Source: Phyto melanocephala
Lineage: Eukaryota; Arthropoda; Insecta; Diptera; Rhinophoridae
Assembly: GCA_941918925.1 (NCBI GenBank)
Contig: OW799233.1
Location: 58,964,841-59,028,840 of the forward strand
DNA length: 64,000 nucleotides
Direction: 5' to 3'
Below the pieces are notes generated by a model. That model saw only the letters and a program-made list of their open reading frames with translations, did no database searches and was not told the origin of the DNA. Within the stretch, counting starts at the first letter, position 1. Each line of letters starts with the position of its first letter. The translations under genes were made by a program, and so were the position numbers. Of the stretch, positions 1 to 64,000 are shown piece by piece.

Positions 1-1825
1 AGGCGCTACGCCCACTTTAACGCCCACCTCCCATATAACGTTTTACTTAAAATTCATATAATTTCTCTATTAATAAAGGGCTATTTTGAAACACCTAAGT
101 TGTACTCATTCGCAAAAATAACTTTTACACGCCTACCATAACGCCCACTTTTCACGTTATATACCGGTAATGTAATTTAAAAGCTCATAAAACCGCCAAA
201 ATATGAGGTATGATGATAAAATTTGCTACGTGTATCATCCTAGGCAATGTCATTACTGTGCCAGAAAATAAAAGTGCCACGCCCACTTTTATGCCCACCT
301 CCCATATAACGTTTTACTCAAAATTCCTATAATTTCTCTATTAATAAAGATTTTGGAATTATAAAGGGCTATATTGAAACACCTTAGTTGTACTCATTCG
401 CAAAAATAACTTTTACACGCCTACTATAACGCCCACTTTTCACGTTATATACCGGTAATGTAATTTAAAAGCTCATAAAACCGCCAAAATAAGAGGTATG
501 ATGATAAAATTTGCTACGTATATCATCCTAGGCAATGTCATTACTGTGCTAGAAAATTAAGTTGCCACGCCCACTTTTACGCCCACCTCTCATATAACGT
601 TTTACCTAAAATTCATATAATGTCTCTACTAATAATGATTTTGGAATAATAAAGGGCTGTATTGAAACACCTAAGTTGTACTCATTCGCAAAAACAACTT
701 TGACACGTCTACTATAACGCCCACTTTTCACGTAATCTACCGTTAATGAAATTTAAAAGCTCATAAAACCGCCAAAATTAGAAGTATGATGATCAAATTT
801 GCTACGTATATCCTTCTAATCAATGTTATTGTTGTGCCAAAAAGTTTAGATGACACACCCACTTTAACGACTACCTCCCATATAACGGTTTATCTTAAAT
901 TCATGTAATTTCTCTATTGACAAAGTTTTTGGGAAAATAAAGGGCTATATTGAAATATTTAAGTTGTATTTATTAGCGGAAACTTTATTGACACAGCTAC
1001 TTTAACACACTTTCATTGAAAGACTACATTTACAAAAGCATTTTAGTAGCATATCGAAGTTATAAAGGGTGGTTAAATTTTAAGGACAGATGTTGTCTTT
1101 AAATAAAACACAAATTATTTAGGATATTATTATTTCTTTTTATAATGATAATATTTGTATGGTTCAATTATGTATTTAACAAAATATTGGCCAAATGGCC
1201 CCCCCATCCTTGGCGCCACTCCTCTATCTGATGGTCCAAATTTTCAATGACAATATTGATGCTCAATTGTTGGGCATGATGATGAGTCGAGGTTGACTGC
1301 TCTTTTGCCACACTATCGCAAAAAACAGCAATAGTTCCCATTCAACGAACTAAGAAGGCATTCACAGGTTTTCTAACATTTTATACAGACCTGTTTTGCA
1401 GAAATTTAAATATTTTTTACAATTCTCCCGATTGTGGACGAATTTGAACGATTATGTTGATCAAAAGAATTACGAAGTGCACTAAATGCATTTTGATTTG
1501 AACGCCCATTTTTATAAAAAACCTGAATAACTTTAAAACGTTGCTCATTTGCGTATCTTTCCACGGATCAAAATGAGTAAGTTTGAGATTAAGAAATGTC
1601 AAGTGAAATGCAGAAAACAAATTTAAAGACTAGGTGTAATTTCACCTTCAACATGGGCCCTTAAAATTTAATCACCCTCTACAAAGAAAGTGATACATAT
1701 TTTATTATAAAGAGATTATTCCATAATGATTAACAAAATAATAAATATTGTGCTTTAAATGTACACAAAATTGGTGGTGGGTATAAAAGATTCGGCACAG
1801 CCGAATATAGTGCTCTTACTTGTTA
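1..1825 (-). mobile_element. GGGCGT-subrepeat transposon (CCACC family), left-truncated by window edge
   Basis: Read on the minus strand, this copy begins at 1825 with AACAAGTAAGAGCACTATA, a terminal hairpin (ATTCGGC/GCCGAAT) and TATACCCACCACC. It matches the more complete copy at 24079-26163. Positions 1-1010 hold about three and a half tandem units of roughly 285 bp. Each unit has the motifs CGCCCACTTT, CATATAACGTTTTA and AAAGGGCTATATTGAAA, and is itself made of two related halves. A deleted mariner sits at 1064-1672. No protein of the carrier is seen, so it is probably non-autonomous. The superfamily is not recognised. Confidence 0.75.
1064..1675 (-). mobile_element. Internally deleted mariner-like element (nested)
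   Basis: Inverted ends AGGGTGGTTAAATTTTAAGG (1065 on) and the complement of GGGCCCTTAAAATTTAATCACCCT (to 1675) bound a 0.6-kb element. On the minus strand, short frames around 1560-1290 resemble the N-terminal helix-turn-helix of mariner transposases (KVIQVFYKNG, then HNRSNSSTIGRIVKN). Stops and frameshifts follow, and the DDD catalytic region is absent. The same element lies in the same position of the carrier at 24226-24768, and a relic lies at 60830-61330. The insertion therefore predates amplification of the carrier. Confidence 0.65.
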
Positions 1826-2490
1826 TTATATCGCAACGGATCGCTAGAATTTAATTGAATGAATTTAACATTCACGTTCGACATTGTGCTTAAGTTAAAT
1901 TGTCCAAATTATTGTCTGAACGCCTACGTCATGGAAATAATTACATTTGTATAACTAACATGTATTCTATATTTTAACATACATTGTGCTAAAAAAAAGT
2001 TATTTTGCGAAAAAAAAACAAGGTTTTATATTGTATTTATGGTTGGCCTGGTGATTGTGTTTATTTTTCGCTGCTCTCTTTTTAACACATTTAATATGAC
2101 TAATGCATGTTTTCGACCAGGGATGCCACTTCTTCCAATTGATGATTTTTAATTTGCGTGAACAACTTGTTTTGTTAAAAAAAAAAACTGCAGATTGCAA
2201 AGCTGTATTAAATTTGCTGCATATGACCGAATATGTTTGGTATGCCTATAGGTACATGTTAAAATTTTATCATGTCACATATAAATGTATGTTTTGCAGT
2301 ATATATAAAATTAGAATTAAACTTTAAAAGCAAAAAAAATTTCCTTACAAAATTTACTTGCTAAACTTCAGTTTATTAATTTTAAAAGTAAATACTTATT
2401 TTACTCCAAGTACTTATGTATGAATGTACATATGTAAGTAATTATATGTATGTGCTCGTATAGTTGGTACGGGGGGGTGCTTTAATACCA
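1826..2490. other. Anonymous AT-rich stretch
   Basis: Contains poly-A runs near 1990, 2012 and 2178 and a few short open frames with no recognisable protein. CAGGGATGCCAC near 2120 resembles a hAT end, but no partner end was found. I see nothing else here. Confidence 0.5.
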
Positions 2491-2601
2491 TGTGAGATAA
2501 GGCCATGATGGCTTTATCTCTCATTCAATAGGGAGATAAAGCCTTTTTTTATTTTATTTTAATTTGAATGGGAGGTAAAGCCATCATGGCCTTATCTCAC
2601 A
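2491..2601. repeat. Short fold-back element (38-bp arms)
   Basis: The arm at 2491-2528 (TGTGAGATAAGGCCATGATG...) is the near-perfect reverse complement of 2564-2601, with two or three mismatches. The 35-bp A/T-rich loop carries a further GAGATAAAGCC motif. The RNA or single-stranded DNA would form a long hairpin. A third partial motif (GGCTTCATCTCTCATT) follows at about 2621. It could be a small fold-back MITE. No target duplication was identified. Confidence 0.7.
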
Positions 2602-4080
2602 TTAGCAATATTAGAAAATGGCTTCATCTCTCATTTCAGTTTTGAAGAACTTTTGCATTTTACATTGATTAATAGTTTTCTTATTTTTATAATTAGGAGA
2701 TAATAATGATAAAAAAGCAAATTTGCAAGGGAAAATCAATACTTTTCTTATTTTTATAATTAATTAATTTTTATTCTTGTGACGCACGCAGGAAAACTTT
2801 ATTCAGCGAAGTCCCTGCCGCGTCCAACTGGAGGAGAAAACCCGTAAGCACGGGTTCAACTGGTGACGAAGTGATTAAATTTAGGTTAAAACACTAATGA
2901 TTTTAACATTAGCGTGTCATTGGAGATCATGTGTTTACATGAATACATTAATGAACTGCACTCCATTCTAAGTACATATTTAGAACTCGTGCATATTTGA
3001 TGAGAAGCATCGGATGTTTCATGAGTTGAATTTGTTTGTTTACATGAATTCTTTAAGATATTTAGCATGATGTTACATTCATTTTTAAACACATCAATTA
3101 TGACAAATTATTTCACATTTAGGAAGTCATTTAGAATGAATGCTTTTACACAATTGATTTAGAAGTCTTGAAAATGTAATTCGCTTTGCACTACTTCTAA
3201 TTTTTTTTGCTGGGTATAGTTTGACTATCGTTTGGTAGGTTTTTGTATATTTCTTTTATGTTTTGCCAAAAAAGATTATTTCCATTGTGGCATCTCTGCT
3301 TCGAAAACTACGAAGTCTCTTTTTTTACTTTTTATAGGTATGTACACTCTACTTATTCTATATATGTAGGTATGTATTTACCTACATATGCACGTCCATA
3401 TACATACTTATATGTACATACTTATGTAGAAATGTACTTACTTGCACTCATGCTCAGTTTGTGGATTCATTTTGGCTTCTTGTAGCTTTTCATAAAAGTT
3501 CTTCCACATTTTTTCTTCATCCATGATGACGTTAACACTCCGTATTTAAGGATTATATTTAAATACTATGTACAATAGTTTGGAATGTAAGTACCTACTT
3601 ATATAGTTCATATAGTTCTAATAGATAGATAAATATGTACACAGGGTATGTTCAAATAAGTTTGTACTTTTTATACAAATGTAAATCTTATTAAGCTACC
3701 TTGAATTTTTTATAAAATTAAAATTTTTAAATGTTAAAAAATGAGAAAATACAAATGCGAAACCAACGCAATCACATTATCAAAAGAACTAAAGTATAGA
3801 CATCATAGTGTTTCTCCAAAGACTAAAATATTCGTGCTAAACAGCAGCCGTAGCCGACACACAAAACGACGCGAATTTTACTTACATACATATGCACACT
3901 AATAACTCGTATGAACATGTACATTTATGAATATACAAGCATTGTAAGTAATATACATATATGTACATACAGATATGTTTATATAGTCAGTATCGTATAG
4001 TTAGCATTAAATGAGGATGATGGTGTTTATTTTTGTTAGACTGACTTTTATACTCAATCAATTTCATTAGAGTATTAAAT
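2602..4080. other. Anonymous AT-rich region with TATG/CATA simple repeats
   Basis: No coding region is recognised. Imperfect TATGTAC/CATACAT runs at about 2412-2455, 3335-3435 and 3880-3985 are typical of fly genomes. The somewhat GC-richer stretch at 2780-2865 has no identifiable content. Confidence 0.5.
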
Positions 4081-4081
4081 A

Positions 4082-4598
4082 TTCGAATTCGCTATATTCG
4101 GCCGTGTCGTATCTGAAAATACACTTCACCGTCATAAATAAAATATATGTATGTATAAATATTACATCGTAGCTAATTCTAAATTTTATGTAATATAATA
4201 CTAGTTAAGCCCTTTCATTTGATACACATATTGTTGGGTTAAAAAATGTGTTCCGCCATTTCGTTTTAAGCGCCATCTTGTATTTTACACGTTTTTATAG
4301 TTTACTTCACTGTACTGGTCAAGCCCATTTATTTGATACTAATATTGTGGGGTGCTTATATATGTATCTCAGTTGGTTACAAACCGATATGTAAGATTTT
4401 TTTAAAATAATATCTGAGATTACGGCTTATAGTTTGGTGTCTTAAGCATGGTAAAAAATTATTCAAATAATTTTTGCCTCAGGCATACCAAATCTACAAA
4501 TAGTAGCAACCGTATCTATATATATAAATACATACTTATATTTCCTGATCAGGTTATCGTAGCTCGGAGAGAATTTGTTTATGTTTATAGTTTGACAC
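4082..4598 (-). mobile_element. Hairpin-ended repeat (TATACCCTTCAC family), decayed copy
   Basis: A degenerate end (GCTATATTCGGCCGTGTCGTA, then CACTTCACCGTC) opens the copy near 4090. The inner part contains two units around CAAGCCC.TTTATTTGATAC and ATATTGT.GGGT (about 4205-4365). Their reverse complements occur in the copy at 59550-59960 (AAAGGGCTTGAC). The right boundary is uncertain. No coding capacity. Confidence 0.5.
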
Positions 4599-4653
4599 AA
4601 AATTGGTGGTGGATATAAAAGGCCGAATATAGTGCTCTTACTTGTTCTGTGTA
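4599..4653 (-). mobile_element. Solo end of a CCACC-family element
   Basis: Only the terminal part is present: the ACACAAAATTGGTGGTGG motif, then GGCCGAATATAGTGCTCTTACTTGTT. It matches 1770-1825 in reverse orientation, minus about ten bases of the hairpin. Confidence 0.65.
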
Positions 4654-4680
4654 TAGTAGGTACAGAAAAAAATCAACCAA

Positions 4681-4855
4681 CGCACAGAGGAGTAATTGGC
4701 CTTAAAGGCTGGCCAAAATTATTTAACGTGTTTTTTGAATTAAAAATTTTAGTTTTTTGATAGTATTAGATGTAGTATGATATAAAAGTCTAGTGGCAGG
4801 TTTTGAAAAAAATAACACTGCGCACCAAAAGTACACTGCGCAGCAAAAAAAATTT
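4681..4855. repeat. Direct repeat, copy 1 (partner at 5893-6060)
   Basis: Starts CGCACAGAGGAGTA and runs through AACGTGTTTTTTGAATTAAAA and TAGTGGCAG to two ACACTGCGCA motifs. The copy at 5893-6060 is collinear with about ten percent differences. The pair brackets a CACTG terminal repeat and a BEL/Pao fragment. The origin of the repeat is not recognised. Confidence 0.7.
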
Positions 4856-5050
4856 TTTTTCTATTCTAGAAATAAAAGTATGTGGATTATATGGATTTTA
4901 ATGCCCTTAATTAAAATCTGTTTTCCGTTTTTCTCTAGCACGTAAGGATTTTCCTTTAAAGGCGTGGGATATGTCACCCCCTTAATCGTTGAGTTGCTTA
5001 ATATATTTTGTCACAACTTGAAAACAGGTTCTCCGACTTTAATAGCAGGA
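4834..5050 (+). mobile_element. Solo terminal repeat related to the CACTG transposon at 35453-38348
   Basis: Begins CACTGCGCAGCAAAA. It stays collinear with the left TIR of the 35453 element through GTATGTGGATTATATGG, a Pu/Py stretch, GGCGTGG, CCCCCTTAAT and AACTTGAAAACAGG..TCCGA. It is well diverged from that TIR, so it is an older or sister family. No transposase follows; a BEL/Pao fragment does. Confidence 0.55.
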
Positions 5051-5077
5051 GAATCGGACCTTCGTGGTTAAGTCCCC

Positions 5078-5916
5078 GTTGATTACCAACATTTAGAAGT
5101 TCGAGCTTTTGCAGTTCAGACTAAACCCCCGCCGTATGACATACTTGAACGTTTCTCGAATTTACCCCTTGCAATGCGTATTTTTTCGTATTTGTTTAGG
5201 TGTGCAATATTTGAAGACCCGAAAATGTTTGTATGACCCATTCAGAAATGAAGTTTACGAGATCGTTTGATTTTCGTATGCCAGCAGAATTTTGTCCCCG
5301 AATACACTCAATTGTCAAAGTCTGTACCCATTTCGTCAATGAGCACGTTTGTATGTGAAATATGCTCACAAATGTTCTGCTCATGGCGGACATTCTTTAA
5401 TGCTTGGATTGATAAGGAGCGAATTTTGAGTCTCCAGGTTGAAGAACTTAATTCGTACAGTTATTCATAATTGTAAAAGGTGCACTTTTTATCGAAAAAA
5501 ACAAGTGCGGCCAGCTTACATGAAGCTGACCGAATGAAATTTTTATCCGAAATAGGACAGAAAATTCTTGTACGGAATAGTTTCCTTATATGGGTGGATT
5601 ATGGGAAGTCGGCGTAAAGAGTGTTAAAACTCATTTACGAAAAATTTCTGAAGTGCACAAATTTACATTTGAGGAGTTTACGACGATATTTACCCGGATA
5701 GAAGCTTGTCTATATTCTAGACCTTTAATTGCCATTACCGATGACCCAGTTGATTTAGTCCCTTTAACCCCTGGTCACTTCCTTATTGGAACGCCTATGT
5801 TAGCACCCCCTGAACCCGATCATTCTGATTTATCATTGAGCATTGTTAACAGATGGCAAAAGTTCAAGGTATTTCATCACCATTTTGGTCAGCGCACAGA
5901 GGAGTATTTTACCTGA
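5078..5916 (+). pseudogene. BEL/Pao LTR-retrotransposon pol fragment (integrase region)
   Basis: Around 5095-5220 a frame reads like the segment before the BEL integrase (VRAFAVQTKPPPYDILERFS). About 5270-5470 keeps broken pieces (YTQLSKSVPISS, IDKERIL) of the zinc-binding N-terminal part of BEL integrases. An open 108-residue frame at 5590-5916 carries the typical C-terminal BEL block: GGLWEVGVKSVKTHLRKI, then FEEF, IEACLYSRPL, DDPVDL.PLTPGHFLIGTP and IVNRWQKFKV. Several stops and frameshifts separate these parts. The gag, protease, RT and LTRs are absent, so it cannot be active. Confidence 0.85.
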
Positions 5917-6060
5917 AAAGCTTGCCAAAATTATTAAACGTGTTTTTTGAATTAAAAGTTTTAGTTTTTTGCTAGTTTTAGGTGTAGTATGATATAAAAA
6001 GTTTAGTGGCAGATTTTGAAAAAATTACACTGCGTAACAAAAGTACACTGCGCAACAAGA
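5893..6060. repeat. Direct repeat, copy 2 (partner at 4681-4855)
   Basis: Near-collinear with 4681-4855 (see there). It begins inside the end of the BEL/Pao frame, so the fusion interrupts the integrase. Confidence 0.7.
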
Positions 6061-6544
6061 AGTGTGATGGTTTCTGATGAAAAAGCTTTTTTCCGTTCTA
6101 TTTGTGTACTGCAGCTTAAAAAAGGGTCACTGCTCAGAAATAACCTATTCAAGACATCTCGATTTGTATCGCTTCTGCTGAATTTCCTCGAAGAATTCGT
6201 ACGATATAATCGTAAGTCCCTATTTCTGGCCTTGGCAGCTTCTTCTGGCAATTAGATGGGATCCTGATACCTGGGTGCCCATATATTTTTTATGTACCTG
6301 TATTTATTTTTTGTAAACTTATTTTTGTGATTAATTCTTTTAATAAGTATTCTTATTAGGTACGTATGTATATTTATTTTTTAACAAATAATGTTTTGTA
6401 GAGCAGGTATATAAAAATATCTTTTATGGGGATGTGTGGGACATTCCCCTATAACTATTATCGATAATAAAGAATTTTTCAAATTTGTAATTATAGGCAG
6501 GTATTAACATTGTGAAGTGTCAAAAGTGATGTAATAATATTTAA
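6061..6544. other. Unassigned stretch before the copia element
   Basis: An open frame of about 80 codons on either strand (6003-6255) has no recognisable domain. From 6300 to 6540 the sequence is AT-rich and could include a degraded 5' LTR or leader of the copia element that follows. I could not define LTR ends or a primer-binding site. Confidence 0.35.
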
Positions 6545-6639
6545 AATCAATAATTCTTATGTGGTCGGGAAATAGAGCCAGAAGATTCAACGTCACCTGC
6601 ATTTGTAGCATTCAATTCAAAAAATGAAAAGGGACTAGC

Positions 6640-7140
6640 TTCAATAATAAAAGCAGTGTCTCGCATCTGAAGCCTGGCGAAGGTTACGAGAAATTCACCA
6701 ACCAAAGGGGCCTGCCAGAAAAATAATGTTATTCAAAAAGCTGTTATATATGTCGATGATAGATGGTATTTAATTGATCAGCCATCTGAAATAGACGTTT
6801 TAATACCAGAAGAAATGCTTGTCATATTATTATTATCGACTCTGCCAAAAACATATGAAGGTTTTGTCATCGTAATGGAATCCAGGGATTCATTACCTAA
6901 CTTGTCATCTTTAAAAGTAAAGCTGTTGGAAGAAGGTGCGCGACAACATGAAGTAACCACCAACAATAACAATAGTGCTGAGGTTCTAAATACACGAACA
7001 AATGGAAGTTTTAATATCAAAAAGAGTAATAATGAAAAGAGACAGCCGTATGATCATAACGAAACCAACAAAAATAATTTCCGAGATAAAAAAATGTTAA
7101 AATTGCGGGAAGCGCGGCCATTTCGTCGCGAATTGTAGGC
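6640..7140 (+). pseudogene. Ty1/copia gag fragment
   Basis: Frames at 6667-6770 (EAWRRLREIHQPKGPARK, LFKKLLYMSMIDG) and 6780-7138 (IPEEMLVILLLSTLPKTYEG, SRDSLPNLSSLKVKLLEE) match the copia gag (UBN2/Retrotran_gag) pattern, including the LLSTLP and RD.LP signatures. The two parts are in different frames, and sequence between them is missing. A basic Asn-rich tail leads to a region where a CCHC knuckle would be expected, but it is not intact. Confidence 0.8.
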
Positions 7141-7205
7141 AAAAAGAAAAAAGAGATAATCATGAAAACAGGCGGGAATTTAATTGCTTTGTATCATTAG
7201 CGGCA

Positions 7206-7584
7206 TTGCAAACAATAAACAACAATGTACAGTGGTGTGTAGACAGTGGTGCTTCGTCACATTTTTGTTATGATTACCAACATTTTGAAAAGTATGAAAA
7301 ATACGACGAAATTTTTTATTTTCCAAACAATAATAGTTTGAAAGTCATTGGCCGTGGTATTGTTGTAATACACGAAAATAAAAACAAAATCATACTTTTT
7401 ACATTTGCCAGAACTTAAAGGAAATTTTATTTCAATAAGCAAAATGATGGAAAGTGGAAAAGTTGTTGTGTTCAAGGACAATTATGTTCAAATAAAAGAT
7501 TATAAAAATAATATAATTTTGAAAGCCTTTAACAACAATGGTATATTGTTGTACGAATATGGACAAAATAAGTGTATGAGATTA
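7206..7584 (+). pseudogene. Ty1/copia protease domain
   Basis: The frame starting near 7206 contains WCVDSGASSHFC, the aspartic-protease active site (DSGA) of copia polyproteins. Positions 7405-7584 continue in another frame (LPELKGNFISISKMMESGK) with the usual segment between protease and integrase. A one-base frameshift near 7405 separates them. The frame is then cut by the MITE at 7585-8360. Confidence 0.85.
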
Positions 7585-8360
7585 AGGTGGGATCACACGA
7601 TTGCCGCAAATGCACCAATCTGACACAATTTTTATTGTGCATAGTTGGCGCACAATAATGAGATTGTTCCAATCAAATACTTTGTAATCACACGATTGCC
7701 TCACTTTATACAAATTTGATTGTTGCAAGATGGCGTAAAATGCTATAGTGACAAAAATCGCCGCATTCCCGTCACACGATTGTTCCTGCTTGTAGCAACG
7801 CTAGCTTATTTTGTTGTGTCTGTTCTGTTTTTTTGTGCATTAAAATGGTTTGTTTTTTAAAAAGAAAGAAAATTCATCTTCTTTGTATATTGTGTGTTTA
7901 TTTGGTATAAAAAAATTTATTTATGGTTATGTAGAAATATACCTTCAAAAAGAAATGTGCACACTTAATAAGGAAAAATAGATATGCTGGGGGTACGCAC
8001 AGCTTAACTGGCTTAAATTTATGTAATTAAAAAGTATAATCATGCAAAGAAAAACTTTTTAATCACAAACCACAAATAATTGAAGCACGCAAAAAAAAAT
8101 TAAAATGTTGGCGAGTATTGTAAACTTTGATTGCCGCTTAAGAACACAATAAATATTGTCACACTTTTGACATTTTTATTGCCGCGCTGTTGTATTTAAA
8201 GTGGTCACACGGTTGCCCCACCAGAGTTGCATTTGATTGGTTAAAACAAGCACAATATTATCCGCGATTGTCACATGAACCAATTTATTGTGCAATCACA
8301 CAATTGGGATACAAAAAAGTTTGGAAATTGGTGCATTACGGCAATCGTGTGATCCTACCT
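7585..8360. mobile_element. MITE with AGGTRGGATCACACG ends, TTA target duplication
   Basis: The left end AGGTGGGATCACACGATTGC is mirrored at the right by GGCAATCGTGTGATCCTACCT. TTA flanks both sides (7582-7584 and 8361-8363). Subterminal copies of CACACGATTG or its complement recur at 7688, 7794, 8210 and 8298. A 3-bp TTA duplication fits PIF/Harbinger-type mobilisation. There is no coding potential. Removing it rejoins the copia frame. Confidence 0.8.
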
Positions 8361-8398
8361 TTAGAAATAAAAAATAGTTTGAAAAGTTGGAATCTAAC

Positions 8399-8998
8399 CC
8401 TACGTTGCCACAGGCAAGTATTTACTTGCAAGTAGTGTATACGTATTACTAACGAAAATCAGGAGAAATGCCAAAAAAAAACACAAAAATTTTTTGAGTG
8501 GCTACACAGCACAGTGCAAGTTCATTTTTAAAATGTCGTCAACAAATAAACTTCAAACAAATTTAAAACAAATGACGCTGCTTCAATTGGTAATTAAGTG
8601 TTGTCAATAGCCACTATTGAACGTTACCTTTAGACATGTAACTTTTTAATATAATTTTTTTTTATAAAATTTTGATATTTATATTAAAACTTACATTTTA
8701 AATGAATATTTATATTTTTTCTTAATATTCTTCATATACATATATACATATTTATTAAAAAAATTAGCTGAATTATTTACCACAATTGTATGATATATTG
8801 TTGAGTTAACAAAAAACTCAGTATTAGACAACACTGTTTTTCGGCTTGTCACTTTACTTGCCGTAACTGTAAAAATTTTACTTGCTTAAAAATTTCTTCG
8901 CAAGCTGAGTCGCAGGTTGCCATAGTGTAGTTGTGTTAGTAAAAAAGTGTTAGTGTATTGGTTTTTTTTCACTTGCACTTGCATGTGGCAACGGTAGG
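8399..8998. mobile_element. Second MITE in the copia element
   Basis: The ends CCTACGTTGCCACAGGCAAGT and its imperfect complement (ACTTGCATGTGGCAACGGTAGG at 8977-8998) bound 600 bp of very AT-rich, non-coding DNA. Subterminal ACTTGCAAGT-like palindromes occur near both ends. The target duplication is not clear. Confidence 0.7.
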
Positions 8999-9000
8999 TA

Positions 9001-10228
9001 AAGTATGGGCATGTCAATTTTCAGTGTTTAAAATAAATATTGTAAAAGGTCTTAAGTTAAAACAATGTTGCAGTGAGCCTATATGTGAAGTATGTAGTAA
9101 CTCTAAAATTACAGTCAAACCTTTTGACAGAAATTGTTCATAGCGATATTTGTGGACCAGTCAATGTGCCATCAATTGCTGGATCTAGATATTTTGCTAC
9201 ATTTATCGACGACTGCTCTGGTTTTGTTGCTGTGTACTTTCTTAAAACAAAAGATCTAATATTAAATGCATTTAAAGACTATTTGTAAGTCCCTAGTAGA
9301 AAACTGGTTGCCAAATAAAATGTTTAAGAACTGATAATGGCAGGGAATATATCAGCAACGATTTCAGTAAGTTTTTACAAGAAAATGGAATTAAAAGGCA
9401 GCTAACTGTTCCTTATACCCCCCAACAAAATGGCATAGCTGAAAGGGCTAACAAGGCCTTAGTCGAGATGTCGCGCAGTATGCTATTAGAATCTAATCTT
9501 GAAAAAAAATTTTTGGGCCGAGGCTATATTGACCGCTGTTTATTTACGTAAAAAAACTCTTACAAAAGTTTTAGTAGATAAAACGCCGTTTGAAATTTGG
9601 AATGGCTATAAACCCTCAGTCGGTCATTTAAAAGTATTTGGTACAAAAGTTATAACTCTAAACAAAACTCACCATTAAAAGTTTTTACCCAAAGGTACTG
9701 AGATGTAGATGATCGGGTATAGCGAACAATCAAAAGCATATAGGCTTTACGATCCAATTTCAAGAAGAGTTCACGTAAGTCGTGATGTAATTTTTATAGA
9801 AGGAAAATATGTATGTAAAAGAGAAGATGAAGCAGATGTGTCAAATACTATTTATTTTGGAGATTTTTTAAATTTAAAAGAAAGAAATCCAATACATGAA
9901 AGTATTGAACAATACGATGAACAAATCACTAATACAGTCAAAAGACCACCAGCCGATGATGGTACCAGCCAATTTGAAACAGAAGCTATAGAACCTGGTG
10001 GTTCCAGTTCCTCGTACAAGCAGCCAAAAAATGGTCCAGGACGTCAAAAATTTGTTAAAACTGGATCGTCTGGACGACCAAGAAAAGTATTCAACACCAT
10101 AAACTCCTATTGTACCTGAAAATGTTGCTTTGAGGGATCCCAATTGTAGGCAGTGGGATGAAGCAATGAAAATTTAGTATGCTTGTTTAATCAAAAACAA
10201 CACTTGGGAACTGACTGAACTGCCAAAA
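9001..10228 (+). pseudogene. Ty1/copia integrase core and C-terminal region
   Basis: The GAG-pre-integrase part (GLKLKQCCSEPICEVCSNSK, 9045-9110) precedes the integrase core: VHSDICGPVNVPS, then FATFIDDCSGFVAVYFLK at 9135-9250. Further pieces follow in changing frames: ELIMAGN.., PPNKMA, WAEAILTAVYLR at about 9515, and TPFEIWNGYKPSVGHLKVFG at about 9580. An open frame at 9709-10119 ends the integrase with the RLYDP...V.VSRDVIF motif and a hydrophilic linker. The start of the RT region (NNTWELTELPKGQK) is visible at 10197-10228 and is then truncated by the next element. The order gag-PR-IN-RT is diagnostic of Ty1/copia. Confidence 0.9.
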
Positions 10229-10235
10229 GGACAGA

Positions 10236-11224
10236 AATTTAGTCTTTCAATTAAAGTGGGCGTTAAAGTAGATATTTCAATATAGTCCTTTATCATTCCA
10301 AAATCTTTTTTCATAGAGAATTTATATGAATTTAGATAAACCGCTATATGGGAGGTAGGCGTTAAAGTGAGCATGTCACCTAAATTTTCTCGCATAACAA
10401 TGACTTTGACTAAAAGGATATATGTAGGAAATTTCATCATCAGACCTCTAATTTTGACGGTTTTATGAGCTTTTAAGTTTCATCAACAGTAGATAACGTG
10501 AAAAGTGGGCGTTATAGTAGGCGTGTCGAATAAATGCTAATGAATACAACTTAGATATTTCAATATAGTCCTTTAATCTTTCAAAATCTTTATTCATAGA
10601 GAAATCATATAAATCTAAAATAAAGCGTTATATGGGAGGTGGGCGTGTCAAATATATTTTTGGTTAGAACAAAGCCTTTGACCAAAAAGCAATGTTTGCA
10701 AAATTTCAAAATCGTTTTTCAGTTTTATTTATTAGTTTTAAATTTTAAATATACCAAAAAATACACTGTGCGGTATAAATTTTCGTAACTTTTTTATCTA
10801 TAACTCCTTTCCTAATGCATAGATATAAGCAATTTTCAGGTAAAACTACTTCTTTTTATAAGGAAACATGCATTCGAAGTTTCACGGCTCTACGTTAATG
10901 CGTTTGGAAACAATTGCATTTTGTTCGATGTTGTAAGGACACGTTTTTTTGACATACTCTTATATTACGAGCTATAACTCTCTTCCTAATATTCCGATTT
11001 AGCCCATTTTCAATACCAAGCAAACCTTGTGCATAAGAAATATTCTGGCAAAATTTAAGCCCTCTAGCTTTTTCAGTCCGACCTCTATCGTGCTTTCAAC
11101 AGACGGACGGATAGATCGTCATAAAATGAAACCCCGATTTAGAATATATATACTTTATGGAGTTTAAAATGGATATTTGGATGTGTTACAAACGGAATGA
11201 CAAAATGAATACACCCCCACCAAA
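10236..11224 (+). mobile_element. CCACC-family element, 5'-truncated
   Basis: Starts abruptly in GTGGGCGTTAAAGTAG, with three GGGCGT subrepeat halves to 10650. It then carries the family's right part: TACACTGTGCGGTATAAATTT, TCTACGTTAATGCGTTTGGA, CTCTATCGTGCTTTCAACAG, AAACGGAATGACAAAATGAA and ACCCCCACCA. It is collinear with 25540-26150. It truncates the copia RT. Confidence 0.75.
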
Positions 11225-11566
11225 TATGTTTGACGACTTTTTAAAACAAAATGCAGATTCTTTATGAAAATCTAGTTAAAATTTACAGATTTTATCCCTT
11301 AATATTCTGGCAACACTGCATGCACTTTATGTTTATGTAGCATGTTTCCACGGCCTAATTTCGAACCAAATTACATAATTTTCCCATGATAAATATTCAA
11401 ACCAAATTACATAATTTTTTCATTAAAAATATTCAAAACAAATAACTATTTTTGTTGGTAATTCATTAAGAATTACCACCCGAATTATAATAAAATCAGT
11501 GTCTTCTCTAATTTTTATCGGTAGTTTATCATTTCCAGCTGTCAAAAAAATCAAAGCAAAAGGAAA
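11225..11566. other. Anonymous AT-rich stretch
   Basis: Contains a diverged direct duplication of about 50 bp (AACCAAATTACATAATTTT at about 11369 and 11402). Nothing else recognised. Confidence 0.5.
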
Positions 11567-11668
11567 AACAAGTAACAGTGCTATATTCGGCCGTGCCGAA
11601 TCTTATATACCCTTCACAACGTGTAGTCATGCAATAACAATTGTTTGTATCACCATTCATCTACATAT
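11567..11668 (-). mobile_element. Hairpin-ended element, terminal 100 bp
   Basis: AACAAGTAACAGTGCTATA, a perfect hairpin ATTCGGC-CGT-GCCGAAT, TATACCCTTCACAACGTG and CATTGTTTGTATCACCATTC-like sequence match the other TATACCCTTCAC copies. It is cut by the repeat that follows. Confidence 0.8.
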
Positions 11669-13018
11669 ATATATGACTGACTGATTCATCATCGCACAGA
11701 CCAAACGCAAAGAGCTAGAGACATGAAATTTGGACAATCGGTTCCTCTTTCGATGTATAGCTCCACTAAGAAGGGATTTTTGGAAATTCGTACTTATATC
11801 TGCTAAATTAAAAATGATACAAAACAAATTGAAAAAATATTGTAATTTGCACAAAAAATAAGCTGACAGGTGTCTGGCCTTTTTTTTGAGTTTTCAATCC
11901 CTAAGGGAAAAAAACGGGTAAAAACTATAATTTTGTACTTTTTTTGGTAACCTATTTAACTTCCAAACATATAAAGCTAGGAAAAAAATTCAAACTTTAT
12001 TAAGTAATCCACGAAAAAATATTAATAGGAATTCGCCACTTTTTTAAAATTCACATGAATAAGGGTTAATAATTGTCCCTTTTTTGGTACTTTTTTTAAA
12101 AGAAACTTTTCTAATATTATTCAATGGGACAAAATTTGATAATTATTATTACATAAAAGAATATGGACAATAATTTAGGTAAAATTGTTTGAAACTTTTT
12201 TTGGGGACAAAAAATGTACCAAAAAGGGGAAAATTCCGCGAAATGTATGTAATTCCTAATAAGACGGCCAGTTTTTAAAAAATTTTAATTAAGATTTCAC
12301 CAAACATAAATAATTATGTAATTTAGTAAAAATCTAAATACATTCATAACAGGGTAGAAATGAGAGAAATCGGGAAAAGAATCTGGTACTTTTTAGAACA
12401 TAATTACTTTTATGCAAAAAAAAAAGTAGATTTACTGACTTTAAATAATGTCTATTAAATTATTTTGTTACATAGATATTTGAACATTTTAAACTTGGAA
12501 TTTGAACCAAAAATGTACTTTTTCGTATTTCTATGGTACTTTTTGTATTTTCTACGTTTATAAAGGTAGAATTGTACAAACAAGGACTATAAATTCCAGG
12601 TGAGAAACAAATGTTATGGACGACTAAAAAGGTACTGTTTTGAATTTTTATGGTACTTTTTGTATTTCCACGTTTGCGAAGCTAGAATTTTGAAATTAGT
12701 GACTATTGATACAAGGTGAGACTGAAAATGTTATGGGCGACCAAAAAGGTACTTTTTGGAATTTTTATGATACTTTTCGTATTTTCAACCTTTGCGAAGC
12801 TAGAATTTTGAAATTTGTGATTATTGATACAAGGTGAGCCTGAAAATGTTATGGACGACCAAGAAGGTACTTTTCAGAATTTTATTGGGACTTTTTGTAT
12901 TTTCTACGTTTATAAAGCTAAAATTGTGAAATAAAGGATTATGGATTCAAGTTGAGAATTAAAATGATATTGGAGACAAAAAAAACCTTTTCGCATTTTT
13001 CATGTTTTTACTACTATT
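11669..13018 (+). mobile_element. Helitron-like repeat with 110-bp minisatellite (forward copy)
   Basis: Begins TATATATATGACTGACTGATTC. It shares 11690-12260 with the reverse of 34760-35390, including GAGACATGAAATTTGGACAA, GGTTCCTCTTTCGATGTATA and AAAAATATTGTAATTTGCA. Positions 12460-12960 hold about five units of roughly 110 bp containing GGTACTTTTTGGAATTTTTA, TTTTCTACGTTTATAAAGCT and ATGTTATGGACGACC. The family's 5' end at 35396 and 3' end at 32110 have Helitron-like termini (TC...CTAG). No protein coding. Confidence 0.65.
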
Positions 13019-13020
13019 TT

Positions 13021-13635
13021 TATACCCTTCACCTGTGGCGCACAAGGGTATATATAGCTTTGTAATTTTTACAATTTTCATTTCCGACCCCATAAAGTAT
13101 ATATTTTCTGAAAGCTTATGAATAGAGGAGTCGATTAAGCCCTGACCATCTGCCCGTCTGTCCGTGTGTTGGTTGAAATCAACTTTTAGAAGCAACTATA
13201 TGTTCCTTAGATCTTTATATGGTATCAATCTCTTGGAAATATCCAGGAATGAATCGCTATTGAAATTCAGCACAATCGCCCAATAACTTTCTGAGATATG
13301 AGCAAAAAACCACGACCACCTCGTTTTTTTACACAATTACAACAACAACATACATACATGTAAAAAACATACAAAAAAAAATATATTAAAAATAAAAAAA
13401 ATTACAAAAAAAAATATAAATTAATATAATATAAAAAAAATAATATATTAAATTAAATAAAATAAAATTTTTTTGGCTCAGCTGGGATTCGATGCCACAT
13501 TTATTCTCACCAGTATATACATATGTACGTATTTTATATGAGATGAATGGTGATACAAACAATTGTTATTGCATGGCTTCACGTTGTGAAGGGTATATAA
13601 GATTCGGCACGGCTGAATATAGCACTGTTACTTGT
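13021..13635 (+). mobile_element. Hairpin-ended element, copy in tandem (1 of 2)
   Basis: Starts TATACCCTTCACCTGTGGCG with an inverted GGGTATATA 20 bp later. It contains CCCCATAAAGTATATATTTT, GAGGAGTCGATTAAGCCCTG, CTGTCCGTGTGTTGGTTGAA and a poly-A/T-rich middle. It ends GAAGGGTATATAAGATTCGG, hairpin, ATAGCACTGTTACTTGTT. The two outermost ends are themselves related by inversion (TATACCCTTCAC / GTGAAGGGTATA). It has no ORF. Confidence 0.85.
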
Positions 13636-14356
13636 TATACCCTTCACCTGTGGTGTACAAGGGTATATATAGCTTTGTCATTCCGTTTGTAATTTCTACA
13701 ATTTTCATTTCCGACCCAATAAAGTATATATTTTCTGAAAGCTTATGAATAGAGGAGTCGATTAAGCCCTGACCGTCTGCCCGTCTGTCCGTGTGTTGGT
13801 TGAAATCAACTTTTAGAAGCAACTATATGTTCCTCAGATCTATATATGGTATCAATCTCTTGGAAATATCCAGGAATGATCGCTATTGAAATTCAGCACA
13901 ATCGCCCCATAACTTTCTGAGATATGAGCAAAAAACCACGACCACCTCGTTTTTTTCACAATTACAACAACAACATGCATACATACATACATGTAAAAAA
14001 CATACCAAACAAAAAAAATTACAAAAAAAAAAATATTAAAATTAAGAAAAAAATAATAAAAAAAACTGCAAAAAAAAATTTAAAAAAATTGTTTAAAAAT
14101 TTTTCTTAAAAAAATTTTTTAAAAAAATTAAAAAAAAATATAAAAAAAATAATAAAATATAAATAATATATTAAATAAAATAAAATAAAATTTTTTTGGC
14201 TCAGCTGGGATTCGATGCCACATTTATTCTAACGTGTACGTATGCACGTATTTTATATGGGATGAATGGTGATACAAACAATTGTTATTGCATGACTACA
14301 CGTTGTGAAGGGTATATAAGATTCGGCACGGCCGAATATAGCACTGTTACTTGTTT
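13636..14356 (+). mobile_element. Hairpin-ended element, copy in tandem (2 of 2)
   Basis: Directly abuts the previous copy and is about 95 percent identical over the first 340 bp. The middle is a long A-rich tract (about 14000-14200) whose apparent lysine-rich frames are low-complexity artefacts. The ending is the same hairpin and ATAGCACTGTTACTTGTTT. Confidence 0.85.
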
Positions 14357-15349
14357 GAAATTAATATTGTTACGTTTATACCTTTTATAAATGTTGGCTT
14401 ATTTCCTTCAAATATACTGTGAGTTCTTTTATTGCAATCAAATTTATTTATTTAAACAGACTCAAAGATTGCTTTAATATCACTTTACTTATTGTTATAC
14501 ACCTTTATTGTCAAACTCACTTTGACACACACTTGACAAGCTCTACTGTTATACCAAAGACTATAGACTATAGTCTTTGGTTATACTGATCATGTTAGCT
14601 GTGTTTTTCGGCTATTTATAGTAGCATGTTGGTGTTCTGTAACATTCGACAAAGTTCTCGTATGTACACACTTGTTCATTCGAAAACCGTTACATTTAAA
14701 CTAAGACGTAATGTTAATGTTAAGTAATAGGCAGGAAAAAAAGTGACTAAGAGTATGCTGCACATAATAACTCACCTCGGCTGCATATAACTTAACATCA
14801 TGTTTGAACAACCAACTAACCAAACAAAGTGTTAAATGTACAAAAGCTAATACCAACAAAACTACTGTAAATATAATTAAAATAAAATCTATAATGTAAA
14901 TTAATCTATTTAAAATTTATCTGTAACAATATTATTAAGGTTTTTATTTTAAGAATAAATTAATCTTAAATTTTTCAATGGTCGAATTGTAAGTTTGTTT
15001 ATTTTCAGTCAATATGTAGGAGATCTACCACAGTAGTGCATAATTAGTTTTTTATTTCTTTGAAAAAAATTCTGAATAGACATGAAGGTTATTATTATTC
15101 AGATGGAAAACCTTTGAATTTAAACAAAACAACAATTTGAAAAGCTGTGTTTTCTAGAGTTGGGTCAATCGGTTACTTACTTTATATACATATATATGTA
15201 TGTAAGTTATGTAATTATGTTTTTAAAAGTTTAAATTTAAAAATGCGTTAAAATAAAAACGGTTTGAGATTTTGATAAATTAGTTATCTTGTTATGAAAA
15301 ATAATTGTTCCGGTTAGAAATAAAATATTATTTCATTTATATAGCTGCC
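14357..15349. other. Unassigned, possibly LTR-like
   Basis: No coding. 14553-14581 is a perfect 14-bp inverted repeat with a one-base centre (ACCAAAGACTATAG ... CTATAGTCTTTGGT). The GC-richer part at 14370-14830 could be an old LTR but I could not define its ends. Confidence 0.4.
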
Positions 15350-15865
15350 GCGGCTCTATTCGATCGGATCAATTTTCAAGTGTATGGAATTGTATCTCTG
15401 CTATAACATCACAAATGTTAGCCTTTACATGTTCAATTGTCCCTGGTTTGTTTGCATAACACTTGCTTTTAACGGCGCCCACAGAAAATAGTCCAACGGT
15501 GTTAAATCACAGCTTCTTTGCAGCCATTGGTGGTTGCCATCACAATTTCGGCTAATTAAACGGCTACGCAATAAATCGATTGTGGCATGAGCTGTGTGAC
15601 AAGTTGTACCATATTCATGAAACCAAACATTGTTCACATCCATATCGGCGATAGGTGTCTCCATTTACCGTAATAAGTTTGCCGTCCTCATTTTCAAAGA
15701 AATATAAGCCAATGATGCCTCCGCTCAACAAGCCACACCAAAATCACTCCTAATGGGTGCATAGGCTTCTGTGGGATCACATTTGGGTTTTCTGAGACCC
15801 GAATATGACAATTTTGCTTATAACGTACCCACCACGATGAAATTAAGCTTTCATCTGAAATGTGT
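15350..15865 (-). pseudogene. Mariner/Tc1-type transposase fragment (DD41D-like)
   Basis: Minus-strand frames give the catalytic half: SDES (first Asp block) and KQNCHI at about 15830-15865, GLYFFENEDGK near 15690, VWFHEYGTTCHTAHATIDLL (the second-Asp block, with QQD degraded to HEY) at 15570-15630, and QRSCDLTPLDYFLW (third Asp) at 15470-15510. An ENWSDRI C-terminus lies near 15375. Multiple frameshifts and the lost second Asp make it dead. Sequence and spacing resemble the 46193-46832 transposase. Confidence 0.8.
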
Positions 15866-16195
15866 AGAATTATGTAGTTCTATATATCAGTTTATTAATA
15901 ATAAAGGCAATAACAAAATTGATTTGTTGCATATAACTACTTATTCAATTATAAAAAGGTTCATATTTCACATTCATTTTTCACAAATAACATGTAACAA
16001 GTTTGAATTAATTATATTTCGATAAGCGACATATAATAGAATGGCATAAGTATTGCCAGATTCGAAATACGCGCTGGTTCAAATTTAAACCACCTTTTTA
16101 TTAAATCAAATAAAATACATATGCATGTATATTTATTAAGTAAGAAATATAAGTAAATTTAAGTTAAACTTTTAAAATGGAATAATATATAAAAA
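15866..16195. other. Anonymous AT-rich stretch
   Basis: No recognisable coding or repeat structure was seen. Confidence 0.5.
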
Positions 16196-16914
16196 AACAA
16201 GTAAGAGTGCTATATTCGTCCGTGCCGAATCTTATATACCCTTCGCAACGTGTAGTCATTCAATAACAATTGTTTGCATCACCATTCATCTCATTAATAT
16301 GAAATACGTACAAACATATAAAAAACATACATACTATATAAAAACATCCCATTGTAAAATTATAAATTGAGTTTTTGTATGGAGTTATGTTAAAAAATAA
16401 AAAAAAAAACATTAAAAAAAATTTTCTTTCCGGATCAGCTGTGATTCGATGCCACGTTCACTCTCACCAGTATTCCACGTTTGTATGTATGTATGTGTTG
16501 TATGTTGTTGTTGTGAAAAAAAACGAGGTAGTCGTGGTTTTTTCCTCATATCTCAGTTGCTTATGTATCGATTTTTCAATACCGATCTGCTCCCCAATAT
16601 TTCTGATATTTTTCAAAAAATTTATTTCAACATACACACGGACAGACTGACAATCGACGTCCCTATTCATAACCTTTCAGAAAATATATACTTTATGGGG
16701 ACGGTGATGAAAATTGTAGAAATTTTACACAGAATGACAAATCTACCCCCATACCTAAACAAGAGCGTTGAGCGTCAAGCGTTGGAGTTTTACATGTGTT
16801 TGGTTTTTGTTACAATAACAAAATACATGCAAAATTGCAACGCTTGACGCTCAACGCTCTTGTTTAGGTATGGGCCCTATAAATAGTCTTTTTCACTTTT
16901 GTGTGAAGGGTATA
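16196..16914 (-). mobile_element. Hairpin-ended element (reverse), interrupted by a MITE
   Basis: Begins AACAAGTAAGAGTGCTATA with a nearly perfect hairpin (TTCGTCCGTGCCGAA), then TATACCCTTCGCAACGTG. It ends GTGTGAAGGGTATA at 16914. It holds the conserved TTTATTTCAACATACACACG and CCTTTCAGAAAATATATACT blocks. The MITE at 16748-16874 splits the right part. Confidence 0.85.
16748..16874. mobile_element. 127-bp MITE with perfect 36-bp terminal inverted repeats
   Basis: 16748-16783 (CCCATACCTAAACAAGAGCG...) is the exact complement of 16839-16874. The 55-bp core is A/T-rich. Each arm contains two GCGTTGAGCGTCAAGCGTTG-type direct subrepeats. Perfect arms suggest a recent insertion or strong pairing constraint. 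It interrupts the hairpin element. Confidence 0.85.
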
Positions 16915-17055
16915 ATAATAATGATAAAAAATTATCATCTTTGCCCATACTTTCCCGTTTTCGGTTTCTCGCCTTTGTTTTGCAAAAAAGTCGAATACAT
17001 CAAGTATTGCAGACCACTCTTTTTCCAAAGCATAACATACATGCATTCATTCATT

Positions 17056-18927
17056 GTTGGCTATAGTGAAGGATTACTTCCGTAACAGAATCCTGTTGTA
17101 CGAAACCGACAAGGGCATGCGACAGCATAATATTACAGGTGGAGTCCCACAGGGTTCGGTTCTCGGACCGTTGTTGTGGAATATGATGTATGATGGCATA
17201 CTCCGGGCTAAGATTGTCGGTTTTGCCGTTCACATAGCCCTGATATGTGTCGGTAGGGAGTTAGTGGATATTACGACCATTGCTAATGCAAGCATAGAAA
17301 TTGTGCGCTCCTTAGAATCTGTTAATTTGGGGCTCGCTGACCAAAAGGCAGAGGCGATTTTGATATTCAGCCGTAGGTCAATGGAGTCTGTGAAATAAAA
17401 TGTGGGATCGTGTTGTATTGAGACGAAACCTTCGCTTAAATATCTTGGGGTTATGATAGATTATCGTTTATCTTTTCAGGACCATCTGCTATATGTTGCT
17501 GGGAAGTCTTCGAGAACATATACTGCTCTGTCTCGTATAATGCCAAATGCGAAAGGGCCAAAAAACTTACGTCGGAAACTTCTGACTGGAGTAGTTAAGA
17601 GTGTGATTATGTATGCATCACCTATCTGGTTTCGGGCTCTTGGGTTGAAGATTTGCAGGGGAATTATAAGCCCAGTATATAGACTGGCTGCTTTGCGAGT
17701 TATTTGTGCTTTCCGGACTGCATCAGATATTGCAGCATTAGTGATTGCGGCAATGATGCCAACTGATCTTCAGATCAGAGGCTTCTCAGATATTGAAACG
17801 ATTGCTGAGTGGCAGCGGCGATGGTCTTTGTCAGAGAAGGGAAGATGGATGTTTTCTCTTATTCTTGACTTGGTCCCATGGCTCCAGCGAGCACATGGGG
17901 ATCTGGACTTTTACGTTACGCAGTTGCTTAGTGGACACGGTTGTTTCCGGTCATTCTTATACAGATTTGGTCATGATACTTCTCCGTTCTGTCCGAGTTG
18001 TGATGGTAATGTCGAGCAGAATGCTGAACATGTATTCTTTTCTTGCTGGGAAGTCTTCGAGAACATATACTGTTCTGTCTCGTATAATGCCAAATGCGAA
18101 AGGGCCAAAAAACTTACGTCGGAAACTTCTGACTGGAGTAGTTAACAGTGTTATTATGTATGCATCACCTATCTGGTCTCGGGCTCTTGGGTTGAAGATT
18201 TGCAGGGAATTATAAGCCCAGTATATAGACTGGCTGCTATGCGAGTTATTTGTGCTTTCCGGACTGTATCAGATGTTGCAGCATTAGTGATTGCGGCAAT
18301 GATGCCAACTGATCTTCAGATCAGAGGCTTCTCAGATATTGAAACGATTGCTGAGTGGCAGCGGCGATGGTCTTTGTCAGAGAAGGGAAGATGGATGTTT
18401 TCTCTTATTCTTGACTTGGTCCCATGGCTCAAGCGAGCACATGGGGATCTGGACTTTTACGTTACGCAGTTGCTTAGTGGACACGGTTGTTTCCGGTCAT
18501 TCTTATACAGATTTGGTCATGATACTTCTCCGTTCTGTCCGAGTTGTGATGGTAATGTCGAGGAGAATGCTGAACATGTATTCTTTTCTTGCCCGCGGAG
18601 AGAATATACCTTGAGGGGATGATAGGCCGTAGCGTTGATCACGGTAATATAGTGGAGATTATGTTGTCCTCTGCACGCAGTTGGGAGTATGTATGTGAAT
18701 ATGCTAGATTGGTTCTAATTAAACTTCGTAGGGTTGAGAGAATCCGTAATGGGATGTTATAGTTTGGGTGTTGTTCCCCGCCCCCTGTGATGTATAGCTT
18801 TGTGGTAGTTCCGCCGGGATTTTGGGCCAGTGTACCGAGGTGTTTTAGGGTGTTAAAGTCACGCACTCCTGGTTGACCTAAGTAGCAGGGTCTTTCAATG
18901 ATTTCATCTCGTTAATAAAAAAAAAAC
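17056..18927 (+). pseudogene. R1-clade LINE, 3' half, with 548-bp internal tandem duplication
   Basis: Frame 17054-17398 has the R1-type reverse-transcriptase block: GGVPQGSVLGPLLWN.MYDGIL, a ruined catalytic loop (FAVHIAL where FADDIAL is expected) and GLADQKAEA. Frame 17402-18045 continues (LKYLGVMIDYRLSFQDH; SRIMPNAKGP; VIMYASPIW) to the C-terminal zinc knuckle FCPSCDGNVEQNAEHVFFSC. A second copy of 17497-18044 follows at 18045-18592. Positions 18593-18927 hold the rest of the C-terminus, the 3' UTR and an A-tract. R1 proteins normally need an ORF1 and an endonuclease, both missing here (5' truncation). It is dead. Confidence 0.9.
17497..18592 (+). repeat. 548-bp direct tandem duplication inside the R1 LINE
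   Basis: 17497-18044 and 18045-18592 both start GCTGGGAAGTCTTCGAGAAC and differ at only about ten positions. One difference is a one-base deletion (GCAGGGGAATT versus GCAGGGAATT) that breaks the second frame. The junction joins the zinc-knuckle Cys (TTCTTGC) to the duplicated start. Confidence 0.95.
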
Positions 18928-18954
18928 ATACATTCATTCATTCATACATACATA

Positions 18955-20028
18955 CATTATGTCGAGCAGACCAGCGAGTTTGAGAGAAAATTTTAAGTCT
19001 TTAATTTGTTTGCTGCACCTAGATCTCCATGCGATCATTTGATATTGTGAAAAAATCATAAAACTCTTGCAAAGTAAATAGAAAAAAAGTCAATTGCTTC
19101 GAATACAGATTCAGCTTCGCAAGTGCTTACCAATATTAGGGAATGGTGAGCGCAAGTCACTGTTTAAGGCCATGACTGACTGTTATATTTAGTCGTTCGA
19201 TATGTTAAAAATTGTATGTGTGTTCAGAAAGTCTTTTGGAAATTTTCATAAAATAGTAGTTTCTGTGCGATTTGAGTTGCTTTTTGTAAGCAAGTATGAC
19301 AGTGTGGCATCCAATCACACATTTTGTTGCGATTTTTTCATGTAGGACAAAAACTATCAGATTTTTATTTGGCATAATCCACGACTTTGTAGATAGTCAG
19401 TCATAGCCTTTAAGAATTAATTTTTTTAGTTCGTGCCAAAATTTCTGAATTGTCATAAGATTGACCACGGCAGTTAATAATTTCAAAAGCATTTGTTCAA
19501 AGAGTATAATACGGCTGTTTCAATATCTTTGGCTTTGCGACCAGTATGTGGCGAAAATTCTAAAAATCTTTCAACGGTTTTTCCATTTTTACGTACGTAT
19601 CTAATAAGTATAGCAAGCTTATTGAGATGTGCAATATCCGGTGTGGAATATACAATAATCCCAAAATATATAGCAGAAATGTGTTGTAATTCCTTACCAC
19701 GAATTAAGATTATAATTTAATCGTAAATTGTTTTAGATAAGTACTAAGTTTGGGTATAACATTTTAAGTGTTCAGATAAAAATAGATCAAACTGGGATAG
19801 AAACTCTCCTGTTCCAAAGAAATAACAAACATGAAACATAAAAAAAACATTAGTTTTTGAATAAATCAACCAATCACGGCGTTGAATCTCTGCGTTTTTT
19901 TAAGAACGTTGAAATAAGTTTTTGTCACTGTTTACGTTTTTAGAACTTTGGAAATTTGTAACTTTATTTTGTGGCGTGCTGTCTATACTTATGTAATTTC
20001 GTTAATTTAATTTCACATAAATCTTTCA
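18955..20028 (-). pseudogene. DUF4371 / ZMYM-type hAT transposase, C-proximal part
   Basis: Minus-strand frames read in family order. AVI and FFLCFMF-like remains lie near 19830-19880. Then come STPDIAHLNKLAILIRYVRK at 19590-19655, the conserved ERFLEF.PHTGRKAKD at 19540-19590, NCRGQSYDN (from INCRGQSYDN) at about 19420-19450, AHHSLILVSTCEAESVFEAI at about 19080-19160, and TRWSAR-like remains near 18970. This matches the DUF4371-hAT dimerisation family common in insects. Many stops and frameshifts. The R1 LINE abuts its 3' end, and the N-proximal part is displaced to 22236-22341 by a hAT insertion. Confidence 0.75.
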
Positions 20029-20036
20029 CTAGTAAT

Positions 20037-22227
20037 TAGGGTGATCGATTATTCGACATTTTTAAGAAACCGGGTTTCAAATAGTTTGAAATTTAGAATT
20101 AACAAAAAAACCGGTTGCTCTTTTACAAATTTAGAAAAAACCGGTTAACCGGTCGAATTAGTGTTGGGCATAATCTTTCTTTTCAGTGAATCGTTCATGA
20201 TCGGTCAGAAAGACTTGCTGAAGTATTTCATTCTTTTCTTTCATCTTTCTTTTATGAAAGATGTAAAATGAATGATTGAAACAAGGCAAAGAATACATAA
20301 CAGTTGGTTTTTGTTTATAAGAAAATAAATGCAAAAACTGAAATTGCTGGTACAAAGCGAATATTAAGTACTAATAATTAAATAAAAATAAGTTCAATTC
20401 AAACGTTTTTATTAGTAATAAATAGACACATACGTATTTAAAAAAAACACAAAATCAAAATCTGTATTCCGGTTAGAATTTGGCATATAAATTCAAAAAT
20501 AGATTTTGATGTCTAGTTAAAAAAAAAGGCAAAAAATATTTAAAAAAATTTAACAGGCGTATACATATATAAAATCGGGAAAATTAATAAGCATTATCTT
20601 AATCTTATTTGAATCAAATTTAAAAACAATGAAATTATAATTCAATTTTTTTATACAATTTTTAAATACAATTAAATTAATTTTTTTATATTTCGCTACT
20701 CCTTCACTTAGCATTATTAGGAAAATAAATACTATCGCTATAACAAAATGATCTTTAAAATTTGTGTGCGCTAAAAATCGTATAATTCATTATGAAAAGA
20801 ATTTATATTTAAAATTATATTTTTGGCAAACATAAACATACATTAAAAAAATTTAGTTTATTTTTTGAATAATTCATAGTTTTATTAAAAAAAGAGATCT
20901 TTCTTTCATAGTTTTGGTACAAATACATACTATGTATACACATAAACATACTATGTATACATTGAGATGCAAACAAATTAAAAGATTTGGTTTGGCAACA
21001 ATTCAGCAGATTGTTATGGCAACATCGTAATCTACATACATTTTTGACTGACTGAAATGTGTGAAACATGAAAGAACAATGAAAGATTTGAAAGAATGAG
21101 TACGAACTATTTCATATCTTTCACCTTACTGAATCGTTCAATTGAAATATTTCTTTCATGACCGACACAACTCTAGGTCGAATACATAAAATATAATTTT
21201 TTTGTTATACCCATGACAGAGATACATATATATGTAGGTATAAACTAGCTTGTTCTATGGTTTAATTGCATTTTAATTTGACACACATTCAATGGCATTA
21301 TTTTAAAATGCCTTTATATAAAATAAAGATGTTAAAGGGCAGACACTTTTAACCTAAAAGTGATCGAAAAGATAAGTTTATGCTTTAATTGCCTTTAACT
21401 TTTAAGGTTAGGTTAATAAATTTAAAAATGCCATTGTTTCTCTACATGAACCAAAATATGGCAACAAAATTTTGATTTATATATTTTTTTTCTACTTCGA
21501 ACTTTTATCATCAAAAATTTTGTTTCGTTTTGTAAATAAAATGTATAAATTTACATTGTTGCTACTACATTTTTTAAGAACTAAATTAATTTGTTAAAAG
21601 CAACCGGTATTTGCTCTAGAACTGCCATATAAAACAAAAATTGTTACAAGGAGTTAATAATGACAAATATAAAAAAAGTCACTTCACTGGTCACGGTAGT
21701 CAACTTTACAGGCAAGATGTAATAATGACGCTTTGTGTGCCAAACTATTTTAGTATACAAGTCATATGTTATCAAAGATATTAGTTAAGCTATGGGTAGT
21801 CTTTAGTACAAGTCGCTAGCTTTCGTAAAATTTGAAAATGAGATCAAAAAGTATTGAAAAGTACAATAATTTGGTCAAAAAACTTAACTGCAAATTATAA
21901 GAGCACCAACGTATGACATACATGCTCTCCATTTAAAACAAATAATTTTTAACCTAATTATTTTTCTTATTTTACATTTGTTTTTAAAACAAAAAATAAA
22001 TTTCTTACAATATTATGGAAGATTATTTAATATATTTTCTGATTTTTCTAATTTTTTTGGTTACAAAGATTAATGAACATAAAACTAAAAATTAAAAAAC
22101 CGGCTTCTGTGAGTAAAAAAAACCGGTGTATTCGACGTTCGAAAAATTAACATTTGGAAAAAACCGCCAGCTGAAAGAGTAAAAAACCGGGTTTTCCAAC
22201 GGTTGTAAAACCGAATCGATCACCCTA
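20037..22227. mobile_element. hAT element (2.2 kb, non-autonomous) with imperfect 8-bp target duplication
   Basis: The ends TAGGGTGATCGATT are exact complements (20037-20050 and 22214-22227). The flanks CTAGTAAT (20029-20036) and CTATTAAT (22228-22235) differ at one base. Subterminal AACCGG-type motifs (AAACCGG, ACCGGTTAACCGGT) cluster at both ends, as expected for transposase-binding sites. No transposase frame remains. A second hAT element occupies 20159-21175. Confidence 0.85.
20159..21175. mobile_element. hAT element (1.0 kb) nested in the previous one, perfect 8-bp target duplication
   Basis: GGTCGAAT is duplicated at 20151-20158 and 21176-21183. The ends are TAGTGTTGGGC and the complement of TAGAGTTGTGTC. 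Subterminal CTTTC/GAAAG repeats and GTGAATCGTTCA / TGAACGATTCAG blocks are shared in inversion. It is AT-rich with no transposase. Confidence 0.9.
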
Positions 22228-22235
22228 CTATTAAT

Positions 22236-22341
22236 CCACATAACATGAATTCTAAACCAATTTTTGTCAGTTAATGAGTTCGTTGAAGAAGAGTTTTCTT
22301 CAATATCTTCTGCTAAGATCTGTGCTAACTCCTGCTGAATC
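22236..22341 (-). pseudogene. DUF4371-type transposase, N-proximal remnant
   Basis: The minus-strand frame (ILAEDIEENSSSTNSLTDKN) reads into the 20036 side when the hAT element is excised in silico. It is cut upstream by the Helitron end at 22342. Assignment rests on position as much as on sequence. Confidence 0.5.
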
Positions 22342-22363
22342 TATATATATATATAATAGGATG

Positions 22364-22394
<31 letters not shown>

Positions 22395-23487
22395 CGTATG
22401 GACTCCAAAACGGCTAGACCGATTTTGATAAAATGTTCAGGGAATCTTCAGAATTTTTAGGCGGGTGACACTGTGAAGTCTGATTTTTGATTTTCGGTCC
22501 ACGGGCGGAGGGGGGTGGCAAAATCCAATTTTCATATTGCACCACCAATGACATATATATTTATTTTGTTTGTTTTTTAAATTTTTTTTTAAAGCCGTTG
22601 TCATGTTTTTCAAAACAAGATAACAAACTCTTAAATCGGTTGTGTAGTTCCGAAGATATTTACAAAAAACCTATGTTAATAATGATAATGAATATCAAAA
22701 TTTTAAAACTTTCGAAATGTTGCTCAAATGAGCAAATTCAATCGAAACTGCCCGGCAAATTAATCAAATACAAATCGATCCACACAGTAATGGATGATGA
22801 ACAAGCCGTCAATTATCTCACTGAATTTTTGAATTCATTGCAACCACCCGGAATGCCACCGCATGTACTAACATTAAAGGTTGGATCCCCGGTAATTCTT
22901 ATTCGCAACTTAAACGCACCAAAGTTGTGCAACGGAACCAGATTGACCATCAAAAACTGTTCACAAAATTTAATCGAGGCAACAATCATCGGTGACAAAT
23001 TCAAAGGCGAAGACGTACTTATTCCACGAATTCCGATGATTTCCAACGAATTACCATTACAATTCAAGCGGCTCCAATTCCCTTTGCGTCTTGCCTTTGC
23101 TATTGCCATCAACAAAGCACAAAGCCAATTCATGTTTTTCACACGGCCAGTTGTATGTAGCTTGCTCTCGAGTTGGCACGCTAAAAAATTTATACGTTTT
23201 TACACCAATTAAAAAAACAAAAACCATTGTCTCTCCGCTGGCCTTAAGATGAAGTAATAAATAAATATAATTTCCAATTTGCCTTAAATACATAAATTTC
23301 TTTTCAGATTGAGCCCATACCTACACCGTATCTAAGTTATTCTGTAAAAAAACTTTATGATAGGTACCTATTCCATGGATTTTTATTTGAAGGCCGTAAA
23401 TTTCGTTAAAAGCTCAATTTAATTCGTCTGGTTGTACAACACTAATGTCTGCTTAGGGCCAGCAACACGGACCGGGTCAGCTAGTAA
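22342..23487 (+). mobile_element. Internally deleted Helitron (Helentron-like)
   Basis: The 5' end TCTATATATATATATA, a TATG run and ATGGACTCCAAAACGGCTAG are typical of insect Helitrons. The 3' end GACCGGGTCAGCTAGT has the CTAG terminus. The interior keeps only the 5' leader and the last part of the RepHel gene. There is no target duplication, as usual for Helitrons. Confidence 0.85.
22640..23212 (+). pseudogene. Helitron RepHel helicase, C-terminal fragment (PIF1-like)
   Basis: The open frame ending at 23212 contains the PIF1/Helitron C-terminal helicase motifs: PPHVLTLKVGSPVILIRN, LCNGTRLTIKN, then PLQFKRLQFPLRLAFAIAIN and KAQSQ (motif VI region). Rolling-circle HUH nuclease and the ATP-binding motifs are missing. 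The first roughly 50 codons from 22487 derive from non-coding leader, so I place the real fragment from about 22640. The end diverges after KAQSQ by frameshift. Inactive remnant of the rolling-circle replication protein. Confidence 0.9.
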
Positions 23488-24078
23488 AATAATATAATTT
23501 TACCACTATTTTTTTTTTAAATTACAAAAAAAACTTTTAGTTCTGATTATTTTTTGTGTGCCAATGTTTGTCAAACTCCACATATCAAAAAGAAATTTTA
23601 GTGCCAAGAACTGTCAACTCCATATATAAAAAAAGAGAAACAAAATATACGCTCTCTTAACGCTATCGCCTTATGTAGTTACACCATGATTCATATTAAA
23701 AAAAACAAAACAATATTAAAATTGCAAGAATATAAAAAGAATTTAAGACTTGTAAACGTAAACAGTAAATAAGTCAGAATGAGAAAAAGCCACAAACATG
23801 CAAAATTAATATCACACTTATATATAAATTTTGTGTTTTATATTGAAAAGGTGAACCACCTAAATATTCTTTTAAACTTTTGAACAGTGATGGAAATTTA
23901 TTTACTTTTCCGTCAGAGCTAGCAATTGTGATAGCAGTAGATAAATTATTTTGTTTTAAGAATATGGTAAAATAATAATTGTAAATATAACTATGTAATT
24001 ATTTTTGTATATATGAAAAGATTTATAATATTTATTCTTCAAGTATACATAAAGAATAATACTGATGTAATTATAAAA
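23488..24078. other. Anonymous AT-rich stretch
   Basis: No coding or repeat recognised. Confidence 0.5.
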
Positions 24079-26163
24079 ACAAGTAAGAGCACTATATTCG
24101 GCTGTGCCGAATCTTTTATACCCACCACCAATTTTGTGTACATTTAAAGCACAATATTTATTAATTTGTTAATCATTATGGAATAATCTCTTTATAATAA
24201 AATATGTATCACTTGCTTTGTAGAGGGTGGTTAAATTTTAAGGGCCCACGTTAAAGGTGAACTACACCTAGTCTATAAATTTGTTTTCTGCACTTCACTT
24301 GACATTTCTCAATCTCAAACTTACTCAATTTGATCCGTAGAAAGATACGCTAATGAGCAACACTTTAAAGTTATTCAGGTTTTTTTAAAATGGGCGTTGA
24401 AATCAAAATGCATTTTGTGCACTTCGTAATTCTTTTGATTAACATAATCGTTCAAATTCGTCCACAATCGGGAAATTTCTGCAAAACAGGTCTGTATAAA
24501 ATATAAGAAAATCTGTGAATGCATTCTTAGTTCGTTGAGTGGGAACCATTGCTGTTTTTTGCGATAGTGTGGCAAAAGAGCAGTCAACCTCGACTCATCA
24601 TCGTGCCCAACAATTGAGCATCAACATTGTCATTTGGCCAATATCTTGTTAAATACATAATTGAACCATACAAATATTATCATTATAAAAAGAAATGATA
24701 ATAATTTCTTAAATAATTTGTGTTTTATTTAAAATCAACATCGGCCTTTAAAATTTATCCACCCTTAATAACTTCGATATGAAGGTAAAATTTTTTCGTA
24801 AATTTAGTCTTTTAGTGAAAGTGGGCGTTAAAGTAGGCGTGTCAATAAAGTTTCTGCTAATAAATACAACTTAGATATTTCAATATAGTCCTTTATTTTC
24901 CCAAAAACTTTGTCAATAGAGAAATTACATGAATTTAAGATAAACCGTTATATGGGAGGTAGGCGTTAAAGTGGGCGTGTCACCTAAACTTTTTGGAACA
25001 ACAATTACATTGATTAGAAGGATATATGTAGCAAATTTCATCGTCATACCTCTAATTTTGTCGGTCTTATGAGCTTTTAAATTTCATTAACGGTAGATAA
25101 CGTGAAAAGTGGGCGTTATAGTAGGCGTGTCAAAGTTGTTTTTGCGAATGAGTACAACTTAGGTGTTTCAATATAGCCCTTTATTATTCCAAAATCTTTA
25201 TTAATAGAGAAATTATATGAATTTTAGGTAAAACGTTATATGGGAGGTGGGCGTAAAAGTGAGCGTGGCACCTTAATTTTTTGGCACGATAATGACATTG
25301 CCTAGGGGGATATACGCAGCAAATTTTATCATCATGATTTATGATGATATGGTTTTATGAGCTTTTAAATTTAATTTACGGTAGATAACGTGAAAAGTGG
25401 GCGTTACAGTAGGCGTGTCAAAGTTGTTTTTGCTAATGAGTACAACCTAGATGTTTCAATATAGTCCTTTATTATTCCAAAATCTTTATTAATAGAGAAA
25501 TTATATGAATTTTAGTTAAAATGTTATATGGGAGGTGGGCGGAAAAGTGGGCGTGGCATATTGATTTTCCGTTACAAAAAAGCCGCTCACCAAAAAGCAA
25601 AGTGTGCAAAATTTCAGAGTCGAACATCAAATTTTGTTGCTTTTATGACGTTTTTGTTTTTAAATATACCGAAAAATACACTGTGCGGTATAAATTTTCG
25701 TACATTTTGATCGATAACTCCTCTCCTGATGCATAGATTTAGATAATTTTCGGGGAAAAATTTTGTTTTTACTCCGGAAATATATATTCGAAGTTTCATG
25801 AGTCTACGTTAATGCGTTTGGACACAATTCCATTTTATTCGATGTTCGAGGACACGGTTTTTTCGACCTACTCTTGCTTTTCGAGCAATAATTGTCTTCG
25901 TAATATTCCGATTTAGCCCATTTTCAATACCACAAACAAACAAACCTTGTCTATAAGAAAGATTCTAGCAAAATTTGAGCCCCCTACATTTTTCGGTGCG
26001 ACCTCTATCGTGCTTTCAACAGACGGACATAGCTAGATCGTCATCAAATCAAACCCTGATTCAGAATATATATACTTTATGGGGTCTAAAATGGATATTT
26101 CGATGTGTTACAAACGGAATGACAAAATGAATACACCCCCACCATTTTTTTGGTGGCGGGTTT
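24079..26163 (+). mobile_element. CCACC-family GGGCGT-subrepeat element, most complete copy
   Basis: Left end AACAAGTAAGAGCACTATA, hairpin ATTCGGCTGTGCCGAAT, TATACCCACCACCAATTTTG. A nested mariner lies at 24226-24768. Six half-units with GTGGGCGTTA and a GTCAA/GTCA core lie at about 24820, 24968, 25107, 25247, 25397 and 25536 (about 145 bp each, alternating to a 287-bp dimer). A conserved right part follows to ACCCCCACCATTTTTTTGG and GGTGGCGGG, which can fold back. No transposase. Confidence 0.8.
24226..24768 (+). mobile_element. Internally deleted mariner-like element (nested)
   Basis: Ends GGGTGGTTAAATTTTAAGGG and the complement of GGGTGGATAAATTTTAAAGG. In between lie broken frames of the transposase N-terminus (KIQNAFCALRNSFDQHNRSN-type residues), then VAKEQSTST. 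The catalytic domain is deleted. Same site in the carrier as 1064-1675. Confidence 0.7.
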
Positions 26164-26809
26164 AATAAATAAATAAAAAAAATAATAAGGTTATTTCATT
26201 AATGCAATGCACTGTTTCATTAATTTAATGAACTATTTATATCATTAATACAATAAATATATGTCATTATATTAACGATATTAGTTATTGTTTTATCGAT
26301 ATCCTTAAGAATAAAAATTAACATACATATATAATACTTCATTAGGATTATGGTTTATTGAAATATATCAAAACATACATATTTATATACATGTATTTTT
26401 TATATATACATATTTTAATAAATTTGTACATAGTTTTTTATACAATTAGTACATTTTTTTAATATTTTTTAAAAAACCAATTCACATAATGTGAACGCTT
26501 ACAAGTATGTGTATTAGATAGAAATTGATATACATATGTATATATAGAAACAGATATATTATTTATAAAAATAATTTTTATATATTAACTGTGTTATTCA
26601 CAAAATATATTTTTTATTAAGGGTATATTTGACAAATTTCCCATAGAAATATACATATCAAATAAGAAATTAATAAAAAGAAAACATTTTTTACGTACGT
26701 ATGTATATATCGTTTGTATATATGTATAATAGAAAAAACAAATTTTAAACAATAATTTAATCTTTAAAAACTATGGGTCCACAAGTCAATATTAATAATT
26801 TAATACTTA
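26164..26809. other. Anonymous, very AT-rich
   Basis: Contains ATTAATGCAA/TTCATTAAT-type repeats (26190-26280) and TATACATA runs. No coding. Confidence 0.5.
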
Positions 26810-27455
26810 CAGTTGCCCAATAAAATCTACATACAGCACCATAAATATGATTTTAACGAAATTTACTGAAGGTTTAACACTTTTTTTATGTTAAGTCCTA
26901 TAAATTAGTTAAATTTAAAAATGAGATTCAAAACATCTATAATTGTGCACATTTATCGTACCAAAATTGAAGTATTTGTAATTTGGTGCCCAAAAAAGTG
27001 TACATACACCGAAAACACACCTCTAAAAGTAAGAAGAAAACACGTCTCTAAGTAACGGTATTTCGTTTTTTACTTATTTTTTGACCAGTAATAAAAGAAA
27101 ACAAAATAATTTAGCAGCTGAAGTGAGTTTGTAGTTTGTTATCGTTAGAATGTCGCAGAATTTACAAAAACGCAAGGACATTTCGCAGGAAATTAGAAAA
27201 TTTGTGGTTAAATTGATAAATAAATAAAAATCATATGGAGAAATTTCAAATATTGTTGGAATTAGCCGCTCTACAGTTCAAAATATTATAAAAAATTATA
27301 ATATTACGAATACAACAGAAAATAAATACCGATAAGGCAGGCCATGTAAGCTTTCAGTGCGCGAAAAGGGAAATGTTGTCAGACTCTTAACAAATAATAA
27401 TGTATGTAGACCTTATTGGGCAACTGTACTTAATAATTTTACATTTTTGATAGTT
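26810..27455 (+). mobile_element. Tc1-like transposon, 5' part with IR/DR-like end
   Basis: Begins CAGTTGCCCAATAAAATCTA and CATACAGC after TA. A second related site, TTTGGTGCCCAAAAAAGTG and TACATACACC, lies at about 26984-27010. This paired arrangement is the IR/DR organisation of many Tc1-like elements. The transposase start follows at 27150. The 3' part is missing. Confidence 0.65.
27150..27455 (+). pseudogene. Tc1-like transposase N-terminus
   Basis: From ATG 27150: a lysine-rich start, EIRKFVVKLI, SYGEISNIVGISRSTVQNII (paired-like helix-turn-helix), then GRPCKLSVREKGNVVRLL (the GRPR-type linker and second helix-turn-helix). At least two in-frame stops (around 27226 and 27333) and truncation after about residue 95 remove the DDE catalytic domain. 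It would bind transposon ends if intact. Confidence 0.8.
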
Positions 27456-28179
27456 CATCTATAAGAATACAAACTTTTGTATTCTTTTTGAAAATGTTAA
27501 ATATATATTTTTCTACAAATGTCCAAAATGGACTAGATGCCAAATGGTAAACAAGTGAAAGGACTTAAAGCATACATATATCAAAAGCCCTTTGAAAACT
27601 ATCAAATGGCAATAGTTAGCCATCTAAATACACGAAAAAATTATTTATTTTCAAAGTTTTTATGTCTCCTAAATCTAAAATAAAAGGTTGGATGGGATCA
27701 CCTTTTGTAGAAAGAAAATCTAAATGATCCTCCAGTGACGGCATTGTTTCATTTACATAGATAAATGATTCTTGTGAAACTCTCATGGTTAATTTTCCGT
27801 ATTCTCTTTTTCCGTTGATATTCTTCCTTAAACATTACTTGGTGGGGTGCAAATTGTAGTGCAGACACTATAGTATTTTTAGGTGAAATGATTCTTTATC
27901 AAAAAAGAGAAACCAGGTTATTTAAATGTGTTTTACATTTTCTATAAGCATAAAACCACCTTTTTCTATTTCATCTTTATTTTTGATACAATTTGATTAA
28001 TAGATTGGTCCTTGATACGTACATTGTTCTTCAAATAATTATACAAGTTTTTAAACCTGTTTTCCCAACTCATTATGGTATCTACATTTTCGTGTATAAT
28101 ATTGAAATCACTGTCAATCTCTAAAATAAGTATAATAATTAAGCAAAAATCTAGATAGATATAAAGGACGTACAAATTT
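27456..28179 (-). pseudogene. Unrecognised degraded protein remnant
   Basis: Minus-strand frames at about 27840-27560 (EYGKLTMRVSQESFIYVNET, PIQPFILDLGDIKTL, LLPFDSFQRAFDI) look protein-like in composition and length, but I cannot name the family. A transposon-encoded protein is possible. The remainder to 28179 is AT-rich. Confidence 0.3.
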
Positions 28180-30351
28180 AAATCCATTTAAACCTATGAC
28201 GCTTTTGTTTTTTTCACTTTTGTTGTTTTGCTATGCATCTTTATAAAGATGAAACAAATTACGTTATGGTAATGTAAAAAATCATTGCATTTACTACAAA
28301 GTATAATATCCCGTTATAATTTGTTTGTGAGCATTTATTTAATGATATGTTACATTATATTAATGAGCAAATCATTATAGTTACTAATTTTACATTTTAT
28401 TTTTTCTCGTTGTTTTTTTATGAGTATTATTTCAGAGTATTGGTGCATTTGTAGTCGTATGAAACACATCTGTGTGAAATTTTGCATAATTATAACGACA
28501 GAGTGTCATTAAATTTTCGTTATATTTACGTGATTATTTGCAAAATCGTTAAAAAAGTTAACGTAAAATGACAAAAATTATGAAGATTTTCGTATCATTA
28601 ATGTAATATATAATAAAAGTTAACGTCCCAAATATTTAAATTTATTTTTCCCATAGCTACTTATTATTTCCCAGAACTCAGGAAATGCTAAATTAAAAAT
28701 TTGGCAATTCACAATTCCCACACTGTGCAATGCTTCAAATTTAGCACACATGCAAGTGTGTTATTTTACATTCAATTTTTTTTATTTACTTTCAATTTCT
28801 AGTGTGGCATATTTCCAGGAACTACGGAAATCACCGCACAAGCCAAGCTTACCTTTGGGAACGTTATTTACAAATTAATAAAAATGCTGACGATATGTCT
28901 AGACTCTTTTTCCCTCATTTTCATTTCTTTGTAATTTTAAGTTAAATATTTTTAGCAAGCAATGTAAAAAAATAATATAAAAAAGTATAACAAACAATAA
29001 AGATTATCATTATTAATCGAGCATTAAACAAGCGAATTATATTTTTTGAACAATTGTTTTATTAACTTATACTAGCATTTAACCCGCTACTTCGATAGAG
29101 CAGTTCTTACTATTTATTGAAAACTCAAGTTCTATTTATAATTTTTAAATATCTTTGGTTAAATTTATGAAAATTCGTATATCTGATTCAATTTACTTAG
29201 AAAAATAAACCTAAACCAAAATCAATGCTATTGAGTTTCAAAAATTAAGATTCATAAATTCAGAGTTTCCAAAAATGACCCTAAAAATAATAAAAGTAAC
29301 ATTTTTTCCTTCACTAAAACTTGCACTTGGTTTGTTATTACCTACATTCAGAATTCTATGTATACAAAATATAAAAAAAAAATCAGAAAAAGTAATTTTG
29401 GTCGTCCATAATATTAGGAGTTAGACCTCGGATCAAAAATTACTTATTTTAAGAATCCATGTTTACAAACGTAAAAATACAAAGAGAACAATAAAAATGC
29501 GAAAAGCCTTTTTTGTGTCTCCAATATCATTTAAATTCTTAAATTAAATCAACAATCCTTTATTTCACAATTTTAGCTTTATAAACGTAGAAAATACACA
29601 AAATCCTATTAAAATTCAGAAAAGTACCTTCTTGGTCACCCATAACATTTTCTGTCTCACCTTGAATCAAAAGTCCTTGATTGTACAATCGTATCTTCAT
29701 AAACGTAAAAAATACAAAAAGTACCATAAAAATTCCAAAAAGTACCTTTTTTGTCGGCTATAACATTTTTAGTCTTCCTAGAACTAGGGTTGCCATATCT
29801 ATTTAAAAAAAGAGGACACCAGCATAAAAAATGTAGGACATTTGTCCAAAACAGAGGACACATTCAAAACAATTTAATTTGATAAAATTTACGACGCCCT
29901 TTAAAACACAAAAACAAAATTTGTTTTTACGAAAAAACTTTATTTACAAAACTACAAACTGAACATATCATTATGATTTAATAGTTGAAAATAAAAACAA
30001 ACAAAAAACAACAAAAATTCATTGCATGCGTTATCGGGAATGTACACTTTTAAACATTTTACATATATTTTTCAACACTTCCAATTTGAGCCAATATATT
30101 ACCATTGCGTCTCTTCAAATATTTGTAAAACTCTAGGCAATCCATATCAAAATTATATACCCTTACTATATTTATACCCTTCACACAGTGAAAAAGGGTA
30201 TATATAGGTTTGTCATTCCGTGTGAAATTTCTACAATTTTGATTTCCGACCCCATAAAGTATATATTTTCTGAAAGCTTATGAATAGGGGAGTCGATTAA
30301 GCCCTGTCAGTCTGTCCGTGTGTATGTTGAAATCAACTTTTTGAAGCCCCC
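28180..30351. repeat. Tandem duplication, unit 1 (2.18 kb; empty site)
   Basis: 28182 on (ATCCATTTAAACCTATGACG) is repeated from 30361 at a period of 2179. Unit 1 contains an 850-bp anonymous AT-rich segment, the 3' part of a reverse Helitron-like repeat (29071-29784), a truncated hAT end (from 29785) and the first 178 bp of a hairpin element (30174-30351). The hairpin copy present at 30393-31231 of unit 2 is absent at 28212, which preserves the pre-insertion site. Confidence 0.9.
29785..30351. mobile_element. hAT MITE, left part only (duplicate of 32767-33334)
   Basis: Begins TAGGGTTGCCATA after CCTAGAAC. It is nearly identical to 32767 on and includes a truncated hairpin element from 30174. 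It is cut by the tandem-duplication junction at about 30352. Confidence 0.85.
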
Positions 30352-33340
30352 CGGATTAAAATCCATTTAAACCTATGACGCTTTTGTTTTTTTATACCCT
30401 TCACACAGTAAAAAAGGGTACATATAGGTTTGTCATTCCGTGTGAAATTTCTACAATTTTGATTTCCGACCCCATAAAGTATATATTTTCTGAAAGCTTA
30501 TGAATAGGGGAGTCGATTAAGCCCTGTCAGTCTGACCGTCTGTCCGTGTGTATGTTGAAATCAACTTTTTGAAGCCCCCCGACATCGCTTGGACTCGGGT
30601 GAGGTATTAAAATATCAGAAATATTCGGGAGTAGATCGGTATTGAAAATCAGAAACATCGGTACATAAACAACTGAGATATGAGCAAAAACCCACGACCA
30701 CCTCGATTTTTTTTTCACAAAAACAACATTACAACAACAACATACATACAAACGTGTATACTGGTTAGAGAAAACGTGGGATCGAAACCCAGCTGAGGCA
30801 AAAAAAATTTTTTTTATTTTTTTTATATTTTTTTTTTAATTTTTTTTTATTATTTTTTTATTTAATATATTATTTATATTTTTATTATTATTTTTTTTAA
30901 TTTTTTTTTAAATTTTTTTTTCAAATATTTTTTTTTGTTTTGTATTTATTATATATATTTTAATTATTTTTAAAATATATTTTTTTTTTTAATTTTTTTT
31001 TAAATTTTTTTTTTTTAATTTTTTTTTTTAATTTTTTTTTAAATTTTTTTTTACCATGTATACGTAAATTTATAATTTTACAATGGGATGTTTTTATATA
31101 TGTATGTTTTTATATGTATGTACGTATTTCATATGGGATGAATGGTGACACAAACTACTGTTATTGCATGACTACACGTTGTGAAGGGTATATAAGATTC
31201 GGCACGGCCGAATATAGCGCTTTTACTTGTTTTCGCTTTTGTTGTTTTGCTATGCATCTTTATGAAGATGAAATGACAAATTACGTTATGGTAATGTAAA
31301 AAATCATTGCATATACTACAAAGTATAAAATTATTTATTTTTTGGTAATATCCCGTTATAATTTGTTTGTGAGCATTTATTTAATGATATGTTACGTTAT
31401 ATTAATGACCAAATCATTATAGTTACTAATTTTACATTTTATTTTTTCTCGTTGTTTTTTTATGAGTATTATTTCAGAGTATTGGTGCATTTGTAGTCGT
31501 ATTAAACACATCTGTGTGAAATTTTGCATAATTATAACGACAGAGTGTCATTAAATTTTCGTTATATTTACGTGATTATTTGCAAAATCGTTAAAAAAGT
31601 TAACGTAAAATGACAAAAATTATGAAGATTTTCGTATCATTAATGTAATATATAATAAAAGTTAACGTCCCAAATATTTAAATTTATTTTTCCCATAGCT
31701 ACTTATTATTTCCCAGAAATCAGGAAATGCTAAATTAAAAATTTGGCAATTCACAATTCCCACACTGTGCAATGCTTCAAATTTAGCACACATGCAAGTG
31801 TGTTATTTTACATTCAATTTTTATTTACTTTCAATTTCTAGTGTGGCATATTTCCAGGAACTACGGAAATCACCACACAAGCCAAGCTTACCTTTGGGAA
31901 CGTTATTTACAAATTAATAAAAATGCTGACGATATGTCTAGACTCTTTTTCCCTCATTTTCATTTCTTTGTAATTTTAAGTTAAATATTTTTAGCAAGCA
32001 ATGTAAAAAAATAATATAAAAAAGTATAACAAACAATAAAGATTATCATTATTAATCGAGCATTAAACAAGCGAATTACATTTTTTGAACAATTGTTTTA
32101 TTAACTTATACTAGCATTTAACCCGCTACTTCGATAGAGCAGTTCTTACTATTTATTGAAAACTCAAGTTCTATTTATAATTTTTAAATATCTTTGGTTA
32201 AATTTATGAAAATTTGTATATCTGATTCAATTTACTTAGATTCATAATTTCCAAAAATGACCCTAAAAATAATAAAAGTAACATTTTTTCCTTCACTGAA
32301 ACTTCCACTTGGTTTGTTATTACCTACATTCAGAATTCTATGTATACAAAATATAAAAAAAAAATCAGAAAAAGTAATTTTGGTCGTCCATAATATTAGG
32401 AGTTAGACCTCGGATCAAAAATTACTTATTTTAAGAATCCATGTTTACAAACGTAAAAATACAAAGAGAACAATAAAAATGCGAAAAGCCTTTTTTGTGT
32501 CTCCAATATCATTTAAATTCTTAAATTAAATCAACAATCCTTTATTTCACAATTTTAGCTTTATAAACGTAGAAAATACACAAAATCCTATTAAAATTCA
32601 GAAAAGTACCTTCTTGGTCACCCATAACATTTTCTGTCTCACCTTGAATCAAAAGTCCTTGATTGTACAATCGTATCTTCATAAACGTAAAAAATACAAA
32701 AAGTACCATAAAAATTCCAAAAAGTACCTTTTTTGTCGGCTATAACATTTTTAGTCTTCCTAGAACTAGGGTTGCCATATCTATTTAAAAAAAGAGGACA
32801 CCAGCATAAAAAATGTAGGACATTTGTCCAAAACAGAGGACACATTCAAAACAATTTAATTTGATAAAATTTACGACGCCCTTTAAAACACAAAAACAAA
32901 ATTTGTTTTTACGAAAAAACTTTATTTACAAAACTACAAACTGAACATATCATTATGATTTAATAGTTGAAAATAAAAACAAACAAAAAACAACAAAAAT
33001 TCATTGCATGCGTTATCGGGAATGTACACTTTTAAACATTTTACATATATTTTTCAACACTTCCAATTTGAGCCAATATATTACCATCGCGTCTCTTCAA
33101 ATATTTGTAAAACTCTAGGCAATCCATATCAAAATTATATACCCTTACTATATTTATACCCTTCACACAGTGAAAAAGGGTATATATAGGTTTGTCATTC
33201 CGTGTGAAATTTCTACAATTTTGATTTCCGACCCCATAAAGTATATATTTTCTGAAAGCTTATGAATAGGGGAGTCGATTAAGCCCTGTCAGTCTGTCCG
33301 TGTGTTGGTTGAAATCAACTTTTTGAAGCCCCCCGACATC
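30352..33340. repeat. Tandem duplication, unit 2 (with hairpin insertion)
   Basis: Collinear with 28180-30351 except for the 839-bp hairpin element at 30393-31231 and small indels. For example, 28 bp around AAACCAAAATCAATGCTATT of unit 1 are missing near 32238. Identity is about 98 percent, so the duplication is recent compared with its contents. Confidence 0.9.
30393..31231 (+). mobile_element. Hairpin-ended element, full-length, with paired empty site
   Basis: TATACCCTTCACACAGT with inverted GGGTA, the CCCCATAAAGTATATATTTT block, and GAGATATGAGCAAAAACCCA. A 250-bp poly-T/A tract follows at about 30805-31055. It ends GAAGGGTATATAAGATTCGG, hairpin GCACGGCCGAAT, ATAGCGCTTTTACTTGTTTT. It is flanked by GCTTTTGTTTTTTT and CGCTTTTGTTGTTTTGC, which are contiguous (with small change) at 28200-28230. 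Confidence 0.9.
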
Positions 33341-34355
33341 GCTTGGACTCGGGTGAGGTATTAAAATATCAGAAATATTCGGGAGTAGATCGGTATTAAA
33401 AATCAGAAACATCGGTACATAAACAACTGAGATATGAGCAAAAACCCACGACCACCTCGATTTTTTTTTTTCACAAAAACAACATTACAACAACAACATA
33501 CATACATACAAACGTGTATACTGGTTAGAGGAAACGTGGCATTGAATTTTTTTTATATTTTTTTTTTAATTTTTTTTTTTTTATTTTTTATTTAATATAT
33601 TATTTATATTTTTATTATTATTTTTTTTTAATTTTTTTAAACTATTTTTTTTATTTTTTTTGTTTTATATTTATTATATATATTTTAATTATTTTTAAAA
33701 AATTTTTTTTTTTAATTTTTTTTTAAATTTTTTTTTTTTTAATTTTTTTTTTTTAATTTTTTTTTTATTTTTTTTTTTTAACATACATACGTAAATTTAT
33801 AATTTTACAATGGGATGTTTTATATATGTATGGTTTTTATATGTATGTACGTATATCATATGGAATGGTGATACAAACTACTGTTGTTGCATGACTACAC
33901 GGTGTGAAGGGTATATAAGATTCGGCACGGCCGAATATAGCGCTCTTGCTTGTTTTTGTTCAAGACTTTCTTTTATATCTGGAAAACAATCTTCTTCTAT
34001 ATTATGAAAAACACACAGCTGACAAGCAGACCCCTTTGCCGAACTTTTTTAAAATAAAAGACAAGTTAAAATAGGCCACTTCGATAAATAGCGACAATTA
34101 AGGATAATAAAACTAATTTTGTACAAAGAGAAGTTTTAAAATTGTACTTTTTCAAAACGAATTGTACGAGCACCTAAATCTTTTTTTTATACATTTTGTG
34201 ACCTGTGATTTAAAGTTTAAATGTAAAAAAAAAACTTCAGAGAAGATGCAAAAAGCCGGACAATCCCGGACATTTGCTAAAAAGAAGTAGGACTGCCCCG
34301 GATGCCTTAAAAAAGAGGACGGTGTCCGGGGAAAAGAGGACGGATGGCAACCCTA
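32767..34355. mobile_element. hAT MITE with perfect 8-bp target duplication
   Basis: CCTAGAAC flanks both sides (32759-32766 and 34356-34363). The ends TAGGGTTGCCAT are exact complements. Subterminal AGAGGAC repeats occur at both ends. A hairpin element is nested at 33156-33955. No transposase frame; short frames at 32639-32845 and 33004-33189 are incidental. Confidence 0.9.
33156..33955 (+). mobile_element. Hairpin-ended element nested in the hAT MITE
   Basis: TATACCCTTCACACAGTG start, the same conserved blocks, a poly-T tract at about 33548-33780, and the end GAAGGGTATATAAGATTCGG, hairpin, TAGCGCTCTTGCTTGTT. Its first 178 bp are the part retained in unit 1 (30174-30351). Confidence 0.85.
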
Positions 34356-35452
34356 CCTAGAACTAAAAGTCCTTGATTGTACAATCCTATCTTCATAAAC
34401 GTAAAAAATACAACAAAAATTCAAAAAAGTACCTTTTTGGTCATCCCATAACATTTTTAGTCTTACCTTGTATCAATAGTCCTTTATTTTACAATTCTAC
34501 CTTTATAAACGTAGAAAATACAAAAAGTACCATAGAAAGGCGAAAAAGTACAAATTCCAAGTTTAAAATTTTCAAATATCTATGTAACAAAATATTTTAA
34601 TATACATACATGATTTAAAGTCAGTAAATCTATTTTTTTTTTTTGCAAAAAAGTAATTATGTTCTAAAAAGTACCAAACTCTTTTCCCGATTTTTCCCCT
34701 TTCTACCCTGTTATGAATGTGTTTCAATTTTTACTAAATTACATAATTTTTTATGTCCGGTGAAAATTGGCCGTCAAATTAGGAAATACATACATTTTAC
34801 GGAATTTTCCCCTTTTTGGTACCTTTTTTGTCCCCAAAAAAGTTTCCAAAAATTTCACCTAAATAATTGTCCATATTTTATTAGGCAATAATAATGATCA
34901 GATTTTGTCCCATTGAATAATATTAGAAAAGTTTCTTTTAAAAAAAGTACCAAAATAAGGGACAATTTTTACCCCTTATACATGTGAATTTGAAAAAAGT
35001 GCCGAATTCCTATTAATATTTTTTTCGCGGATTACTTAAAACAGTTTAAATTTTTTTCCTAGCTGTATGTGTTTGGAAGTAACATAGGGCACCAAAAAAA
35101 TACCAAATTACAGTTTCTACCCGTTTTTTCCCCTTAGCGGTTGAAAATTCAAAAAAAGACCAGACACATGTCAGCTTATTTTTTATGCAAATTACAATAT
35201 TTTTTCAATTTGTTTTGTATCATTTTTAGTTTAGCAGATATAAGTACGAATTTCCAAAAATCCCTTCTTAGTGAAACTATACATCGAAAGAGGAACCGAT
35301 TGTCCAAATTTCATGTCTCTAGCTCTCTGCGTTTGGGCTGTGCGATGATGAATCAGTCAGTCAGTTAGTTAGTCAGTCACGTTACTCTTTTATATATATA
35401 GATATAAAAAAACTCACCAAATACGATACCATAATTATAAAAACACCAATAA

Positions 35453-38348
35453 CACTGCTCTGCAGCAAAATCCTCCATTTAATAAAACTATGTGGACTAT
35501 TTGGATTTTTACGCGCTGACCTCAAATCCGTTGTCGGTTTTTTTCCATCAGATCGGGATTTTTTTTTTATGGGCGTGGCAAATTTTTCCCCCTAAATTAG
35601 TCAGGTAATGACACATATTTAATCCTAACTCGAGAACCAGTCATCCGATTTTCAAAAATAAAACACCAAAAAATGTGTAACAAAATTGTATTTATTTTAA
35701 TGGAATAAAATTTTTCTCTGTCTCTTATCGTTTTGGAATTATTTAGAAATTAATGGAGAAAAAAAATTTTTTCGTGCAAAATTCGTCATATTTTTCAATT
35801 TAAAAATAGAATTAAAAAAATATATAAATCAAATAATCAAAATTTTGCACTTTTTTCTGTGAGCTACTTTTTTTTAGAAATAAAAAAATCATAAACCATA
35901 AAAATCGGTTAAAAAATGTAGATTTTATTGTTCATTTACCGCAGGTACCCAATATTGACCAAATCTGTGTAATGCAGCAAACAACGTCAGAGTGGGCGCA
36001 CTTAAGCGCCTTGTAGCAACAATGAATGACAACTTTTTACTTCTATCTATTTTCGTACAACTAAAACATATACAAGCAAAAAAATTTGCCAGATTGTAAT
36101 TTTGTAGCAACGCCACGCTTAAAGCACCCACCCTGTCGTCACCCGTAGATAACTTCAAATTTCAATAAAAACTTAAAATATTTACAGACTATTTTACTTA
36201 AAATAACACAAAATTTTTGTTAATAATTATTAATTTTTATTAAGGAAACATTGTTAAAATAAAAAAGTAGCTTAAGCTTTCCATGCCCTTCTGTCCACAT
36301 CATTCAATTTCGTTCTGAAGACCTCATCCTTCATAAGCTGTCGTATTTGTGGACCTACAAATATGCCTTCTTTTACTTTAGCATCTCTGATTCTAGGAAA
36401 TTCGCTATTAATGTATAGAAAGGCTTCACCATCCTTATTCATTGCTTTGACAAAATTTTTCATTAGGCCTAGCTTTATATGAAGAGAAGAGTTTGTTCCT
36501 TTTGTTTTAAAGGCTCTTCTGCTGCATTTTTTTCTCCTGGAATAAAATTTACTCTTTTCGGTAAAATTTTAGCATTGTAGTGTTTTTCTTTTGCGCGGCT
36601 ATCCCATTCACATAAGAAGCAATAAAACTTAGTATATCCACGTTTCAATCCATTTAACATTGCTAAGACTTTCAAATCTGCAGATTCCATGAGTAATGGG
36701 AATATAAAAATTTTTTGTATTCTCATCTTCATACTACAATAGTTTTCTTTCATATTTCTTGCATACGCGAGTGGGACCAATGGAAATTTGTTGCCATTGT
36801 GAAGTAAAACGGCTTTTAAACTTGTTGAGGCGAAAGTCCATCAGCATTATCGCAAAATATCAAACCTTTCTCTTTGTTAAAATATATTAAAAAAGGTTGT
36901 TCTTTATTTCGAAAGTAAGAGACGTTAACATCCGTTTGCACCAAACTCCATTCTTTCCATTGGGATGCAAGAAGCTCAGACTTGGTTTTTTTAAAGCCTT
37001 GATTTACAAACAAAGTTATTCATATCAGTTTAATTCGGAAAATAAGGTGTACTCGTTGGACTTCCAAATGAATGCGAAGAAACACCCATTCGTCTTCATC
37101 GTCTGTAGGAGGCAATGGAGGTAAAAATTTACTTGTAAACTGGAAAACTGGTCGTTTGACGCATGAAGAATTTGGATATGTAACTTTATTTTTTGTTTTT
37201 TTCGTAAACCCACGTGTTTTAGTATGGCAAAAGTAGCAATCATTTCGATGATTTTGTGGTTTACTCCAAATCGTTGGCTTCATAAAGACTTATGACTTCC
37301 TTTTAATCAACCTCTTAAAGACTTACCACAGCTACTACAACATATTTTCGGCAGCCAATTTTTATCTCTATCATCAATAGGAAACCCAAAATAACGGCAA
37401 TAAGCATCTTTAAGCTTGGAAGATATTGTCTCCCGTTGAGTACTTAAAGTTAGATCGCCACATACGTAACAAAATAAATTTAGAGATTTGTTACAAATCC
37501 TTGACATTTATTAATATGAAAGCGTTTGTGGATTCTTTAATTGCTTTATCTCTTTACACAATTGCAAAGTACACTATAAGATCTATTGATTGTTGCCGAT
37601 TTTAACCGCACGATATTCAAATTAAAGTGACTCACTTATTGTCCATCAGCTTCTATATATACAATAAATACCATAATCTATCCTAATGTTCTTAATTTAA
37701 AATCACAGGTAATTGAAAAATACTGTTATATATATTAATTCCAAGAACTATGTAAAATACCGTTGTACTTTAGTTCCATTACCTGCTCACCTAACGAAAT
37801 GTTACATATATCATATGCAAGGCTGGTTGCATTACAATATCGGGTACTTGAGGTAAATTGACAATAAAATCTACATTTTTTTAACCGATTTTTATGGTTT
37901 ATGGCTTGTTTTATTTCCAAGACAAGTAGCTATCAGAAAAAAGTTTAAAATGTTGAATATTTGCCTTAAATTTTTTTTAATTCTATTTTTAAATTGAAAA
38001 ATATGACGAATTTTGCACGAAAAAAATTTTTTTTCTCCATTAATTTCTAAATAACTCCAAAACGATAAGAGACAGAGAAAAATTTTATTCCACTAAAATA
38101 AATACAATTTTGTTACACATTTTTTGGTGTTTTATTTTTGAAAATCGGATGACTGATTCTCGAGCTAGGAGGAAATAAGTCTCCGTACCTGACTAATTTA
38201 GGGGGGAAAATTTGCCACGCCCATAAAAAAAATCCCGATCTGATGGAAAAAAACCGACAACGGATTTGAGTTCAGCGCGTCAAAAGCCATATAGTTCACA
38301 TAGTTTTATTAAATGGGAAGACAAAAAATTATTTTTTGCAGAGCAGTG
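35453..38348 (-). mobile_element. DNA transposon with about 500-bp terminal inverted repeats and CACTG ends
   Basis: The ends CACTGCTCTGCA are exact complements (35453 and 38348), with TAA on each side as a possible 3-bp target duplication. Inverted similarity continues for about 500 bp (35453-35955 against 37838-38348), through GTTGTCGGTTTTTTTCCATC and ATGGGCGTGGCAAATTT to CATAAACCATAAAAATCGG. The interior holds one broken minus-strand gene. CACTG termini are found in CMC-type elements among others. The superfamily is unassigned. Confidence 0.85.
36272..37507 (-). pseudogene. Putative transposase of the CACTG element (zinc-finger N-terminus), frameshifted
   Basis: Five consecutive minus-strand frames follow one another in order. 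37507-37307 has RICNKSLNLFCYVCGDLT and KICCSSCGKSLRG, four Cys in two CxxC pairs. 37283-37020 has MKPTIWSKPQNHRNDCYFC, again CxxC. 37013-36816 has SELLASQWKEWSLVQ and VSYFRNKE. 36780-36475 has VPLAYARNMKENY, DLKVLAMLNGLKRGYTKFYC, FLCEWDSRAKEKHYN and PGEKNAAEEPL. 36463-36272 has MKNFVKAMNKDGEAFLYINS, KEGIFVGPQIRQLM and DDVDRRAW-like residues. I recognise this as a protein found repeatedly in arthropod genomes, usually unnamed. The DLK..GY.....CxxC block resembles the second Asp plus CxxC of CMC-like DDE transposases (inference). At least four frameshifts or deletions inactivate it. Confidence 0.7.
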
Positions 38349-38875
38349 TAATTAAATTTCTTCAGTTATTAATCTTGATTTAATTTGTAATTCGATGTAT
38401 TTACTTCACTATTTTTTTAAAAACATAAATAAAAAAATTTCATTGTAATTACGTAAACTTTCCATTAATATTTTAAAGTATTTTTAATCTCCAAAATGAT
38501 TAATATGTATATTTATAAAAATAAATACTAATATACATAAATATGTCTGCCTTGATATCAAAGATATAGTTTTGATATACTTTTGATGAAATATGTGTCT
38601 TAAATCTAACATTAAAGATTTTCGTTACTCGAATGTAAAGCGTTTCTTAGCTGTAATGAAACTAGGAAATGCGAAAAAATACGCATATAACCAAATTCGT
38701 AGATATAATGTAAACATCATTAATATTATGTAACATTTCATTCTATTAATGCAACTTTTCATTGTATTAACGTAAACAAAATAACGTAACAGTTTCATTC
38801 CCGTTACGAAGCGTTTTTCTTTTAGTGTATAGATCAAGATGTACGAAAATTTAAACCGCTCAGTGTATTTAAAAT
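38349..38875. other. Anonymous AT-rich stretch
   Basis: ATTAATGTAAC/ATTAACGTAA motifs around 38700-38800 echo those at 26200-26280 and 28340-28600, perhaps a shared old repeat. No coding. Confidence 0.4.
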
Positions 38876-39134
38876 AAGGCGGCACGCTCACTTTAACGCC
38901 CACCCTCCATATAACGCTTTATCTCAAATTTATATACTTTTTGTAAGAATAAAGGACACTCATATAATCAGGCAATTTTCGGGAAATGTACATTCGAAAT
39001 TTCATGGCTCTACGTTAATGCGTTTGGACACAATTGCATTTTATTCAATGTTGAAAGGACATTGTTTTTTTGACCTACTCTTGCATTACGAACTACTCTC
39101 TTCCTAACATTCCAATTGAGCCCATTTTCAATAC
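38876..39134. mobile_element. CCACC-family fragments, rearranged
   Basis: 38876-38960 matches the GGGCGT subrepeat in reverse (TTTAACGCCCACCCTCCATA). 38975-39134 matches the family's right part in forward orientation (TCTACGTTAATGCGTTTGGA, GAGCCCATTTTCAATACCAA). The two pieces are in opposite orientations, so the copy was inverted or rejoined. Confidence 0.7.
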
Positions 39135-39149
39135 CAAACAAACTGTGTG

Positions 39150-39840
39150 TTGTAGTGAGTCTGTGAGAAGCAGATTTTTATAGAAGCTATTCAGGTATGT
39201 GTCTTGAGTCTTCGTAGGTGACGGCTGCAGTTTTAAGTGTTGGCCCAACAGTTGATTTTGGTAATCAGGATGCTTGTGAGGGTTGATGTTCTGGTTGTTC
39301 GGTTGGGACACTAAGTTTTGCCAGATTTTTGCAAGGTTTTTGTTGGTCCTTGTGTGGTTGCTGGTGTATTGTGTCATTGTTGTTTTTTTTGTGATGTTGT
39401 TTTGATGGATGTTGTTCGGTGGCATGTTCCAGTTATGCGGGATGACGAGCGGGGTTGGACTAGAGTGTAGGTTGGAGCTTTGATGGCATTTTACGTACCT
39501 ACCTACCTTGCCTGGTGGTGTTTGTGATTTTGTGGTGCTGTTGCTTTTGGTTGGGTCCTATGATGGATGATGTTTCGTATATTTTATTATTTTTGTATTA
39601 TTCGTTTTTTTACTTTGATTGCTTGTGTTTTTTATTCTTTGTATTTGGTTTTATATTTAATTTGGTTTTGATTACTTATGTGTATCAATTGCGAATGAAG
39701 GGAAATTAGGAAACTACGTACTAGGGGATAATTTTAGTGGCAGAGTTAAAAAAATTTAGTAGTAGAAAGTAGAGTAAGGATGCAGGATGGAAAGCCAGGA
39801 AGAGTAAGGAGGAGAAAAATCTCTTTAAGAAAGTTATTAT
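39150..39840 (-). pseudogene. Possible LINE 5' UTR and ORF1 start
   Basis: Minus strand: a C/A-rich leader (39840-39426) precedes ATG 39425 and about 90 codons rich in Asn, Gln, Thr and Pro (PPNNIHQNNITKK, NLAKIWQNLVSQPNNQN), cut at about 39135 by a CCACC fragment. The C/A-rich strand bias and base composition are unlike the surroundings and resemble gag-like ORF1 starts of jockey-type LINEs. No zinc knuckle or other diagnostic motif is present, so this is tentative. Confidence 0.35.
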
Positions 39841-39857
39841 GGTATACGAACAATTTA

Positions 39858-40779
39858 CGGCCCCTTTCACAAAGTGCGATTATAATTTAACATGAACTTT
39901 AACCGTAAGTTAGGCAAAATTGAATTTCACAAAGTACGGTTAGCATATAACCGGCAGAGATTAATCAAAAAGGTTCTGTTAAATTTAACCTAACAAAATC
40001 TTCCGGTTAAAGGCTTTTATTTAAATAAAAATAAACAAGTAAGAGCACTATATTCGGCTGTGCCGAATCTTTTATACCCACCACCAATTTGATGTTCTTT
40101 TATAGCACAAAATTTATTATTTTGTTTTTCACAATAATCGCTATGCAATAATATCTTTATACTGAAATATGTATCACTTTCTTTGTATAACTTCGATATG
40201 CTAGTAAAATGTTTTCGTAAATTTAGTCTTTCAAAGTGGACGTTAAAGTAGGCGTGCCAATAAAGTTTCTGCTAATAAATACAACTTAGATATTCTTATA
40301 TAGACCTTTATTCTTCCAAAATCTTAATTAATAGAGAAATTATATGAAGTTGAGATAAAGATAAAAATTTACGTTACAAACGGAATGACAAAATGAATAT
40401 ACCCCCACAATTTTTTTGGTGGCGGTTATAATAAGAATATTATAATAAAATAACTTATAAAAATTTATACTTACCAAGGAACTGTATTTAAACTATTTTA
40501 AGTAAAAAATTTATTTTAAATATATATTTGTCTTTCATCAAAAAATTGCTAAGAATTTTTGTATAATATTTTTTTAATCTTTTCTTTCATTCCACTATTT
40601 TTCGTAAATAATAAAAACCAGTATTACTTATTACTTTTTCTATAATGTTAGTGTTAACTAACCGAAAGATGGTGAAACGCAAAACACTAACCGTATGTTA
40701 AATAGTTTCGGTTAACGATATCGGCGGTTTGTTAATGTTCCTGTTAAATTAATATAATCACAGATTGTGAAAAGGGCGG
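39858..40779. mobile_element. PIF/Harbinger-like MITE with TTA duplication
   Basis: TTA flanks (39855-39857 and 40780-40782) and ends CGGCCCCTTTCACAA / TTGTGAAAAGGGCGG, with continuing inverted similarity (GTGATTATAATTTAACA-like). Internal ACCGTAAGTTA and TAACCGG motifs recur at both sides. A CCACC element is nested at 40036-40431. Non-coding. Confidence 0.75.
40036..40431 (+). mobile_element. CCACC-family element, internally deleted (0.4 kb)
   Basis: Left end AACAAGTAAGAGCACTATA and hairpin, then TATACCCACCACC. A single GGGCGT-like half-unit (GTGGACGTTAAAGTAGG) is joined to the last 60 bp (AAACGGAATGACAAAATGAA, ACCCCCACAATTTTTTTGG, TGGCGG). It lacks the mariner and most of the right part. 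Confidence 0.85.
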
Positions 40780-41082
40780 TTAATGTAACAATGTAACGTA
40801 CATTGACCCAATAATGTTTCGGTACTTGTTTTTTTTTTATCATGATATTGTTTGTGTGGTGAACCGCTAGCTGTTTGATATACTAAAATAAGGTGTTTGT
40901 TAAAGGCCTATTAGAAACGCATACTTGTCTTAAGACATGTACGATGGCATACCAAATCTCACTGTGTTATAGCATGTATGTCGAGTATATTAGACATGTA
41001 TGTTGGTTTTTGAAAAATTTTTGAAAACCTGAGTCTGTCGCATACCAACATACTCGTCTATTCAAATTTTTGCCGCTGCTGT

Positions 41083-41277
41083 GTGCATATCGCAAATTTA
41101 AAAAAAAATGTCTCTAGTATTATTTTCTGGAAAGAGTTTATTAAGAAATATAAAAGCTTCCCACAATTGTGGCAAATAAAATTAAATCTGTACCACAACA
41201 AACAATTGAAAATTAATGCATACAATGCATTAAAAGAAAAATTAAGTGAAATAGAAAAAAATGCAAAACGCAAGTGA
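41083..41277 (+). CDS. MADF-like domain fragment (64 codons)
   Basis: The frame reads FWKEFIKKYKSFPQLW, then LYHNKQLKINAYNALKEKLS, matching the start of MADF DNA-binding domains (conserved FI..Y...P.LW and Y.NK..R..AY). MADF domains occur in Adf-1-like regulators and in proteins paired with PIF/Harbinger transposases. It is truncated: the third helix is missing after NAKRK. A GTGACT at 41268 could be a splice donor. It may be a first exon, a transposon remnant or chance; the ATG lies just inside the domain. Confidence 0.4.
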   Translation: MHIANLKKNVSSIIFWKEFIKKYKSFPQLWQIKLNLYHNKQLKINAYNALKEKLSEIEKNAKRK

Positions 41278-43116
41278 CTGCAAAATAAAAATTTTAATAT
41301 TTAAATTTTAAAGTGAACAGTTTGTTTTTTAATTTTTTTTCGTCTATAGACAATATTATTGTGAAAGTGGTGAGCAGTTAGGTAAGTTTTAAATAAATTG
41401 TTGAAATAAAAATTATAGTCGTAGTGTCCCTATATAAAAGAAAAGGAAAATTTTAACATCTCGTAGTGAGCGAAACCCAACCGAAACTATCATATTTTGG
41501 TTTACTTCAAGGCAGGAAAATTATAAATAAAAATTGTAAGTTATGATTATAATAATAGAAATAAATTATGGTTTCAGAATGTGAAGTGTATTTTTATCCT
41601 TTTAAATTACTGTGTGACTTAGTGTGGTGGTGAGATAATACCAGTGGGGTGAAGTATTGCCGCAGAAAGGTCACTAAATTAAAATAATTTTCAAGGTAAC
41701 GAAGAATATATTCATGTTTTGTGATAATTCGTGATTCAACCAAGGTATTTTATATAATAAAAATTCCCTTTGGGTAGGAGAAAAAGTATTAATGTCAATA
41801 AACATAAAACAAAACGGATACACATAAGAAATTTTAGTATTAAGATAGATGTTGAGTAGACTATTGATAGAATTAAAAATAGAAAAGTGATTATTAGGAT
41901 TATTTTTATTTTATTATTTATTTTATTTAAGTGTTATTTGTGATACAGTATTGTGAAAGGAAAAAATATAGAAATATAACGAAAAAAAGAGAAAAAACTT
42001 TAAATATTTAGAAGGTTTTTGTTTCGTGTTAGAATTTTGCGGAGAAATGATTCGCTCTTTAAATTAAAATTAAAGGAATTACTCTGTTTCCACGACATTG
42101 TAAATTTAAGTTGACAGTTTTTCTTCGTGCTTTTTTTAATTTAAATTGTCGTTTGGTTTTTTGGCGGTGAACTTAATAAATATAAAATTTTATATAGAAA
42201 ATCATAATTGTTTTATCAATGAAGGCAAGAAGTAAGTAATAGTAGTAATAATATTGTAAATTTATAAGAAATGTCTGCAAATAATATCATTATTTTTTTA
42301 ATTGCCAGAATATAGAAAAAGTGTAAGCAAATGGGACCAATGCAGCTATCAAACCCTCTAAACACAATTTCGTCTCTCCAAATAATTTTGATGTGACCAA
42401 CAGTCTTCTAGACATAACAACTTTCTTTGAAATTTTCTTTTTTGGTTCAATTTTATTTTTTTATACATGAAATTGAACTTTTTTCGTTTTGCTTTGATTT
42501 TATTTTGTATTGATTTTTTTTTTAGAGTTTAAATAATTTTATTTATTAATTTTTTTTAATTATTGACATACATACTTACATATATAAAAATATTGGAAAC
42601 TATAGAAGAAAGGAAAAATATTGAGGGAAATTAATTGTCATAAATTTCGAATTAATTTTTTATGGTTTAATTATTTTGTATAGTTTTAAAGAAAATTCAT
42701 CCAGGGGCCAAATTACGACCTTCGATCGCGATCGAAATTTTACTCGAACGATCGAGTTCCCTGTGCTTTAGGTATAGAAAATCTAATAAGAATTTTTTAA
42801 TTTCGATCACGTTCGAATGCCGTAATTTGCCCCCTGGGGTATATTGTACCATTCGATTTAATTTTTGCTTCCATCGGGAAGAATAATTTAAATATTTTGA
42901 CGAATTTTAATATTATTAATATTGGCAAATATCTTCCCAAGTTTTTTTGCATTGAGAACGAATATTTCTTTGATTGTGAATAATTGATAGTAATATTTTT
43001 TTGTTAGTGATACGAAACAAATTTTGTAATTGTATAGTGTTAAGATTTTTATATTGATTTTTGTTCATTGTTTAGTGTTAGTTATGTTTAAATAAAATTG
43101 TTTATTATTCTTAAAA
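41278..43116. other. Non-coding stretch, perhaps LINE 5' leader
   Basis: AT-rich with no recognised proteins. A MITE lies at 42701-42837. The lower density of repeats and several GTAAG/GTGAG sites leave open that it contains host intronic sequence or the 5' UTR of the LINE that follows. Confidence 0.4.
42701..42837. mobile_element. 137-bp MITE
   Basis: CCAGGGGCCAAATTACGACC is mirrored by CCGTAATTTGCCCCCTGG at the right (about 27 of 32 bases paired). The left arm also carries the palindrome TTCGATCGCGATCGAA. No coding. The target duplication is not obvious. Confidence 0.75.
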
Positions 43117-44315
43117 ATGTTGGATTTCGGTTCCGATGGCTCCATAGTTAATTAGGCCTCGTTAACTAGTAAAATGTATATGGGTCACCCAATAAATTCT
43201 GAGGAGGATGAGTAAGGGCGACGTTGTGAAGAAATCAATGTTATACTTAACGATGACATCGAATTTGTCGCTGTAAAAATTCGACTGAGAAATACAAATT
43301 TATATATTACATGCTCATACATTCCTCCAAACTCTTCTCTGGATATATACAACAATCACATCTTTGCCATTGAATTTGTTTTGCAACAATCTATTCCATC
43401 TGATTTATTTATTGTTTTGGGAGATTTTAATCTACCTAACATATCGTGGAATAAATCTTCAGAAATAAACTATCTAATTCCTACAGTTTCAAATGAATTT
43501 ATTCACTCACTCACAAGCTATGGACTTTTTCAAATTAACTATGAAAACAATATTAATGGAAAACTTCTTGATCTTGCATTTGTCAACCAGCCGATGGATA
43601 TATTTTTACATAAAACACTTCCCGTTACTTACCCTGAAGATCGTTATCATCCTACATTAAAATTGGAAATATTTAATTTATTAAGCTTACCTGTTTTACA
43701 TCCTAACAAAATTAAACCCCATCAAGTTTTTTGCTTCTCTCGTGCAAACTATCAGAAGCTTAACTCTTTGTTATCAAACGTTAACTGGGATAGTATAATC
43801 TCTATCGAAAACTTAGATGATGTTGTTTCTCTCTTCTATTCAACACTACGCCGCTGCATTTCTGAAACTGACCCAAAAATTACAATTAGAAATAACAATA
43901 TTGGGCCACCCTGGAGTAATAAGTATCTCCGAACTATTAAAAACAGGAAAACAAGTTATATAAGCAATATAAAAGGACTGGATCATCTGTAGAATATACC
44001 AAATACTGTATTGCTCGTTCTTACTACAATTTGGCAAATAAATCTGCATACGACAACTATATAATCCGTATGAAGTCGAAAATGAGATCAAATCCTATAT
44101 CGTTTTATAAATTTGTGAACTCTAAACGACGATCGTCCGTTAATCCTAAATACTATAAATATGGATCAAATGACGCTGATGATGACGTTTATATTTCCAA
44201 TTTGTTTGCTGATTTTTTTTTCAACTACCTACTCAAAAAAAGTATATAATAACATAACATCTTACCCATTTAATATATCTCAATCATCTGGTGTACAATT
44301 CTCTTTTATTACTTA
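43117..44315 (+). pseudogene. LINE (CR1/jockey group), endonuclease part
   Basis: A short ORF1-like start (ATG 43117) is broken by stops. From about 43212 the frame reads an apurinic endonuclease C-terminal half: FVAVKIRL, LYITCSYIPPNSS, then FIVLGDFNLPNISW (the conserved GDFN motif) and LLDLAFVN. It goes on into the linker before RT (43381-43992), with a frameshift near 43975 and continuation to about 44249 (SFYKFVNSKRRSS). The N-terminal catalytic half of the endonuclease is missing. The element is interrupted at 44316 by a Helitron block and resumes at 52362. Confidence 0.85.
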
Positions 44316-45141
44316 CTAGCCAATCCCGGCGCGCGTTGCTACGCCCCTTCATGAATTTCAAGTGCAAGGCTAAAAACTATAACTTTTTCTTTATGAGCGT
44401 GGCACTGCCCACTTTTCTAATTACGAAACTGTATAGTCATGACAGCTCAATAAGTGTGCAAAGTTTCAGAAAAATCGGTCCAGTGTAAGTACCTCAAAAT
44501 GATACCTTTTTTTATGGGCGTGGCACTGCCCACTTTTCTAAATACGAAACTGTATAGTCATGACAACTCAATATGTGTGCAAGGTTTCAGAAAAATCGGG
44601 CCAGTGCAAGTACCTCAAAATTATATCCTTTTTTAATGGGCGTGGCACTGCCCACTTTTCTAATGACGAAAGTGTAAAGTCATGACAGCTCAGTATGTTT
44701 GCAAAGTTTCAGAAAATTCGGTCCAGTGCAAGTAGCTAAAACTGATAACTAATTTTTTATGGGCATGGCCCCGCCCACTTTTTCAATCACGAAATTATAA
44801 AGCCATGACTACTCAATATGTGTGCAAAGTTTCAGAAAAATCGGTCTAGTGCAAGTACCTCAAAATTAGGGGCGTGGCCCCGCCCACTTTTCTTATAACA
44901 AAGTTATTTAGTAATGACAGCTCGATATGTGTGCAAAGTTTCAGAAAAATCGGTCAAGTGCAAGTAGCTAAAAATGATAACTAATTTTTTATGGGAGTAT
45001 CCCCGCCCACTTTTTTCCACCCATAAACACTCACTCCCTGGTATGTGTACAACAACTTGCCAAAGTTTGAGTCCGATCGGTTTTACAGTTTCGGAGTCTA
45101 TAGCTAACACACACACACAGAGTTTCACTTTTATATCTATA
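44316..45141 (-). mobile_element. Non-autonomous Helitron, reverse copy 1
   Basis: The minus strand runs from TATAAAAGTGAAACTCTGTG through TAGCTATAGACTCCGAAACT to the CTAG end. The body is about six 115-bp units, each with GTGGGC.G.GCCACGCCC, TGCACTGGACCGATTTTTCT and GAAACTTTGCACACATAT. No ORF of its own; frames that look open are spaced by these units. Confidence 0.8.
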
Positions 45142-46003
45142 CTAGCCAAACCCGGCGCGCGTTGCTACGCCCCTTAATGAATCGAAATGCATTCTGAATT
45201 TTTATCGAATATCAAGTCTAAAAACCTAAAAATTATAATTTTTTATGGGCGTGGCATTGCCCACTTTTTTAATCACGAAATTGTAAAGTCATAATAGCTC
45301 AATATGTGTGCAAAGTTTCAGAAGAATCGGACCAGTGCAAGAACCTCAAAATTATAATTGTTTTTATGGGCGTGGCCCTGCCCACTTTTCTAATCACAAA
45401 ATCATAAGGTCATGATAGCTCAATATGTGTGCAAAGTTTCAGAAAAATCGGTACAGTGCAAGTACCTCCAAATGATACCTTTTTTTAATGGGCGTGGCAC
45501 TGCCCACTTTTCTAATGACGAAAGTGTAAAGTCATGACAGCTCAGTATGTTTGTAAACTTTCAGAAAATTCGGTCTAGTGCAAGCACCTCAAAATTATAA
45601 CTTTTTTTTATGGGCGTGGCCCCGCCCACTTTTTTAATCACGAAATTATAAAGTCATTACAGTTTAATATGTGTGCAAAGTTTCAGAAAAATCGGTCCAG
45701 TGCAAGTACCTCAATATTAAAACTTTTTTAGGGGCGTGGCCCCGCCCACTTTTCTGATCACGAAATTATTTAGTCATGACAGCTCGATATGTGTGCAAAG
45801 TTTCAGAAAAATCGGTCAAGTGCAAGTAGCTAAAACTGATAACTAATTTTTTATGGGCGTGGCCCCGCCCACTTTTTTTCACCCATTAACACTCCCTGGT
45901 ATGTGTACAACAACTTACCAAAGTTTGAGCCCGATCGGTTTTACAGTTTCGGAGTCTATAGCTAACACACACACACACAGAGTTTCACTTTTATATATAT
46001 AGA
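45142..46003 (-). mobile_element. Non-autonomous Helitron, reverse copy 2
   Basis: Same organisation. The 5' end TCTATATATATAAAAGTG is at 46003 (minus) and the CTAG end at 45142. It is the mirror image of the forward copy at 46951-47823. Confidence 0.85.
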
Positions 46004-46017
46004 TATATAGATATAAA

Positions 46018-46936
46018 GGGTGTTTTTTTAAGCCCGATAGAACTTGAAATTGTAAAAAATAACACAAAAAATTAAATTGTAATCAAAATTTTTTTTTTAT
46101 TCGAAAGATCAATACGTGACATTAACATTTGAAAATGATTTCGGGCATATGGGCACCGCGGCTGTTCTTGACGAAGCGCATTCTGGACGTCCGTTGTTTT
46201 ATCGCAAAATTGTGTTCAGCGATGAGGCGCATTTTTGGCTTAACGGGTTTGTTAATAAGCAAAATTGCCGCATATGGAGCGAGATCAATCCACAAGAGAC
46301 CCTACAGACTCCATTACATCCAGAAAAATGCACCGTTTGGTGCGGTTTTCACGCTGGTGGCATCATCGGACCTTATTTCTTCAAAAATGAGGCCGGAGCT
46401 CGCGTTACGATCAATGGAGATCGTTACCGCACCATGATCAATGATTTTTTGTTTGAAAATATGGATGACATTGATCCGGAGGAGATGTGGTTTCAACAGG
46501 ATGGCGCTACGTGCCATACGGCGAACGCAACCATCGACTTATTGAAATCAAAATTTGGCGATAAGTTGATTTCGAGAAATGGACCTGTCAATTGGCCTCC
46601 AAGGTCGTGCGATTTGACACCTCTCGATTATTTCCTGTGGGGCTACGTGAAGTCACTGGTTTATGCTGATAAACCAGCAACAATTGACGCCTTGGAGGCC
46701 AGCATTGTTCGTGTTATTCGTGACATACGGCCAGCAGTGCTCGAAAAAGTGGCCCAAAATTGGACGTCCAGAATGCGCTTCGTCAAGAACAGCCGCGGTG
46801 CCCATATGCCCGAAATCATTTTCAAATGTTAATGTCACGTATTGATCTTTCGAATAAAAAAAAAATTTTGATTACAATTTAATTTTTTGTGTTATTTTTT
46901 ACAATTTCAAGTTCTATCGGGCTTAAAAAAACACCC
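46018..46936 (+). mobile_element. DD41D mariner with the 5' end replaced by an inverted 3' end
   Basis: 46018-46192 and 46762-46936 are essentially perfect inverted copies (175 bp), starting AAGGGTGTTTTTTTAAGCCC. The right arm contains the natural end of the transposase gene (GGTGCCCATATGCCCGAAAT). The left arm therefore is not a normal mariner 5' end. TA flanks both sides. The junction lies at the palindrome GGACGTCC. The flanks are also mirror images (see findings). Confidence 0.9.
46193..46832 (+). pseudogene. DD41D (rosa-like) mariner transposase, catalytic part
   Basis: True transposase sequence begins at about 46196 with FYRKIVFSDEAHFWLNGFVN (first Asp). It continues QNCRIWSEINPQE, TVWCGFHAGGIIGPYFFKNE and VTINGDRYRTM, then MWFQQDGATCHTANATIDLL (second Asp), RSCDLTPLDYFLWGYVKSLV (third Asp) and HMPEIIFKC-stop. 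There are 41 residues between the second and third Asp, the spacing described for the Ceratitis rosa element. Although the frame is open from ATG 46116, the first 26 residues are the antisense of the C-terminus. The helix-turn-helix DNA-binding region (about 150 residues) is gone. It cannot be functional alone. Confidence 0.9.
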
Positions 46937-46950
46937 TTTATATCTATATA

Positions 46951-47823
46951 TCTATATATATAAAAGTGAAACTCTGTGTGTGTGTGTGTGTGTGTTAGCT
47001 ATAGACTCCGAAACTGTAAAACCGATCGGGCTCAAACTTTGGTAAGTTGTTGTACACATACCAGGGAGTGTTAATGGGTGAAAAAAAGTGGGCGGGGCCA
47101 CGCCCATAAAAAATTAGTTATCAGTTTTAGCTACTTGCACTTGACCGATTTTTCTGAAACTTTGCACACATATCGAGCTGTCATGACTAAATAATTTCGT
47201 GATAAGAAAAGTGGGCGGGACCACGCCCCTAAAAAAGTTTTAATTTTGAGGTACTTGCACTGGACCGATTTTTCTGAAACTTTGCACACATATTGAGCTG
47301 TCATGGCTTTATAATTTCGTGATTGAAAAAGTGGGCGGGGCCACGCTCATAAAAAATTAGTTATCAGTTTTAGCTACTTGCACTGGACCGAATTTTCTGA
47401 AACTTTGCAAACATACTGAGCTGTCATGACTTTACACTTTCATCATTAGAAAAGTGGGCAGTGCCACGTCCATTAAAAAAAAGGTATCATTTTGAGGTAC
47501 TTGCACTGGACCGATTTTTCTGAAACTTTGCACACATATTGAGTTGTCATGACTATACAGTTTCGTATTTAGAAAAGTGGGAAGTGCCACGCCCATAAAA
47601 AAAGGTATCATTTTGAGGTACTTACACTGGGCCGATTTTTCTGAAACTTTGCACACTTATTGAGCTGTCATGACTATACAGTTTTGTAATTAGAAAAGTG
47701 GGCAGTGCCACGCTCATAAAGAAAAAGTTATAGTTTTTAGCCTTGCACTTGATATTCGATTAAAATTTAGAATGCGATTAAAATTCATGAAGGGGCGTAG
47801 CAACGCGCGCCGGGATTGGCTAG
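46951..47823 (+). mobile_element. Non-autonomous Helitron, forward copy A
   Basis: TCTATATATATAAAAGTGAA start and GGGATTGGCTAG end. (TG)n follows the start. Six subrepeat units. A mirror of 45142-46003. Confidence 0.85.
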
Positions 47824-48577
47824 TATGTATATAAAAGTGAAACTCTGTGTGTGTGTGTGTTAGCTATAGACTCCGAAACTGTAAAACCGATCGGGCTCAA
47901 ACTTTGGTAAGTTGTTGTACACAAACCAGGGAGTGTTTATTGGTGAAAAAAAGTGGGCGGAGCCACGCCCATAAAAATTAGTTATCAGTTTTAGCTACTT
48001 GCACTTGACCGATTTTTCTGAAACTTTGCACACATATCGAGCTGTCATGACTAAATAATTTCGTGATAAGAAAAGTGGGCGGGGCCACGCCCCTAAAAAA
48101 GTTTTAATTTTGAGGTACTTGCACTGGACCGATTTTTCTGAAACTTTGCTGTCATGCCTTTATAGTTTCGTGATTGAAAAAGTGGGCGGGGCTACGCCCA
48201 TAAAAAATTAGTTATCAGTTTTAGCTACTTGCACTGGACCGAATTTTCTGAAACTTTGCAAACATACTGAGCTGTCATGACTTTACACTTTCGTCATTAG
48301 AAAAGTGGGCAGTGCCACGCCCATTAAAAAAAAGGTATCATTTTGAGGTACTTGCACTGGACCGATTTTTCTGAAACTTTGCACACATATTGAGTTGTCA
48401 TGACTATACAGTTTTGTATTTAGAAAAGTGGGCAGTGCCACGCTCATAAAGAAAAAGTTATAGTTGTATTTTAATTTTTATGAACTTTTTTCAATTTGTA
48501 TTATATTTTAAATTTTTAAATTATAGGCTATAAGTTCAATGTGATAACGACAAGAATATTTTAAGGAAAAATTAGTC

Positions 48578-48650
48578 ATCCGATACTAGCTGAGTGGAAT
48601 GCATTTTCGAAACCAGCTACGGTTTCATCATCAGCACTCTTTTGATCAGA
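48578..48650 (-). ncRNA. Type I hammerhead ribozyme, unit 1
   Basis: The minus strand reads GAGTG, CTGATGA, T, GAAACC-loop-GGTTTC, GAAA, ATGCATTC, CACTC (core 48592-48639). Helix I is GAGUG/CACUC. An outer helix I pairs the segments at about 48579-48585 and 48645-48651. See the reference copy at 50731-50803 for the fold. Predicted cleavage is after the C of AUUC. It has never been tested, and one extra U lies between the core CUGAUGA and helix II. Confidence 0.7.
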
Positions 48651-49091
48651 ACTACAGGTGTTGTATGTAAATATCAACTATTTAACTCAGTAATGTATTG
48701 AAAATTGAAATAAAGAATTATTTGTTCTAATTGATTTCATGTTATATCAAATACATATCATTGAGTTAGTACGAAATTTACCAACATCTGTTTTTCCTGT
48801 ATTCTTTTTTGCACGTCATTACCACAGTTTTAATGTTTGCCTTTAGCTTAAGATGTCGCTAAAGCAATTTTTTTTTTTTCAATTATGCAGTTGTATTATA
48901 TATGTGTCACATGCTTTAAACAAGATGGTATTAGTTTTAACAATGTTCATTTTACACCAAGCCAATGTGTTTTTTTGTTGTATTTTAATTTTTATGAACT
49001 TTTTTCAATTTGTATTATATTTTAAATTTTTAAATTTTAGGCTATAAGTTCAATGTGATAACGACAAGAATATTTTAAGGAAAAATTAGTC

Positions 49092-49164
49092 ATCCGATAC
49101 TAGCTGAGTGGAATGCATTTTCGAAACCAGCTACGGTTTCATCATCAGCACTCTTTTGATCAGA
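49092..49164 (-). ncRNA. Type I hammerhead ribozyme, unit 2
   Basis: Same sequence as unit 1; core at 49106-49153 on the minus strand. Confidence 0.7.
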
Positions 49165-49601
49165 ACTACAGGTGTTGTATGTAAATATCAACTATTTAAC
49201 TCAGTAATGTATTGAAAATTGAAATAAAGAATTATTTGTTCTAATTGATTTCATGTTATATCAAATACATATCATTGAGTTAGTACGAAATTTACCAACA
49301 TCTGTTTTTCCTGTATTCTTTTTTGCACGTCATTACCACAGTTTTAATGTTTGCCTTTAGCTTAAGATGTCGCTAAAGCAATTTTTTTTCAATTATGCAG
49401 TTGTATTATATATGTGTCACATGCTTTAAACAAGATGGTATTAGTTTTAACAATGTTCATTTTACACCAAGCCAATGTGTTTTTTTGTTGTATTTTAATT
49501 TTTATGAACTTTTTTCAATTTGTATTATATTTTAAATTTTTAAATTTTAGGCTATAAGTTCAATGTGATAACGACAAGAATATTTTAAGGAAAAATTAGT
49601 C

Positions 49602-49674
49602 ATCCGATACTAGCTGAGTGGAATGCATTTTCGAAACCAGCTACGGTTTCATCATCAGCACTCTTTTGATCAGA
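49602..49674 (-). ncRNA. Type I hammerhead ribozyme, unit 3
   Basis: Same sequence as unit 1; core at 49616-49663 on the minus strand. Confidence 0.7.
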
Positions 49675-50111
49675 ACTACAGGTGTTGTATGTAAATATCA
49701 ACTATTTAACTCAGTAATGTATTGAAAATTGAAATAAAGAATTATTTGTTCTAATTGATTTCATGTTATATCAAATACATATCTTTGAGTTAGTACGAAA
49801 TTTACCAACATCTGTTTTTCCTGTATTCTTTTTTGCACGTCATTACCACAGTTTTAATGTTTGCCTTTAGCTTAAGATGTCGCTAAAGCAATTTTTTTTC
49901 AATTATGCAGTTGTATTATATATGTGTCACATGCTTTAAACAAGATGGTATTAGTTTTAGCAATGTTCATTTTACACCAAGCCAATGTGTTTTTTTGTTG
50001 TATTTTAATTTTTATGAACTTTTTTCAATTTGTATTATATTTTAAATTTTTAAATTTTAGGCTATAAGTTCAATGTGATAACGACAAGAATATTTTAAGG
50101 AAAAATTAGTC

Positions 50112-50184
50112 ATCCGATACTAGCTGAGTGGAATGCATTTTCGAAACCAGCTACGGTTTCATCATCAGCACTCTTTTGATCAGA
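50112..50184 (-). ncRNA. Type I hammerhead ribozyme, unit 4
   Basis: Same sequence as unit 1; core at 50126-50173 on the minus strand. Confidence 0.7.
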
Positions 50185-50730
50185 ACTACAGGTGTTGTAT
50201 GTAAATATCAACTATTTAACTCAGTAATGTATTGAAAATTGAAATAAAGAATTATTTGTTCTAATTGATTTCATGTTATATCAAATACATATCTTTGAGT
50301 TAGTACGAAATTTACCAACATCTGTTTTTCCTGTATTCTTTTTTGCACGTCATTACCACAGTTTTAATGTTTGCCTTTAGCTTAAGATGTCGCTAAAGCA
50401 ATTTTTTTTCCATTATGCAGTTGGCTTGGTGTAAAATGAACATTGTTAAAACTAATACCATCTTGTTTAAAGCATGTGACACATATATAATACAACTGCA
50501 TAATTGAAAAAAAATTGCTTTAGCGACATCTTAAGCTAAAGGCAAACATTAAAACTGTGGTAATGACGTGCAAAAAAGAATACAGGAAAAACAGATGTTG
50601 GTAAATTTCGTACTAACTCAATGATATGTATTTGATATAACATGAAATCAATTAGAACAAATAATTCTTTATTTCAATTTTCAATACATTACTGAGTTAA
50701 ATAGTTGATATTTACATACAACACCTGTAG

Positions 50731-50803
50731 TTCTGATCAAAAGAGTGCTGATGATGAAACCGTAGCTGGTTTCGAAAATGCATTCCACTCAGCTAGTATC
50801 GGA
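50731..50803 (+). ncRNA. Type I hammerhead ribozyme, inverted unit 5 (reference copy)
   Basis: Plus strand. Helix I: 50743-50747 GAGTG with 50786-50790 CACTC. Core: CTGATGA at 50748-50754. One extra T at 50755. Helix II: GAAACC 50756-50761 with GGTTTC 50768-50773, loop GTAGCT. GAAA at 50774-50777. Helix III: AAT/ATT around loop GC (50777-50784). Cleavage after C 50785. Outer helix I: TCTGAT 50732-50737 with ATCGGA 50798-50803 (one wobble) across an internal loop, as in natural hammerheads with loop-loop contacts. A very short self-complementary helix III (ATGCAT) is typical of retroelement hammerheads that work as dimers. Confidence 0.75.
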
Positions 50804-51240
50804 TGACTAATTTTTCCTTAAAATATTCTTGTCGTTATCACATTGAACTTATAGCCTATAATTTAAAAATTTAAAATATAATACAAATTGAAAAAAGTTC
50901 ATAAAAATTAAAATACAACAAAAAAACACATTGGCTTGGTGTAAAATGAACATTGTTAAAACTAATACCATCTTGTTTAAAGCATGTGACACATATATAA
51001 TACAACTGCATAATTGAAAAAAAATTGCTTTAGCGACATCTTAAGCTAAAGGCAAACATTAAAACTGTGGTAATGACGTGCAAAAAAGAATACAGGAAAA
51101 ACAGATGTTGGTAAATTTCGTACTAACTCAATGATATGTATTTGATATAACATGAAATCAATTAGAACAAATAATTCTTTATTTCAATTTTCAATACATT
51201 ACTGAGTTAAATAGTTGATATTTACATACAACACCTGTAG

Positions 51241-51313
51241 TTCTGATCAAAAGAGTGCTGATGATGAAACCGTAGCTGGTTTCGAAAATGCATTCCACTC
51301 AGCTAGTATCGGA
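51241..51313 (+). ncRNA. Type I hammerhead ribozyme, inverted unit 6
   Basis: Same as the 50731 copy; core at 51253-51300. Confidence 0.7.
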
Positions 51314-51495
51314 TGACTAATTTTTCCTTAAAATATTCTTGTCGTTATCACATTGAACTTATAGCCTATAATTTAAAAATTTAAAATATAATACAAAAGT
51401 TATAGTTTTTAGCCTTGCACTTAATATTCGATTAAAATTTAGAATGCGATTAAAATTCATGAAGGGGCGTAGCAACGCGCGCCGGGATTGGCTAG

Positions 51496-52361
51496 TAGAT
51501 ATATAAAAGTGAAACTCTGTGTGTGTGTGTGTGTGTTAGCTATAGACTCCGAAACTGTAAAACCGATCGGGCTCAAACTTTAGTAAGTTGTTGTACACAT
51601 ACCAGGGAGTGTTTATGGGTGAAAAAAAGTGGGCGGGGCCTCGCCCATAACAAATTAGTTATCAGTTTTAGCTACTTGCACTTGGCCGATTTTTCTGAAA
51701 CTTTGCACACATATCGAACTGTCATGACTAAAAAATTTCGTGATAAGAAAAGTGGGTGGGGCCACGCCCCTAAAAAAGTTAAAATTTTGAGGTACTTGCA
51801 CTGGACCGATTTTTCTAAAACTTTGCACACATATTAAGCTGTCATGACTTTATAATTTCGTGATTAAAAAAGTGGGCGGGCCACGCCCATAAAAAATTAG
51901 TTATCAGTTTTAGCTACTTGCACTACACCGATTTTTCTGGAACTTTGCACACATATTGAGTTGTCATGACTATACAGTTTCGTATTTAGAAAAGTGGGCA
52001 GTGCCACGCCCATAAAAAAAGGTATCATTTCGAGGTACTTGCACTGGACCGATTTTTCTGAAACTTTGCACACATATTGAGCTGTCATGACTATATAATT
52101 TCGTGATTAGAAAAGTGGGTAGGGCTAGGCCCATTAAAAAAGTTATAATTTTAAGATACTTTCACTGGACGGACTTTTCTGAAACTTTGCACACTTATTG
52201 AGCTGTCATTACTATACAGTTTCGTAATTAGAAAAGTGGGCAGTGCCACGCTCATAAAGAAAAGGTTATAGTTTTTAGCTTTGCACTTGATATTCGATTA
52301 AAATTTAGAATGCGATTAAAGTTCATGAAGGGGCGTAGCAACGCGCGCCGGGCTTTTCTAG
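51496..52361 (+). mobile_element. Non-autonomous Helitron, forward copy C
   Basis: Starts at the CTAG of copy B with TATATAAAAGTGAAACTCTG and ends CGCCGGGCTTTTCTAG. Subrepeat units as in the other copies, with a different order and more substitutions. A 104-codon frame at 51523 simply runs across the subrepeats. Confidence 0.8.
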
Positions 52362-53998
52362 TATATAGATAAAACGACGCTTTCAAATTTATTATCACTA
52401 AATAATTCGTTTAATGCTGGTCCAGATGAAATACCAAATTGCGTTCTAAAAAATTGTGCAGAAAATTTATGTTACCCGCTTACAGCTATCTTTAACAAAT
52501 CCATTAAATTAGGATACGTACCATTGATTTGGAAATTATCGTATATAATTCCGTTGTTTAAAAATGGAAGCAAAATTGAGATATCAAATTATCGTGGCAT
52601 TGCTAAGCTGAGTAATATTCCCAAACTTTTTGAAAAACTTTTAACTGATAATTTATACTATCAAATTTCTTCGATTTTGTCACCGTGCCAACATGGTTTT
52701 TGTAAACATCGCTCTACAACGACTAATATTTCGGAGCTAACTACTACAATAAATGATGGTTTTATAAATAATATGCAAACTGATGCTATCTACACAGATT
52801 TTAGTAAAGCTTTTGATAAGGTAAACCATATCTCTTGCTTAACAAATTGTCATTAATGGGATTTACGGATATGACAATAAAATGGTTAAGATCATACTTG
52901 TCTTTAAGAACTCAACAAGTTAAGTATGGAAGTGCTACGTCTAATGCTATCAAAGTTTCTTCTGGTGTTCCGCAAGGTAGCCACCTTGGTCCTATTTTAT
53001 TTACCTTATTCATAAACGATCTACCTTCAGTTATTCAGCACTCTAAAGTTTTGATGTATGCCAATGATGTCAAAATTTTTCGTTCTTCTAATAATCCCGA
53101 AGATCAACTTTTCCTTCAATCTGATATTGACAAATTGGTAAATTGGTGTGAAATCAACTTAATGGAGCTGAATATAAAAAAATGTAAGCATATGTCCTTT
53201 TTCAGAATTAAGAAATTGGATTTATTTTATTGCATAAATGAGTGTAAACTTGATAAAGTTCTGAATTTTCTTGATCTTGGTATTTTGCTTGATCACCAAT
53301 TAAATTTTCGTGACCATATTTCTTTAATTGTTAACAAAGCAAATGGTGTACTTGGATTTATGAAGAGGTGGTGCAAGGAATTTCTAGATCCTTATATTAC
53401 GAAACAATTATATTCATCGTTAGTTCAACCTATTCTAGAATATGGATCGATTATTTGGGATCCTTGCTATAATATTCATATTGATAGTATCGAGTCTGTA
53501 CAAAAGAAGTTTTTAATATTTTGTCTTCGTGGCCTTGGATGGAATTCGTTTTTACTACCTTCATACGAAAGCAGACTCTGTCTTATAAAATTACCAACTT
53601 TAAAAAGTCGTCGTTCAATGCTGAGTTTTTCTTTTGTGCTGGGCCTAATTCAAGGCGATATCGACTCAGAATTCCTGCTAAGTAAAATATCTTTTAATGT
53701 TCCAACCAGACCAACTCGAAATTTCCGTTTTATTAACTTAAAATACTATAGATCCAACTATGCTAATAATGATCCTCTTCGTCGGATAAGTGAAAACTTT
53801 AATAATTATTATCACCTTACTGGCCTAAATGAAAGTAAAGAAATTGTTAAAAGAAATATCATTTTATATTTAAATCGTTGAATTGTATAGAATATTATTT
53901 TATATATTTATAACCTTAATTTTGTTTTGTTATTTTACATACTTTAGTCTGTAAGGATTATTATCTATAGACAATAAATTAAATAAATAAAATAAAAG
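52362..53998 (+). pseudogene. LINE (CR1/jockey group), reverse-transcriptase part and 3' end
   Basis: Continues the 43117 LINE. NNSFNAGPDEIPNCVLKN precedes the RT domain. RT motifs in order are WKLSYIIPLFKNGSK and NYRGIAKLSNIPKLFEKL, then HGFCKHRSTTTNI and YTDFSKAFDKVNH (first catalytic Asp). After a one-base frameshift at about 52835 come SGVPQGSHLGPILFTLFIND and the catalytic loop LMYANDVKIF, where YADD has become YAND. GILLDHQLNFRDHI and the C-terminal domain follow to stop 53881. The 3' UTR ends ATAAATTAAATAAATAAAAT. The D-to-N change plus frameshifts make it inactive. Confidence 0.9.
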
Positions 53999-54204
53999 GC
54001 TGGGGTGATACCAATCTTAGCGTGATTAATTTATGATATTGTCAGATCTACTTACTCAGTTTTTTTTTAGTTTAGTTTAATAGTTTTTTTATTGTTATAA
54101 TAAGTGGTTATGTGCGTGTTGAGAATCTCTGCCGAGTTAAATTGAGCTAGTACCGGGGACAGCACTACTTACCAGAAGAAAAAAGATATCATAACAGAGT
54201 ACAA
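53999..54204. other. Short unassigned stretch
   Basis: GC-richer segment around 54125-54165. Nothing recognised. Confidence 0.4.
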
Positions 54205-54393
54205 GAAATATTCTGGCAAAATTTGGTCCTCTATCGTGATTTCAACAGACGGACATAATTAGATCGTCATCAACTTAATTAAACCCCGATTCAAAAAATA
54301 TATGTATATATAAAAAATATAAATATATGGGGTCTAAAATGGATATTTCGATGTGTTACTAATGGAATGACAAAATGAATATACCCCCACTAA
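54205..54393 (+). mobile_element. CCACC-family right end
   Basis: Contains AAATATTCTGGCAAAATTTG, CTATCGTGATTTCAACAGAC, GATTCAAAAAATATATG, GGGGTCTAAAATGGATATTT and GGAATGACAAAATGAATATA, ending ACCCCCACTA. Equivalent to 25960-26150. Confidence 0.75.
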
Positions 54394-56102
54394 ATACTAA
54401 ATGTATTAAAATCACTGCTATACAGATCACGGTGCAAATTTATGGGATTTATACTATTAAAATCCCTTGTACATTTATAGGAAACAAAAGTTTAATCATG
54501 TTCTGAGAAGACGTAAAAGTATGAATTTTTGTCTTTTGCTCTTCTGCCAAACTATCGCTATCACTATAAACTGGGCGCAAATGTAACTTCTTTTGTAGAA
54601 TTGCTTGTAAAACTTTTTATTTTTTACTTTTGATACTATTGCATTAAATTTTTGTTTCGAGATATACATATTTGTGTAAAACGTATTGAAATCACTGAAA
54701 AACGCAATTTCGGTAAAACAAAATATGAGTTAGGGCATTTCTACTTGTGACCATCGAGACATGTTTTTTAATATACATAACTACGCAGGAATGAAATTAA
54801 CATATCGATCGATATTTGCTTCCGTAAAATTTGTTCATTTTTTTAACTCTAGTAAAGTAAAATTGTCTTTTGATTCATAGCAAGTATTGAGTATAAACTC
54901 TCGATATGTATCACCTGTATATTTAAGGTGCGCTTTGCTTCAAAACAAAAAAATCAAATTATATTTTTTTTATTTTTTTTTTTCTTTATTTTTCTTATTT
55001 TTTTTTTTTTAAGTATATAAGATGAAAATTTCCTTCATGGTAGTAATATACATAATTAGACTTGTACATACAATAATATGATGCAAATAATTTCTCAATG
55101 TTGATTCTTTTTTTTAAATGAGTGTGGTTGTGTTACTTTTTTATAAATATTATTGTTTTTCTTTTTTATTACAGTGCAACTACAAGGAATGACTTTAGCA
55201 AACCTTTGAAAATTTATTAATAATCAAATTATTATTTTCTTGATTCTCTCTTAAGTTTTCAAATAATAATTAATTAATTAATTAATTAATTAATCAATCA
55301 AAATTAGAATAATCATTATATACTAATAAATAATTACGTAAAAATATTATCGTTAGTTTATATTTCTTTTTTTGTTTTGTTTGTCTGTTTTTGTTTAATT
55401 TGTTTATCATAATTATCTTTATTATAATTAATCATTAATTAATTAGTTAGTTTATTTATAATATTTATATTTATGTAAATATATCTTTTAATTATAATTT
55501 TTTGTTTTAATTTTTATTAACGTAAATTGATTTTTGATGCTTTACTAATTGCAACGGTATGGAGTAAAAATCGGCATTTAAAATACATTTAATAGATTCC
55601 TAGAAAGGCGCAAACTTTCTCTTTATATATATTTATACTTTTTGTGTGTTAATTGTTATCGTAATAAAATTCTTTAGCAGTTGCTTACTTTAACTTTTTA
55701 TGAATAGTTTATTATTGGTGTTTGATTTTTTATACTTGCTGCTTCATGCTGTTTCAGGCATATAATGCTGTATGTATGTAGATTGATTTCCGTTAACTAT
55801 TATTATTGTTATTCTTACTATAATTTTATATGTGGTGATTAATAGTTATTAAAAATTAGTTAAATAAAATGTATAGCGACAACACAAATCCATTGCGCAT
55901 TCAACAATTTAATATTCTCTGAACTGGTTGTTTTTCTTTTCGTTGTCGGGCAGGCATACTCTTCGAAGCCATGAACGGCATATATCCACGTACATAAATA
56001 ATACATTGGGTGTGTTGAATGCATTTGTTTCTATATATGTATTTGTATTAGTTTGTCTTCTATCGTTATCAATAAAACTTTTAGCTGAACTTTTTATACT
56101 GA
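54394..56102. other. Repeat-poor AT-rich region, possibly a 3' UTR on the minus strand
   Basis: No transposon ends or protein-like frames. There is an (ATTA)n run at 55266-55294, and many TTTATT (AATAAA on the minus strand) signals. It lies immediately downstream (minus) of the candidate exon at 56103-56150, so a long host 3' UTR is one reading. This is inference only. Confidence 0.35.
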
Positions 56103-56150
56103 TCAGTAGTCAGTGACCCGCATGCGATCCGAGTTGATATAATCGTTGTC
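56103..56150 (-). CDS. Candidate terminal exon of a host gene
   Basis: On the minus strand, AATGTTTTAG at 56151-56160 could be a splice acceptor. It is followed by an open stretch encoding DNDYINSDRMRVTDY and stop TGA. The composition is balanced and unlike nearby AT-rich DNA. The TAG directly upstream is in frame, so the segment can only be coding if spliced. The gene is not identified, and no upstream exon is visible in the rest of the window. Confidence 0.35.
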   Translation of the reverse strand, partial: DNDYINSDRMRVTDY

Positions 56151-56699
56151 CTAAAACATTAGATTTTATTAATATCAATGAATACGATAAAATAAAGCAT
56201 GATATTTTCAATGCATATAATTTAATACAATAAAAAATAGTTATTATCAATTTAATCGAATGTATTTTTATTTAAGTTATATTCCTACTTAAATTAATCC
56301 AACTCTGATAACAATTAGATTCTATAACAACCCGGGGATAATTTGGAATTGTTAATGTACTTAGTTTTGTTGAATTTTTTTTTTTTTTTTTAATTTACTT
56401 TTAATCATTAATAGTCCCCCTATTCCCAGCGAAAACAAAATGTCTTTAATGACAATACTGCAATAATAATGCCAAGTAATTGAATTTAATTTGTTGTTTG
56501 TATATTATATATTCCGCATAGAGTCCCGAAAATGTTTTATTTGTTGTTTTCATCAAAAAATAAATATCTTTGATATACAAAATACGAAACATAAACTTGT
56601 TCCAGGCAATCAAAAACATCATAATTAACCAGTCTAGATTAAAAATTTATATGCTCCTTTGATGAAAATTAATAAGGCGCAACTCACCACTTTTTTATA
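56151..56699. other. AT-rich stretch, possible intron
   Basis: Poly-T at 56370-56391. No repeats or coding frames recognised. Confidence 0.4.
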
Positions 56700-56782
56700 A
56701 AGGGTCCGCCATCTAGCGTTTTTTTTTCAACTAGTGCTTATTTCGGTAACACTTAGCTCATGTCTTATTTGACAGATAATTA

Positions 56783-57584
56783 TACCCATATTGCGGTTCA
56801 CCACTCAACTCAGTTTGGTTGTGTGAATGTCAACCCAACTTATGCACAACCAAACTCATTTTAGGTATTGTGATACTCAACTGTTTTTAGTTGAATTTGC
56901 TATAAAGTTGCCAACTTAAAATATCGAACTACCAACTTTAAATATTAAGTTTGGCAAATGAAAAAAAAAACCTAAAATTGTTTTTAACTGCTGTGCCAAA
57001 TAAAAAGTATTTGTAATAGATATAAGTGTCGATTTACATATGTTATGATCAGGAATATAAAAACTCTTGTGTAGGTGTGCTACGTACAAGAAGAAAAATT
57101 CGTGATGATTCAAACCCTCTTGAGCTGCCCAGTTCCAAGTATAAATTTCTAATAAGTAACGAAACTAAATAATAATTTTTTATTAATAGACTTATAAGTT
57201 ATTTCCTACTAAACAAAGAAGCGTTTTGTTATTTGCTGGATGAAATTAAAGATCACCGTGGTGGCTATTTCCCTAAAGTTATGTGCTGTTTTTAGATTCT
57301 TTGCTGACGGGAGCTATCAAAAATGCAATGAGATGAAAAATTGTTTTCCATTTTTACCGCTTTTAAAAAAATCAACTTTAACTGCCAATAACATAACTAC
57401 TCTTAAGCAGTTGTGTGTATTCAACGTTTTTGTCGACCAAATTTTTACAAAGTTGAAAACAGCAATACCGCGAAAAAATAGATACACAACTGAATAGTCA
57501 ACTGTCACTTGAGTTGAGAATGGCAATGTCGATTTGCCAAAGACAACCAAACTATTACAAAAGTGGAGAACCGCAATAGGGGCA
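56783..57584 (+). mobile_element. PIF/Harbinger element, non-autonomous, TTA duplication
   Basis: TTA at 56780-56782 and 57585-57587. Ends TACCCATATTGCGGTTC / GAACCGCAATAGGGGCA. Subterminal ACTCAACT and CAACCAAACT motifs recur in inversion. A transposase fragment lies inside. This 3-bp TWA duplication is characteristic of PIF/Harbinger. Confidence 0.85.
57235..57497 (+). pseudogene. Harbinger transposase N-proximal fragment
   Basis: The frame contains SLKLCAVFRFFADGSYQKC, matching the conserved LRFFA.GSYQ block of Harbinger (DDE_Tnp_4) transposases, followed by diverged residues with LPLL and VFVDQIF. The catalytic DDE region is absent. The ATG is probably not the original start. Confidence 0.7.
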
Positions 57585-57610
57585 TTAGTTTTATCCTTCC
57601 GCTGAACGAA

Positions 57611-57980
57611 TATGGTTGTGTATACGCTTGAACAACGTTGGGAAATAGTGCGACATTACTTTGACCGATTTTGCCCAAAAAAAAAATCATATTTTCAACA
57701 AGCAAAATTGTCGCATTTGGGGCACAGAAAACCCGCACGCATACATTGAAAAGCCGATACACCCAAAACGAGTCACTGTTTGGTGCGGATTTTGGTCCAG
57801 AGGCATAATTGGGCCATTTTTTCTTCGAAAATGAGCAAGCAGTGGCCGTAGTCAATGGCGATCGTTATCGAGCCATGTTGAACGAATTTCTGTTCACAAA
57901 AATTGAAGAGGAGGATATTGGCAACATTTGGTTTCAACAGGACGGCGCTACGTGCCACACAGACGAAGCTACACTTTTTT
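57611..57980 (+). pseudogene. DD41D-like mariner transposase, internally deleted
   Basis: The start MVVYTLEQRWEIVRHYFD (57611-57664) is fused by deletion to the catalytic part at about 57670. There, frames read QQAKLSHLGHRKP (frameshifted from KQNCRIWGTENP), TPKTSHCLVRILVQ (from VTVWCGFWSRG) and then, open from 57809, FFFENEQAVAVVNGDRYRAM and IWFQQDGATCHTDEATL (second Asp block). The first and third catalytic blocks are lost. The TIR follows within 40 bp. Confidence 0.85.
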
Positions 57981-58022
57981 GTAGCATTTTCAAAAAAAAA
58001 AAGTTATTTGGCGGACCCTTTA

Positions 58023-58157
58023 GAACTTTTTACTACATCTATGTTGTTTTACATTTACCTTTTATTTTTCTTTATATGTAAACCAGGTAAACTCATCCCT
58101 ACAACAGGCAACTTGTCTTTGAATTTTTGGCCAATTTGTCAAAATCAGTTTTTTATT
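58023..58157. other. Short unassigned stretch
   Basis: Nothing recognised. Confidence 0.4.
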
Positions 58158-60092
58158 ATACCCTTCACTTGTGGTGCTCAAGGGTATATTTAGCTTTGTC
58201 ATTCCGTGTACGATTTCTACAATTTTCATTTCCGACCCCATAGAGGAGTCGATTAAGCCCAGACCGTCTGTCCGCGTGTTGGTTGAAATCAACTTTTAGA
58301 AGCAACCATATGTTCCACAGATCTGTGTATGGTATTAATCTTTTGGAAATATGATGTGAATACTTTATTATCAAATATTTCTCAGTGAATGAATAATAGT
58401 AACTTTCGTATAAACTCTGCTAAAACTAAGGCAATGCTTTTTAAACCTAATAATTCTAGGGTTAATTTGTCCATTGCTATTAATGGTGAAAACATTGAAT
58501 TTGTGGAACGTATGAAATGCCTTGGTGTGGTTTTGGATAATCGCCTTGAATTTGACTGCCATATTAGTGCTTTAAGTTCGAAAATTAATTTTACTTTGCG
58601 TAGGTTATATTCCATGAATTGGTATATCCCACTGTTCATCAGAAAATGTGTGGCTCATTCATTATTGATGTCTAATTTGCTATATTGCATTGAAGTTTAT
58701 TCGGGATGCAATGTTGAAAATTTTAACAGGTGTGTTTTACTGTTTAATAGAATTATACGCTTTGTTTACAAATTAAAGATTCATGACCATGTGTCTAGGA
58801 CATTTTTGATTTTTTGGGTTGTAACTTTAGTAATTTTGTTCGTATTCGTTGGTTAGTTTTTTTTTATAAAGTAATTCTTACTAATCGTCCAGAGTATGTT
58901 CGTAAGCATTTTATATTTTTGCAGACATACAGAAACCCTCAGCTTCTCTATCCAGTTAGAAGTCATGTTATACATGAAAGATCTTTTCAAGTACGTGTTG
59001 TCAAATGTTGGAACTCTTTACCACGTTCTCTTAGAGACTTTCACCTCTCCCCTACTACGTTCAAGAGTAAGCTTTTAGAATATGCATCTGTCTGTGACAT
59101 TTAATTGCATTTAGGATTTATTTTTGTCTTTACAAATTATAGTAGTTCTACATACTTTATAGCGCAATGTTCATATGTATGTATTTTATTTTTGTTTATT
59201 TTAATTCATATCTTTTATTGTTAATTACATTTATTTTTTAAATTGTTGTTTACACATGTATATATGCAGATAAAATTTTATAGTTGCTAGTCTATCAATT
59301 GTATACGGCCTTATAGGCTCGATTAATTATTTGTTATCAATAAATAAATAAAATAATTGAATACTTATTTATTTATAAATATCCGGGAATGAATCGCTAT
59401 GAAAATTCAGCACAATCGCCCCATAACTTTCTTTTTTTTCCATAATTTAGAGCTACCGTTGCTACTATTTGTAGACATAATATGCCTCTAGAGATATTCG
59501 TGAAAAATTTTGGATAAAGCGGGCTCTAATCGGCAAAGTTATAGGCAACATTTTTTTTTAATATATATTCAAAAAATTTACAAAAATCAATGTTTTCAGC
59601 TTCTAGACAACTGAGAGATTCAATATTGGTATCATCTGAAAAGAATTGACTAGAGCAATAGAATCACTATAAAAAAATTAAAATTCATGTTGGCCGCCAC
59701 TACAAAATGGCGGACAATAAATTTATATATGGGTGAAATCTGGTATTTTAAAATATTACTTCTTGAACCTCTTTAATATTGGTATAAAATGAAAGGGCTT
59801 GACCAGTAGAATACAGTAAATTATTTAAAAATTTTAAATCCAAGATGTCGTCTAAGGAAAAATGGTGGATCAAATTTTTTTTAACCCCATCAATATGGGT
59901 ATCAAAACAAAGGGCTTGACTAGTAGAATACAGATAACTACGTAAAAATTCAAAATCGAGGATGGCGTTGGAAATAATAAGGAAAAATGGCGTATAACAT
60001 GAAATATAGGTTAAGCTACGATGTGGGATTATACCTACATTTGCACATGATGGTGAAGGGTATTATCAGAATATAGCACTCTTACTTCTTTT
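58158..60092 (+). mobile_element. Hairpin-ended element, split by a LINE
   Basis: The left part 58158-58350 starts TATACCCTTCACTTGTGGTG, with GAGGAGTCGATTAAGCCCAG and AGCAACCATATGTTCCACAG. It resumes at about 59377 (AAATATCCGGGAATGAATCG, continuing CACAATCGCCCCATAACTTT). AAATAT is present at both junctions, a likely target duplication. The right part has a longer interior with AAAGGGCTTGACTAGTAGAA subrepeats (59790, 59910) and a decayed hairpin end at 60052-60090. Confidence 0.8.
58351..59376 (+). pseudogene. LINE 3' part (RT C-terminus)
   Basis: Frame 58389-58856 begins after the catalytic loop: NSAKTKAMLFKP, ENIEFVERMKCLGVVLDNRL (the conserved KCLGV..D block) and HISALSSKINFTLRRLY. A frameshift at about 58800 moves to 58814-59104: RIRWLVFFYK, FQVRVVKCWNSLPRSLRD and TTFKSKLLEY to stop. 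The 3' UTR ends ATCAATAAATAAATAAAAT. Severely 5'-truncated. Probably the same broad CR1/jockey group as the 43117 LINE but a different family. Confidence 0.85.
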
Positions 60093-60220
60093 TATATAGT
60101 TTTATTGTAAAAGAATAATGAAATTTAAGCTTTATTATAACCACAAGCAAAACACAAAACTGCTTGATGTTTGGTAATATTGTACATTGTATTTAACTTT
60201 CCAAATTTGTTAAACATATT
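60093..60220. other. Short unassigned AT-rich stretch
   Basis: Nothing recognised. Confidence 0.4.
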
Positions 60221-60605
60221 GGGCCAATTCAAAGTGGTTGCATATCAGTCATATTTGTACTATTTCATATTATTTTATGCATGCATAAAAATTTTGTTAG
60301 TAATTTCCATACAAAAAAAATAATATGACTTTACACATTTGTTTCCTATGTATAAGAAATTGTTTATGTTATACTTTTAACCATACTGTCTCTCAGAGAG
60401 AATTTCTTCGCTTCTCACCTCTCAGAGAGAGTATTTTCTATTTTCTTCTTTCCTGTATACATACAATTTTTAACAGCGTCATCTCTTTGTCTTCTTTCTT
60501 GTATTAAATAAATAATTTGTTAACAAAAGGAGTTCAAAGTCACTAGTCATATTAATATGAATTATATGACATAGTACAATATGAGAGTCTACTTTGAATT
60601 GGCCC
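60221..60605. mobile_element. MITE with GGGCCAATTCAAAGT ends
   Basis: GGGCCAATTCAAAGT at 60221 is mirrored at 60605, and inverted similarity continues (TCATATTGTACTA type). ATT flanks both sides. The GGGCC start and a 3-bp duplication fit PIF/Harbinger-derived MITEs. CTCTCAGAGAGA repeats occur at about 60391 and 60421. Confidence 0.75.
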
Positions 60606-60829
60606 ATTTTGTTTTTGATTCGAGCTTGAATGTTATTGATTCGTTAACGTGTATTTGGCATATTATTGGTTTACGAGTCATTTATTTGTTATTTTCGGAT
60701 GGTGACAGTATTGGTTTAACATTTGTCTTTAGGACAGGGAAGCAGGTCGTGAAGACTTCCGTGCTGGAGGTGGTACAAAGTAAGTTCTACCTAACACCTC
60801 ATTCTAATTTTGGTAACCAGCTGACGTTG
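60606..60829. other. Unassigned stretch with an open frame
   Basis: A 90-codon frame (60581-60853) crosses the MITE end and has no recognised domain. Confidence 0.35.
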
Positions 60830-61330
60830 AAGTTAAATGTGAACCACATCTAAACGTTAAGTTTTTGTCTGCATTTCATTTGACATTTCTTAATTTCAGA
60901 CTTATTCAATTTGAACCAATGAAAGATACGCAATCGAGCAACGCGCTAAAGTTTTTCAGGCTTATTATGAAAATGGAAGTTCTAATCAAAATGAATATCG
61001 TGCAATTCGCGATTCTTTTGGTCAACATAATCGTTCAAATGCGTATACAATCGAGAGAATTATGAAAAATATTTAAATTTCAGCAAAACAGGTCTGTATA
61101 AAATGTGAAAACATCTGTGAATGCCTACTTAGTTCGTTGAACGAAAACATTGCTGTTTTTCGCGATAGTGTGGCGAAAAAAAGTCAACCTAGACTCATCA
61201 TCGTGCCCAACAATTGAATATCGACATTGTCATTGAAAATTTGGACCATCGGATAGAGGTGTGCCGCCAAGGTCGCGTCGGCCATTGGCCGAATTTTTGT
61301 TCCATAAATAATTAAACCATACCCATAATA
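60830..61330 (+). pseudogene. Mariner-like transposase N-terminus relic
   Basis: One frame reads RAKVFQAYYENGSSNQNEYR, then FGQHNRSNAYTIERIMKN, the helix-turn-helix region of a mariner transposase. Then, after stops, comes ENIAVFRDSVAKK (linker and second helix-turn-helix start). The right part from 61240 matches the complement of 1195-1240. Same family as the nested elements at 1064 and 24226, and the least decayed of the three in the N-terminal part. Catalytic domain absent. Confidence 0.7.
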
Positions 61331-62604
61331 ATAATAAACTTTTTTCTCAGTTTACTAGCATCAGACGTATCCCCAGGTGGCGGATAGGGGGTCTGAGCGG
61401 GTCAAACAGTAACAAGCACTTAGGTGAAGGTCCCAAAACTGGGTCGTTCCGATCCCTTACAATATATAAGCCTTAGAATCATCTGGGTTTTCGCGAACCA
61501 AATAAACTGGGGACACTTTTAAGGTCAAGGTGATTGGTACCAGTGCAGAGGACTTGTATGGTTAGTTAGTGGGTAAAGAAACTTGTCGCTAACAGGTCAC
61601 CTCCGGCGCTAGGGCACGGGCTGGTGTTAATGATAGTTGCCTAATCCGCGTACGCCGTCACTGCGGGTGATCGGCAACCCTTTACGTGCTTACTCGTGGG
61701 AACAAGATCGAGGAAAAAATAGAAAACAGGCAACGACAACAACAACAGGATAAATCGGATCAGGTTATTGACGCTGTTCATACGGACATCCATAAAGTTA
61801 TTATGGACCAGGAAGGACAGCTACGGACACAGATCCAAATGGACATTCTTCTGGGACTATCAGGAGATTCCCTTGAGGTTAGAAACACTCAGAAATTGGG
61901 TGATCTAACATTGAGTTCGGAAGAGGATTTAGATATTACTATGATATCCGGTCCTACCTCGAACTCTATGGTGGATAATTCAACATCTGAGAGGGCTGCC
62001 ATTCAAGGTAATACCCCAGTATCAAGAGTCAAGTAGTAACATCCGCAGGGTTGCCACGGGACGGAAAAGGCCGAACGAGGAATGGTACGAGGTCCTCAGA
62101 GTGCTGTTAACTGTCGTTGGAAGAGAGGCCAAAGGTCAACCAGCTTTAACACTGGCATCAGTATATATACCTTATGAAACTGCAGATTCACTAGGCATAG
62201 ACGTTCGAAGGCTAGTCGAGTACGCAAGGAGGAGAATTGATGTCGTACTTAACTGTGACTCCAACGCACATCAGTCATTGGAGAAGAAATGACATAAATG
62301 AAAAAGGTGAGTCAACTCTCTGTCAACAATCTCTGTATTTGTAATAAGGGCAGTATGCCGACATTCAGAACTAGGGATAGAGAGGCAGTTATAGATAACA
62401 CTTTGACGAATAGGAGTAATGATTTTGTAAGGGGATGAAAGGTTGCGAGTGAATACTCGTTTTCAGACAACAGCAGGATCAACTTTAAATTAGATTATAC
62501 CAGATCTAGTAGGGAACCCTATAGAAACACGCATGGAACGGATTGGGCGACTTTAAGGGAACCTACTATGTATGGCATAGGGAATATATTTATGGGGGAT
62601 TGTA

Positions 62605-63921
62605 CAGGGTTGCCCATATTCGACGGACCCATGTTTTTTTTAAAAAAATCAAAGAAAAAAATAAAAATTTGGCGGTTGGCAATCTTAATCATTTAATTTT
62701 TTCCAAGTAGATTTGTTTACATCAATTTTTGAATATGATATCTCTCAAATGGCCGCCTCTGGCGTTGATGGCGTATTGTGCCCTTTTTGCAGCATTTTCC
62801 ATCGTTTTCGCCAACATTTCGGCCGGAATAGCGGCTATTTGTTCACGAATGTTGTCCTTGAGCTCTTCTAAGGTCCTTGGCTTGTTAACGTAAACCTTTG
62901 ACTTCAAATATCCCCACAAGAAGAAGTCAGGCGGCGTCAAATCGGGCGAACGCGGTGGCCAGTCCAAATCACCACTTTTCGACATCAAACGGCCCGGAAA
63001 CAAATTCTTCAGAAAATCGATTGTTATGCGACTTGTGTGCGGTGGAGCGCCGTCTTGTTGAAACCAGAACTGCCTCATACACTTTCGACGAATAATTGGC
63101 ATCACAAAATTGGTCATCATGTCGCGATAACGCTCCTGGTTGATGGTAACAGCATGGCCATTTTCATTTTGGAAGAAAAACGGCCCAATGACCGTTTTCG
63201 CACTAACGCCGCACCAAACTGTGACTTTTTCGTCATGAAGAGGCACTTCTTGAATCTCCTGAGGATTTTCAGTGGCGTAAATACGGCAATTTTGCTTATT
63301 TACGGTCCCATTCAATGTGAAATGGGCTTCATCGGACATGATAATTTTGTTCCAAAATTGCTCGTCATCTTCGGCCATTTCGATGACTCTTTGGGCCCAT
63401 TCCAATCGACGAGGCTTGTCCACAGGCAACAATCTTTGCGTCAATTGAATTTTGTACGGGAACAAATGCAAATCAACGCGAATAATCCGTTGTAAAGTGG
63501 ACCGAGCCATGCCCAACTGCTGAGAACGGCGTTTTTGGGATGTTCTTGGGGACCTCTCAACACTGGCTCGTACGGCAGCGATATTCTCGGCCGATCGCCT
63601 TGGTCGACTTTTATTTGGCCTCTTCGGATTAGAAAGAGCCTCACCAGTCGAAAATTTTTCGTATAAACGCTTAATGGTGTTCTTAGAAGGCGCACTTCTC
63701 ACATTTTTTAATATTTTAAAAGCACGTTGAGTTTTCACAATTGACTTGTTCTGTTGAATGTAAATTTCAACTATTTCAGAGCGCTCGCGTCTCGTGTATT
63801 GTTGCATGGTAAAAATCTGCTTGGACTGACGCTTCAAACGCGGTATGTCATTAAGCGATCTGACATCTCTGTCAAAAGTTATGGCGTTGCCAGATGGGTC
63901 CGTCGAATATGGGCAACCCTG
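62605..63921 (-). mobile_element. DD41D mariner transposon, apparently intact (1317 bp)
   Basis: 28-bp perfect TIRs CAGGGTTGCCCATATTCGAC... at both ends, and TA at 62603-62604 and 63922-63923. It contains one full-length transposase gene on the minus strand. Excision in silico restores the R1 LINE sequence (GATTGTACACAGTCTG). Confidence 0.95.
62722..63807 (-). CDS. DD41D mariner transposase, uninterrupted (361 aa)
   Basis: Cut-and-paste transposase acting on the 28-bp TIRs at TA targets. I choose ATG 63807 (MQQYTRRERSEIVEIYIQ) because the open frame upstream to 63960 crosses the TIR into LINE sequence. Residues 1-50 form a first helix-turn-helix (ending IKRLYEKFSTGEAL). An Arg/Pro linker (PNKSRPRRS) follows, with a second helix-turn-helix to about residue 110 (RSQQLGMARSTLQRII). 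The catalytic core has IIMSDEAHFTLNG (Asp 1), KVTVWCGVSAKTVIGPFFFQ, FWFQQDGAPPHTSRITIDFL (Asp 2) and RSPDLTPPDFFLWGYLKSKV (Asp 3), with 41 residues between Asp 2 and 3. It ends GGHLRDIIFKN. The length is normal for mariners (about 340-360). No stop or frameshift is seen, so it is a candidate active enzyme. Confidence 0.93.
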   Translation of the reverse strand: MQQYTRRERSEIVEIYIQQNKSIVKTQRAFKILKNVRSAPSKNTIKRLYEKFSTGEALSNPKRPNKSRPRRSAENIAAVRASVERSPRTSQKRRSQQLGMARSTLQRIIRVDLHLFPYKIQLTQRLLPVDKPRRLEWAQRVIEMAEDDEQFWNKIIMSDEAHFTLNGTVNKQNCRIYATENPQEIQEVPLHDEKVTVWCGVSAKTVIGPFFFQNENGHAVTINQERYRDMMTNFVMPIIRRKCMRQFWFQQDGAPPHTSRITIDFLKNLFPGRLMSKSGDLDWPPRSPDLTPPDFFLWGYLKSKVYVNKPRTLEELKDNIREQIAAIPAEMLAKTMENAAKRAQYAINARGGHLRDIIFKN

Positions 63922-64000
63922 TACACAGTCTGATATAGATTCGGTGGTGGAGAAACTCACCGATACTCTTGTGGCGAGTTATAGGGCGGCATGTTCATTA

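Follow-up and report, generated by a model that had tools for sequence, protein, structure and literature searches.

Six hammerhead repeats in the fly Phyto melanocephala as one copy of a very abundant, ORF-less mobile element with a predicted self-cleaving RNA motif

Hammerhead motifs occur in several kinds of animal repeat, and those of newt satellites cut as dimers. The newt units stand in tandem and carry a short helix III, so that a dimer is expected to work better, and a minimal-helix-III type I hammerhead is also a known Penelope trait (PMC6155905). It lies in the repeated non-coding unit of Penelope-like elements (Penelope/Poseidon clade), among which are rotifer Penelope (PMC3846280) and PAc (PMC11167929). 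The rotifer elements include head-to-head pLTRs, an 8-10 bp target duplication and an optional tail of 31 bp carried by one inverted pLTR (PMC3846280), and a Penelope protein is described that cleaves and extends both strands, with reverse transcription beginning internally within a stem loop (PMC11167929). Animal retrozymes are non-autonomous and AT-rich, consist of short tandem units with one type I hammerhead each, and reach thousands of copies with target duplications in genomes that also hold Penelope elements; their RNAs measure ~170-400 nt and their repeats 150-450 bp (PMC7229834). A review presents Penelope elements, along with Terminons, only as likely candidates for moving them (PMC7761336). 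The W elements of Schistosoma are likewise hammerhead repeats that behave as transcribed and putatively mobile (PMC8490949). A literature search by title and abstract opening, with many journals outside its coverage, returned no description of such a hammerhead element in a fly; PMC7229834 mentions insects in general.

The locus described here lies in a window of 64,000 nucleotides on contig OW799233.1. Together, its six repeats make up a single copy of a mobile element that is very abundant, lacks an ORF and carries an RNA motif of predicted self-cleaving type. The element has the retrozyme features listed above, with longer units (499-583 bp, differing among subfamilies), an atypical helix III, an extra U, a clear Penelope insertion signature and unit variants that argue against a single circular template. 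It shares the short helix III with the newt satellites, and differs from them in being a dispersed retroelement with insertion footprints and an extra core nucleotide. From the W elements it is separated by sequence and genome, and the head-to-head, one-tail signature does not appear in the accessible text of PMC8490949. With Penelope-like elements it shares tandem and head-to-head arms, short target duplications and a one-sided tail; unlike them it has no ORF, and its target duplications span 11-17 bp against 8-10 bp in the rotifer elements.

Anatomy of the insertion and its genomic family

The block 48466-51394 is one insertion, framed by a 13-bp repeat, AAAAGTTATAGTT (Table 1). An earlier note on this DNA had outlined a 510-bp tandem and inverted array of six hammerheads, and its limits coincide exactly with the insert between the two repeat copies. 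The target duplication is 11-13 bp long; the leading A's may be element sequence. The two arms join head-to-head with an overlap of ~3 nt (50421-50423 region), and the last plus unit terminates within the hairpin loop. Units are spaced, start to start, by 514, 510 and 510 bp in the minus arm and by 510 bp in the plus arm, with a GC content of 27%. Open frames of at least 110 aa are absent between 46832 and 51499, and with them the RT and GIY-YIG frame of a Penelope element.

Table 1 Features of the insert and its surroundings (window coordinates).
Feature	Position	Strand	Remark
Paralogous empty site, agaaaaagttatagtttttagcc uninterrupted, within host repeat	47720..47742	.	from sequence reading and repeat family
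Left target-site duplication AAAAGTTATAGTT	48453..48465	.	11-13 bp
Left arm, ~3.9 units	48466..50423	-	tail at its 3' end (48466)
One-sided 3' tail	48466..48495	-	unit positions from ~468; left arm only
3' hairpin GAACTT...AAGTTC, outermost left unit, complete	48482..48537	-	proposed reverse-transcription start signal
Hammerhead 1	48576..48649	-	
Hammerhead 2	49090..49163	-	
Hammerhead 3	49600..49673	-	
Hammerhead 4	50110..50183	-	
CTGATGATGAAACC-GTAGCT-GGTTTCGAAA exact copies	48605-48634, 49119-49148, 49629-49658, 50139-50168	-	
Right arm, ~1.9 units	50421..51394	+	3' end short, tail-less
Hammerhead 5	50733..50806	+	predicted cleavage after ATGCATTC
3' hairpin, first plus unit, complete	50845..50900	+	
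Hammerhead 6	51243..51316	+	
CTGATGATGAAACC-GTAGCT-GGTTTCGAAA exact copies	50748-50777, 51258-51287	+	
Right target-site duplication AAAAGTTATAGTT	51395..51407	.	

All six hammerheads contain an exact copy of CTGATGATGAAACC-GTAGCT-GGTTTCGAAA, four on the minus and two on the plus strand, which bears out the array as proposed. The loose pattern CTGATGAN{3,30}GAAA gives 6 matches in the window against a shuffle mean of 1.00, and 1 of 100 shuffles also reached 6; by itself this count is weak evidence. A chance motif is excluded because the six copies are identical and the 19-nt core, with at most one mismatch, is found at 6,524 places in the 740-Mb genome, as against 0 for the reversed-pattern control.

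The 100 genome places listed are dispersed. Among them, nine tandem neighbours lie at 499-583 bp and seven opposite-strand neighbours within 2.5 kb, all seven head-to-head and none tail-to-tail; one of these pairs, at L018, has arms of different subfamilies and could stem from two separate insertions. Thirteen two-armed elements, that of the window included, were recognised among the loci examined. A target duplication flanks eleven of the thirteen, its exact repeat measuring 12-17 bp (11-13 bp in the window), and exactly one arm is tailed in twelve, the exception being L037, whose right arm ends at the hammerhead. If each element is given an arbitrary p=0.5, the probability of one tail in 12 of 12 would be 2.4e-4. 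Among the 15 single-arm loci examined, just two (L021 and L011) showed a repeat above 9 bp other than poly-A. The 3' ends of the copies are clustered, only ~100-135 nt downstream of the hammerhead site, and the sampled copies continue uninterrupted through the predicted cleavage site. The ~99% identity of the tandem units would suit a satellite of the ordinary kind or an artefact of assembly, but both are extremely improbable against the 6,524 places, the dispersal of those listed, the target duplications, the empty site, the clustered 3' ends and the head-to-head arms. Unequal exchange within a satellite is ruled out, since target duplications are present and the window has a paralogous empty site.

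The hammerhead motif

The motif has the CUGANGA...GAAA core, three helices and open helix I of a type I hammerhead, the fold that the earlier note had drawn. In a fold-support alignment of ten divergent, hand-chosen element copies, standard pairs occupy 97.1% of the paired cells, as against at most 50% with the strands slid, and one outer helix-I pair is seen as A-U, C-G, U-A and U-G. Uncompensated drift of paired bases, which the note held would speak against the fold, is not the pattern of these copies; their pairs are mostly preserved through wobble or compensating changes. The catalytic core is intact in nine of the ten and altered in E2_L032. Elsewhere, core bases are lost: G12 in L005 and L016, and deletions in L010, L011, L015 and one L031 unit. 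Helix II is nearly invariant, four of its six pairs never varying in the alignment. Between CUGAUGA and stem II stands one extra U, so that stem II does not follow directly after A9; the note had included this T in its motif and passed over its being an addition before the stem. Helix III is palindromic, which is atypical for hammerheads and suggests putative cleavage as a dimer of neighbouring units.

The Rfam hammerhead models, which had been proposed as a check, failed to return the motif: the window has no match at the gathering threshold or at E<=5, and one 131-nt stretch none at E<=10, its snoRNA-like matches at E>1 being set aside as noise. Rfam likewise misses hammerheads of Penelope elements resident in this genome (L051, L055, L059 and L061), and the models therefore do not seem to cover such hammerheads. 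Fold energy of the monomer also failed as proof of a hammerhead, since the lowest-energy structure is a different one (-15.9 vs -12.4 kcal/mol for the hammerhead) and the stretch is no more stable than shuffles (z -0.66). A candidate kissing contact of loop II with internal loop I has AGCU/AGCU pairing in 85% of the cells and shows no covariation.

These observations bear on the possibility that the motif has lost cleavage and is conserved for a role in Penelope RNA recognition or folding. The extra core nucleotide, the missing Rfam match, the more stable non-hammerhead monomer fold, the copies uncut across the site, the scarcely varying helix II and the core bases lost in some copies all agree with it, as does a study of an anole Penelope that found no RNA-seq reads with a start or end at the presumed cleavage site (PMC11167929). 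Against it stand the core preserved in nine of ten aligned copies, the pairs kept by wobble or compensation, the palindromic helix III, compatible with dimeric cleavage, and the alignments of known hammerheads, which include 1-2 nt insertions where CUGAnGA meets a neighbouring stem (PMC10085705). On balance, loss of cleavage is rather unlikely, and the hammerhead may cut RNA.

The 3' hairpin and the resident Penelope elements

A small hairpin precedes the tail and is common to the element and the resident Penelopes, in which the order hammerhead-hairpin-tail is the same. In an alignment of 6 element copies and 4 Penelopes, chosen by hand, one hairpin pair covaries (AU 6, CG 2, UA 2, none broken), with a covariation score that none of 500 shuffles attains. 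Double changes occur in just one pair, and at least one such pair also arises in 434 of 500 shuffles; the innermost pair is unformed in five of the ten rows. A background of 122 kb, covered on both strands without the element and its margins, contains the motif once. Shuffle tests on single sequences are weak (P 0.01-0.39), and the claim for the hairpin therefore rests on the common motif and the covarying pair. It may be the recognition signal for the Penelope protein.

Penelope RT is abundant in this genome, with 150 matches at E<=1.9e-32 (150 scored of 1000 first-look candidates); 29 of the 150 have open frames of 838-859 aa, some with tandem or head-to-head neighbourhoods. One such element, L050, matches RVT_1 at 6.4e-9 and GIY-YIG below the cut-off (5.9e-4, 20.5 bits vs 22.6). 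It has 413 homologues, and those named among the 120 matches listed are flies. A genome scan for the GIY-YIG Pfam family at E<=0.001 gave a single match. Its open frame of 182 aa is taken here to be Slx1, with MED31 as its neighbour; the scan is no evidence of absence, because the L050 nuclease itself scores below the family cut-off.

The non-coding unit of these Penelopes contains a hammerhead and a 3' stem-loop, as does the element. In all six sequence types, an extra A or U lies between CUGANGA and stem II. Hairpin and tail follow 3' of the hammerhead. The two differ in helix I, which has 2-4 bp in the Penelopes, as against 5 bp, an internal loop and an outer helix of ~6 bp in the element, and in the helix III segment, AUAU in the Penelopes and AAUGCAUU in the element. 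Neither the hammerhead sequence of the element nor its 510-bp unit was found in the eight Penelope non-coding flanks examined; the L052 flank showed no hammerhead in 801 bases, and in the L055 and L056 flanks the hairpin 3' arm was not seen. The adjoining Penelope RT for which the earlier note had advised looking was not seen, as matches to six RT/nuclease motif strings in the window and L001-L049 included none reading as Penelope.

Solo-pLTR arrays of an unsampled autonomous Penelope family with this hammerhead, its ORF lost, would account for the equal module order and for the similar length of the non-coding stretch between the L050 open frames (523 nt), and the flanks come from 8 of at least 150 Penelope elements. 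We nevertheless consider this origin rather unlikely, because the sampled Penelope types have neither the long helix I nor the sequence of the element, and the division into several subfamilies, each with its own unit length, suggests a long past without an ORF. In addition, no hammerhead place of the 100 listed comes within 12 kb of the 8 Penelope RT places listed on C1 below 52.7 Mb, a weak test confined to the places listed.

Template and route of insertion

On the classical route of an animal non-LTR retrozyme, the hammerheads release a 510-nt monomer from the multimer, a tRNA ligase closes it into a ring, and this circle templates the insertion, several RT laps producing tandem units. The short, AT-rich tandem repeats, type I hammerhead and target duplications resemble those of published animal retrozymes (PMC7229834), the palindromic helix III suits dimeric cleavage, and a circle would explain how copies cross the hammerhead site despite the position of their 3' end. 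Laps on a single circle give identical units, yet the variants in the left arm are ordered: at alignment column 443, unit 1 has T where units 2-4 have A, and at column 206, T is confined to units 1-2, with A in units 3-4. L034 and L035, moreover, have in common a distinct 3'-most unit (99.1% between the elements), which is 97.2-97.8% like their inner units. Template switching between circles could still yield such differences. Overall the circular route appears unlikely, and the ordered variants favour a long uncut linear RNA as template over a 510-nt circle. Putative cleavage of the multimer to unit-length RNA is weakened as a step before insertion, because the sampled copies run through the site and the differences among the units of an arm are ordered.

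The window very probably holds one recent insertion of an ORF-less hammerhead retroelement mobilised by resident Penelope machinery. RT and GIY-YIG nuclease would be supplied by Penelope-like elements of the same genome, whose protein may perform the insertion. A multimeric transcript would be held at the hairpin, and the nuclease would make a staggered cut of ~11-17 bp in AT-rich DNA. Reverse transcription would be primed from both cut ends, one start at the hairpin loop site giving the short end and the other, just 3' of the stem, the long tailed end. The two cDNAs would join 5' end to 5' end, leaving a head-to-head array between target duplications, and the hammerheads of neighbouring units might cleave as a dimer, either alongside transposition or following it. 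The suggestion of a Penelope-derived element or retrozyme thus holds in the form of mobilisation by Penelope machinery, to which the duplications, the head-to-head arms, the one-sided tail, and the hairpin and extra-nucleotide hammerhead common with Penelopes point. The best reading is of an element that works like an animal retrozyme and is inserted by Penelope machinery.

One tail per insertion, together with two ends that flank the 3' strand of the hairpin, suggests a Penelope rule of one start site per DNA strand. More tentatively, non-autonomous hammerhead elements of animals might parasitise Penelope in general through one hairpin with two start sites, one per DNA strand. The mobile form might then be a linear multimer left uncut, with ribozyme cleavage, and RNA circles if there are any, as a side path or a brake; we offer this as a conjecture. 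In conclusion, a non-autonomous hammerhead element is abundant in the same genome as numerous Penelope genes with long open frames, and the two have three peculiarities in common, the extra core nucleotide, the hairpin and the one-sided tail. The candidate mover thereby becomes a testable pair, and with it the question of how animal ribozyme elements move becomes testable.

Anatomy of the insertion and its host repeats

The hammerhead block in the window (G000:C1:58964841-59028840, of a 740 Mb assembly in 9 contigs) is one insertion built of two arms. The six hammerhead-like motifs described in the earlier note are present, the minus strand carrying four and the plus strand two, and the 510-bp period holds for the units, with an outermost left spacing of 514 bp that contains a longer T run. 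By BLAST of the unit, the left arm comprises 3.9 units in minus orientation and the right arm 1.9 units in plus orientation, joined head-to-head. Unit 3' ends form both outer ends, at about unit position 499 on the left and 467 on the right, and AAAAGTTATAGTT stands on each side. Judged by its CTAGT end, the host repeat resembles a Helitron, and its internal repeats are 121-123 bp long. A stretch in the end of L052, a Penelope flank from the same genome, holds TATATATAAAAGTGAAACTCTGTGTGTG and resembles one in this repeat.

Features in and around the insertion (window coordinates)
Feature	Position	Strand	Detail
Pif1 2B domain	22484-23212	plus	PF21530, 4e-17
118-bp arrays	29547-29769; 32529-32751		identical score, ~2,982 bp apart
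T-rich arrays	near 30808; near 33546		also paired
LINE-type endonuclease frame	43216-43992		PF14529
121-123 bp minisatellite	44379-45876; 47082-48465; 51625-52287		in Helitron-like repeat with CTAGT-type end
Uninterrupted host-repeat copy	47720-47742		read from sequence
Flanking copies of AAAAGTTATAGTT	48453-48465; 51395-51407
Head-to-head junction of arms	near 50421-50423		BLAST of unit
RT frame	52362-53881		PF00078 in 52820-53878
418-aa open frame	62722-63978	minus	mariner/Tc1-type transposase-like by eye; Pfam: DUF4817 only

The LINE-type endonuclease and RT frames are split by about 8 kb, occupied by the hammerhead element together with Helitron-like repeats and a transposase-like frame; the split probably reflects nested insertions. 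The Pif1 2B match is likely a remnant of a Helitron helicase, and the paired 118-bp and T-rich arrays are likely a local duplication.

The hammerhead fold and the size of the family

The proposed fold is supported by an alignment of ten divergent copies of our choosing, where 97.1% of pairs over three helices are standard versus at most 50% in slid versions. One outer helix-I pair is A-U, C-G and U-A in two rows each and U-G in one, with three rows unpaired, and six more pairs vary on one side by wobble. The shuffle control is moderate: the covariation score is reached by 11 of 500 shuffles and the count of doubly changed pairs by 430. Because copies were retrieved with a 19-mer from within the motif, the 5' strands of helices I and II are biased to conservation. 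The core carries one extra U after CUGAUGA, and the core search finds damaged cores in some copies. Helix III is AAUGCAUU and would allow self-pairing between two units; PMC6155905 describes dimeric type I hammerheads whose helix III is elongated. The best monomer fold is a structure other than the hammerhead, the energies speaking neither for nor against it. The suggested Rfam check gives no match to the element's hammerheads; this is not decisive, because four Penelope loci of this genome have hammerheads that the models also fail to match.

Genome-wide, GAGTGCTGATGATGAAACC with at most one mismatch has 3,241 + 3,283 occurrences, and the reversed pattern none. The first 100 places were listed, all on C1, and 40 regions plus eight short loci were fetched; the two-armed share of the second batch is unrepresentative, since that batch was picked to include clusters. 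Searching all of these loci together with the window for the core returned 83 rows; some are partial matches, and one site in locus L031 accounts for two rows. Unit lengths by subfamily are 499-500, 509-511, 556 and 583 bp among the 100 listed places, with 563 in L045 and 571 in L037 from the core search. Subfamilies also differ outside the hammerhead; in L003 and in one arm of L036 the part still alignable to the window's unit is limited to positions 315-382, the hammerhead. L030 and L032 have units without a difference at any compared position (insertions ignored, lengths differing by 1 nt), so some copies are young.

Element ends and the resident Penelope elements

Thirteen two-armed elements are recognised (window, L014, L030, L031, L033, L034, L035, L036, L037, L038, L040, L045 and L046), some of them with a very short second arm, a kind of arm that was looked for at part of the loci; L018, where units from different subfamilies lie on the two strands, is not counted. 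Eleven of them, all except L037 and L040, have a target duplication of 12-17 bp by exact repeat. A hairpin, GAACU(U)-nAGCC-loop-AGUUC, lies 3' of the hammerhead, and in 12 of the 13 one arm stops in its loop and the other just 3' of its stem, the arm with the longer end bearing a tail, which in the window's subfamily measures about 33 nt. The exception, L037, has its tail left, and its right arm (4222-4271) stops at the hammerhead, ...AAAATGCATT, a single base short of the predicted cleavage site; this arm may copy the 3' end of a cleaved RNA, or may be the product of later deletion. A non-poly-A repeat above 9 bp is found at two of 15 single-arm loci (L021, L011). Opposite-strand neighbours among the 100 listed places are head-to-head in seven cases (one being L018) and tail-to-tail in none. 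This end anatomy is that described for Penelope elements in PMC3846280, and agrees with a Penelope protein that extends both strands, starting internally, as reported in PMC11167929.

Penelope elements are abundant in the same genome. A search with a composed Penelope-type RT query (1000 first-look candidates, 150 scored) yields at least 150 matches at E<=1.9e-32, with open frames of 838-859 aa in 29 of the 150 scored rows. Several matches have tandem or head-to-head neighbourhoods, such as four at C3:6.155-6.167 Mb. Locus L050 (1-3701) spans a single period, in which an RT frame whose C-terminus is GIY-YIG-like is followed by 523 bases outside open frames and then by the next frame. Its Pfam matches are RVT_1 (6.4e-9) and GIY-YIG (5.9e-4), the second under the family cut-off. 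L050 has 413 homologues; the named ones among the 120 listed are flies (Haematobia, Musca, Lucilia, Calliphora, Stomoxys, Eurosta, Rhagoletis and Episyrphus), which suggests a fly source for the window.

Minimal hammerheads, already known in Penelope elements (PMC6155905), occur in seven of the eight non-coding flanks read (L050-L057); L054 breaks off at the motif, and L061 and L062 supply the rest. No hammerhead is found in 801 bases of L052, which is L054-like up to the motif. By our count they form six sequence types (L050 with L053, L051, L054, L055, L056, L057), with stem II of 3-7 bp and helix I of merely 2-4 bp. In each type an extra A or U separates CUGANGA from stem II, so the window's motif shares its extra U with the resident Penelopes. 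Among six further flanks, three (L059, L061, L062) duplicate elements counted above, and no hammerhead is found in L058, L060 or L063.

The 3' hairpin is also shared, with Penelope stems GAUCUU...AAGAUC (L050), GAUCU...AGAUC (L051), ACCUU...AAGGU (L059) and GACCUU...AAGGUC (L061). Across an alignment of four Penelopes and six element copies the third stem pair is AU six times, CG twice and UA twice, never broken. Of all cells 88.6% pair versus at most 47.1% slid, a comparison favoured by the stem being read from the same sequences. Of 500 shuffles none attains the covariation score and 434 attain the doubly changed pair count (one); single-sequence shuffle tests are weak. The motif scan finds the hairpin in five of seven Penelope loci (L061 and L062 being one element) and not in L055 or L056; the 122 kb of background hold a single occurrence, and another lies in the left-out margin beside the element.

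Template of copying and class of the element

The predicted cleavage site is about 100-135 nt upstream of the unit 3' ends, and the sampled copies run through that site. Copies were found via the hammerhead, so those starting exactly at the site would be missed unless multi-unit; by BLAST ends no multi-unit arm begins exactly there, L032 beginning about 12 nt after. The window's left arm has two variants ordered along it (alignment columns 443 and 206), and L034 and L035 have a distinct outermost unit in common. These ordered variants, the common outermost unit and the copies through the site favour a linear RNA of several non-identical units, uncut when copied; a circular template with template switching stays a less favoured possibility.

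The earlier note had proposed a retrozyme or a Penelope-derived element. The element is retrozyme-like, outside the size range given for animal retrozymes, and is not a Penelope element because it has no ORF. Insect retrozyme-like repeats are mentioned in general terms in PMC7229834, and the literature listings, drawn from an open-licence collection without many journals, include none on an element of this kind in a fly. In conclusion, the element appears to work like a retrozyme inserted by Penelope machinery.
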